42,416 bases of DNA from an uncultured Eubacteriales bacterium (GTDB lineage Bacteria; Bacillota; Clostridia; Oscillospirales; Oscillospiraceae), in assembly GCA_900319695.1 (NCBI GenBank), contig ONPN01000027.1:2896-45311 (forward strand), written 5' to 3'. Position 1 is the first letter of the stretch. Each line of letters opens with the position of its first letter. The position numbers and the translations under genes were made by a program. The notes below the pieces were generated by a model. It did not search any database and was not told the DNA's origin. It saw only the letters and a list, made by a program, of their open reading frames with translations. Of this stretch, positions 1 to 42,416 are shown piece after piece.

Positions 1-1257
1 ATGCGGCAGCTCCTTCACGCAGGGGCCGCAGTAGGTCGCCCAGAGGTTGATGAACACGGGCTTGCCGCGATAGTCGGCAAGATGGAAGTCGCTTCCGTCG
101 AGACAGGTGATCGTGAAGTCTGGGAGCTGCTGTCCGACCTCATTGCCGAGAGGCGCGGAGCTTGACCAGTCTGCCGGAGCCGCTTCCTGCACGGATGTTT
201 CCGCTTCCACGATGGCGGGCTCAACGGCAGGTGTTTCCGCCTTCCTGATGTTGGGGTCGAGGAAGTTATAGTACAGCAGTGCCGCGCACAGGATCACAAG
301 AGCCACCGCCCAGGCGATCTTTCCGAGTTTCTTCCGTTTGGCCTCGGAATCGGGCTTGTCGTCCGCGCAGCCGCCGGTGGGCGCCTTGAGCGTAAAGCTG
401 CCGGCCTTGATGCTGATGGCCTTCTGGCTGCACACGTCCATGCACTTGGCACAGTGGATGCACTCATGGTCGCCCACATGGCGCACATCCATGCCGCAGT
501 TTCTCACGCAGGCGCCGCAGTGGTTGCAGCGGGCGGCGTCCACCTTCACGCCCACGACGGCGACCTTGGAGAAAAGGCCATAGATCGCGCCGAGGGGGCA
601 GAGGAAGCGGCAGAAGGAGCGGTAACAGAACACGCAGGCAAGGCCGATGATGAGCATGATAACGAACTTGCGCGTAAAGAGGATGTTCAGCATCCCGAAA
701 TCACCGGCGTTCGCGGGATTTACCAGCAGGAACACCGCGCCCTCGAAGGTGCCCGCGGGGCAGATGTACTTGCAGAATCCCGGCAGGGCCACGCCGTGGG
801 CAATGCCGTACCAGGCCGTGATCCCGACGGCGAAGACCGCGAGGATGATGTACTTGAGCCAGGTGAGCGCGCGGGTGACGCGGTTCTTTTTGATTTTCGG
901 CGTCGGCAGCTTGTGCAGCAGCTCCTGAATCAGGCCCAGCGGGCAGAGCCAGCCGCAGATCGTGCGGCCGAGCATGAGCCCGTAGAGCATGAGGATGCCG
1001 AAGACATAGAAGCCGATCTGTTTATTCGTGGTGCCGATGGCGTTTTGCAGCGAGCCCAGCGGGCAGGCGCCGACAGCGCCGGGGCAGGAATAGCAGTTGA
1101 AGCCGGGGACGCAGAGTCCCTTTGTCGTGGGGGTTTTGCTCTTGTAGATTTCACCCTCAAGGAAGCCCCTGACATGGGCGTTGTACAAGAGCGCGCAGTA
1201 GAGCTGCACAAGCCGTCTCTTGGACGGGCGGTGGGAAGCCCACCAGGAAGTTTTCAC
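1..1257 (-). CDS. Membrane polyferredoxin fused to a TlpA-like thioredoxin domain (partial, C-terminus outside window)
   Basis: Likely a membrane electron-transfer protein passing electrons across the membrane to an extracytoplasmic thioredoxin domain. The frame is open from a GTG at 1257 to the window edge (419 residues visible). The N-terminal part has a conserved GLCVPGFNCYSCPGA-type block, several membrane helices and cysteine motifs of the NapH/YccM ferredoxin type (CPLGLIQ, CKYICPAG, CRFLCPLG). Two [4Fe-4S] motifs follow near residues 244-275 (CNHCGACVRNC and CIHCAKCMDVC). A further helix at about 312-332 and a linker lead into a TlpA/ResA-like domain with WATYCGPC (cysteines 410 and 413). 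The GTG lies 1 nt after the stop of the upstream gene, so the two are co-transcribed; its Shine-Dalgarno is weak. Domain order is seen; direction of electron flow is inferred from the families. Confidence 0.88.
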   Translation of the reverse strand, partial: MKTSWWASHRPSKRRLVQLYCALLYNAHVRGFLEGEIYKSKTPTTKGLCVPGFNCYSCPGAVGACPLGSLQNAIGTTNKQIGFYVFGILMLYGLMLGRTICGWLCPLGLIQELLHKLPTPKIKKNRVTRALTWLKYIILAVFAVGITAWYGIAHGVALPGFCKYICPAGTFEGAVFLLVNPANAGDFGMLNILFTRKFVIMLIIGLACVFCYRSFCRFLCPLGAIYGLFSKVAVVGVKVDAARCNHCGACVRNCGMDVRHVGDHECIHCAKCMDVCSQKAISIKAGSFTLKAPTGGCADDKPDSEAKRKKLGKIAWAVALVILCAALLYYNFLDPNIRKAETPAVEPAIVEAETSVQEAAPADWSSSAPLGNEVGQQLPDFTITCLDGSDFHLADYRGKPVFINLWATYCGPCVKELPH

Positions 1258-1258
1258 A

Positions 1259-2023
1259 TTATCCAAGGCCAACACACTCCGTACAAATTCTGATCGCCTT
1301 GTTGACGACTGCGGTCATGCTGCCGTTTTGAATGCCGATGATGATGAAAATCACGGCGACGGCCAGGATGACAAGGCGGACGGCTGTCTGATTCTTTGGC
1401 TGGGCGGGCGTCTTCACGGGCGCTTTGACCCCGGCGGCTTTTTCCTCCCTGAATCTGGCGGAGGCGGCGTCGGCCTCGCGCTGCATGCTCCTGCCCTGCA
1501 AAACGGCGGACACGGCGAGACACGCAAGCGCCAGGGCCGTCCAGGGCAGGACGTGGGCGGCAAGCGATTTGATCATCTCCTCAAGATCGCCGTTGAGGAA
1601 ATGCGCCCCGTTCGTCATGTACAGTGCAATGGGAAACAGGCACACGCAGAACCCGCCCCAGCCCGCGGTCCCGAGCTTTCTCTGCAGGGCCCGCTCTCTT
1701 TTCATAATCTCGTCCGGCTCTGCCACACGCCCGGCCATAAGGTCTCGCGTGAGCTCCGCGTCTTTGACGGGCTTGTCCCGGTTATTGTCCCGGACCCCCA
1801 GCGCAGAGCAGACGATCGTCACCGCGGCGGCCAGCAGAAACACGGGGGCAATCGGTTTCAGCGCCGCGCCGACCTTCTCGCGGGTATAAACCCAGGCCAG
1901 CGGGTTTTCCTGCTTCTCGGCGACGCCAGTCCTGTAGATGCCGATCACCGCAGCGGCCAGCATCACGACCAGCAGGATACACAGCGCCGATTGAAGCAGC
2001 AGGAGGATTCTGTTCCTTGTCAT
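1259..2023 (-). CDS. Four-TM membrane protein with C-terminal CXXC tail (CD1871A-like)
   Basis: This 254-residue protein has hydrophobic helices at about 7-28, 60-76, 118-137, 155-172 and 212-232. It ends in a conserved tail, NKAIRICTECVGLG, which resembles the small CXXC protein family named after Clostridioides difficile CD1871A. Here that tail is joined to a longer membrane protein rather than standing alone. The start is ATG 2023, preceded by a GGAAAGGAAGGGAAG Shine-Dalgarno region. The stop is 1 nt from the start of the polyferredoxin-thioredoxin gene, so the CXXC pair is a plausible thiol partner of that protein. The exact reaction is unknown; the partnership is an inference from gene order. 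Confidence 0.75.
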   Translation of the reverse strand: MTRNRILLLLQSALCILLVVMLAAAVIGIYRTGVAEKQENPLAWVYTREKVGAALKPIAPVFLLAAAVTIVCSALGVRDNNRDKPVKDAELTRDLMAGRVAEPDEIMKRERALQRKLGTAGWGGFCVCLFPIALYMTNGAHFLNGDLEEMIKSLAAHVLPWTALALACLAVSAVLQGRSMQREADAASARFREEKAAGVKAPVKTPAQPKNQTAVRLVILAVAVIFIIIGIQNGSMTAVVNKAIRICTECVGLG

Positions 2024-2047
2024 AGACTTCCCTTCCTTTCCGAGCTT

Positions 2048-2111
2048 ATCTTATTACTCCGGCAATTTAATGTCCCCATGCCATAGGGCTATACAGCCGG
2101 AGTAATAAGAT
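2048..2111. promoter_or_regulatory. 16-bp perfect stem-loop upstream of the redox operon
   Basis: Arms 2048-2063 and 2096-2111 are perfectly complementary (ATCTTATTACTCCGGC against its reverse complement) around a 32-nt loop, within which TGT/ACA and CCC/GGG can extend the pairing. It lies 25 nt upstream of the start at 2023 and would sit in the leader of that operon. It could be a leader structure or the remains of a small inverted-repeat element; no promoter was recognised next to it. Confidence 0.55.
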
Positions 2112-2120
2112 TAAAAATAT

Positions 2121-2162
2121 GCCATTTTTCTCGCCCCTGGCGGGGCAACCGAAAAATATGGC
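2121..2162 (+). repeat. Dispersed imperfect palindrome, copy A
   Basis: GCCATTTTTCTCGCCCCTGG followed by its near reverse complement, ending AAATATGGC. Related copies lie at 16898-16931 (opposite orientation) and 32896-32934. All three are intergenic and share the core CTCGCCCCTGG flanked by complementary GCC...GGC ends. Confidence 0.6.
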
Positions 2163-2170
2163 AATTATTG

Positions 2171-2247
2171 ATTCGGCAATTTTATTTAATTGCCGAATTA
2201 ATAATGAATGCGCGAGTGCCCGAAGCCGTGGAAGCGCGGCTCCGGGC
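2171..2247. other. Two hairpins downstream of the secreted zinc-ribbon protein gene
   Basis: The first hairpin has 11-bp perfect arms at 2171-2181 and 2188-2198 (ATTCGGCAATT) with a 6-nt loop. The second has GC-rich arms at 2218-2228 and 2237-2247 (GCCCG-A-AGCCG) with one internal mismatch. They follow the minus-strand stop at 2277 and may end that transcript, but neither is followed by a clear U-run. Confidence 0.4.
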
Positions 2248-2276
2248 ATTGGGCAGTTTATGTCGTTTTCGCCTTA

Positions 2277-4004
2277 TCAGCCGAAGTCAAAATCGCCCCA
2301 GTCGCTGTAGTCGCCCCAGTCGCCGCCGCCGCTGTAGTCGCCCCAGTCGCTGTAGTCGCCCCAGTCACCGCCGCCGCTGTAGCTGCCCCAGTCGCTGTAA
2401 TCGGTCCAGTCCAGCCAGTCATTGCTGTTCGAGTAATCCCAGGTGTCAACGGTCTGGAGGTAGGGATAGCCGCAGTTATAGCAGTAGCTGCCGTCGTAGC
2501 TCGAGCTGCTGCAGTTCGGGCAATAGAGCGTGACGTTGAAGCTGTCCTCATACCAGTCGTCATAGTCGATGTAGTCGGTCCAGTCGTAGTAGTCGGGGGC
2601 CCAGATCACCGTAGGATCGTCATAATACTGTGCCTCCTCAAGGTCCGCGAGGGCCGCGAGCAGCGCCCAGTCCTCATCGGTCATGCTGTTGAGGATGGCC
2701 AGATCCATCAGGTCCTGATCGGTCAGACCGTAGATGTTGTAGACGCTGTCATAGGGGTAGCTGCTGAGGTAGTACTGGTAGTAATAATAGTCGGGGTCAA
2801 AGCCGCAGTACGCGCAGTAATCGCCGTAGGTGGTATTGCCGCAGACCGGGCAGCTCCACGCGCCGTAGAGATAGGCCATGGTCGCGTAGAAGTTGTTGAG
2901 ATCGTTCTTCTTGAGGTTCTCATAGTTCTGCACGTAGAGATAGGCCGTGGTGCTGCGGGCGTTCTGGCCGCTGCCGTTGAAGCTGCAGAAGGCGCCCCAG
3001 CCGCTCATACCGGTGGAGACATTGGAGATGGAGAGCGTGGTGCCGTACTCGCCGCTGACCGTCGAGCCGGGGAAGCTGCTGCGGAACTGCTGGACGCTGT
3101 ACTGCTGGCCGCCCGGGGCGACGAAGGTCCAGCTCAGGGAGTCGTAGTTGACGGCATTGGCCACGAAATACGCGGTCTCACCAGCCTTGCGGTTCTCGCT
3201 GGTGGGGTTCTTCGTGACGCTGACAAACTTGGTCGTCGCGACAGGCTGGGTGTTCACGAGGTCCTTGTTGTCGGTTTTCTCGCCGCGGAAGACGCCGAAG
3301 CTGTCGGCAAAGCGGGTGGCGTCTTTCACCTGATCGGCCTTGAACCAGTCGAAAGCGGTGTTGGTCTTCTGCGTGTTCGGGTAGACGACGTTCACATAGT
3401 TGAGGTAGGTCGCCTCGTCGATATCGTGGAAGTTGTCGTCACCGGGCTGGCCGACGCAGTAACGGGAACGCACGAGGCCGTTTTCCATGACGTGCTCCGC
3501 CTGGGCCAGGGTGCCGTTGTCGAGCTTGCCGTTGGTGAGGGTGAAGACGCTGATGAGCTCATGCAGCTTATCGGCCTCGCCGGGCAGCTCGATGCGCTCC
3601 TTGACGAAGTAGTACCACGCGCCGGTCTCGCTGCTGTAGATGGTCTCGGCACTGTCGTTGAGCAGGTTGGGCAGACCCATCGGCAGGTTCAGCGGCTCAA
3701 AGGCCGTGCCGGTCTCGTTGATCTCCCAGGCCTTGGCCATGCTGGTGTTGCCGCCCGCGTCGAGCGGGCAGAAGGCCAGCAGCTCAATGCGGTTGTTGTG
3801 GTCGAGGTCGGTCACCGCATAGTAGTAGGGCTTGGCGCCGTTGTAGTCGACGTCGGCCTGCTTGAGCGTGTTGAAGGAGGATGCGAGGAGCTTGAGCTCG
3901 GCGCCCAGGATCTGGGCCGCCTTGTTTTCGTTGTCGGCAAAGCTGCTCACGCTCAGGGAGAAGAGCATGACAAGCACGAGCACGACGGAAATGAGTTTCT
4001 TCAT
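2277..4004 (-). CDS. Secreted protein with two zinc-ribbon-like motifs and Asp/Trp/Tyr/Gly repeat tail
   Basis: A 575-residue exported protein of unknown function. The start at 4004 (MKKLISVV) is chosen because a typical signal peptide follows, ending near SSFA, and AAAGGA lies about 9 nt upstream. The middle has no family I can name. At about residues 395-415 there is CPVCG...CAYCG and near 510-530 CPNC...CYNCG, two zinc-ribbon-like four-cysteine motifs unusual in an exported protein. The linker between them is rich in Tyr and Asp. The last 45 or so residues are tandem repeats of DWGDYS and SGGGDWGDY, encoded by 45-bp DNA repeats. It is monocistronic, divergent from the plus-strand operon at 4300, with its own -10 at 4061. 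A wall-associated or matrix role is possible but unproven. Confidence 0.85.
   Translation of the reverse strand: MKKLISVVLVLVMLFSLSVSSFADNENKAAQILGAELKLLASSFNTLKQADVDYNGAKPYYYAVTDLDHNNRIELLAFCPLDAGGNTSMAKAWEINETGTAFEPLNLPMGLPNLLNDSAETIYSSETGAWYYFVKERIELPGEADKLHELISVFTLTNGKLDNGTLAQAEHVMENGLVRSRYCVGQPGDDNFHDIDEATYLNYVNVVYPNTQKTNTAFDWFKADQVKDATRFADSFGVFRGEKTDNKDLVNTQPVATTKFVSVTKNPTSENRKAGETAYFVANAVNYDSLSWTFVAPGGQQYSVQQFRSSFPGSTVSGEYGTTLSISNVSTGMSGWGAFCSFNGSGQNARSTTAYLYVQNYENLKKNDLNNFYATMAYLYGAWSCPVCGNTTYGDYCAYCGFDPDYYYYQYYLSSYPYDSVYNIYGLTDQDLMDLAILNSMTDEDWALLAALADLEEAQYYDDPTVIWAPDYYDWTDYIDYDDWYEDSFNVTLYCPNCSSSSYDGSYCYNCGYPYLQTVDTWDYSNSNDWLDWTDYSDWGSYSGGGDWGDYSDWGDYSGGGDWGDYSDWGDFDFG
2293..2409 (-). 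repeat. 45-bp tandem repeat in coding sequence
   Basis: Two nearly identical 45-bp units at 2293-2337 and 2338-2382, differing by a single base, followed by a decayed partial third unit. They encode the DWGDYS/SGGGDWGDY tail of the secreted protein and could vary in number by slippage. Confidence 0.8.
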
Positions 4005-4060
4005 TTGTTCGTTCCTTTCTGTCAATATCACAGGGCTTGGACCCTGTTTATTTCAATATG

Positions 4061-4089
4061 ATTATACAGCAATCCGCGCCCCGATGGAA
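4061..4089 (-). promoter_or_regulatory. Putative sigma-A promoter of the secreted zinc-ribbon protein gene
   Basis: Perfect -10 TATAAT (plus-strand 4061-4066) with a weak -35 TTCCAT (4084-4089) at 17-nt spacing. A small CAGGG/CCCTG hairpin at 4031-4046 would lie in the leader. Confidence 0.55.
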
Positions 4090-4228
4090 ACATTTTGTTA
4101 TGTCACCCGCTTAAACGCCCTTATTGTTTACACTTTGTTCACATTTAGCCCTCCATACACGACCGCAGTCCCCCGGCGGTATCCCGAAACGCAATGCCGC
4201 GCGGTCTCCGCCGCGTTTCAGCCGACAG

Positions 4229-4257
4229 TTGAATTTTTCTGCGTTTTCGGCTATAAT
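4229..4257 (+). promoter_or_regulatory. Sigma-A promoter of the 4300-7517 envelope operon
   Basis: -35 TTGAAT (4229-4234), 17-nt spacer and -10 TATAAT (4252-4257), 42 nt upstream of the ATG at 4300. Confidence 0.8.
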
Positions 4258-4299
4258 TTGAAAGAAATTCTGTCAATCCGATCGGGGAGGGATGGCCGT

Positions 4300-4959
4300 A
4301 TGAAAAACAGAGGCCGCGCAGGAGGACACAGGCTGGTTGTCCTGCTGCTGCTCGCCGTGTGTCTGGCACTCGCGGCGATCTCCTGCCTGCTCGCCCTGCG
4401 CCTCTATGCCCGAACCGATCCCGTCCTCGTCGGGAGCTGGCGCATGCGCGTCGATCTGACGGAGGGCGTGCGCATGCGCGCCAACGCCTGGCTGAGTGAA
4501 GCGGAGCTCGGCGACCGAATCGACGTCGGCGACGCCCTGCCCCGGCTTGAGGCGACGGTGCTGCTGACCCTCGGAGAAGACGGGAGCTGGACCCGCCGCG
4601 TGGAGGAGACGAGCGTCGATGCCGCGCGCGCCCAGGCCGAAAAAGCCCTCGCCGCCTCTCTGCGTGAGCTTGTCAGGCTGCGCACGGCGGAGGCCGGACG
4701 CGAGGCCGGGAACGCGGAGCTCGCGGAAGAGCGCATCCAAAACGCCCTCGGCCTGTCTACGGAGTGCTGGCTCTCGGACTATGGCCCTTCCCTGCTGCCC
4801 GATCTCGCAAAGCTGCAAACACAGTACGACGGCAGCGGGGTCTATGCGATCGAGGGGCACACGCTCCGCCTCGACGGGCGGACGGCGCGCTATCTCGCGG
4901 ACGAGCGTCTGCTGGTGCTCGACGGTGTGGACGGGACGGAGGTGTATGAGCGTGCCTGA
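4300..4959 (+). CDS. Membrane-anchored protein of unknown function
   Basis: A 219-residue protein with one N-terminal helix (about 12-35) and an extracytoplasmic domain beginning LVGSWRMRVDLTEG, reminiscent of small lipocalin-like or DUF-type envelope domains, though I cannot assign a family. The start at 4300 is preceded by GGGGAGGGATGGCCGT. The earlier in-frame region is upstream of the promoter and is not coding. It overlaps the carboxypeptidase gene by 14 nt, so the two are translationally coupled and it may act with that enzyme at the cell wall. Confidence 0.75.
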   Translation: MKNRGRAGGHRLVVLLLLAVCLALAAISCLLALRLYARTDPVLVGSWRMRVDLTEGVRMRANAWLSEAELGDRIDVGDALPRLEATVLLTLGEDGSWTRRVEETSVDAARAQAEKALAASLRELVRLRTAEAGREAGNAELAEERIQNALGLSTECWLSDYGPSLLPDLAKLQTQYDGSGVYAIEGHTLRLDGRTARYLADERLLVLDGVDGTEVYERA

Positions 4960-6409
4960 TTTCAAAAAGCGCGGGCTCTGCCTGCTGCTGACCCTGGCCC
5001 TGCTGCTGGCCCTGCCGATCACGGCGAGCGCGGACACGGTCTATCACACGATGCTGGAAAACCTGCCGCTGTCGGTCGACGGCGGGGCTGCCGTCAACAT
5101 CCGAACTCTGCACAACGGCTATCCGAACAACCGTTTTGTCTCGCTGCGCGACTTTGCCGCGGCGCTCGCCAACACCTCACGGCGCTTCAATGTAACGATC
5201 AACGGTACCTCGGTCGCCCTCACGACGGGCACAGACTATATCCCCGTCGGCGGGGAGGGCTACCCCTTCCCGGAGACGAACGCCCGGACCGGCGCGCCCT
5301 ACGTCTATGCCACCGAGCCCCTCGCGCCCTACTATCTGGAGCTTGACGGCCGTCAGCTGCGCTATCTGAGCTTTCTCGGCTCGAACGCCAATTCACGGCC
5401 CGACTGCTTTCTGAGTCTCACCGACCTCGCCATGCAGCTTGACCTGGATCTGACGGTCTCGTCCGCGGGGATCACGCTCAACACGGCGGGGCACTACAGC
5501 GTCGACCTCGAGGCGCTGCGTGAGGAGGGCTTCTTCTACGAGGTTCACTCCGCCCTGGTCGGCGACGCGGACACCGGGGAGATCTTTGCCGCCTTTGAGC
5601 CGGATCTCCCGGTCCCCATCGCGAGCACCACCAAGCTGATGAGCTTTCTGGTCGTCATGGACGCGGTCACGGACGGGCGCATCACGCTCAGCGACACGGT
5701 GACGATCACCGAGGAGGCGGAGCGCCTCTCTCAGACCCCGGACGGCGCGGTCCCCCTGCAGGCCGGCGAGAAGACCAACGTGACGGAGCTGCTGTGCGGG
5801 ATGCTTTTGCCGTCGAGCAACGAGTGCTCCCTCGCCCTCGCGATCTACACGGCGGGCAGCGAAGAGGCGTTTGTCGAGCAGATGAACCGAAAGGCCCGCG
5901 CCCTGGGGCTGTCGGACGGCGCGGTCTTCTACAACTGCCACGGCCTGCCCGTCTATACCGACAACCTCCCCGCCACCAAAATTCAAAACCGCATGAGCGC
6001 CCTGGACATGTTCACGCTTGTCCGGCACATTCTGCGGACCTACCCCGACATCACGCGCATCACCTCGCTCAAAAGCGTCACCCTTGAAACCCTCGGCATT
6101 ACGGCCTCAAACTCCAACCCCATGGTCTACAACCTGCCGGGCGCGGTCGGTCTCAAGACCGGGACCACGAACATGTCCGGGGCCTGCCTTGTCTCCGCCG
6201 TGCAGGCGCCCGACGCTCAGGGGCAGACCCACACCGTCGTCGCCGTCGAGTTCGGCGCGGAGGACAGCGGCGCCCGCACGACGCTCTCCGAAGAGCTTCT
6301 TCGCTACGGGATGCAGCGCCTGCGCGAGGGCGACGTACAAGAGGCCGAAGCCCCCGCTATGCCCGAGACCGCCGAGGAATTTGTTCAGGCGGTGCTGAAG
6401 AGTTTTTAA
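4946..6409 (+). CDS. Serine D-Ala-D-Ala carboxypeptidase (S11 family) with N-terminal stalk domain
   Basis: Trims the terminal D-alanine from peptidoglycan stem peptides outside the cell. The 487-residue product starts at ATG 4946 and has a signal peptide ending at about residue 29 (TASA). Residues about 45-185 resemble the copper-amine-oxidase-like stalk domain found on many Clostridia wall proteins. The S11 catalytic domain follows with all three motifs: STTK (Ser227, Lys230), SSN (290-292) and KTGTT (404-408). A typical DacA has a longer C-terminal beta domain and amphipathic anchor; here the chain ends about 80 residues after KTG, so membrane attachment is unclear. It is the second gene of a three-gene plus-strand run. 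Confidence 0.92.
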   Translation: MSVPDFKKRGLCLLLTLALLLALPITASADTVYHTMLENLPLSVDGGAAVNIRTLHNGYPNNRFVSLRDFAAALANTSRRFNVTINGTSVALTTGTDYIPVGGEGYPFPETNARTGAPYVYATEPLAPYYLELDGRQLRYLSFLGSNANSRPDCFLSLTDLAMQLDLDLTVSSAGITLNTAGHYSVDLEALREEGFFYEVHSALVGDADTGEIFAAFEPDLPVPIASTTKLMSFLVVMDAVTDGRITLSDTVTITEEAERLSQTPDGAVPLQAGEKTNVTELLCGMLLPSSNECSLALAIYTAGSEEAFVEQMNRKARALGLSDGAVFYNCHGLPVYTDNLPATKIQNRMSALDMFTLVRHILRTYPDITRITSLKSVTLETLGITASNSNPMVYNLPGAVGLKTGTTNMSGACLVSAVQAPDAQGQTHTVVAVEFGAEDSGARTTLSEELLRYGMQRLREGDVQEAEAPAMPETAEEFVQAVLKSF

Positions 6410-6434
6410 TTCTTTTTCTACAGGACGGAACGCT

Positions 6435-7517
6435 ATGTTGAACGCCAGTCGATTGTCCACCAATATCATCGTCACCGCGCTTGTCACGGTGATGGTCTTT
6501 CTGCTGCCCTGGCTGGACAGGCATATCTGCCAAAGACTCGGCGTGAACCTCCACCATGGGGTGAGCAGCAACCCGAACGCGGACGCGCTTTTGCAGCTCC
6601 GACAGCTGCTGCTCTTCGGCGTCTTTGCGGTGTATATCGCCGCCTACGCCTATCTGGTCTTCCTCTCTCGCGGCGCGTCCGCGCAGTATATGGTGCACAT
6701 TGATCCCTTTGCCGATCTGCAGAAAGCCATCGACACGGACTACGGCCTCTTCGATTTCATCGTCGCCATTTTCAAGGAGGGCATACAGCAGGCCTTTTCC
6801 CATATCCATGTGGTGAAATTTGAGGACGTGACGCAGGTCTACATGAACGTCATGCTCTATGTCCCGATGGGCTATCTGCTGCCCTATGTGTTCGAGTTCT
6901 TCCGCTCCGGCTCCAGGCTCCGCACGGTGTCCGCCTGCTTTGTGATCTCCTTCGTGACGGAAAATCTCCAGCTCATCTTCCGGCGCGGCTTCTATGACAT
7001 GGACGATCTGCTGGCCAACACCCTGGGCGGCCTGATCGGACACATGCTGTTCATCTCGGTGGCCTATGTGGTGACGCACCCCGACTGGCGGCGCGAGCTC
7101 TTCTCCTCCAAACGCTGGCGGCGCGCCTCCCGCAAGGGGGCGCTCTACCCCTTTGCCCGCCGGATCGGCCTGTCGCGCACGACGCTGCTGGGTACCGACG
7201 AGGGGGAGGTCTATCTCTTCTATGTGACAAAGCTCGGCTTCCGGCCGCGCAGGCAGCTCACGGTGGAGTACTCCTTCGGGACGGATTTTCTCTTTGAGCT
7301 TGGGAAATCCCAGCTCGAGGTGCGCTGTTCCAACCGGCCGGACAAACTGCCGACGCAGTATCTGAACCTCTCGGCGCGCGATCTGCCCCTGATTCAAAAG
7401 CGGCTCAAAAAGCACAATATCGACGCCGGCCCCTTTGAGCAGGACCCCTACACCGGTCAGCGCCGTCTCTGCTTCGAGGGCCCCGACGGCGTGATCGTGA
7501 CGATACTTGAAGAATAG
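6435..7517 (+). CDS. VanZ family membrane protein with C-terminal VOC-like domain
   Basis: A 360-residue protein. Residues 1-215 form a VanZ-type membrane domain with several helices and the family signature NVMLYVPMGYLLP, then TENLQ...RRGFYDMDDLLANTLGG. VanZ homologues are linked to glycopeptide (teicoplanin) tolerance and to envelope functions. The last 120 or so residues are soluble and end FEGPDGVIVTILEE, a pattern typical of half of a glyoxalase/VOC fold. The start is ATG 6435 with AGGACG upstream, 25 nt after the carboxypeptidase stop, so it is probably in the same operon. The VanZ call is firm; the VOC call rests on the end motif and general pattern. Confidence 0.87.
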   Translation: MLNASRLSTNIIVTALVTVMVFLLPWLDRHICQRLGVNLHHGVSSNPNADALLQLRQLLLFGVFAVYIAAYAYLVFLSRGASAQYMVHIDPFADLQKAIDTDYGLFDFIVAIFKEGIQQAFSHIHVVKFEDVTQVYMNVMLYVPMGYLLPYVFEFFRSGSRLRTVSACFVISFVTENLQLIFRRGFYDMDDLLANTLGGLIGHMLFISVAYVVTHPDWRRELFSSKRWRRASRKGALYPFARRIGLSRTTLLGTDEGEVYLFYVTKLGFRPRRQLTVEYSFGTDFLFELGKSQLEVRCSNRPDKLPTQYLNLSARDLPLIQKRLKKHNIDAGPFEQDPYTGQRRLCFEGPDGVIVTILEE

Positions 7518-7535
7518 GCAAGAAGAAAAAAACGG

Positions 7536-7630
7536 ACAGCAGAGGCCGATCCTCCGATCGCCCCGCCGGACAACGCACACTGGCGTATGACGGCGGGCTG
7601 AAGAGAGTATCGGCCCCTGCTGTATTTTTG
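7536..7630 (+). terminator. Long nested hairpin ending the envelope operon
   Basis: Outer arms 7536-7550 and 7609-7623 pair over 15 bp with one G-U. Inner arms 7562-7568 and 7591-7597 (CCCGCCG/CGGCGGG) pair perfectly. ATTTTTG follows the outer stem. It lies 18 nt after the VanZ stop and works as a plausible Rho-independent terminator, though it is larger than usual. Confidence 0.6.
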
Positions 7631-7667
7631 AACCTGTTTTTCTATAAAAGCTGATTCATGGGGATTT

Positions 7668-7763
7668 ATACTGGTCTCCCATAAAACGGCTTAAAGCCGT
7701 TTTATAGCGCCAAAGGCGCGTCGGAGACCTATGAGACGTGTTTTGTGCCCAAGGGCACAAAAC
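7668..7763 (+). repeat. 96-bp multi-hairpin repeat, copy 1
   Basis: Runs from ATACTGGTCTCC to GGGCACAAAAC. GGTCTCC (7673-7679) pairs with GGAGACC further right, enclosing two hairpins: a 12-bp palindrome centred on CTTAAAG and GCGCC-AAA-GGCGC. Outside it is a third hairpin, GTGCCC-AA-GGGCAC with T/A extensions. Copy 2 at 19450-19545 has the same length and three base differences. This copy overlaps the 3' end of the receiver gene (7691-8164). Confidence 0.85.
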
Positions 7764-8164
7764 GCCCTCGCCGCTTCCACGTCCTCCCGAAAGGCGTTGG
7801 ATGTCAAAGCGACGATGGGGATTTCGGCCAGCTCCCGCCTATCCAGGGCGCGGATCGTCCGCGTGGCCTCATAGCCGTCCATGACCGGCATCTGAATGTC
7901 CATCAGGACCGCGTGATAGTACCCCGCCTCAGAGGCGGAAACCATGTCCACGGCGGCCTGACCGTTTTCCGCGGTCTCCACCGCAAAGCCCGCCTGCGTG
8001 AGAAGCAGGCGGGCGATTTCCATGTTGACGATGTTATCCTCGACCAGCAGCAGGCGCCTGCCTGAAAAAGCGGCCTCAGACCCGGACAGGCAGTGATCGG
8101 GAATTTTCCCGATGCGCTGCCTGTCAAGTTCCGCCGCCTTCTCTTCCGTGCGCCTGCCCGTCAC
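7691..8164 (-). CDS. Truncated response-regulator receiver protein
   Basis: A receiver (REC) domain that should accept a phosphoryl group from an HPt partner. Residues 37-134 carry the acidic pair in VEDN (42-43), the phosphoacceptor Asp89 in LMDIQMP and the T/S in ALTSNA. The usual last third, including the conserved Lys-Pro (compare AKP in the kinase's second receiver), is missing: residues from about 135 to 157 and the stop are encoded by the 96-bp repeat. The fold is probably not complete and signalling may be lost. The GTG start at 8164 overlaps the stop of the HPt gene (GTGA), so translation is coupled. The insertion reading is inferred from comparison of the two repeat copies. Confidence 0.8.
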   Translation of the reverse strand: MTGRRTEEKAAELDRQRIGKIPDHCLSGSEAAFSGRRLLLVEDNIVNMEIARLLLTQAGFAVETAENGQAAVDMVSASEAGYYHAVLMDIQMPVMDGYEATRTIRALDRRELAEIPIVALTSNAFREDVEAARAFCALGHKTRLIGLRRAFGAIKRL

Positions 8165-8502
8165 AGCGACAGCGCCTTTTCGCGCGCCGCCATGATCCGC
8201 TCCGCCAGCGCTTCGGCGCCGGGAACCGGCGCGTCCTTGCCGCGCAGCAGCTCCGTCAGCTCACAGACCGGCTCGTAAATCGGCGTGAGCGACACGTTGC
8301 CGATCGAACCCTTCAGCGCATGGGCGGCCGAAAAAGCCGCGCGGGCATCTCCGGCGTCCATGGCCTCTTTCAGCTTGTCAAAGTTTTTGTCCGCCAGCGC
8401 CATGCCGACCATCCTGAGATAGAAGGTCTCGTTTTTCAGGCATCTGGCCAGACCCTCGGCGGTGTTGGCGCCGTACTGCTTCAAGGCGTCCAATGTGATC
8501 AT
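8161..8502 (-). CDS. HPt (histidine phosphotransfer) domain protein
   Basis: A stand-alone 113-residue phosphotransfer protein. The phosphorylatable histidine is His61 in AAHALKGSIGNV, the classic HPt signature. It would shuttle phosphoryl groups between receivers, here between those of the hybrid kinase at 14253-16838, the REC domain in the permease fusion and the small receiver at 7691-8164. The start at 8502 overlaps the stop of the upstream fusion gene by ATGA, and its own stop overlaps the next start, so all three are translationally coupled. Confidence 0.9.
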   Translation of the reverse strand: MITLDALKQYGANTAEGLARCLKNETFYLRMVGMALADKNFDKLKEAMDAGDARAAFSAAHALKGSIGNVSLTPIYEPVCELTELLRGKDAPVPGAEALAERIMAAREKALSL

Positions 8503-11500
8503 GCTGTCCCTCCTTTTCCTTCTCTCACACCCAACACAATATGATTGGTATCGCTCTCCCGTGACTTGATCGTCTGCAGCGAATAGGGCGTCGGTACGCC
8601 GTTTTTCAGCTTCGTGAACGAGAGCTCAACAGTCTCCTGCTGACCGATCCAGCGCATGAGATTTGTCTTGCTCAGCGCTTTCCTGAGCGCTTCCACGTCG
8701 GCCCCGGCCACGTCCGCCAGCAGCTTTTCCCCGATGTCGCTGAAGAAATCAACACCGCCGGGACGGATTTCCAGCTCGCCGTTCTTGCCGGTGTGAAATT
8801 CCAGGTAGAAGTCTGTGACCATATCCACATAGAAGATGCTCTCAAAATCACTGGTCAGCGCCTTGGAGATGCTCATACAGGTTTTCTTGTCCGCCGGGGT
8901 GATCTCGCTCTTCGCGCTGGTGCGCTCGATCAGGAAGCGGTCAAAGGCCTGCGGCGGCACGGGCTTCGAGAAGTAGTAGCCCTGCACGTAATCGCAGCCC
9001 ATGGCCTTGAGCGTCAGATACTGCTCCTCGGTCTCCACGCCCTCGGCGACGACCGGGACGTGCAGATAGTCCGCAATGTCGATAATCAGCTCGATCATGC
9101 GCACATCCCGCGTCGCGCCGAAGGCGCTGCGGACAAAGCTCATATCCAGCTTGAGCGCGTCGATGGGCAAGTGGGACAGCATGCCCAGGGACGAGTAACC
9201 GGTGCCGAAGTCGTCCATCTCGATGCGGAAGCCGACGCCCATGCCGCGCAGCTCCTTGGCCGTGGAGATGACCTGATCGGAATCGCCGGTATAGGCGGAC
9301 TCCGTGATCTCCAGCACCAGATCCTCCGGGTTCAGGCGGCAGTCCTCCAGGATCTCCTTGAAAATCTGCTTGAGATTCGGCGTCAGCATGTCGATGCGGG
9401 AGACATTCACCGAGACCGGCACGGCAAAGCCGAGGCGGTCCTTCCAGTCGCGGATCTGCGCGGCGGCCCTGTGCCACACATAGCGGTCGAGCTCGAGGAT
9501 CAGGCCGTTGTCCTCCAGCAGGGGGATAAACACGCCGGGGCTGATCAGGCCGAGCGTCGGGTGATCCCAGCGCACCAGGGCCTCCGCGCTGGCCAGGATG
9601 GGCTTGTCGGGGCGGATATCATACTTGGGCTGGAAGTAGACCATGAAACGCCCGCTTTCCAGGGAAGGCTTAAAGTCCTCAAGCAGACGCTCCCTGTACA
9701 GCTCCGCCTTGTGCATCTCGGTGTCGTAAATGCCGACGGCCTTTACGAAGCCGCTCTTCACCGTGTTCGCGGCGATCTTCGCGTAGTCGAAGCGCCGCTC
9801 GATCTCGAGGGATTTGTCCACATTGGAATACACGCCCATGCGAAGCCGGACGCGGTTCTCGGACACATCCTCGTCCACAAGGCCCTCGGACGCCTTGTCG
9901 AGGATGCTCGCGTAGTCGTCCAGGTGGGGGCAGTAGATGAAGAAGGTATCCGCGGCGCGGCGGCAGCCTACGCCGCCGACCTCACGGGAGATCTTGCGGA
10001 TGCGCTTGCCGATGCGGGCGAGCACGCTGTCGCCGTACTGCTTGCCGTAGCGCTCGTTGAGCATGTGGAAATGGTTGACGTCAAGCACGATGGCGTCCAT
10101 CTCCATGTCGGTGTAGTGCTGGTCATAGATGCGGACGTAGCGGAGGAAGTAATCGAGGTTCAGCAGATTCGTCAGGCTGTCGCGCTCCGTGGACTGGATG
10201 ATGTTGCTCTTCTCGGACAGCTCGATGCAGCGATTGACGCGGGCCTGGATGATCTCAAAGGAGGGGTAGGGCTTGGGGATGAAGTCGATGGCGCCGATCT
10301 TGAGGCAGTCGACCTCCGCGCTCTGATCCGCGGTCATGACGATCACGGGGATACCGCGCAGCTCCTCCTCTTCCTTCATGACCTTCAGCACTTCCATGCC
10401 GCCCATTCTCGGCATCTGCAGATCCAGCAGGACAAGGGCCACTTCGTCCTTGTGCTTCTTGATCTGCTCCAGCGCCTCGGCGCCGTCGGAGGCGTACAGC
10501 ACCTCATACTCCTCCTGGAGCATGTTGCCGAGGATCATCTGGTTGATCTCCTCATCCTCCACAATGAGGATCATGCGCTTGAGATTCAGAATATCGCTGC
10601 TCTCATGTGTCGGCAGCACCTGTTTGGCCGCCACCTCGGCGTCCTCCCGCGTGATGGAGCCCATGCCTTTGAGGAGCGTCTTCTCCTCATACATCAGCGC
10701 GTCCGCGCGCTCAAACACGTCGTGGAAGCTGACGTCCTCTCCCGGCTTGTAATCCGAAAGGCCGCCGGAGATCACGACGTCATGCGTGCTGATGTTCTCC
10801 ACGGAGCGGTCATGGAGCGCGAGCACCAGCTCCTTGCGGATAAGATAGTCGCGCCCCGTCAGGATTACGACAAACTCGTCGCCGCCGGTGCGGTATACCG
10901 GGCTGTGCTGGAAAATATCACAGATCATGCGGCAGGCCTTGATGATATACTCGTCGCCCGCCTTGTGGCCGAGGGTGTCGTTGATGACCTTCAGGCCGTT
11001 TACGTCGCAGACGGCGACGGCAAAGGGATGGGCCGTCTTCTCCTCGATGGCGAGATTGTACTGCTTTTCGCTCTGAAGGAAGGCGTGCTTGCTCTTGACG
11101 CCGGTCATGGGATCGGTGAAGGCGGCGGTGCGGGCCTCGTCGCGCTCCTCGGCGGCCTTCTTCTCCCACTTGCGCGTGGTGGAATAGTTGATGAGCATGA
11201 CGGACAGGGACATCGCAAAGAGCCCCGCGATGACCAGCACGCTGGTGTTGTCCGCGTCGTGCAGGCGCTCGCGCCGGGCGTTGAGGAAATCGTCCTTGTC
11301 CTCGGCGGTCGATTCGCCTCTGGCCACGTCGTCTATGTAGACGGAGATCTCATCGACAATGTCGCTTTCCCTCGCCTCGTTCAGTCTCTCTGCCCAGGTC
11401 ATCGCCATCAGGACGATGAAGGCCAGCAGGGCGATCCAGACGATGACGGCTTTGCCGAACTTTCTGGCGTGATCCTTGCGGATGACGTTGTTGAAGAAGA

Positions 11501-12884
11501 TCAGACCGATGATCGACCAGACGGCGATGAGGACATAGGTCTCCGTCTCGATGGTGTAGTCGGAAAAGATGCTGGGGAACAGGAGGAAGAGCATGAAGGC
11601 GACCAGGATGAACAGGCAGATCCCGCTGATAAAGCGATCCTTTTTGCAGCCCTCCTTGCCGGAGGCTTTGAACACGGCGACAGAGACGAAGCCGTAGAGG
11701 ATCACCGCGCCGAAGGTAGTCGTGTCCACGATCCAGCCGATGGCGGTCCTGCCCAGGAAGGGGATGGGCAGGGACAGGAGGACGGCCAGGAGGATGGCGT
11801 TGGACGGGAGCTGCTTGTCGTTGAGCTGGGCGTACTGCTCGGGCAGGATGCCGTCCTGTGCCACGGCGTAGCACAGGCGGCTGACCGCGCGCAGCATCCC
11901 GATCAGGCTGGAGAGCACCAGCGACAGCAGGGACGCCATCAGGATATTGACGCCGGTCTGGCCGAGATAGTGGTTTGCGGCGTAAAAGGCGGGCAGCCCG
12001 GCGATCCCGTCAAACTCGTCCAGGCGGCGGATATAATCCAGCCAGCTTGTGCAGCCCTCCGGATAGACGGACACGCTCATCAGGATGATGAAGATGTACA
12101 GCGCCGTCGTGACGATCAGGGAGACGATGAGGATGCGGTAGAGATGGCTGTGCTTGAAGCGGTACTCCGCGGCCGAGTGGGACACGCTCTCAAAGCCGAT
12201 GAAGGCCCAGGGCGACAGGAAGGCGATGCGGACGACCTGCCCGAGCGCGCCCGCGTCCGGCACAAAGGCCGGCTCCATCGTCAGCCCGCTCTTGCGGAAG
12301 CCGAGCATCGCCGCCGCAAAGCAGACCGTGATGCCGACGGTGAACACCAGCACCAGAACCACCATGATACGGGCGGTCGCCTTCCTGCTCCTCATGCACA
12401 GAAGCCCGACCAGCGCGATGGCGGCCATGGTGACGATGGCTTCGACCAGATAGACCTCGTAGCCGAAGATCGTATAGAGATATCCGACCTTGAACGCGCC
12501 GCGCAGGAAGTAGCGCGCGAAGAGCGGGAGGCTGGTGGCGTTGGCCCAGAAGATGGAGATATAGGTCAGGAACATGAACCAGGCCACCAAAAAGGCGCGG
12601 TCATAGCCGAAGACATGTTTGATGTAGTTATACAGGCCGCCGGTTCCGGGGTAGCGGTTGGCCAGGAACTGATAGTGGTTCGTCACCATCAGCATCATGG
12701 CAAAGCCGATCAGCAGGCCGATGACCGAACCCATCGGGCCCGCCTGGGACAGGTAGGAGCCGCTTGTGACCACAAGGGAGCCCCAGCCGATGGCCGAGCC
12801 CACCGACAGGGCCCAGACGGCCAGCGGTGAAAGGTAGGGCTGCAGCGCGGAGGTCTGATTGGCAGCAGATGACGTCTCGTTCAT
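8499..12884 (-). CDS. Amino-acid-permease-like / GGDEF / REC / degenerate GGDEF / EAL fusion protein
   Basis: A 1461-residue signalling protein. Residues about 15-495 are an APC-superfamily permease-like membrane domain (TM1 region AIGWGSLV, then PGTGGLYNYIK). An extracytoplasmic segment (about 498-545) and one more helix (about 547-567) follow. Cytoplasmic domains are GGDEF (588-740, motif RTGGDEF at 665-671, intact), REC (770-885, Asp821 in LLDLQMP, KP present), a second GGDEF-like domain with CRRAADTFF in place of the motif, EAL (1075-1325, with EALVRW, ITESA, MDDFGTGYSSL, LKLD, AEGVET all present) and a C-terminal PAS-like region. It could make and break c-di-GMP in response to a solute and to phosphorelay input. 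The start at 12884 (MNETSS) has an AGAGGAGAGAG site. Whether it transports or only senses is unknown. Confidence 0.9.
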   Translation of the reverse strand: MNETSSAANQTSALQPYLSPLAVWALSVGSAIGWGSLVVTSGSYLSQAGPMGSVIGLLIGFAMMLMVTNHYQFLANRYPGTGGLYNYIKHVFGYDRAFLVAWFMFLTYISIFWANATSLPLFARYFLRGAFKVGYLYTIFGYEVYLVEAIVTMAAIALVGLLCMRSRKATARIMVVLVLVFTVGITVCFAAAMLGFRKSGLTMEPAFVPDAGALGQVVRIAFLSPWAFIGFESVSHSAAEYRFKHSHLYRILIVSLIVTTALYIFIILMSVSVYPEGCTSWLDYIRRLDEFDGIAGLPAFYAANHYLGQTGVNILMASLLSLVLSSLIGMLRAVSRLCYAVAQDGILPEQYAQLNDKQLPSNAILLAVLLSLPIPFLGRTAIGWIVDTTTFGAVILYGFVSVAVFKASGKEGCKKDRFISGICLFILVAFMLFLLFPSIFSDYTIETETYVLIAVWSIIGLIFFNNVIRKDHARKFGKAVIVWIALLAFIVLMAMTWAERLNEARESDIVDEISVYIDDVARGESTAEDKDDFLNARRERLHDADNTSVLVIAGLFAMSLSVMLINYSTTRKWEKKAAEERDEARTAAFTDPMTGVKSKHAFLQSEKQYNLAIEEKTAHPFAVAVCDVNGLKVINDTLGHKAGDEYIIKACRMICDIFQHSPVYRTGGDEFVVILTGRDYLIRKELVLALHDRSVENISTHDVVISGGLSDYKPGEDVSFHDVFERADALMYEEKTLLKGMGSITREDAEVAAKQVLPTHESSDILNLKRMILIVEDEEINQMILGNMLQEEYEVLYASDGAEALEQIKKHKDEVALVLLDLQMPRMGGMEVLKVMKEEEELRGIPVIVMTADQSAEVDCLKIGAIDFIPKPYPSFEIIQARVNRCIELSEKSNIIQSTERDSLTNLLNLDYFLRYVRIYDQHYTDMEMDAIVLDVNHFHMLNERYGKQYGDSVLARIGKRIRKISREVGGVGCRRAADTFFIYCPHLDDYASILDKASEGLVDEDVSENRVRLRMGVYSNVDKSLEIERRFDYAKIAANTVKSGFVKAVGIYDTEMHKAELYRERLLEDFKPSLESGRFMVYFQPKYDIRPDKPILASAEALVRWDHPTLGLISPGVFIPLLEDNGLILELDRYVWHRAAAQIRDWKDRLGFAVPVSVNVSRIDMLTPNLKQIFKEILEDCRLNPEDLVLEITESAYTGDSDQVISTAKELRGMGVGFRIEMDDFGTGYSSLGMLSHLPIDALKLDMSFVRSAFGATRDVRMIELIIDIADYLHVPVVAEGVETEEQYLTLKAMGCDYVQGYYFSKPVPPQAFDRFLIERTSAKSEITPADKKTCMSISKALTSDFESIFYVDMVTDFYLEFHTGKNGELEIRPGGVDFFSDIGEKLLADVAGADVEALRKALSKTNLMRWIGQQETVELSFTKLKNGVPTPYSLQTIKSRESDTNHIVLGVREGKGGTA

Positions 12885-12966
12885 TTGTCTCTCTCCTCTG
12901 AAAAGCAATCATTTTTCATGTTGCTCTGCTGTTCTGTCTGATTGATGCGAGGGGCTGCGCGCGGGT

Positions 12967-14256
12967 TTATTCAAAGCTGCCGTACATGGCGGCGGCTTCA
13001 TCGATGCTGAGCTCGCCTTTCCCGACCTTGAACGCCGCGACCCGGAGCTGAACCGTGAGCGGGTCCCTGATGCCAAGCACCTCCGGGGACATGGTACGTT
13101 CCGCGGGTATCTGGGCGAAGGGCGCGAACAGCGCGTCAAAGGACAGATCCGTGGTGGGCGTCACGAGCCGCTTCACGGCGGCCATCTCATTGAGCTCCTC
13201 CTTTGAAATCAGAAAGCGCATAAATTCGTTTGTCATGTCGAGATTCTCGCAGTCCTTGTTCACGGAGAACTCCACGGAGGGACTGTCGATAAAATATCCC
13301 CCCTTATCGGTCAGCGGGATCGGAGAAAAGCTGTACGCAAAAGGCGCCTTGGCGAATGCTTCGGACTGGCTTTCCCGTTTCCGGGTCCCGGACACGGTGT
13401 CCCCGTAGCAGAGCATCATCGGCACATCGCCTTCAAAAAAACGCAGGATCACCTGACTATAGTTGTCCGAAATCTGATCACACGCGTCGATATCAATGCA
13501 GCCTTCCCGGATCAGCAGATCCACCGTTTCCAGAGCCGGGCGCATGTATTCTCCCGCCGCGGGGTCCAGCGCATTGGCAAGGGCCAGCGCTTCCGGCTTG
13601 TCGGCAAGCGTAGCTACAAACTGCGGATAGGCAATCGTGTTCATGAGGGAGCCGGACGCTTTGAGGCTGTAGCCCATCATGGGGCTGTCGTAACCTCTGC
13701 CGCGAAACTCCTTGCAGACGGCTACCAGCTCCGTCAGGGTGGTCGGGATGCTGAGACCTTCCTTCTTGAACAGATCGTTGTTCACCAGCATGCCGTAGGT
13801 TCTTGAGAAAACCGGCGCCATCGGTACATGGCCCTCTGCGTCATGACTGAGCAGACCGGGGCGGATGCAGTCCAGGTTCAGCTTGAGGGCCGGGTCCGAA
13901 AGATCCTCCATGTGGGCAAACACCGGGTCGTACAGCTCGTTTCCGAACATCCAGGTATGGGAGAAGAAGATGTTGGGCTTGTCCTTGCCCTCCAGCGCCG
14001 TGCCCAGGATGTTGTTATAGTCGTCCAGCTTCACATAGCTCAGCTGCACATTGGGATAATACACGTTGAATCTGTCAAATTCCGCCTCCAGCGCCTCAAA
14101 GTTGTCATAGCTTCCGGCCACCGTGATACTGCATCGCGTGTCTGTATCGAGAGCCGGCTTGAATCCGGCGGCGGTCCCCTCCGGCGCTTTTGCGCCGCAG
14201 GCCGCCAGCGACAAAACCTCGCAGATGATGCAGATGATGCAGAGCAGCTTTTTCAT
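12967..14256 (-). CDS. Extracellular solute-binding lipoprotein (SBP family 1)
   Basis: A 429-residue binding protein of the sugar/oligosaccharide ABC type. The signal peptide ends in a lipobox-like LAAC with Cys20 as the lipidation site. The mature part has the family pattern ([21 protein letters not shown], then NDLFKKEGL and WATS-like substrate loop regions). There are no ABC permease or ATPase genes beside it. It is sandwiched between a hybrid kinase (ATGA overlap at 14253-14256) and the permease-like signalling fusion, so it more probably presents ligand to a sensor than to a transporter. AAGGAGGAAAAGAGATC precedes ATG 14256. Confidence 0.9.
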
Positions 14257-16838
14257 GATCTCTTTTCCTCCTTGATTCTGCGGATCTCTTTGATGACGAG
14301 CTTGATGTCTACAGGCTTTGCGATATGGCCGTTCATGCCGGCGTTGAGACATTCGGTGACGTTCTCCGAGAAGGCGTCCGCCGTCATGGCGATGATCGGG
14401 ATGGAGGCCGCCCACGGCCTGTCCATCGCGCGGATGGCCCTGGTGGCGTCAAGTCCGTTCATCTCCGGCATCTGGATGTCCATAAAGATCAGATCATAGC
14501 TTCCGTCCGCGGCACCGGCCATTTTGTCCACGCAGATGCGGCCGTTCTCGGCGCGCTCCGACGTGATGCCGAACATATCGAGGATGGCGGAGATGATCTC
14601 CCAGTTGATGTCATTGTCCTCCGCGATGAGGATGTTCATGCCCAGCAAGTCTGAATAGTCATTCTCCGGCTCGACGGACTTGGTCCCGGTTCCGAGCAGC
14701 TCATTGATCCTGTCATAGAGCGTGGAGCGGAACAGCGGCTTGCTGACGAAGCCGTTTGCCCCGGCCTCCTTCGCGATGTCCTCGACATCCGACCCGTCGT
14801 ACGCGGAGATCAGCAGGACCGGCACGTCTAAACCCGCTTCCCCGCGTATACGGCGTATCGTCTCGACGCCGTCGATGCCCGGCATCTTCCAGTCCAGGAT
14901 CACAACGCGGTAATCCCGTCCGGCCTCATGCCGCCGCGCGATCATGCCGACCGCCTCCGGCCCGCTTCCCGCGCAGTCGGGCGTCACGCCGAGAGAGCGC
15001 AGGGTGTCGGCCGTGGTCTCCAGAAAGACCTCGTCGTCGTCGACGACCAGCACGTCCATCGGCTCGAGGGTCATATCCTCCCGCTGCCGCTCCGCGACGG
15101 GGAGATCCAGGACGACGGTGAAGGTCGTGCCTTTGCCCTGCTCGCTCTGGCAGTCGATGGAGCCGCCCATCAGATCGACCATCTGCTTTGTGATGGCAAG
15201 GCCGAGACCGGTGCCCTGAATGCTGTTGACCCGGCTGTCGGTCTGGCGGGAAAACGGCTGGTACATGTTTGCCATAAATTCCGGACTCATGCCGATGCCG
15301 GTGTCGGACACCTTGTAGCTCAGGCGCACACAGCCGCTCTTCGGGCTCTCCTCCTCGCGCAGGTCGACGCTGACGCGGCCGCCGGGCTCGGTGTATTTGA
15401 TGGCGTTGGAGAGGAGGTTGATATAGATCTGATTGAGCCGGAGCTGATCGGCGTAGAGGTATTCCTTCTCGATCCGGTTGATGCGGAAATTGAACTCAAT
15501 ATTCTTTTCCTTGACCATGGGCTGGGACAGATTCACGAGGTTTTCCACCGTCTCGACGATGGAGAAGGTCAGCGGGCTGAGGTTCAGCTTCCCGCTCTCG
15601 ACCTTGGAGATGTCCAGGATGTCGTTGATCAGTGTGAGCAGGTGGTTGCTGGCCAGCGTGATTTTCCGCAGGCTCTCCCCCACCGACTGCATATCGCCGA
15701 GATTCTTTTCCGCGATCGTCGTCAGGCCGATGATCGCGTTCATCGGCGTGCGGATGTCGTGGGACATGGTGGAGAGAAAATCGGTTTTGGCCTTGCTGGC
15801 CGACGCTGCCTCTCTCGCGACCGACACGAGCTTCTTGTTGAAGGACAGGATCACGGCCAGGTCAAACACGAACAGGATCAAAAGCCCCGCGGAGACGAAA
15901 CCGATCAGAATCCAGTTTTCGGTATTCACGTTCAGATCCTTGACCGGCATGAAGCTGAGCAGGGTCCATCCCTCTGTTGCCGTAACCGGGATATAGGCGA
16001 GGATGCACTCCTCACCGCGGGAGTTGAGCATGGTAAACGAGCCGGTTGAGGACGTGACCGTCTTGAAGAGCTCCTGCGCGGAGGCGGGATCAGTGGCGTT
16101 GTAGGAGCGGTAAAACTCGAAGAAGCTGGCATTTTTAAAAGAGTGGCCCTTGATGATATAATCGCCGTTTGCGTCGATCATGGACAGCTCCGCGTTTTCA
16201 AACGCCTCCTGCGGGAAGACCCATTTCTGCTCCAGCTCGGAGATGGGCAGCACGCGCAGCAGGATGGCCCGGCGGGGCTGATCGCTCTCCGGATCGTGGA
16301 GGGTGATGAAATTGCAGAAGGCCAGGGACTGTTCCCCGTTGACCGGGTTTGTGTAGGCGCGGGAGATGTTGATGGATTCCCCAATGTCGTGAATCCAGCT
16401 CACATCGTTCAAAAGCGCCATCCGCTCATACGAGACGGCGTAGTCGTCGGCGTTATCGCGCCTGGCCCTCGTGGACAGGCCCGTCAGCGTATCGCAGTAG
16501 ACGAGATGCGCCGAGGCGCTCGGCAGGACATGGGAGATGCGGATAAAGGAGACAGCCTCCTCAATGGTCATATCCTTGCTGTTGATATAGTGGGCCCATA
16601 CGTCACAGATGCGCTGTTCGCCCTCGAGATAATTCTCGGTGACATGCTCCATCGTGATGGTGGTATTTTCAAAATGCTCGATCTGCATCCGGGTGTTAAT
16701 TCTGTTTTCAAAGCCGGAATAGAGGACCACAAAGGTCAGCATCGCAAGCATGATGAATACATTGAAAAGAATGACCAAGGTTTTTTTCACAACGTATTCC
16801 GCCCTTCTGCTCATGAGACTTGCATAGCAAATCCCCAT
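14253..16838 (-). CDS. Hybrid sensor histidine kinase with dCache-like sensor and two receivers
   Basis: An 861-residue membrane kinase, first gene of the phosphorelay operon. TM1 is at about 18-41, an extracytoplasmic dCache-like sensor at 45-300 and TM2 at about 308-332. HisKA carries His360 ([12 protein letters not shown]). HATPase has the N box ([10 protein letters not shown]), DTGIGM and GTGLGL. REC1 (595-715) has Asp649 and REC2 (733-855) Asp787 with AKP. The order His-Asp-Asp fits a relay through the HPt encoded downstream. The start is uncertain: ATG 16838 lies within an inverted-repeat arm with only AGG close by, and ATG 16814 is an alternative with no good Shine-Dalgarno. The stop overlaps the start of the lipoprotein gene by ATGA. 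Confidence 0.9.
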
Positions 16839-16889
16839 GCGCCTCGCGGCGCACCACGACGCATGAAAGCCTCATGCGCATGGGGATTT
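16829..16889. repeat. Inverted repeat with inner hairpins overlapping the kinase start
   Basis: Arms AAATCCCCATGCGC (16829-16842) and its exact complement (16876-16889) enclose GCGCC/GGCGC-type and GCATGA/TCATGC hairpins. A run of T follows on the plus strand. The ATG at 16838 lies inside the left arm, so folding could mask that start in the mRNA. Confidence 0.6.
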
Positions 16890-16897
16890 TTTCGCAT

Positions 16898-16931
16898 GCC
16901 ATTCGGTTGCCCCTCCAGGGGCGAGAATGGC
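16898..16931 (-). repeat. Dispersed imperfect palindrome, copy C
   Basis: Reads GCCATTCTCGCCCCTGG on the minus strand, then GGGGCAACCGAATGGC. It matches copy A at 2121-2162 apart from shorter T/A arms. Confidence 0.6.
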
Positions 16932-17059
16932 GCGTTTGAATCAATTGTTACTATGGAAGCGCCAGCTTTCATAGCAAATCGGTATCAAAATCATCGTTCA
17001 TCCGACCGCGGGGCGGCGCTTTCCGCAGCGGCACGGAGTGGGTTCGTCCGTTTCTCTTT

Positions 17060-17088
17060 ATTATAAGCGAAACGGGAACATTCTTCAA
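17060..17088 (-). promoter_or_regulatory. Sigma-A promoter of the phosphorelay operon
   Basis: -35 TTGAAG (plus-strand 17083-17088), 17-nt spacer and perfect -10 TATAAT (17060-17065). Transcription would start near 17053, leaving a leader of about 215 nt that carries the repeats at 16823-16980. Confidence 0.78.
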
Positions 17089-17141
17089 TGGCGAATTGTA
17101 ATATTTGCCCAACAGAAATCCCGCGCGGGAATACCCGAAAA

Positions 17142-17199
17142 GCAGCGGCAAGGCGGCAGACCCGTGCAGCCTGTATCACAGGTCAAGCTGATCTGCCGC
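17142..17199 (-). terminator. Possible terminator of the TlpA-like gene
   Basis: Arms 17192-17199 and 17153-17160 (GCGGCAGA/TCTGCCGC) enclose a CCTGT/ACAGG hairpin 10 nt after the stop at 17209. Only a short CTTTTC follows, so termination would be weak. Confidence 0.4.
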
Positions 17200-17208
17200 T
17201 GTCCTGAT

Positions 17209-18243
17209 TCACTTTTCCATTGATGTACCGGCCCCGACAAATGCGTCGATCAGCTGCGCATATCGGGACAGGTCTTCCGGGACGCCCTCAATCGGGGGCA
17301 GCAGGATCAGTCCGTCACGGTTGACAAAAAGCGTCGTGGGCAGCACGGTGAGATACAGCTTTTCCTCCATCTCTTCAAACGGCAGAAGATTGAGATACCC
17401 CACGTCTCTCTCGGCCAGGACCTCCCTGCAGGTATCGGGCTCTTCATCCGCATCGCTGCAGATCCCGACGATGGCGGCATCCTTGCCCTCAGCCTCAAGG
17501 CGGCGGGCAAGCGCGCCGAGCTCCGGCATCTCAGCCTTGCAGGGGCCGCACCAGGTCGCCCAGATATTGACCATGGTAAGCTCATGGGCGGCAAAAAGCT
17601 CCCCGCTCTTCACGACATTGCCGTCGAGATCGGTGGTCTCAAACTGCAACACCGTGCCAAAGAGATCCGCGCTGCCGGAATGGGGCTTAAAGTACTCGGC
17701 GTTTTTCAGGACATCGACGAGAGAGCTCTGCAGAGCGAGATACTCCTGGGCATATTCGGGAGAGTGCTTCTCCGCAAAGTCATCGTAAGCATCGGGATCC
17801 GTGAGGGCAAAATAGGTGATATCGCCGTTCTTCCCAACCATGGTGAGGGCGTCCTCTTCCGCGCCTTCAAGGCCGATCACGTCAATCAGCTCCGCGGCGC
17901 CGCGATCTCCGTCGATTCCGAACACAATGAGCAGCGTGCCCATCGCGTCCAGGATTTTTGCCGTATCTTCCGCCGACAGCCCTCCTTTTTTAGTCTTCTC
18001 ATTGAGGGCGTCCGACTCTTCTTTCGAGAAAGCATAGTAGTCAAACATCATGGTATAGATGCCGTCCTTTACCACGGGGAAAGGATTCGGCATGACGATG
18101 CCTTTGGTATTGCTGAATTCTTCGGGGTAAACAAGCGTAAAGCCCATTTTGTCCCAGGTCTCCTTTGTGCCCTCGGCGAAGGCGGGGGCGCTGAAGGAGA
18201 GGGCCATCAGAACTATGAGTACAACGGCGAGGATTTTTTTCAT
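17209..18243 (-). CDS. Secreted TlpA-like thioredoxin protein with long N-terminal domain
   Basis: A 344-residue exported thiol-disulfide protein. The start at 18243 (MKKILAVV) is supported by AAAGGAGGCGG upstream and a signal peptide ending AFA near residue 23. Residues 25-190 form an acidic domain of unknown family. The C-terminal TlpA/ResA-like domain has WATWCGPC (cysteines 232 and 235), the DLDGN entry strand and the cis-proline region VLPTTLFVNRDG. It would reduce or exchange disulfides in extracytoplasmic proteins. It is a single gene with its own promoter and could be served by a membrane electron donor such as the polyferredoxin at 1-1257, though that link is speculative. Confidence 0.88.
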   Translation of the reverse strand: MKKILAVVLIVLMALSFSAPAFAEGTKETWDKMGFTLVYPEEFSNTKGIVMPNPFPVVKDGIYTMMFDYYAFSKEESDALNEKTKKGGLSAEDTAKILDAMGTLLIVFGIDGDRGAAELIDVIGLEGAEEDALTMVGKNGDITYFALTDPDAYDDFAEKHSPEYAQEYLALQSSLVDVLKNAEYFKPHSGSADLFGTVLQFETTDLDGNVVKSGELFAAHELTMVNIWATWCGPCKAEMPELGALARRLEAEGKDAAIVGICSDADEEPDTCREVLAERDVGYLNLLPFEEMEEKLYLTVLPTTLFVNRDGLILLPPIEGVPEDLSRYAQLIDAFVGAGTSMEK

Positions 18244-18282
18244 GATTTCCGCCTCCTTTTTCTGTTGTTTCATTCACGAAAC

Positions 18283-18310
18283 AGATGACAGTTCTTTCCA
18301 CTTGTCATCT
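18283..18310. promoter_or_regulatory. Inverted repeat in the leader of the TlpA-like gene
   Basis: AGATGACA (18283-18290) and TGTCATCT (18303-18310) with a 12-nt spacer, 40 nt upstream of the start. Could be a regulator site or small leader hairpin. Confidence 0.35.
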
Positions 18311-18336
18311 ATTGAACGTCAATTCTTCTTTTATTT

Positions 18337-18366
18337 ATCATAGAACAGCAGCTGTGGCAAACTCAA
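18337..18366 (-). promoter_or_regulatory. Putative promoter of the TlpA-like gene
   Basis: -35 TTGAGT (plus-strand 18361-18366), 18-nt spacer and -10 TATGAT (18337-18342). Confidence 0.55.
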
Positions 18367-18386
18367 AATACCCGTTTTGCCCTAAA

Positions 18387-18416
18387 GATTTCCGGGGCAC
18401 AATTGTGCCGGAAATC
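18387..18416. promoter_or_regulatory. Palindromic operator-like site between divergent promoters
   Basis: GATTTCCGG and CCGGAAATC flank the palindrome CACAATTGTG, with two extra G on the left. It lies 7 nt upstream of the plus-strand -35 and 20 nt behind the minus-strand -35, so one regulator could act on both genes. Confidence 0.5.
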
Positions 18417-18423
18417 ATACAGC

Positions 18424-18452
18424 TTGCTTTATCCGCCGGTCTTTGATACAAT
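18424..18452 (+). promoter_or_regulatory. Sigma-A promoter of the PAP2 gene
   Basis: -35 TTGCTT (18424-18429), 17-nt spacer, -10 TACAAT (18447-18452). Confidence 0.65.
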
Positions 18453-18530
18453 ACTTCCATCTGTTGAGGCGCGAAGGAATGCACGGCCGTGGGCCTTGAA
18501 CCTGCGCGCAAAGTCAGGAGGAAGTTCAAA

Positions 18531-19466
18531 ATGGGAAACGCCTTCTCTTTTGCCTGGGAAGACACGCTGATCATCTGGCTGCAGGCGCATATGGGCGCGG
18601 CGGGAAGCGCGCTGGCCTCGTTCTTTTCCATGTTTGGCGAGGAACTGCTGCTGATCATGGTGCTGGGCTTCTTCTACTGGTGCTATGACAAAGAGCTCGG
18701 AAAGCTCCTCGGCCGGAATATCTGTGTGGTGATCGTCCTCAACCCGATGATGAAAAACATCGCGCTGCGTCTGCGGCCTTATATGGTCAACCCCGAAATT
18801 CAATGTCTCAAGCCCGTTGACGCCTCCGCGGATATCATGAATCTCGCGGCGCAGGGCTATTCCTTCCCGAGCGGCCACTCCTCCAACGCCGCCGCGACCT
18901 ACGGCACGATCGGGCACTGGTATCGGAAGACGTGGGTGCGGATCCTCGCGGTCGTGATCCCGCTTCTGGTCGGGATCAGCCGCTTCTGCCTCGGCGTACA
19001 TTACCCAACGGATGTGCTGCTCGGCTGGCTGCTGGGCGTTGTGATCATCTTCTTCACGCCGTGGTTCATCGGGAAATTCAAAAGCCGCCGGGTCCCCTAT
19101 CTGATCCTGCTGGCCGCCATGCTCCCCGGCTGGTTTTACTGTAAGAGCAATGATTTCTATACCGGATACGGCATGACGGTCGGCTTTTTCCTCGCCGATC
19201 TGTTTGAGGAGAACTATGTGCGCTTCCAAAATACGCGCATTTGGTGGAAGATCATCCTCCGTGTCGTGGGAGGCGTCGTGATCTTCCTTGCGCTGAACAC
19301 GGTTTTCACGCTGCCGTTTCCCCCTGAATTTCTGGAGTCCTCTTCCTTCGCGGCCTATCTTATTCGCGCCCTGCGCTTCGCCGTCATCCTGTTCGTCGAC
19401 ATCGCGCTCTATCCCCTGCTGTTCGACCGGCTCGGAAAGAAGAGCGGTCATACTGGTCTCCCATAA
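18531..19466 (+). CDS. PAP2 family membrane phosphatase
   Basis: A 311-residue integral membrane phosphatase of the type-2 phosphatidic acid phosphatase family, acting on lipid phosphates or undecaprenyl pyrophosphate. The three motifs are intact: KNIALRLRP, FPSGHSS and SRFCLGVHYPTD. The start at 18531 (MGNAFSF) has AGGAGG 9 nt upstream, so the earlier in-frame ATG at 18489 is not used. The last five residues (HTGLP) and the stop codon are encoded by the first bases of repeat copy 2, which therefore trimmed or replaced the original end. The substrate is not determined. Confidence 0.9.
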   Translation: MGNAFSFAWEDTLIIWLQAHMGAAGSALASFFSMFGEELLLIMVLGFFYWCYDKELGKLLGRNICVVIVLNPMMKNIALRLRPYMVNPEIQCLKPVDASADIMNLAAQGYSFPSGHSSNAAATYGTIGHWYRKTWVRILAVVIPLLVGISRFCLGVHYPTDVLLGWLLGVVIIFFTPWFIGKFKSRRVPYLILLAAMLPGWFYCKSNDFYTGYGMTVGFFLADLFEENYVRFQNTRIWWKIILRVVGGVVIFLALNTVFTLPFPPEFLESSSFAAYLIRALRFAVILFVDIALYPLLFDRLGKKSGHTGLP

Positions 19467-19545
19467 AACGGCTTAAAGCCGTTTTATAGTGCCAAAGGCA
19501 CGTCGGAGACCTATGAGACGTGTTTTGTGCCCGAGGGCACAAAAC
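19450..19545 (+). repeat. 96-bp multi-hairpin repeat, copy 2
   Basis: Same length and orientation as copy 1 at 7668-7763, with three differences. Two are paired, changing GCGCC/GGCGC to GTGCC/GGCAC, which keeps the stem. The third lies in the two-base loop of the last hairpin. It sits at the 3' end of the PAP2 gene. Confidence 0.85.
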
Positions 19546-19561
19546 CGTACGTTTTCTCAAA

Positions 19562-19603
19562 AAAAGAATCCCTTTGAGCAAAAAAGCTCAGAGGGATTCT
19601 TTT
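19562..19603. terminator. Bidirectional terminator between convergent genes
   Basis: AAAAGAATCCCTTTGAGC (19562-19579) pairs with 19586-19603 around an A6/T6 loop with one G-U pair. The minus-strand stem ends in a run of T, suiting the EAL gene stop at 19603. It also faces the PAP2 transcript. Confidence 0.85.
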
Positions 19604-22521
19604 CACGTCCGGCGCAGGAAGCGCGCTTCCAGCTCCTCCGCAGGCAGCGGACGGGAGAAAGAATAGCCCTGCGCAAAAGCGCAGCCCTTTTTCTTCAGGA
19701 GCAGCATCTGTCCCTCTGTTTCCACGCCCACGGCGATAACGGGGATCTTCAGATAGTCCGCGGCTTCCAGAATCAGATCGACATGCCGCGAAGCCTTTTC
19801 ATCCTGCTCCATCTCGGAGATCAGACTCCTGTCCAGCTTCAATCCGTCGACGGCAATGGACGAGAGTACGCTGAGCGTGCCGCTCTCTGGGCCGACCCTG
19901 TCTATCAGAATCTCATAGCCCGCTCTTCGCAGGCTTTCAACAATGTCGAAGATCTGGAACCTGTTTTCCGCGCACACCGATTCCCTGATCTCCAGCTTCA
20001 GATCGCCGTATGAAAGCCCGTTTTCCCTGAGCGCCTCGCCCAGGGCCCGTTTCAGCGCAGGATCAAACAGGTCCTGACTCGACAGGTTGACGGACGCCGG
20101 AAGCGTTACGCCGTATTTCTTCTTCCAGGACACAATCTGCCGGACCGTCTCCTTCCAGACATACTGATCCACTGTGCCGATCTCTCCGCTGCGCTCAAGC
20201 AGGGGCAGGAAATCGCCCGGGTCGATGACGCCCAATTCCGGGTGACGCCAGCGTACCAGCGCCTCTACGCCGACGAGCTCCGGCGTCTCGCCCCGGATAT
20301 CCAGCGTCGGCTGATAGTATACCTCAAACTCCATACCTTCCACGGCTCGCTCAAGATCACGCAGAAGGCGCTTGCCATAGGCCTCTCTCTCCAGGAGCTT
20401 CGCGTCGACGACGATCATGCGCTCCTCGCCCATATGGCGCGCCTTGCGGCAGGCCGTACGCGCCAGCTCAAGCATGCGCGCGGGTTTGGTATCCGCGCGC
20501 CACGGCGCGACCCCCATTTTGAGCCGCAGACTCATATCCGGTGAGAGGATGTCCAGGCTCCCCTGCAGACTGCGATACAGCCTGTCGCAGTCCTCCACCG
20601 GCGGGCAAAAAACTGCAAAGCGGTTTGTATCCGTTCTGCCTGCTATCCCGCCATGCTGTTTGACATAGGTCTGCAGTCCCGTTCCCAGCGTGCGCAGGAT
20701 ATCGTCCTCAAAGTGCTGTCCGCACATCGTCCCGACAGCCGAAAGCTGATCGACACTCAGCACGACAGCGTCCATGGGCCGGTCCGGCTTTTCGCGGTAC
20801 ATCCGTTCGGCATAGGCGTAAAAGTATTCCCTGTTATACAGTCCCGTGCGCTTGTCGATCTCCGTTTTAGAGATCAGACGCTGGCTTTCACCGGCTCTTT
20901 TTTCGGCGCGCATCCCGCGCAGCAGCAGGAGCGCGAACGCGCCTCCGACCAAGACCAGCGCGCCCAGCAAAGCAATGAGGTTTCTTCTGGACAGATCGGT
21001 GACGGTGGTTTTCGCATCCTCCGCATAATACCTTGTCAGCGCGGCGTTGATGGTTGAAGCCGGCACGATCCCGGTGACTTTGCTCAGAATGGAATACAGG
21101 AGCGTATCCTGCCGGTTCACCGCCAGGCAATCATCCATTTCCACGCCGGTGGAGATGGTCGTCAGATGATACTTTCCGCAGATCGCGGCGATGTTGTTGA
21201 AGCGATAGCTGCTGATGAGCAGACAGTCCGCCTGCTCGTCCGCGATGGCGCGCAGGCAGCTCGGCGTATCCTCAAAATAGATCGTCCGCCATTGCGGGAA
21301 ATGATCCAGCAGGAACATCTCATAGTTGGGATTTCCCACGTTGACAGCAACCGCCACCCGTTCCTTCTTTGTAAAGGAGTCCACATCCGTCTCGCGGATC
21401 ACCGCGGCCATGTCCGTCCGCATCAGCGCGGGGGTTATGAAAACGCCCTGAATCTCCCCGTCATAGTCGGTGAGGTTTATGGGAAATACGCAGTCCACCT
21501 CTCCGGCCTTCAGCGCCTCCATCGCAGCCTCGGCAGTGGGAAAGGCAACAGGCTCAAATTCCAGATGGGCGTTTTCGAGGCAGTCCGAGGCGGCGTACAG
21601 AAAGTCCTTCAGTGCGCCGGTCAGTTCCCCTGTTTTTTGATCTTTGGCGCAGAACGCCAGATAATTGTCCCGATATCCAACGCGAATCGGTCCGTGAGCC
21701 GCGAGCCAGGCGCTCTCCTCGGCGCTGAGGTAGTGGCTGATCTTGGTGGTCTCCAGGTATTCCGAATAAAGCGTCCGATTATACAGCGGATTTTCATCCA
21801 GGATCCTGGTCATCGCGTTGTTCAGCTCGCCGAGCAGCTCAGGGCGCGATTTGCTGACCGCGAAGAAGAAATCGGAGGAGCCGATCTTGCAGGCCGGCAC
21901 GGCGTCCCCGGCCTTGTGCAGACCGTCCAGCGTCGCGTACAGGTCGATGCCGCCGTGTTTGAGCCGGGAAACGTTATCCTCCTCCGAGCCGGTCATCTCC
22001 ACGATCTCCGCCCGGACGCCGTTTGCCTCCGCCCACTCCCGGAAGAAGCCGATCTGAACGCTGCCCTTGTTCGCGCCGACCTTTTTGCCGTTAAAGGTGG
22101 AAAAGTCCTCCGGTGTGATCTCCTTATTGTCGGGCGCGGTGAAGAGATAGTAATCCTCCGTCCCCATCGGCTGCGCGGAGAACAGCATTTTTTCCGCGCG
22201 CTCATCCGTATAGGAGACGTCGCTCATCAGGTCGATTCTGCCGTCCTCAAGCATTTGCAGCAGCTCCGGCCAGCTCCCGGTCACATATTCGTAGGTCCAT
22301 CCGGTATAGGCGGCGATCTTCTGCTGATAATCATAGGCGTAGCCGGAGCGCCGCCCCAGCTCATCCGTGGTATTGAAGGGCGATTCAAACCACCCGACGC
22401 GGACGATTGTTTCGGACTCCCGCGCGTGCGCGCCGATCGGCAGCGCAAGGGCAGCCAGAACGGCGAGCGCGAGCATGAGCGCGCCGCGCGCTGCGTAACG
22501 AATCCGCTTTGTTGATCTCAT
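19603..22521 (-). CDS. Tandem solute-binding-domain sensor with degenerate GGDEF and degenerate EAL
   Basis: A 972-residue membrane sensor. A signal segment is followed by two SBP_bac_3-like amino-acid-binding domains (about 38-265 and 270-505), a helix at about 517-537, a GGDEF-like domain with RTDTNRF in place of RGGDEF, and an EAL domain (about 715-965). EALVRW is kept, but the metal-binding DDFGTG region reads IDRVGPESG and AEGVET reads AVGVET, so phosphodiesterase activity is unlikely. It probably binds nucleotide or acts through its partner. The start at 22521 (MRSTKRI) has GGGAGGCGG upstream. It is the last gene of a three-gene operon and the same length as its paralogue at 24189-27107. 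Confidence 0.9.
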   Translation of the reverse strand: MRSTKRIRYAARGALMLALAVLAALALPIGAHARESETIVRVGWFESPFNTTDELGRRSGYAYDYQQKIAAYTGWTYEYVTGSWPELLQMLEDGRIDLMSDVSYTDERAEKMLFSAQPMGTEDYYLFTAPDNKEITPEDFSTFNGKKVGANKGSVQIGFFREWAEANGVRAEIVEMTGSEEDNVSRLKHGGIDLYATLDGLHKAGDAVPACKIGSSDFFFAVSKSRPELLGELNNAMTRILDENPLYNRTLYSEYLETTKISHYLSAEESAWLAAHGPIRVGYRDNYLAFCAKDQKTGELTGALKDFLYAASDCLENAHLEFEPVAFPTAEAAMEALKAGEVDCVFPINLTDYDGEIQGVFITPALMRTDMAAVIRETDVDSFTKKERVAVAVNVGNPNYEMFLLDHFPQWRTIYFEDTPSCLRAIADEQADCLLISSYRFNNIAAICGKYHLTTISTGVEMDDCLAVNRQDTLLYSILSKVTGIVPASTINAALTRYYAEDAKTTVTDLSRRNLIALLGALVLVGGAFALLLLRGMRAEKRAGESQRLISKTEIDKRTGLYNREYFYAYAERMYREKPDRPMDAVVLSVDQLSAVGTMCGQHFEDDILRTLGTGLQTYVKQHGGIAGRTDTNRFAVFCPPVEDCDRLYRSLQGSLDILSPDMSLRLKMGVAPWRADTKPARMLELARTACRKARHMGEERMIVVDAKLLEREAYGKRLLRDLERAVEGMEFEVYYQPTLDIRGETPELVGVEALVRWRHPELGVIDPGDFLPLLERSGEIGTVDQYVWKETVRQIVSWKKKYGVTLPASVNLSSQDLFDPALKRALGEALRENGLSYGDLKLEIRESVCAENRFQIFDIVESLRRAGYEILIDRVGPESGTLSVLSSIAVDGLKLDRSLISEMEQDEKASRHVDLILEAADYLKIPVIAVGVETEGQMLLLKKKGCAFAQGYSFSRPLPAEELEARFLRRT

Positions 22522-22547
22522 CTTACCGCCTCCCGCTCCGGCACTGT

Positions 22548-24167
22548 CTACCTCTCGCCTTTCCGACTGCGTTTGTTTTCGTACATGCAGGAATCCGCGC
22601 GCCGGATAACGTCGTTCACAGAACGGTCGCTCTGCGGATCGTAGACCGCGACGCCCATCGCAATATGTACCTGCTCCCATTTGTTCTTGTTTACGGCGCA
22701 GCTCTCCGCCATTTCCCTGTTGAACTGCCGCGCGAGCGCCTCTCTGTTCCGATAATCGTCGTTTTGCAGGATCACGGAAAATTCGTCCCCGCCGACACGG
22801 AACACGGGGCTGTGCTGATAGATGCGGCAGATGAGGCGGCTGGCTGTTTTCAGATAGATATCGCCTTTTTCGTGACCGTAGATGTCGTTGATCTGCTTGA
22901 GGTCGTCACAGTCAAACATGCCGATTGCGAAGGATATGAGGCCGTTTGCGTCGTTCATGCGCGTCTGAAGCTGCTCGATATAGCTGGAATACGCGCCCTT
23001 GTTGCGCACGGAGGTCAGCGAATCGACATACGCGCGCTTGCTCAGGTCGGAGATATGATCCTTCATATGGGCGGCAAGATGCTTGAAAGTGCTGGTCAGT
23101 CTGCCGATCTCGTCGTCTTTGTCATACTCCAGCGCAACGTCATAATTGCCTCTGTCCACCTGTTCCGCGGCGTCGGTCAGCTCTTCAAGCGGCCTTGTGA
23201 TGCGCCGCGTATAATACATGGTGAAAACACTCAGGGCAACCAGCACTTCAAGGGACACGATCAGGATGTTCATGATCAGCTTCTGCCAGTCGCCCTCTGT
23301 CTCTGTGATCGGAACCGTGACGTTCAGGCGCATCCCGTTCGACAGCGGCAGCCAGGCGCCGACTTTTTCCACGCCTTCATAATTGTATTGGAAAAAGGTA
23401 TTTTTCTGGATCAGTCCCTCCGGTACCGCGGGCATTGTCTCCTCGGTAAGTTGGGTGACGTCGATCAGGGGATGGTAAAAGAGATTGCCCTCCTCATCGC
23501 TCAGAAACGCATAGCCGTTATTGAACAGGCGTATGCTCTCCACCTGCTCGGCCATGGTGGAGTAGTCCAGCTCGATCCCGACCACCCCGACAAACCTGCC
23601 CCGCCAATAGATCGGGACATTATAGGAGATCACACGCACGTCCAGGTTGTCCGTGATGTACGGGGGAATCCAGATCGCTTCGCCCATATGCTTCGGGACA
23701 GTGAACCACACCAGGCGGGAGGTATCCGCCGTGTCATAGAGCGTGATATCCGTCACCTCATGCTCGACAAAGCCCTCCCCGTCGAGGTCTGTATACCAAA
23801 AGCCCGCAACCGTCTCCGAGACGGCCGGATCAATGCGGTAATAGTAGGTCAGCACCCCGTTTGTCTTGGCCGCGGTTTCTTCAAAAAAGGGCTTCACCCG
23901 TTCGACATGCCGCGCAAGCCGACCGCTCTCCACGCCGTCCAGGTCTGCTTCCACATGGGTTGCCAGCTTTCTGACGGACTTCTGGACGCTGTTGAAGTAA
24001 TAGTCGAGATTTCTCTCCCCTGTCTCGCACAGCAGCAGGAGGAGCTGGTCGGATTTTCGGTGCTCCGTCCTCCGAATAAACACCACGCTGAGAACCGTAA
24101 TGCTGGTCACCGCGACGACGATGGCAAAGACGGTCAGCAAGGTCATTTTTGTACGTAACGAGCGCAT
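22548..24167 (-). CDS. dCache-HAMP-GGDEF diguanylate cyclase
   Basis: A 539-residue protein likely to make c-di-GMP from GTP. TM1 is at about 8-30. The extracytoplasmic region 38-280 looks like a double Cache sensor (YYYRIDPAVSETVAGFWYTDL, then VVGIELDYSTM). TM2 is at about 290-312, HAMP at 313-365 with the RRITRPLEELT entry, and GGDEF at 375-535 with RVGGDEF intact. No RxxD inhibitory site is seen at the expected position. The start is ATG 24167 with AGAGGTG upstream. It lies 21 nt after the upstream paralogue and 26 nt before the next, so it is co-transcribed with two EAL proteins. Confidence 0.92.
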   Translation of the reverse strand: MRSLRTKMTLLTVFAIVVAVTSITVLSVVFIRRTEHRKSDQLLLLLCETGERNLDYYFNSVQKSVRKLATHVEADLDGVESGRLARHVERVKPFFEETAAKTNGVLTYYYRIDPAVSETVAGFWYTDLDGEGFVEHEVTDITLYDTADTSRLVWFTVPKHMGEAIWIPPYITDNLDVRVISYNVPIYWRGRFVGVVGIELDYSTMAEQVESIRLFNNGYAFLSDEEGNLFYHPLIDVTQLTEETMPAVPEGLIQKNTFFQYNYEGVEKVGAWLPLSNGMRLNVTVPITETEGDWQKLIMNILIVSLEVLVALSVFTMYYTRRITRPLEELTDAAEQVDRGNYDVALEYDKDDEIGRLTSTFKHLAAHMKDHISDLSKRAYVDSLTSVRNKGAYSSYIEQLQTRMNDANGLISFAIGMFDCDDLKQINDIYGHEKGDIYLKTASRLICRIYQHSPVFRVGGDEFSVILQNDDYRNREALARQFNREMAESCAVNKNKWEQVHIAMGVAVYDPQSDRSVNDVIRRADSCMYENKRSRKGER

Positions 24168-24188
24168 TCGCGCATCACCTCTGTTCTA

Positions 24189-27107
24189 TCACGCTTTGAT
24201 CCCGGAATTGTTGAGCAGCTCCGTTTCAAACTCGGCGGGGTGCAGCGGACGGGAAAAATAGTATCCCTGTACAAGCGTACAGCCCAGATCCTTCAGGATC
24301 TGAAGCTGGGTCTCCGTCTCCACGCCTTCGGCAATGACCGGGATTTTCAGGTTCCTTGCTATGCCGAGGATCAGCGCCACCAGCTGGACGTCCCGCTCGT
24401 TGTTCTCCATGTTCCGGATAAAGGTTCTGTCCATCTTCAGCACGTCAACCGGCATCGCGGACAGCATGTTCAGCGAGGAATACCCGGTGCCGAAGTCGTC
24501 CATCTCCACCGTGTAGCCTTTATGGCGCAGGCCCTCCACGACCCTTATCACCTGTTCCGCGTTTTCCGTATAGGCTGACTCCGTCAGCTCCAGCTTCAGC
24601 GTGTCATACTCCAGTCCATTCTGTCGAATGATGTCGTCCAGGTTCTTTTCCAGGGTCGGGTCAAACACATCCACACGCGACAGATTGACCGAGATGGGGA
24701 TCGTCCTCCCGTAGCGAACCTGCCAGCGGGCAATCTGCCGGGCCGCCTCGGACCAGACATACTTGTCCACCTCGCTGATCTTCCCGCAGCGCTCAAAGAG
24801 CGGGACAAAGATATCCGGCGTGATCATGCCCAGCTCCGGATGCCGCCAGCGCACCAGCGCCTCCGCGCTCACAAGTCTCGGCGGCTCGACCCCGACGTCA
24901 AACTTGGGCTGGTAGTAAACCTCAAGCTCGTAATTGTCCAGGGCACGGCGCAGATCGTTAATCAGGCGCTGGTCAAGCAGCTCGCGCTCACGCACCTTCT
25001 CATCAAAGACGATCAGATGCTCCTTGAAGTGCCCGCGCGCCTGCGTACACGCGATCCTCGCCCTGTCGAAAAGCTGGACGGGCTCGATACCGGGCTGGCA
25101 CAGCGCGACCCCCATGCGCAGGAACACGCTGGTGTTCGGCGAGACGGCGTCCACCTTTCTCTGCAGGCGGTCAAAAACCGCCTGATAGTTTTCGGCATGA
25201 CGGCAGTAGCAGTCAAAGCGATCCGCCCCGAACCGGCCCGCGATGCCGCCGGCTTCCTCGGCAATCGTGTGAAGCTCGCTCCCGAGAACGCGGAGAATCC
25301 GATCGCCGAACTCTCTCCCGTTGAGCGCGTTGACAGAATGGAACTGTTCGATATTCAGCACGACGGCATCCATCGGCACATCGGGGTATTCATGAAACAG
25401 ACGGTTTGCGTACTGGAAGAAATAGTCGCGGTTGTACAGGCCGCTCAGGCTGTCGATCTCCGTTGCGGAAATGAGCTGCTTTGCCCTCTTCTCCGCTCTC
25501 ACGCTTCTCAGGAGCAGAAGAAGGATCGCCAGCACCACAACGGTGATGCCGGTCATGACGCCGGTCAGGTTGTCCTCTATGAAATCGCCCAGGCTGAGCT
25601 TTGCGTCCTCCGTGATATAGTAGGACAGCGCCGAGCTGAAGGTGGAGGTCGGAACCAGGCTGACCATCTTTGACAGGATGGAATACAGCTCCTTTTCGCC
25701 TTTGCCCACCGTCAGGCAGTAATCCATCTCCAGACCGGTGGGGAGAGTTGCCAGATGATATTTTTCACATTGTCTGAATATGTTGTTATAGCGATAACTG
25801 CTGATCAGGATGCAGTCCGCCACCCGCTCGGACACAGCCTTCAGGCAGTCCGCGGTGCTGGTATAGTAGACCTTTTGCCAGTTCGGGTAATGGTCGAGCA
25901 GGAAAGCATCGTAATTCGGGTTTCCCTCGTTTACGGCTACGATCACATGCTCTTTGTTGGCGAAGGTGTTCAGATCCGACTGCCGCACCACCACATAGAT
26001 GTCCGTGCTTATCAGGGGCGGCGTCATGACGATGCCGAGCTTTTCCCCGTCGTAACCGCTGAGGTTTGCGGGGAAGACGCAGTCCACCTCCCCGTTTTTC
26101 ATGGCGCTGACGGCGTCCTCCATGGTGGGATAGGCTTTGGCCGAAAAGGAGAGCTGCGCGTTTTCCAGGCAGGAAGCGGCTCTGTCCAGATAATCCTTCA
26201 TGGCGCCGGTCAGCTCCCCGCTTGTCTGATCCTTGGCGCAGAAGGCGAGATAATTGTCCTGATAGCCAACCCGGATCGTCCCATGGGCCGAGAGCCAGTT
26301 CAGCTCATCCGCCGTGAGAAAGGCGTTGGCGCCGGCTGTTTTCATGTATTGTTCAAACATCTGCTGATTAAAGAAGCGGTTCTCGTTCTGGATGCGGCTC
26401 ATGGCGCTGTTGAGATCCTTCAGCAGATCGGGCCGGGTTTTACTGACGGCGAAGAAGAAATCAGAGGCGCCGACCTTGACCACCGGCACCGCCCGCCTCG
26501 GATCCGTAAAGGAGTCGACGGTGACATATGCGTCCAGCTCACCGGTTTCCAGCATGTTCAGCGATCTGTCCTCGGAGTTTGTCAGCTCGATCAGCTCCGC
26601 CTCGATGCCGTTTCTCTTTGCCCATTCACGATAGAAGTCCGCCTGAATGCTGTCCCTGTTCACGCCGATCCGTTTCCCGTTCAGCGTGGAAATGTCTGCC
26701 GAGCTGATCTTTCGGCTGTCGGGAGCCGTGAACAGATAGTATTCCTCCGCCCCCATGGGAAGCTCCGGGAACAGCATAAGCTCTGCGCGCTCCGCGGTAT
26801 AGGAGACGTCGCTCATCAGGTCGATGTCCCCGTTGATGAGCATACGCAGAAGCTCAGACCAGCTTCCGGTCACATATTCGTACGACCAGCCGGTATAGGC
26901 CGCAATCTTGAGCTGATACTCGTAGGCGTAGCCGGAGCGCCGTCCGAACGAGTCCATGGTGTTATAGGAGGAATCATACCAGCCGACGCGCACGACTTTC
27001 TGATCCGGCTCCTGCGCATGGGCTGCAAAGGGCATAGCCATGGCGATAGCCGTAATCACGCATAGCAGGAGCGCCAAAAGCCGCCTGGAGCTCCGTTCTT
27101 CTCTCAT
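24189..27107 (-). CDS. Tandem solute-binding-domain sensor with degenerate GGDEF and intact EAL
   Basis: A 972-residue membrane c-di-GMP phosphodiesterase candidate. The signal peptide ends near AHA (about 31). Two SBP_bac_3-like domains follow (35-260 and 265-503), then a helix at 515-535. The GGDEF domain has GADRF at 627-631, so no cyclase activity is expected. The EAL domain (715-965) has all key groups: EALVRW from 749, SVNLSR, LTESA, MDDFGTGYSSL, LKMD and AEGVET. The start at 27107 (MREERSS) has AAGGGGGCGG about 9 nt upstream; the listed TTG two codons earlier is not needed. First gene of the operon with the dCache cyclase and the degenerate paralogue. Confidence 0.92.
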   Translation of the reverse strand: MREERSSRRLLALLLCVITAIAMAMPFAAHAQEPDQKVVRVGWYDSSYNTMDSFGRRSGYAYEYQLKIAAYTGWSYEYVTGSWSELLRMLINGDIDLMSDVSYTAERAELMLFPELPMGAEEYYLFTAPDSRKISSADISTLNGKRIGVNRDSIQADFYREWAKRNGIEAELIELTNSEDRSLNMLETGELDAYVTVDSFTDPRRAVPVVKVGASDFFFAVSKTRPDLLKDLNSAMSRIQNENRFFNQQMFEQYMKTAGANAFLTADELNWLSAHGTIRVGYQDNYLAFCAKDQTSGELTGAMKDYLDRAASCLENAQLSFSAKAYPTMEDAVSAMKNGEVDCVFPANLSGYDGEKLGIVMTPPLISTDIYVVVRQSDLNTFANKEHVIVAVNEGNPNYDAFLLDHYPNWQKVYYTSTADCLKAVSERVADCILISSYRYNNIFRQCEKYHLATLPTGLEMDYCLTVGKGEKELYSILSKMVSLVPTSTFSSALSYYITEDAKLSLGDFIEDNLTGVMTGITVVVLAILLLLLRSVRAEKRAKQLISATEIDSLSGLYNRDYFFQYANRLFHEYPDVPMDAVVLNIEQFHSVNALNGREFGDRILRVLGSELHTIAEEAGGIAGRFGADRFDCYCRHAENYQAVFDRLQRKVDAVSPNTSVFLRMGVALCQPGIEPVQLFDRARIACTQARGHFKEHLIVFDEKVRERELLDQRLINDLRRALDNYELEVYYQPKFDVGVEPPRLVSAEALVRWRHPELGMITPDIFVPLFERCGKISEVDKYVWSEAARQIARWQVRYGRTIPISVNLSRVDVFDPTLEKNLDDIIRQNGLEYDTLKLELTESAYTENAEQVIRVVEGLRHKGYTVEMDDFGTGYSSLNMLSAMPVDVLKMDRTFIRNMENNERDVQLVALILGIARNLKIPVIAEGVETETQLQILKDLGCTLVQGYYFSRPLHPAEFETELLNNSGIKA

Positions 27108-27215
27108 GTTCAATTCCGCCCCCTTTTGACATGGCTGACAGTGCGTCGTTTGCTCTGGCCGAACGCCGAGAAATCAATGGCAATGATGAACAGTCCCATG
27201 CGGGTATTTACAATT

Positions 27216-27244
27216 ATTGTACCATGCCTTTCGCTGAAAGACAA
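27216..27244 (-). promoter_or_regulatory. Sigma-A promoter of the 19603-27107 operon
   Basis: -35 TTGTCT (plus-strand 27239-27244), 17-nt spacer, -10 TACAAT (27216-27221) preceded by TGG. The start codon at 27107 is about 100 nt downstream. The 27108-27304 gap shows no strong terminator for the upstream gene. Confidence 0.72.
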
Positions 27245-27304
27245 CAAAAACTCCCAGGAAATTGCAAGCCCCTTCCATGCTCTCCGAGGCTCCGGCTTTT
27301 TTTC

Positions 27305-29509
27305 TCACTCCCGCGCCTTTTTCATAACGCTCTCAAACTCCTGCGCCGCCATGGGCTTATAGAAGCAGAAGCCCTGCAGCTCCGTGCAGCCCCTGCTCTT
27401 GAGAAATTCGGCCTGTGCCACGGTCTCCACGCCCTCCGCGATCAGCTTCATTCCAAGGGCGTGAACCATCTGCACCATATAGCTGACAATGATGCGCCCG
27501 CGCTCCGGGTCCCCGGTGCCGGAGAGGAAATGGAGGTCGAGCTTGATGCAGTCTACAGGCACCTCCTTGAGCATGTGCAGGGAGGAATAGCCGCTGCCGA
27601 AGTCGTCCATCTCCACCTGAAACCCCAGCTCCCGCAGCTTCACCGTTGTGCGGATCAACAGCTCCGGGTTTTCGGCAAAGGCGCTCTCCGTGATCTCGAT
27701 CCGGAGCTGATCGGGGCTCAGCCCATAGGTCTTGATCAGATCGTGGAAATGGCCGGGAATGTTGCGGTCCTCCCGCACATCGCAGCGCGACAGATTGACC
27801 GAAACGTTCCGGTGCTCTCCCTCCTTCTGCCATCTCTGCAGATCCTGACAGACCTGATCCCAGACAAAGCAGTCCAGATCAAAAATGAGACCGGCGTCCT
27901 CCAGAATGGGGATGAACTCCGCGGGCTGAAGCCAGCCCAGCTTGCTGTGGTTCCAGCGGCACAGCGCCTCCGCCCCTGTGATTTTTCCACTGACATAATC
28001 GATCTGCGGCTGATACCAGACGCGCAGCGCTCCGGACTGAATCGCTTTCGGCAGGTGACTGCATACGTCGGCAACCTGTTTGCCCCGTTTCCACTGCTCG
28101 GGATTATAAAACGCATAGCCATCTTTTTTGGTTTCACGGACTCTCTTCTCGGCCAGGCGGGCAAAATCCAGCATCCTGTCAACATCGGCCTTCTGATAAT
28201 CCTCGGGCGTCAGCACATAGATTCCGCTGCAGATCTGGACGCGGTTTTCCTTGCCATGGTCAACAAAATAGTTTCGCACCGGATCGATGATTTCCGATTC
28301 ATCCCTGTGTATCTTCTCGTCGCCCACGATGCGGCGGAGCACAGCAAAGCGGTCGGCGACAATGCGGCACATGGCCTCCTCCGGCGACAGCTTCTCCATA
28401 ACCTTACCCGCCCAGAAATGCAGCAGCTCATCCCCGGCTTTTCTCCCCAGGCTGTCGTTGATGAACTTGAAATTTTTGATGTTGTTGTAGGTAATCAGAT
28501 ATGGGATATCCGGATGCGCCCGCAGCAGCTCCTGCGCCCGTTTCTGAAAGCCCTTCATGCTCAGCGCGCCGGTCAGCGGGTCTATCTCCATCACCTGGCG
28601 CAGCTTTTCCTCGTGCGCGCGGCGGATGGCTCTCCTCTTCTGAACGCTCAGCACGGTCAGGATCCCAAACAGCGATACGCTCAGCAAAACGATCAGGCCA
28701 TATTCGTGAACATAGTCCGCAAAATCGTAGCGGTACAGCCGCCGTGAGGTATAATCCAGGGTAATGGCCTGCTGCTCGGTGTCGCTGAGCCCGGAAATGC
28801 CGCGGTTCAGGCGCTCGATCAAGGCCCGTCCCTCCGGCGTATCCAGGGTTCCCACGCGGAAATCCATGGAAAACATGTCCGCGGGCTGAACCATCAAATC
28901 GGAGTAAGCCGGTTTTTGCAGCACATAGCTCCACACATAGGAATTATGCAGCAGCGCATCCACCTTGCCCGCGCGCAGCGCGCTGACGCATTCCGGCATC
29001 GTCTCATAGGTATTGATCACGATGCCGGGGTAACGCTGCCGCACGGTTTCCGCCACGCCGCTCTGAGAGCTCAGCATCCCCACCCGGATATTGCTCAGCG
29101 GCGGCAGGCTCCGCTTGCCCTCGGTCACGAGGGTAAAGGGCGTCTGAATCAGATTGTCCGACACGACGCTCGCGTGTCCCGTCGCGCTGGCGATCGCGCT
29201 GCCGAAGGGCATGACCAGGTCATACGTCTCGTTGTCCAGCGCCTCTTTCAGCGTCGTCTCGCTGATTTGTCGGAAGCTGACGGCGTACCCCGCTTTTTTC
29301 GCGGCCGCGCGCATCAGGTCAGCGCCGATCCCGACGATTTCCCCGGTCTCGGCGTCATGGTAAAACACGGGACAGCGGTCGGTTGGTACGCCGACAATCA
29401 GCGTCTCTTCACTCTCCGCCCCGTATGCCGCCGGCGCGAGGACGGACAGGGCAAGCAGGACACAGAGAAGCGCAGCCGCCAGTTGTCTTCCGCAGTTCGT
29501 TTTTTTCAT
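27305..29509 (-). CDS. Solute-binding-domain sensor with degenerate GGDEF and intact EAL
   Basis: A 734-residue candidate c-di-GMP phosphodiesterase. After a signal peptide (cleavage near AYG, 30) there is one SBP_bac_3-like domain (35-255), a helix at about 271-291, a GGDEF-like domain with VADRF in place of GGDEF (about 305-470), and an EAL domain (485-730) with EALCRW, NLSR, ITESA, MDDFGSGYSSL, IKLD and AEGVET all present. It starts at ATG 29509, overlapping the stop of the upstream gene (ATGA). It resembles the larger paralogues downstream but has only one binding domain. Confidence 0.92.
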   Translation of the reverse strand: MKKTNCGRQLAAALLCVLLALSVLAPAAYGAESEETLIVGVPTDRCPVFYHDAETGEIVGIGADLMRAAAKKAGYAVSFRQISETTLKEALDNETYDLVMPFGSAIASATGHASVVSDNLIQTPFTLVTEGKRSLPPLSNIRVGMLSSQSGVAETVRQRYPGIVINTYETMPECVSALRAGKVDALLHNSYVWSYVLQKPAYSDLMVQPADMFSMDFRVGTLDTPEGRALIERLNRGISGLSDTEQQAITLDYTSRRLYRYDFADYVHEYGLIVLLSVSLFGILTVLSVQKRRAIRRAHEEKLRQVMEIDPLTGALSMKGFQKRAQELLRAHPDIPYLITYNNIKNFKFINDSLGRKAGDELLHFWAGKVMEKLSPEEAMCRIVADRFAVLRRIVGDEKIHRDESEIIDPVRNYFVDHGKENRVQICSGIYVLTPEDYQKADVDRMLDFARLAEKRVRETKKDGYAFYNPEQWKRGKQVADVCSHLPKAIQSGALRVWYQPQIDYVSGKITGAEALCRWNHSKLGWLQPAEFIPILEDAGLIFDLDCFVWDQVCQDLQRWQKEGEHRNVSVNLSRCDVREDRNIPGHFHDLIKTYGLSPDQLRIEITESAFAENPELLIRTTVKLRELGFQVEMDDFGSGYSSLHMLKEVPVDCIKLDLHFLSGTGDPERGRIIVSYMVQMVHALGMKLIAEGVETVAQAEFLKSRGCTELQGFCFYKPMAAQEFESVMKKARE

Positions 29510-32500
29510 GTCGGCCCACCGCCCTTTCCGTATCTCGCCTCAAATTCCTCTACTGTGACCGGGCGCGAGAAATAAAAGCCCTGAAAATGATGGCAGCCCA
29601 TCTCGAGAAGGGAGCGAAGCTGCGTTTCCGTCTCTACGCCCTCCGTCACGACATCCATGCCCAGGGAGTCCGCCATATTGATGATCGACGCCAGAATGAT
29701 CCGGCTCCGCTGCCTGTTCTCTGTCTCGTGCAGGAGGCTCATGTCGATTTTGAGCACATCGGCGTGGATATCCTTGAGAAGGCCGAGCGAGGAATAGCCC
29801 TTGCCGAAATCGTCGATCTCGACGAGGAAGCCTTTCCGCCGCAGCCTGGTAATCACTTCGTCGCTGTTCGCCGGGTCCTCCAGCAGCGCCGTCTCCGTGA
29901 TTTCCAGCTTCAGGCGGCTGCACGGTACGCCATAGCGCTCTGTGAGCTCTGTCAGGACCCGATCAATGTCAAGGCTGTAGAAATCCTTCGCCGATATGTT
30001 GACCGAGATCGTGAGCTTCTCCTTGTCCGTACCCTTCCAGGCGGCAAGCTGCCTGACCGCGCACTCCCACATGAAGCAGTCAAGCTGATGGATCAGGCCG
30101 GCGCGCTCAAGCGTCTCAATGAACTCTGCCGGGCTTCTGACGCTCCCGTCGGGGCGCCGCCATCTCACAAGCGCCTCCGCCCCGACGATCTGCCCGTTGT
30201 CGAACACCAGCGGCTGAAGGTACATCTGAAACTCGTTTTCCCTGATGGCCTTGTCAAAACTGCTGATGATCTCCTGCTCAAGAAGGCTTCTTCGCAGCAT
30301 GTCGTCATTGAAATACGCGATGACTTTTTTATGGTCCTCTCGGATCGTGCGCAGAGCCATATTGGCGCGGTCGCACATGACGGAGATGGGAAGGGCGGCG
30401 TCGTTAACCTCATAGACGCCGAAGTGGATGACGAAGGTATAGCTTCCGCTGCTGTATTCCTCCCGCAGGCTCTGCGTGATCTCCGTCAGCAGCGCCTCTC
30501 TGTACATGCCCTTCGGGAGCAGAAGCGCGAACTGATCTCCGCCGAGTCTTCCGCAGAGGCCGTCGGAGGCCGCCGCGATGTGCTGGAGCTTCGCCGCGTT
30601 GCGGACAATGATCTCGTTTCCCTTCTGTGAGCCGAACAGAGTGTTGACCAGGCGGAAATTCATGATGTTGCTGGTGATCATGATCCAGGGCATCTTCGGA
30701 TTTTTTGCAATCGCCTCACGGGAAAGCTCGGCAAACGCGCCTGTGTTGAGCGTCTTTGTCAGGCTGTCGTGCTGGGCCTGGTACTGCGCGGCTCTGTGGT
30801 TTTTGTTCTCCGCCGCTCTGTCGTTGGCGGCGTGGGCGTCTTCGCTGTCTTTCTCAATGCTGACCATTTCCACGACAGCGTCATAAGCACCTCCGTCCTT
30901 CAGCTTCAGCCGAACGGGCTCGGACTGGATGTGATAGAGCTGATCGATGAAGAATTCCGTTTTCTCGTGGTGGCAGCCTGTCCGGCACGCGAGAGCGCTG
31001 CTGCAGTTTACGCATTTCTGGTCGGCGTTCCAGATCCCGTAGCAGCGTTCTTTTCTGCTGATCTGTCCGTCGCTGCCAAATTCCAGAATGCGGCACTCGA
31101 TCGGGTCGACCACTCTCACAAGATCATACTTGTCGGAGACCTCATCCAAAAGCGCCTTCATCTCCTCGGCAGTGTATTCCGCCGCCTTGAAGCCCGCCTC
31201 AACGGACTGGCTCTTTTCCCCGCGCACCGACTCCAGACGCGCTTTGTCGCGCTTGAGCCGGTACATTTTCTGATCCGCCTCAGAGAAAAGATTCCTGAGA
31301 TCGCGCTTTTCGTTCAATACCGCATGCACGATGCCGACCGAGTAGCCAACCGTAGAAAACCCGCCGTCCTTCTCCAGGCTGGGCCTGTGGCCCATGACGG
31401 AGTCCAGCTTTCTGAGAAATTCCGTCTCAGACATATCCGGCGCGATCACAAGGAACTCGTCTCCTCCGTAGCGGTAGCAGTGTTCCTTCTGGAAGGCGTC
31501 CGAAAGAAGTCTGCCGGTCTCACTCAGTACGCGGTCGCCCTCCTCGTGCCCGTAGGTGTCGTTGATCTTCTTGAAGCTGTCCAGATCCAGCAGCATGACC
31601 GTCACCTCATGGCCGCTGTAGGACTCATAATCGTTCCGCAAGGCCATTCTGTTCCGGATTCCCGTCAGGGCGTCCGTCTGCGAGACATCCTTCAGCCGCT
31701 CGTTCTCCTCCTGAAGCTGAACAGTCAGTCTGTTATATGTGCGGGCCAGATAGCGAAATTCGTTGGCGCCGCTCTCCTCGATGGGTCTGTCGAAACGAAT
31801 GCGCTCCACCGCCCGGAGAAGCGGATTGATGCCGAGCCGAATCGTCATCCAGATGAAGAACAGCGTTCCCAGAATCTGCACCGTGATGATCACACGTACG
31901 GAACTGAGTTCACTGCGCAGCCTTGATAACGCGACGGATTCCGCATTGCGCGTCAGTGCTTCGAGCGCGTCCAGGCTGTTTCTCATGTCAGCGCGGATGC
32001 GTTCCTTCTGGGCATAGTACTCGTCGTCCAGCACCATTTCTGTCGCGCGGCGCATTTTTTCCTGCGGTGAAAGCTCCCTGTCCCGTTCGTCCAGGGTCAC
32101 GTCCCGCAGTTGCCCGGGATAGTCCGTATACCCCTTCGCTTCAACAACCAGACGCATCGCATAGTATTCTCTGTTCATCAGGCTGACCGACTCGTCCAAC
32201 GCCTGCTGCAGCTTTTCGAGTGCTGCCGTCGTGTTCGGATTGGCGGACAGTTTTGCAATCGCGCTCTCGCGTCTGTTGGTTTCAAAAGCCTCCTTAAAAT
32301 AGTCCTCAAGAAAATGCAGGTCTCCGTTCACGGTAAAGCGCTGGACCTTCTCTGTCAGGTAATCCGAAGCATCCATCAGCTCATGGGACGCCTTACCCAG
32401 CGCGATCTGGCTTTCCGTCGCCTCAGTCAGGTTCTCAAAGGTCGAAGTGAGCCTGAAGGTGGCGTTAAAGATCAGGCCGGAAAGGATCAGGGCTGCCATA

Positions 32501-32556
32501 ATGATCCAGACGCAAAGAGACTTGAGCGATACGCCGTCGCGCTTATGAGCAAACAT
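29506..32556 (-). CDS. Two-TM sensor with GGDEF, cysteine-rich PAS-like, GGDQF and EAL domains
   Basis: A 1016-residue protein with both cyclase and phosphodiesterase modules. TM1 (about 14-33) and TM2 (about 221-240) enclose a helical extracytoplasmic region. GGDEF1 (about 290-440) is intact with RYGGDEF. A PAS-like domain (about 465-570) carries five cysteines (505, 515, 518, 524, 528), a pattern seen in other Clostridia GGDEF proteins. A second GGDEF domain reads GGDQF (672-676). EAL (775-1010) has EALVRW from 794, SVNISA, ITETA, IDDFGKGYSSL, LKID and TEGVET. The start at 32556 (MFAHKRD) follows AGGATGTAGGAAG; upstream in-frame residues precede the Shine-Dalgarno. Operon with the EAL gene at 27305-29509. 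Confidence 0.92.
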   Translation of the reverse strand: MFAHKRDGVSLKSLCVWIIMAALILSGLIFNATFRLTSTFENLTEATESQIALGKASHELMDASDYLTEKVQRFTVNGDLHFLEDYFKEAFETNRRESAIAKLSANPNTTAALEKLQQALDESVSLMNREYYAMRLVVEAKGYTDYPGQLRDVTLDERDRELSPQEKMRRATEMVLDDEYYAQKERIRADMRNSLDALEALTRNAESVALSRLRSELSSVRVIITVQILGTLFFIWMTIRLGINPLLRAVERIRFDRPIEESGANEFRYLARTYNRLTVQLQEENERLKDVSQTDALTGIRNRMALRNDYESYSGHEVTVMLLDLDSFKKINDTYGHEEGDRVLSETGRLLSDAFQKEHCYRYGGDEFLVIAPDMSETEFLRKLDSVMGHRPSLEKDGGFSTVGYSVGIVHAVLNEKRDLRNLFSEADQKMYRLKRDKARLESVRGEKSQSVEAGFKAAEYTAEEMKALLDEVSDKYDLVRVVDPIECRILEFGSDGQISRKERCYGIWNADQKCVNCSSALACRTGCHHEKTEFFIDQLYHIQSEPVRLKLKDGGAYDAVVEMVSIEKDSEDAHAANDRAAENKNHRAAQYQAQHDSLTKTLNTGAFAELSREAIAKNPKMPWIMITSNIMNFRLVNTLFGSQKGNEIIVRNAAKLQHIAAASDGLCGRLGGDQFALLLPKGMYREALLTEITQSLREEYSSGSYTFVIHFGVYEVNDAALPISVMCDRANMALRTIREDHKKVIAYFNDDMLRRSLLEQEIISSFDKAIRENEFQMYLQPLVFDNGQIVGAEALVRWRRPDGSVRSPAEFIETLERAGLIHQLDCFMWECAVRQLAAWKGTDKEKLTISVNISAKDFYSLDIDRVLTELTERYGVPCSRLKLEITETALLEDPANSDEVITRLRRKGFLVEIDDFGKGYSSLGLLKDIHADVLKIDMSLLHETENRQRSRIILASIINMADSLGMDVVTEGVETETQLRSLLEMGCHHFQGFYFSRPVTVEEFEARYGKGGGPT

Positions 32557-32589
32557 TCTTCCTACATCCTCTTTTCTCTTAATATATAT

Positions 32590-32624
32590 AATTTGGTAAT
32601 TCAATAACCGCAAACCTCTTGCAG
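32590..32624. repeat. AT-rich motif shared with 40896-40928, copy 1
   Basis: AATTTGGTAATT, a short spacer, ATAACCG and TCTTGCAG. The second copy at 40896-40928 keeps the same order with small changes. Both lie upstream of minus-strand signalling genes. Confidence 0.4.
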
Positions 32625-32701
32625 AAACGCAAGAAATTGCCGAATGAATCCTTGACATAATTTTATGATTCTTTATTGAAATGACCATAAAGCACGATAA
32701 A

Positions 32702-32730
32702 ATTATAGCGCATCCATTGGTTTGATACAA
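32702..32730 (-). promoter_or_regulatory. Sigma-A promoter of the 27305-32556 operon
   Basis: -35 TTGTAT (plus-strand 32725-32730), 17-nt spacer, perfect -10 TATAAT (32702-32707). The leader is about 140 nt long. Confidence 0.7.
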
Positions 32731-32895
32731 GAGCAGATTGTAAGAAAAATAAATTCTGCGTCATCGCCGCAGCGCGCGTGAAAAGAGCATCAGCGCAGCC
32801 TGTATCGGCCGCCTGTTTTCGGGCGGTCTTTGGATAACCGTCGACACTATTCTTGCAGCAATGAAGCAATGCCGCATGAATAACGCTGATTTGAT

Positions 32896-32934
32896 GCCGT
32901 TTTGCTCGCCCCTGGCTAGGCCGCAAAACATAGC
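32896..32934 (+). repeat. Dispersed imperfect palindrome, copy B
   Basis: GCCGTTTTGCTCGCCCCTGG then CTAGGCCGCAAAACATAGC. It shares the CTCGCCCCTGG core with copies A and C, and the changes in the outer arms (TTTTGC/GCAAAA) keep pairing. Confidence 0.55.
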
Positions 32935-32981
32935 AATAATACTGCTGCGGTTATTATATCTCCGAAGTAATAAACAAAATA

Positions 32982-33055
32982 GCAGAGCATAGAAGAACAA
33001 TCCATAAAGATGAACGTATCCCTGCCACATCTAAAGGATGAACTCTATGCTCTGC
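32982..33055 (-). terminator. 12-bp inverted repeat downstream of the flavodoxin gene
   Basis: GCAGAGCATAGA (32982-32993) pairs perfectly with 33044-33055 around a 50-nt loop. On the minus strand TATTTTGTTT follows, so it may terminate the flavodoxin transcript. The long loop is unusual. Confidence 0.45.
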
Positions 33056-33130
33056 GAAGATGATGCCGCAAAACGGCTGGTCTTGGATGAAAAATTGTAC
33101 TGGGTATAGGGAGAAACAGCTTTTGCCGCG

Positions 33131-33610
33131 TTATACTAAACCCAGGCCGCTGACCCAGCTTTTCAGCTCCCGCTCGGAGGCGCGGGCGGAGAAGCGCTTG
33201 CCGCTCAAAACCTTTGCGCCCTTTGCCAGCGCTGCGATGCGTTCCTGTCCTTCTCCGAGCTGACTGCCGCCGGAGGTGTAGAAGGGTACGATTGTCTTGC
33301 CGGAGAACTCATAGGCGTCCAGGAAACTGTCGATGATGCTGGGCTCGCGGTACCACCAGATGGGAAAGCCCAGAAAAACAACGTCTGCCTCTTTAACGGG
33401 CGCGGCCGTATCGGCAAGCGCCGGGCGGCAGCTCTTGTCCTGCATCTCCACGGTGCTGCGGGCTTTCTTGTCCATCCAGTTCAGATCGCGCCGCTCATAG
33501 GGTACGGCGGGCTTGATCTCGTAGAGCTCGGCCTCTGCCGCTGCGGCAAGCGTATTGGCCAGTCTGGCGGTGCTGCCGCCGGCGGAAAAATAGGCAACCA
33601 ATGTGTTCAT
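33131..33610 (-). CDS. Flavodoxin
   Basis: A 159-residue flavodoxin-like electron carrier binding FMN. The N-terminal strand and phosphate loop (VAYFSAGGSTARLA), the FLGFPIWWYREPSIIDSF segment and the TSGGSQLGEG loop match long flavodoxins of the NADPH-independent reductase type common in Clostridia. The start at 33610 has AGAGGAG upstream. It lies directly after a broken carboxymuconolactone decarboxylase gene and is read from the promoter at 33898-33926, which carries a double operator-like palindrome. Such flavodoxin and decarboxylase-like genes are often regulated together by a TetR- or MerR-type protein. Confidence 0.9.
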   Translation of the reverse strand: MNTLVAYFSAGGSTARLANTLAAAAEAELYEIKPAVPYERRDLNWMDKKARSTVEMQDKSCRPALADTAAPVKEADVVFLGFPIWWYREPSIIDSFLDAYEFSGKTIVPFYTSGGSQLGEGQERIAALAKGAKVLSGKRFSARASERELKSWVSGLGLV

Positions 33611-33634
33611 TAAATCTGCTCCTCTCGTTTTGTT

Positions 33635-33756
33635 TTATGCTTCCTCGTTCCACACCTCGCCGAACAGCACATCGTCGTTGAGGTGGGCAAACATCGGCGC
33701 AAACTCACCGAGCTGCGCGCGTCCCGCTGTCTGTGTGATCTTTTTGCTCCTGTCAT
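33635..33756 (-). pseudogene. Remnant of a carboxymuconolactone decarboxylase family gene
   Basis: A short stretch encodes QTAGRAQLGEFAPMFAHLND followed by DVLFGEVWNEEA and a stop. This is the characteristic N-terminus of the carboxymuconolactone decarboxylase/AhpD-like family, whose members are about 100 residues long or more. The ATG at 33756 with GGGGAG in front is in a different frame, so there is a frameshift after about seven codons, and the chain stops after the GEVW motif without the catalytic CXXC part. Both lesions argue for a non-functional fragment. It sits between promoter and flavodoxin gene. Confidence 0.75.
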
Positions 33757-33877
33757 ACTCCCCTTTTATCGTTTTTTCAATTTCCTATCCTCTTCCGGCA
33801 GACCGGAATCGCCGGAGAGGGTTACCGCGTCTGCCGCGCACCCTCTTTGTCAGTTGATGCCTCCTGTTAAAGCAGCA

Positions 33878-33926
33878 TTGACACGTTGTCAGAACGTACT
33901 ATATCATCATTCTGACACCGTGTCAA
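33878..33926 (-). promoter_or_regulatory. Sigma-A promoter with paired operator-like palindromes
   Basis: -35 TTGACA (plus-strand 33921-33926), 17-nt spacer, -10 TATAGT (33898-33903) for the minus strand. The 17-bp sequences at 33878-33894 and 33910-33926 are inverted copies with one mismatch. Each is itself a palindrome (TGACAC-G-GTGTCA and TGACA-CGT-TGTCA), framing the -10 and covering the -35. This is typical of a dimeric repressor of TetR type; no such gene lies nearby. Confidence 0.75.
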
Positions 33927-33968
33927 TTATTTTTTCATATCTCTCCGCCGCTGTCCGGATCTGTCCGC

Positions 33969-35219
33969 TCATCCCTTGTTCGCAAGAATCTCCTGATATT
34001 TTTTGCTTGCGGCTTTGCTCTCGGCTGCGCGGCGCTCATTGATTTGCTCATAGTGTTCGATGAGCAGATCTGCAACGCTGCCTGACAGAAGCCCCCTCTG
34101 CGCATCTTCCCTGAGAATGGCGACCACCCTTCCCTTCTCCATGCTCTTACGGTAAGGGCGCTCTTCCGTAAGGGCTGAGAAAATGTCCGCTACGGTCATA
34201 ATGCGGGAGCCCAGAGATAACTCGCTCTCACTCAGGTGGAACGGGTAGCCGCTGCCGTTGAGCTTTTCGTGGTGGAGGGCTGCCCACGCGCTGATCTGCT
34301 CAAAGCCGCCGACATCTTTCAGAAGGATCCAGGTATAATAGGCGTGCTCCTTCATGATGTTGAATTCTTCATCGGTCAGCTTGCCGGGCTTGTCCAGGAT
34401 CTCATCCGGGATTTTCAGCTTCCCGAGGTCATGCAGATGCCCGGCAATGCGCATCATTTTGCACTCATCCTCCGACATGCCGACCAGCTCGGCGAGCGCC
34501 ACCGCGGTCGTGGCGACGCCGGCGGAGTGCATCGCGGTAAACGGGCTCCGGAAGTCGATGATTTTGGACATGAATTCCGTCAGGATCACGGTCTCATCCA
34601 GCGTTATCCACCGATTGTCCGTAATCAGCTCCAGGAAAAACCGCGGCCGATAGATCATATCCATCCAGACTGCCTCGCGGGCACACAGCCTGTCAAAAGC
34701 GGCCAGCATCTCGGGGCTGAATTCCGATTCTCCGCCGCAGCGGATCATCTGCTGAACCTGGCCGATCTGATTCAGGACCGGACTTTCGCTGTTGAGCAGC
34801 AGGGATACCGCATCCGCGAGATGGACGATCTGCCCGATCTGGTGCGTGACCTTCAAGTCTGTGTGAATCCCCTTCAAGCGCTGCCACGGCGTCTGGCTCT
34901 CCCGGACGACAGGCGCAAACGGAGAAGTCAGCGGGAAGGTCTTCAAGATGGAAGCGCCCACCGCGGCAACCTGCCCCGCGCTCATTTCAAGGTCGGAAAG
35001 TGAGATGTTTCCCTGCTTCAGAACGCCTCCGATGTCGTGTAGCAGCCCGCCCGCGAACGCCATCATACGGTGCTTTTCGTCCATGTCCAGCGCCTCTGCC
35101 AGACGATAGGCGAGGTATGAGACCTTCTCATGGTGGTCCTGCAGCTCCGGACTGACCAGATTCATCGTATTGGCAAACGCGCCGACAATATCCCGTTTTG
35201 TTGTAAACTGCCGAATCAT
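33969..35219 (-). CDS. HD-GYP protein with two HD domains
   Basis: A 416-residue soluble protein likely to hydrolyse c-di-GMP. The N-terminal half has an HD-type domain (HHEKVSYLAYRLA and GLLHDIGG). The C-terminal half (about 225-400) is an HD-GYP domain with HSAGVA, GHLHDLGK, KEHAYYTW, HHEKLNGSGYP and ADIFSALTEERPYR, so both the HD pair and the GYP loop are present. The start is ATG 35219 with GAGAGGCGG. It follows a flavodoxin gene by 26 nt and is probably co-transcribed with it. It is the only HD-GYP type in the window and the only c-di-GMP enzyme here without membrane segments. Confidence 0.92.
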   Translation of the reverse strand: MIRQFTTKRDIVGAFANTMNLVSPELQDHHEKVSYLAYRLAEALDMDEKHRMMAFAGGLLHDIGGVLKQGNISLSDLEMSAGQVAAVGASILKTFPLTSPFAPVVRESQTPWQRLKGIHTDLKVTHQIGQIVHLADAVSLLLNSESPVLNQIGQVQQMIRCGGESEFSPEMLAAFDRLCAREAVWMDMIYRPRFFLELITDNRWITLDETVILTEFMSKIIDFRSPFTAMHSAGVATTAVALAELVGMSEDECKMMRIAGHLHDLGKLKIPDEILDKPGKLTDEEFNIMKEHAYYTWILLKDVGGFEQISAWAALHHEKLNGSGYPFHLSESELSLGSRIMTVADIFSALTEERPYRKSMEKGRVVAILREDAQRGLLSGSVADLLIEHYEQINERRAAESKAASKKYQEILANKG

Positions 35220-35245
35220 AGTATTCCGCCTCTCTGCGGTTATTA

Positions 35246-35656
35246 TTATTTGAGGATGTTTTTTGCGAACTCTGCCGCCGCCTTGCAGTCTTCCTCGTCC
35301 GGCTTGCCCTTATGGATTCCTTTGAACTCGCCCTTGCAGTGAAACTCCCTCTCGTCGAGGGGGATACCGACCCTGTCCGCTTCCGCTTTGACCTTTTTGC
35401 AGGTAGAGTTGAGCATGGCCGCCGAGCCGAAGTTGACGATTTTTCCGACCATCTTCTTATCCAGCGAGGCTATAAATTTTCTTACCTCCGGGTCGATGGA
35501 AAAGGCATAGTAGGAGTTGCCCAGAAAGAGGATATCCACCGCTTCCGTGAGCGGCGTGCCGATGGGCAGAGCCTCAGCGCCGACTGCTTTTGCGACCGCC
35601 TCAGCAAGCCTCTTTGTGTTTCCGGTCTTTGTATAATAACGAACTGCGATTTTCAT
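35246..35656 (-). CDS. Short flavodoxin-like protein
   Basis: A 136-residue flavodoxin-fold protein. The phosphate-loop pattern YYTKTGNTKRLAEAVAKAVG and the FLGNSYYAFSID segment are clear. The length is near that of short-chain flavodoxins and of the flavodoxin domain of larger redox enzymes. It probably binds FMN and carries electrons, partner unknown. The start at 35656 has GGAGG 8 nt upstream. It heads a two-gene transcript with the HD-GYP gene from the promoter at 35761-35789. Confidence 0.9.
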   Translation of the reverse strand: MKIAVRYYTKTGNTKRLAEAVAKAVGAEALPIGTPLTEAVDILFLGNSYYAFSIDPEVRKFIASLDKKMVGKIVNFGSAAMLNSTCKKVKAEADRVGIPLDEREFHCKGEFKGIHKGKPDEEDCKAAAEFAKNILK

Positions 35657-35760
35657 TGTGAAGCCTCCATTCTTGAATGACAGATCACCCGGTTTCTCCG
35701 CCCGGTGTGCCGGTCCCCGGTTTGCCGACGCGCAGCGGACGGGCTGAACATTCTGTCCCT

Positions 35761-35789
35761 ATTGTACACGGTGGGCCACGTTCTTTCAA
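35761..35789 (-). promoter_or_regulatory. Sigma-A promoter of the flavodoxin/HD-GYP operon
   Basis: -35 TTGAAA (plus-strand 35784-35789), 17-nt spacer, -10 TACAAT (35761-35766). The leader is about 100 nt. Confidence 0.75.
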
Positions 35790-35839
35790 TGCCTAATTCC
35801 TGCACGGCCCGGCTTTATCCAAATCATTGTTGCCTTAAG

Positions 35840-35865
35840 TTGGATTTAGTTTGAGCGTCTATAAT
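35840..35865 (+). promoter_or_regulatory. Possible promoter of the VTC operon
   Basis: Perfect -10 TATAAT (35860-35865), 33 nt before the start codon. The best -35 (TTGGAT, 35840-35845) is only 14 nt away, so the -35 is weak or an activator is needed. Confidence 0.5.
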
Positions 35866-35898
35866 GGCCTCAGAAACAAGGAAGGAAGGTCATACCAA

Positions 35899-36642
35899 AT
35901 GGACGCAACCTGTGTTTTTAAGCGGATTGAGAAGAAGTATCTTCTCTCCGAAGCGCAGTATGCCGCGCTGTTTCAAAAAATCGGCTCGCACCTCAAGCCG
36001 GACAAATACGGCCGCAGCACGGTGCTGAGTCTCTATCTGGACACAATGGATCACCGGATGATCCGCAGTTCCATGGAGGCTGTGGACTATAAAGAGAAAC
36101 TGCGCCTGCGCAGCTACGGCACGGCCGGAGCGGATTCAACCGTGTTTCTGGAGCTCAAGAAAAAGCTCGGCGGCGTGGTATACAAGCGCCGCGCGGCAAT
36201 GACCTTGAAGGAAGCGGATCGCTATCTGCGGTTGGGGATCAAGCCCTTTGAGAGTCAGATCATGTCTGAGCTTGACTGGGCCATGCGGCTCTACGGAAGG
36301 CCCCGGGGCGCGATGCTGATCGCCTGCGAGCGCGAGGCCTGGTTTGACGAGGAGCATCCCGATCTGCGCCTGACCTTTGACCGGAACATCCGGTATAGGG
36401 AAAACGAGCTGCGCCTTGACCGCGGCTCCGCCGGGATCCATCTGCTGCCGGGAGGCACCGTGCTGCTTGAGATCAAAACAGCCGGGGCCATGCCCCTGTG
36501 GCTGGCGGAAGCGCTGGATGCGGCAGGAATCCTGCCGGGCAGCTTCTCCAAGTACGGAGCCGCCTATATGCGGACGCTGGAAATAAACAAGCGCCCTGTT
36601 TCCATGATAGAAGGAGGAAAAAGACATGTCGTCAATCTTTAA
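35899..36642 (+). CDS. VTC-domain polyphosphate polymerase-like protein
   Basis: A 247-residue tunnel-fold protein of the VTC (CYTH superfamily) type, which makes inorganic polyphosphate in yeast. Conserved charged positions are visible: RIEKKYLL, SLYLDT, YKEKLRLRSYG, FLELKKK...YKRR, FDRNIRYRE, LLEIKT and SKYG near the end. The start at 35899 (MDATCVF) has GGAAGGAAGG upstream, so the earlier in-frame ATG is not used. It overlaps the DUF4956 gene by 17 nt. VTC-domain, DUF4956 and CotH or beta-helix genes recur together in Firmicutes; in bacteria the activity is mostly untested. Confidence 0.9.
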   Translation: MDATCVFKRIEKKYLLSEAQYAALFQKIGSHLKPDKYGRSTVLSLYLDTMDHRMIRSSMEAVDYKEKLRLRSYGTAGADSTVFLELKKKLGGVVYKRRAAMTLKEADRYLRLGIKPFESQIMSELDWAMRLYGRPRGAMLIACEREAWFDEEHPDLRLTFDRNIRYRENELRLDRGSAGIHLLPGGTVLLEIKTAGAMPLWLAEALDAAGILPGSFSKYGAAYMRTLEINKRPVSMIEGGKRHVVNL

Positions 36643-37294
36643 TGCCATTCTGACCGGGAGCTTTTCGGTCGGACAATATCTGCTCAGCCTGCTTTTTGCC
36701 GGACTCTGCGGCGTGATCACCGCTCTGGCTCTGAGCCGGGAAAGCAACGCCACCCGCAGCTTTTTGAGCTCTCTGGTCGTGCTGCCGATCATCGTCACCA
36801 CGGTGATCCTGATGGTCAACGGCAATGTGGGCACCGGCATCGCCGTAGCGGGCGCCTTCTCGCTGGTTCGTTTTCGCTCGGCGGCCGGAAAAGCCCGGGA
36901 TATATCCGCGATCTTCCTGGTCATGACCGCGGGTCTCACCTGCGCGGCCGGATACGGCGCCATCGCGCTGCTGTTCACGCTCATCGCGTCCGGCGTCATG
37001 CTCCTGCTCTCCCGCGTTCCGATGAACTGCGACCGCTTCGTGCAGCTTCATATCACGGTTCCCGAGACGCTGCATTTTGCCGACGCCTTTGACGACCTGT
37101 TCGATCAGTACACGAAGAGCCGGAAGCTCGTGAAGGCAAAGACCTCCAACATGGGAAGTCTGTATAAGCTGGATTATAAAATTGAAATGAAGGACCCCGC
37201 CGCCGCGCAGGAATTTCTGGACGCCCTGCGCTGCCGGAACGGGAACCTTGAAATTGCGATTCTGAACGAAGCCGATGGAGGAGAGGAATTATGA
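36626..37294 (+). CDS. DUF4956 family membrane protein
   Basis: A 222-residue protein with helices at about 15-37, 48-66, 70-88, 95-114 and 115-130 and a soluble C-terminal domain (about 135-222). The block GTGIAVAGAFSLVRFRSAAG is the hallmark of DUF4956. GAAGGAGGAAAAAG precedes ATG 36626. It overlaps the VTC gene (17 nt) and the next gene (4 nt), so the three are made together. A role as membrane partner of the VTC protein is inferred from recurring neighbourhood; biochemical function is unknown. Confidence 0.9.
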   Translation: MSSIFNAILTGSFSVGQYLLSLLFAGLCGVITALALSRESNATRSFLSSLVVLPIIVTTVILMVNGNVGTGIAVAGAFSLVRFRSAAGKARDISAIFLVMTAGLTCAAGYGAIALLFTLIASGVMLLLSRVPMNCDRFVQLHITVPETLHFADAFDDLFDQYTKSRKLVKAKTSNMGSLYKLDYKIEMKDPAAAQEFLDALRCRNGNLEIAILNEADGGEEL

Positions 37295-38775
37295 AGAGCT
37301 CTTTGAAAATCACACTGGTCAGCGCGCTGGCGCTTCTGATGCCGGCCGCCTGTGCCGCAGTCCCTGCAAGCGCGGCAGAAAGCCTTTTCGCCGCGTACGC
37401 CTTGACGGACACCGCGCCGATTGCCGCGCCGGACACTACCGTCACCGAGCGCGACGCCTCGGGCGCCTACGACGTCTCCGGGGCGGTAGTCCTCTCCCCG
37501 GACGGCGAGCTGACGATCAGCTCAGCCGGTACCTATCTCCTCTCCGGCCATTATGAAGGCATGCTCGTTGTCGAAGCCGGTGAGGAAGACAAGGTTCAGC
37601 TCATACTGGAAAACGCTTCGATCACCAACGAAAACGGCCCCGCGATTTATGTCCGCAGCGCGGATAAGGTCTTCCTCACCGCGGCAGAGGGTACGGTCAA
37701 TGTGATCTCCGACGGCTCGGCCTATACGCTTACTGACGATGATACCACTCTGGACGCGGCCGTCTTCAGCAGAGCCGATCTCACGCTCAACGGCTCCGGC
37801 AGTCTGACGATCAACGGAAACTGTAAGCACGCGGTCGTCTCCAAGGACGACCTCGTGATCACGGCAAAGGATCTCACTGTGAACGCGCAGAACGTCGGTC
37901 TCAGCGGCAAGGACTCCGTGAAGCTCTCTGGTGCGGCCGTCAGCATCACGGCGGGCAGCGACGGCATTCGCTCGGATAACGACACCGACGCGGAAAAGGG
38001 CTTTGTCTCTGTCGCAGATTCCACGCTCACCATCGCTTCCGGCAAAGACGGCATCCAGGCCGAGACGGTCTTCACGGCCGAAAATGCCGACGTCAGTATC
38101 ATCTCCGGCGGCGGAAGCGGCGCGCGCAGTGTAGACGCGGAGGAATCCTTCAAGGGCATCAAGGCCGGAAACGCCATCACGATCAGCGGCGGATCGTATC
38201 GTATTGACTCCCTCGACGACGCCATCCACACTGACGGCTCGATCCTCATCGGTGACGGTGCCTTTACGCTCCTCAGTCCGGACGACGGCATCCACGCGAA
38301 TGAGACGGTCACGATCTCCGGCGGCACGCTGAACATCACGGCATATGAGGGAATTGAGGGAACGTATATCCTCATCAGCGGCGGAGACATCACGATCGCT
38401 TCCTCGGGCGACGGCATCAATGCCGCGCGCAAGTCTTCTGCCTTTATCCCGACTGTGGAGATCACCGGCGGCAGCGTCTCCGTCACAATGGGTGCGGGAG
38501 ACACAGACGGCATAGACTCCAACGGCAATATCATCATCAGCGGCGGGACGATCAGCGTGAACGGCCAATCGGCCTTTGACTACGACGGCAGCGCGAGCTT
38601 CACCGGCGGAACGATCTATGTCAACGGCCAGCAGGTCAGCGCGATTCCCAATCAGATGATGGGCCGCGGCCAGGGCGGCTTTGGAGGCCAGGGCGGCTTC
38701 GGCGGCGGGCGCGGAGGTCAGGGAGACTTCGGCGGTCAGGGCGGCTTTGGCGTTGGCCGCGGCGTCCGTCCCTGA
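37291..38775 (+). CDS. Secreted beta-helix carbohydrate-binding protein (Cthe_2159-like)
   Basis: A 494-residue exported protein. After a signal peptide (end near ASA, about 29), residues 45-450 consist of short beta-strand repeats (for example ITISGGSYRIDS, VTISGGTLNITA, VEITGGSVSVT), typical of the right-handed parallel beta-helix family of Clostridium thermocellum Cthe_2159, reported to bind acidic polysaccharide such as pectin. The C-terminus is Gly-rich (GGFGGQGGFGGGRGGQG). It overlaps DUF4956 by ATGA and ends at a strong terminator. Its place with VTC and DUF4956 suggests a surface role in one cluster. Confidence 0.88.
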   Translation: MKSSLKITLVSALALLMPAACAAVPASAAESLFAAYALTDTAPIAAPDTTVTERDASGAYDVSGAVVLSPDGELTISSAGTYLLSGHYEGMLVVEAGEEDKVQLILENASITNENGPAIYVRSADKVFLTAAEGTVNVISDGSAYTLTDDDTTLDAAVFSRADLTLNGSGSLTINGNCKHAVVSKDDLVITAKDLTVNAQNVGLSGKDSVKLSGAAVSITAGSDGIRSDNDTDAEKGFVSVADSTLTIASGKDGIQAETVFTAENADVSIISGGGSGARSVDAEESFKGIKAGNAITISGGSYRIDSLDDAIHTDGSILIGDGAFTLLSPDDGIHANETVTISGGTLNITAYEGIEGTYILISGGDITIASSGDGINAARKSSAFIPTVEITGGSVSVTMGAGDTDGIDSNGNIIISGGTISVNGQSAFDYDGSASFTGGTIYVNGQQVSAIPNQMMGRGQGGFGGQGGFGGGRGGQGDFGGQGGFGVGRGVRP

Positions 38776-38790
38776 AATTTGTAAAACGAA

Positions 38791-38826
38791 TTGGGACCCG
38801 GATCATGTCCGGGTCCCAGACTTTTA
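38791..38826 (+). terminator. Terminator of the VTC operon
   Basis: TGGGACCCGGA (38792-38802) pairs perfectly with 38808-38818 around a 5-nt loop, followed by GACTTTTATC. It may also serve the opposing kinase gene that ends at 38835. Confidence 0.88.
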
Positions 38827-38834
38827 TCGGAAAA

Positions 38835-40112
38835 TCAGCCGAGCGGCAGCTCCGCCGTCACGGTCAGGGAAAGGCCGTCCTCGGATTCCGCGTGGATCGT
38901 CCCCTTGTGCGCCTCCGTCACGGCCTTCGCGATCGCAAGGCCCAGGCCGAAGCCGCCGGACTCCGAATTGCGGGAGCTGTCTTCCCTTGCAAAGCGCTCA
39001 AACAGCCGAGCCGCGTTTCCCTTTTCCATCGGCTCTGTGCTGTTTCTGACCGTCAGGCGGGCAAGCTTCCCGCTCTGCTCCAGCCTGAGCGCGACCGTTC
39101 CGTTTTCCGGCGAATATTTCATGGCGTTATCCAGCAGGATGGAGATCAGCTTGGCAAGCGCCTTTTCATCCCCGTTGACCTGCAGATCGGGCGCGACGGA
39201 AGCGGAAAAGGTCCTGCCCTTTGACAACGCGAGGGACTGGAAGGACTGCGCGGTCTCGTCGACGAGCTCGGAAAAGGAGAAGCTCTGCATCTGGAGTGCG
39301 GCGTTCTCCTCCTCCATTTTGGACAGGTAGATGAGATCCGCGGTGAGCTCCGCGAGGCGACTTGTCTGCCTGCGGATATCCGCGATCCACTCGTTCTCTT
39401 CGTCCAGTTCAGACTCCAAAACGTCTGCGTCGGCCCGGATGATCGTGATGGGCGTTTTCAGCTCGTGTCCGGCGTCCGTGATGAAGCGCTTCTGCTTCTC
39501 GTAGCTCTCCGCGACCGGGCGCACGATGCGGCCGGAGAACACCAGCAGGAGCAGGAAAACCGCGAGGATGCCCACCGCGGAGATGCCGACGCAGGCGTAC
39601 AGGAAGCCGCGGAAGGTGTCGAGTTCCCTCTGGCAGTTGAGAAACACCAGCATGACTTCGCCGTCACAGAGGGCGCGGCAATAGCGGTATTCCTCCGCAA
39701 AGCCTTTTTCCCGTCCGGCGGCGTACACGCTCTCCGCAAGCGCCGCGGCTTCCTCCTCCGTCAGAGAGGCGAGATTGTCCAGATTGAGCCGGGAGAGAGC
39801 GCCGTCGGAGAACCATGCCGTGAAAAAGCGCGACTGGTAAGCCAGTTCTCCGCTGCCGCCGTGCCTTCCGTCGAAGGGAAACATCTTCCCCTCGTTCGGC
39901 GGGGCGGGCATCTCCGGAGGCTTATCCTCCATACGAAACATCTGCCGGGGAAAGGCGCCCTTGTTATCCGCGAGGATCTGCAGGGTGCTGTCGGCGTCGG
40001 AGACCAGACTGCGGTAGCTGAGCACGTTGATCGAGCCGATCAGGACAAGCAGCACAAGGAAGACCGCGACGATCGCCGCCGCGACAAACTTTTTCTGGAG
40101 CCTGCGTATCAT
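38835..40112 (-). CDS. Two-component sensor histidine kinase
   Basis: A 425-residue membrane kinase. TM1 is at about 8-31, an extracytoplasmic sensor of about 135 residues with an acidic/proline-rich stretch, and TM2 at about 169-192. HisKA has His216 (DAGHELKTPITII). HATPase has ILLDNAMKYSP and GFGLGLAIAK. The start at 40112 (MIRRLQKK) has GGAGGTG upstream and overlaps the regulator gene by ATGA. It would phosphorylate the OmpR-type regulator at 40109-40783; the stimulus is not apparent. Confidence 0.93.
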   Translation of the reverse strand: MIRRLQKKFVAAAIVAVFLVLLVLIGSINVLSYRSLVSDADSTLQILADNKGAFPRQMFRMEDKPPEMPAPPNEGKMFPFDGRHGGSGELAYQSRFFTAWFSDGALSRLNLDNLASLTEEEAAALAESVYAAGREKGFAEEYRYCRALCDGEVMLVFLNCQRELDTFRGFLYACVGISAVGILAVFLLLLVFSGRIVRPVAESYEKQKRFITDAGHELKTPITIIRADADVLESELDEENEWIADIRRQTSRLAELTADLIYLSKMEEENAALQMQSFSFSELVDETAQSFQSLALSKGRTFSASVAPDLQVNGDEKALAKLISILLDNAMKYSPENGTVALRLEQSGKLARLTVRNSTEPMEKGNAARLFERFAREDSSRNSESGGFGLGLAIAKAVTEAHKGTIHAESEDGLSLTVTAELPLG

Positions 40113-40783
40113 GAACGCACCTCCAGATAATAGCCGACGCCGCGCTGGGCTTTGATCTCGATATCCGCCTCGATCCCCTTGAGCTTCTTTCGCAGCGTGG
40201 AGATATATACCCACACGATGTTCAGCTCCGCCTCGCTGTCATAGCCCCAGATATGATCCATGAACGTCTCGGTGGAGACGAGCTTGCGGGGATTTCGCAT
40301 CAGCATCTCCATCATCTGAAATTCCTTCCCGGCGAGCTTTGTGCTGCCGCCCGGACCGCTCAGATCGTAGCTTGCACAGTCGAGCGTGACCTTGCCGAAG
40401 GAGATGGTCTTGTCCGGCTGAACGCTCAGCACCCGCGTCATCGCGCGGATGCGGGCCAGCAGCTCCTTCATGTCAAAGGGCTTGGTCAGGTAGTCGTTGG
40501 CCCCGCTGTCAAGACCGGCGACCCGGTCGTCGATCTCCGCTTTAGCCGTGAGCAGCAGCACCGGCGTACTGTCGCCGCGCTGCCGCATACGCCGGAGCAC
40601 CTCAATGCCGTCCATCTTCGGCATCATCACGTCCAGGATCGCGCCGTCGTAGTTCTCCGTCTCGAGATAGTCCAGCGCGCTTTTGCCGTCATAGACGACG
40701 TCGACGGAATAGTTGTTCTTGACCAGGATCGTCGAAACGGCTCGGGCCAGGGATTTTTCATCTTCGGCATACAGAAGTCTCAT
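40109..40783 (-). CDS. OmpR/PhoB family response regulator
   Basis: A 224-residue transcription regulator. The receiver has the acidic cluster EDE (7-9), Asp51 in ILDVMMP and a Lys in LTKPF near 101. The C-terminal winged-helix DNA-binding domain ends in RGVGYYLE, as in PhoB-type regulators. GAGGTGAAG precedes ATG 40783. It is the first gene of the pair with the kinase. The PAP2 gene at 41015 is divergent and could be a target, but no binding repeat was identified. Confidence 0.94.
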   Translation of the reverse strand: MRLLYAEDEKSLARAVSTILVKNNYSVDVVYDGKSALDYLETENYDGAILDVMMPKMDGIEVLRRMRQRGDSTPVLLLTAKAEIDDRVAGLDSGANDYLTKPFDMKELLARIRAMTRVLSVQPDKTISFGKVTLDCASYDLSGPGGSTKLAGKEFQMMEMLMRNPRKLVSTETFMDHIWGYDSEAELNIVWVYISTLRKKLKGIEADIEIKAQRGVGYYLEVRS

Positions 40784-40895
40784 CGGGCTTCACCTCATCT
40801 TTAGCAACACTGTTGAATACGATATTGCCGCATTCCATCATCGTTTGCTTAAGCATACCACAGACCATTGAAAAAATCATCCGTTTTGTTTTATG

Positions 40896-40928
40896 AATTT
40901 GGGAATTTATAACCGAAATCTCTTGCAG
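40896..40928. repeat. AT-rich motif shared with 32590-32624, copy 2
   Basis: AATTTGGGAATTT, ATAACCG, TCTTGCAG in the same order as copy 1. Here its right end coincides with the -35 of the plus-strand promoter at 40923. Confidence 0.4.
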
Positions 40929-40951
40929 CCGCGAACTCCGTGGTATATAAT
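40923..40951 (+). promoter_or_regulatory. Sigma-A promoter of the second PAP2 gene
   Basis: -35 TTGCAG (40923-40928), 17-nt spacer, perfect -10 TATAAT (40946-40951), 63 nt before the start codon. Confidence 0.75.
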
Positions 40952-41014
40952 AAAAGAACTTAAACACAGTCGGCAGCGTTTATCTGATACAAAATAATGG
41001 GATGAGGTTATTAT

Positions 41015-41914
41015 ATGACAAAAAAGACTATTCTCGGTATGCCGGTCTCTGTATTCTATATGGTCTGTTCCGTTTTGGCCCTTGGGATCATCATCGGCAG
41101 CTTTTACGATTACCAGATTTCCGTGGCGCTCTCCAATTTAAACGCCATTGGCGATTTTCATCAGCACTATGGCAATATCATCTCCCATTTGCTCTACCCC
41201 GTCGCGGGCATGTGCCTGTTCAAGGGACTGAGAAAAAAAGGGAGCAGATTCAACACCCTGTCGTGGGGCGTGCTGGGCTTCTCCCTGTACTGGACGGTTT
41301 ACAGCTTCCTCGATACCAGCGGCAAGTACCTTCGCGCGGCTTACGGCTATGTTCCGGGGCAGGCTGGTTCCTTCCTCCCCCTGGCGCTCAGCTTCATAAC
41401 CTGGGTTGCCCTGGCCTGTCTGACAGCTTATCTGGCTTATCTGATCCTTGACGATGAGAATGCGGACATGCTGCTCGCCGTCGGTTCCGTGATCCTGCTC
41501 GCCGGCGTTTTCAGTGAGTTTATCAACTCCTGGCTCAAAATTGTCGGCTGCCGTCCGCGGTACAAATATCTGCTCACCCTTGACGATCCCGCAAGCGAGT
41601 ACCGGAACTGGTGGGACATGCTCCCCTATCTCAAGGACGAGAGCTCCTTCCGCTCCTGGCCCAGCGGTCACATGACCAAGGCCACGATCATGCTGGCCCT
41701 TCCTATGCTGGCGGGCGTGATTAAAGGCAAAAAAGCGCATCTCAACAATCTGTTCTTTGCATTCGCCGTTGTCTGGATCGTCGTATACGGCTATAACAGG
41801 ATTCACATGAACGCCCACTTCCTGACGGATGTATGCTTCGGCGTCCTCATCACCTATTGCCTGTACGCCCTCGCCTATAAGCTCGTCTTCTCCATATTTG
41901 ATACGAAAAAGTAA
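41015..41914 (+). CDS. PAP2 family membrane phosphatase
   Basis: A 299-residue membrane protein with about six helices. The PAP2 motifs are KIVGCRPRY (a slightly short motif 1), SWPSGHMTKA (motif 2) and YNRIHMNAHFLTDV (motif 3). It should dephosphorylate lipid or isoprenoid phosphates at the membrane. It differs from the PAP2 protein at 18531-19466 in sequence and helix arrangement. The start is ATG 41015 with GATGAGG upstream. It stands alone between its own promoter and a terminator, divergent from the two-component genes. Confidence 0.9.
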   Translation: MTKKTILGMPVSVFYMVCSVLALGIIIGSFYDYQISVALSNLNAIGDFHQHYGNIISHLLYPVAGMCLFKGLRKKGSRFNTLSWGVLGFSLYWTVYSFLDTSGKYLRAAYGYVPGQAGSFLPLALSFITWVALACLTAYLAYLILDDENADMLLAVGSVILLAGVFSEFINSWLKIVGCRPRYKYLLTLDDPASEYRNWWDMLPYLKDESSFRSWPSGHMTKATIMLALPMLAGVIKGKKAHLNNLFFAFAVVWIVVYGYNRIHMNAHFLTDVCFGVLITYCLYALAYKLVFSIFDTKK

Positions 41915-41930
41915 ATCAGTAAATCAAAAC

Positions 41931-41970
41931 ACGCCGCCGACCTGTTTTACCGGTCGACGGCGTATTTTTT
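41931..41970 (+). terminator. Terminator of the second PAP2 gene
   Basis: ACGCCGCCGACC pairs with GGTCGACGGCGT across an 8-nt loop with one mismatch, followed by ATTTTTT. Confidence 0.9.
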
Positions 41971-41999
41971 GATTTTCAGCTTTCGCGCAGCTCGAACTT

Positions 42000-42301
42000 G
42001 TATTCTGTCTCCCGCGTTTATACTAATCTCTAATAGAATCCTTTTTTTATGAAAATCGGTATCATTCCCACTCGCAAAATGAAACTTAATTCTAAACGCT
42101 TTTGTTTGGGGGATTTGATACCATTTGATTTTTCCTGATACCTATTATCCTTATCCTATGGGCTTGCCGAACTTTTGCTATCATTTGGCTATCAAGGAAA
42201 TGGCTATCAACGGTAAAATTAGATTGGTTTCTCTGGTGGTTTACAACTACATTTTACCACGAAAGACAGGGAAATGCAATAACCTTCCTCGCTGTGGTGT
42301 A
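42000..42301. other. AT-rich gene-free stretch with short TATCA repeats
   Basis: Clearly lower GC than the rest of the window and no open frame of note. GGTATCA (42058) is opposed by TGATACC near 42119 and 42139. GCTATCA occurs three times between about 42178 and 42211. AATCGGTATCA is also present at 16976. These spaced short repeats resemble the arm sites at ends of integrating elements, but no core site can be fixed. Confidence 0.4.
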
Positions 42302-42416
42302 TCAAGTGATCTTACTGAACATATGGCGCACCTTGTCCAGGCGGCTGTTTGGACGGCGGGGCTGGATGACCGGCTGACCGACAGCGGCCTGATATCCTTT
42401 CAGCTCTGTAAGGCAT
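42302..42416 (-). CDS. 3' end of an unidentified gene
   Basis: The last 37 codons of an open frame entering from the right edge, ending in [20 protein letters not shown] and a TGA. The residue pattern looks coding (basic, no stops, normal codon use), in contrast to the AT-rich stretch that follows it. The tail alone is too short for a family assignment; a mobile-element protein is possible given the adjacent DNA. Confidence 0.45.

Follow-up and report, generated by a model that had tools for sequence, protein, structure and literature searches.

An APC-type carrier domain joined to c-di-GMP modules: a candidate transporter-fold receptor family in rumen and gut Clostridia

The closest known idea to the protein described here is that of CbrA and CrbS, the SLC5-STAC histidine kinases in which a carrier of the LeuT fold precedes the signalling domains on the same polypeptide (available parts of PMC7096432 and PMC13022988). 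For CbrA, whether the carrier serves as a receptor and whether signalling needs transport are presented as unsettled in the same portions of these papers, and the term GGDEF occurs zero times in the available text of PMC13022988. The 5TMR receptors (PF07694) likewise combine a transporter-related fold with modular kinase, GGDEF, EAL and PAS outputs (PMC11109136, available part), but their membrane part is a six-helix ECF S-component fold, whereas that of the present family is APC/LeuT. The SLC7-like APC carriers GkApcT, ApcT and the CAT-LAT group have in common with our protein the fold and the backbone substrate site of TM1 and TM6; they carry no signalling outputs, and our protein lacks the equivalents of GkApcT Lys191 and Glu115. 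Response regulators of the REC-GGDEF-EAL type resemble its C-terminal half, which here is fused behind an APC-GGDEF part. Where CbrA and CrbS consist of an SLC5 carrier, a STAC linker and a kinase output, the chain reported here consists of an APC carrier, a two-helix hairpin and GGDEF/EAL outputs. With a predicted carrier fold and signalling domains in a single polypeptide, it falls within the transceptor kind exemplified by CbrA. No published description of an APC domain fused to GGDEF or EAL was found in the titles and abstract openings among the literature matches listed, which cover subscription journals thinly, and the chain is a variant of CbrA-like transceptors that is apparently not yet described.

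The gene lies in a stretch of 42,416 nucleotides from an uncultured Eubacteriales bacterium of the Oscillospiraceae (assembly GCA_900319695.1, contig ONPN01000027.1, positions 2,896 to 45,311), which we call the window and in whose own positions all coordinates below are given. It occupies 8499-12884 on the reverse strand as a single open frame of 1461 aa, running from an ATG at 12884, with a GAGGAG stretch upstream of it, to a stop at 8499. A preliminary description had read the chain as APC, GGDEF, REC, degenerate GGDEF, EAL and PAS-like parts in this order; Pfam matches and structural models agree with it throughout and add a membrane hairpin of two helices (residues 479-589). All on the reverse strand, the parts are an APC carrier-fold domain (AA_permease_2; 11484-12833, residues about 18-467; Pfam, AF2 model and Foldseek), whose Pfam match covers residues 18-438 with E 4e-30 for the whole protein and whose TM1 GWG motif is residues 33-35, while its TM6 motif PWAFIGFE ends at E232; the extra two-helix stretch (11118-11450; AF2 model, hydrophobic stretches and alignment); a first GGDEF domain (10677-11123, residues 588-736 as the best Pfam stretch) with an intact motif at 667-671; a receiver (Response_reg; 10245-10571, residues 772-880, E 1e-22) with D821 and K871; a second GGDEF (9756-10184, converted from contig coordinates), called degenerate because its motif reads AADTF; an EAL domain (8961-9677, residues 1070-1308, E 8e-62) with intact catalytic motifs; and a C-terminal PAS-like domain (8502-8912, residues 1325-1461; model and weak matches).

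By sequence family and modelled fold, the protein is a member of the APC carriers. The model of residues 1-760, built on 55 relatives, has a pLDDT of 86, and its APC part matches y+LAT1 (best PDB E 5e-13), AdiC, GkApcT and ApcT in Foldseek, with target TM-scores of 0.71-0.79 for the AdiC, GkApcT and ApcT chains among the matches listed. Pfam assigned only AA_permease families to the carrier part and no kinase domain at E 0.01, so that the SLC5 carrier and kinase domains of an SLC5-STAC histidine kinase are both missing. Between the carrier and the first GGDEF the AF2 model places two long helices (479-521 and 530-589). The C-terminus of APC carriers is cytoplasmic, and taking this to hold here, we infer that the helices form TM13, an outside loop and TM14, with a coiled coil leading into the GGDEF domain. 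Inspection of the sequence by eye found no RxxD ahead of that domain, the motif which we take to define its inhibition site (I-site). At the other end, the last 137 residues (1325-1461) match no Pfam family; a model from 48 homologous domains (pLDDT 71, pTM 0.65) arranges its elements as PAS domains do, and PAS, LOV and Cache domains make up most of its best PDB matches (best E 1.8e-3, none at or below 0.001). The same PAS-like domain recurs in many loci, at the ends of other long forms and within neighbouring kinases and cyclases.

The preliminary description had allowed that an assembly error might have joined two genes near residue 500. This is excluded: the junction recurs in dozens of other contigs, and third-position GC is 0.85-0.92 along the chain apart from its final 110 or so codons (0.69). 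Neither is the gene a one-off: it has relatives in many assemblies and is one of several output forms within a large family of modular build. A query of 600 residues (APC plus hairpin) matched 38 of 300 genomes of the same family (E up to 1e-10), about 20 of the 300 having the match inside an open frame longer than 700 aa, one with an internal stop. At the level of the order, 21 of 295 genomes matched (E up to 1e-30), 10 of them in frames longer than 680 aa, and at that of the phylum 16 of 398, just 4 of them in frames longer than 700 aa; all three counts take in the window's own genome, and the order and family sets share some genomes. On these counts the fused forms cluster around the window's family. 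Scanning contigs gave at least 586 relatives, and the titles of the best 80 of these refer mostly to gut or rumen samples or to RUG bins, which are presumably of rumen origin. Among the relatives are Lachnospiraceae bacterium AC2029, with an APC-GGDEF-REC-GGDEF-EAL chain (L133), and Ruminococcus sp. YE71, with an HD-GYP output (L145); by their names we take both to be isolates. The window protein shares 1323 of 1461 residues with its homologue in locus L073 and 727 of 1296 aligned residues with that of AC2029. Some locus titles name taxa outside Clostridia (Treponema, Sutterella, Chloroflexi, Actinobacteria families, Alphaproteobacteria); these loci are binned metagenomes that may be mis-binned, and a spread across many phyla is not claimed. 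The window's genome, 79% complete, holds three APC fusions, namely the gene described here and two hybrid kinases (L053, L054).

What the APC module is joined to was surveyed in 100 loci (20 plus the best 80 of the at least 586 relatives) and the window, using domain models seeded with window sequences. Among 114 ORFs with an APC match, the window's architecture, APC-GGDEF-REC-GGDEF-EAL with a degenerate second GGDEF (hereafter the long form), occurs in 45, of which 34 have the PAS-like tail, 11 do not and 2 are cut by contig ends. APC-GGDEF (the short form) accounts for 42 ORFs and a further 2 with a partial GGDEF match, and APC-kinase-REC(-REC) for 16, one of them cut. Rarer are APC-PAS-PAS-GGDEF (2), a cut APC-PAS-PAS (1) and an HD-GYP output (3: L123, L130, L145), the last resting on Pfam HD_5 in L123 and L145 and on a sequence motif in all three; 3 ORFs, that of L120 and two of L136, are truncated or fragments, which together with the cut APC-PAS-PAS makes 4 incomplete ORFs. 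These output frequencies are biased, the set consisting of the most similar relatives, some of them near-identical (L055/L113, L058/L117). Three more distant members likewise resemble APC-kinases: L153 (HisKA, HATPase, REC) and, both without a HisKA match, L155 (HATPase) and L154 (HATPase just below the Pfam cut-off). Domain matches and models together show the APC domain and its hairpin as a module naturally paired with GGDEF, GGDEF-REC-GGDEF-EAL, HD-GYP or hybrid-kinase outputs. Two loci, L055 (3336-15490) and L113 (4476-16712), hold three such receptors in tandem, with kinase, long-form and GGDEF outputs, in a row comprising a separate REC-GGDEF-EAL gene, HPt, APC-kinase, long form and APC-GGDEF.

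Whether this module could still bind an amino acid was judged by HMMER alignment of 111 fused modules to GkApcT. The equivalents of G44 (G35 here) and Y268 (Y263) are kept in all 111 and that of A232 (A227) in 110; the position of F231 (W226) is Trp, and that of the TM6 acid D237 (E232) is Glu, in every module. The backbone amino-acid site of TM1 and TM6 is thus kept at the sequence level, within a carrier fold that the model reproduces. The Thr43 position is Trp in 109 of 111 and could reshape the pocket. In GkApcT side-chain size is limited by Met321 (PMC5803215, available part); the corresponding position is Met in 42 and Asn in 59 of the 111 modules, and since it varies, ligands may differ among modules. 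None of the 111 has an acid at the Glu115 position or a Lys at the Lys191 position, two having a Lys five positions earlier. In the available part of PMC5803215, Lys191 variants of GkApcT still bind L-Ala, with transport lost in the Ala and Arg variants and partly retained in Asn; the Glu115Gln variant binds as well, counterflow being the one form of transport that it shows, and in mammalian CATs Ser takes the place of Glu115.

The loss of the TM5 lysine was considered as proof of a receptor and rejected, because standalone relatives are without it too. All 8 standalone relatives compared (retained from a 14-member set that included shadow ORFs; 6 were used in the tree below) lack both the Lys191 and the Glu115 equivalents, and since the CATs have Ser there as well, their absence does not by itself make a non-transporter. 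Only two positions separate fused from standalone sequences near-cleanly, that is, in at least 95% of the former against at least 7 of 8 of the latter: W113 (Trp in 108 of 111 fused modules, Pro or Ala and never Trp in the 8 standalone relatives) and E232 (Glu in 111 of 111, against Asp in 7 and Gly in 1 of the 8). A working transporter, acting as an uncoupled facilitator or exchanger with signalling as a consequence of transport, a model put forward for bifunctional CbrA-like proteins, would agree with the kept backbone site and Tyr263, with a TM6 acid retained as Glu, with the exchangers AdiC and LATs among the top fold matches and with the transport of L-histidine by CbrA (available parts of PMC7096432 and PMC13022988). 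The missing residues at Lys191 and Glu115 and the two near-clean differences speak against it, and we consider it rather unlikely. The preliminary description had left the choice between flux and binding open; with Lys191 and Glu115 equivalents absent, and by analogy with the GkApcT variants, binding seems likelier, with coupled transport weak or absent. The carrier part would probably bind without coupled transport, though leak or exchange may occur.

A further reading holds that the APC part is a mere membrane anchor or oligomer platform, with control coming from the REC and PAS-like parts. The kinase of CbrA functions without its SLC5 domain (PMC7096432 and PMC13022988, in their available parts), and outputs change on the APC module along the tree; on the other hand, site residues are nearly invariant in the 111 fused modules, and the 42 APC-GGDEF ORFs have no other modelled input domain, and this reading appears improbable.

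The first GGDEF, the receiver and the EAL domain retain their key residues. In 44 of the 45 long forms (one was dropped for an ambiguous letter), D627, N635, D636, D669, E670 and F671 of the first GGDEF are kept without exception and G667 is Arg in one, so that the domain has the motif and metal residues of a putative diguanylate cyclase. The receiver has D821, the expected phospho-acceptor, and K871 in 44 of 44 and T851 in 43, with Ser in one, the Asp, Thr/Ser and Lys set of a predicted response regulator. The second GGDEF is without the motif Glu in all 44. In the EAL domain E1101 is kept in 44 of 44, and E1195, D1224, D1225, K1245, E1281, E1284 and Q1301 in the 42 that can be read, two being cut by contig ends, which is the catalytic set of a predicted phosphodiesterase. 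In other proteins, GTP binding to a degenerate GGDEF can stimulate the EAL attached to it. The flow might also be reversed, with the GGDEF and EAL parts reading GTP or c-di-GMP and regulating amino-acid transport; the degenerate GGDEF belongs to a type that might bind but not catalyse, but the catalytic residues of the first GGDEF and EAL are kept and the same module also carries kinase and HD-GYP outputs, and we regard this direction as very improbable.

The neighbouring genes, all on the reverse strand, suggest a source of phosphate. A hybrid histidine kinase (14253-16838; HisKA-HATPase-REC-REC by Pfam), whose N-terminal part sits by eye between two hydrophobic stretches, overlaps by 4 bases a solute-binding lipoprotein gene (12967-14256; SBP_bac_1/SBP_bac_8 by Pfam, lipobox by eye), and a gap of 82 bases precedes the APC gene. 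No ABC transporter gene was found among the scanned neighbours of the lipoprotein. The end of the APC gene overlaps by 4 bases an HPt phosphotransfer protein gene (8161-8502), which in turn overlaps by 4 bases that of a single-domain receiver (7691-8164; both by Pfam). The last 25 or so residues of this receiver differ from those of its L073 and L074 relatives and are without the usual KP region, and the end of the gene may be interrupted or wrongly assembled. L073 and L074, the nearest relatives among the matches listed, also have the kinase, binding protein, HPt and REC. Among loci where one flank or both reach 3.5 kb or more, a kinase orthologue was present within 6 kb for 9 of 36 long forms and for none of 39 short forms (p 0.0007, kinship ignored). 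The order seen in the window is shared by only three of the 9 (L073, L074, L077); the orthologue is on the other strand in L136, L137 and L147 and downstream in L091, L112 and L127. An HPt gene within 1 kb on the same strand was found for 3 of 23 long forms, and any kinase likewise for 3 of 23. The linkage suits the receiver as target of the kinase, but it is patchy, and adding the HPt and kinase counts brought our confidence in the preferred explanation, a transporter-fold receptor driving a c-di-GMP switch, down slightly, from fairly probable to a little better than even.

Elsewhere in the window, a dense run of further c-di-GMP genes (19603-35219) encodes two proteins with two SBP_bac_3 stretches and GGDEF-EAL, one with a single partial SBP_bac_3 and GGDEF-EAL, a dCache-HAMP-GGDEF protein, a GGDEF-GGDEF-EAL protein with no domain assigned to its N-terminus, and an HD_5 protein; the 2.8 Mb genome gave 46 GGDEF matches above the cut-off (48 listed). 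A frame of 617 aa at 2208-4061 matches no Pfam family at E 0.01 and has an antisense frame of 584 aa opposite.

How the chain arose was addressed with two quick trees, both assessed by SH-aLRT only. In the tree of 117 APC domains, the 111 fused modules split from 6 standalone carriers with support of 100; most kinase forms lie near the base between standalone and fused, and the GGDEF, HD-GYP and long forms farther from it. Together, the six output labels need 15 changes on this tree and the long form alone 9, of which 6 are forced by well-supported branches, while 38 of the 113 inner branches are weak. Repeated independent fusions, which this tree alone would suggest, were set aside: in the REC-GGDEF-EAL tree, 42 of 45 fused rows (3 were left out because a letter was ambiguous or the EAL was cut) group with L120 against 16 separate proteins, across a branch with support of 100. 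This half was therefore probably joined once, from a response regulator that next to some short members is still a gene of its own. The APC-GGDEF stop is directly followed by a REC-GGDEF-EAL gene, by eye with a plausible start and a stretch resembling a ribosome-binding site, in L101, L117 (identical to L058), L124 and L152; in L141 such a gene lies just upstream of the short form, and in L098 and L102 it is upstream with HPt in between. The short form ends (for example KSMGAKVR) at the point where the long form (KGMGSITRED) continues into REC. An adjacent separate REC-EAL gene was found for 5 of 29 short and 0 of 23 long forms, a difference that is not significant (p 0.059). The adjoining APC-GGDEF and REC-GGDEF-EAL genes are likely the arrangement before fusion, and we favour, without taking it as proved, a single fusion of the two with later losses or exchange of receptors. 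In L120 (9908-14220) the long-form gene is present as two overlapping frames, one of 584 aa with the APC part and a later one with REC and EAL, and is either a broken gene or an assembly error.

Taken as a whole, the sequence and models lead us to favour, by a narrow measure, a receptor of the transceptor type with a transporter fold, coupled to a switch for c-di-GMP. The kept TM1/TM6 site would bind an amino acid or a comparable small amine; the resulting change in the helix bundle would move TM13, TM14 and the coiled coil, and the shift would set the pairing of the first GGDEF and hence the rate of c-di-GMP synthesis. The REC-GGDEF-EAL half, presumably a former separate response regulator, would receive phosphate at D821 from the neighbouring hybrid kinase via HPt, which would set EAL activity, the degenerate GGDEF perhaps assisting allosterically and the PAS-like end perhaps supplying a further input. 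The fusion would thereby unite a nutrient-set synthase and a phosphorelay-set hydrolase as one local unit. A sensor for both making and breaking c-di-GMP, gated by phosphorylation, had been anticipated in the preliminary description, and it fits the conserved first GGDEF, REC and EAL domains and the relay neighbours. Among the observations that weigh against this explanation are that L-histidine left CbrA kinase activities unchanged in vitro (available parts of PMC7096432 and PMC13022988) and that 27 of the 36 long forms have no kinase orthologue nearby.

The wider claim is more tentative, and we put it a little short of even: that in a family of rumen and gut Clostridia an APC carrier has become a ligand-gated, possibly non-transporting receptor mounted on each main class of c-di-GMP enzyme (GGDEF, EAL, HD-GYP) and on hybrid kinases, so that the occupancy of a LeuT-fold site would directly set c-di-GMP. 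If the APC module senses, the family would pair a single receptor with four types of output enzyme, the standalone carriers serving as outgroups, and would make it testable whether a LeuT-fold transporter domain can act as a receptor and whether signalling depends on transport. The sequences and models suggest that rumen and gut Clostridia have put a transporter fold to new use as a receptor for nutrients; if this is true, c-di-GMP control in these bacteria would gain a class of nutrient inputs.
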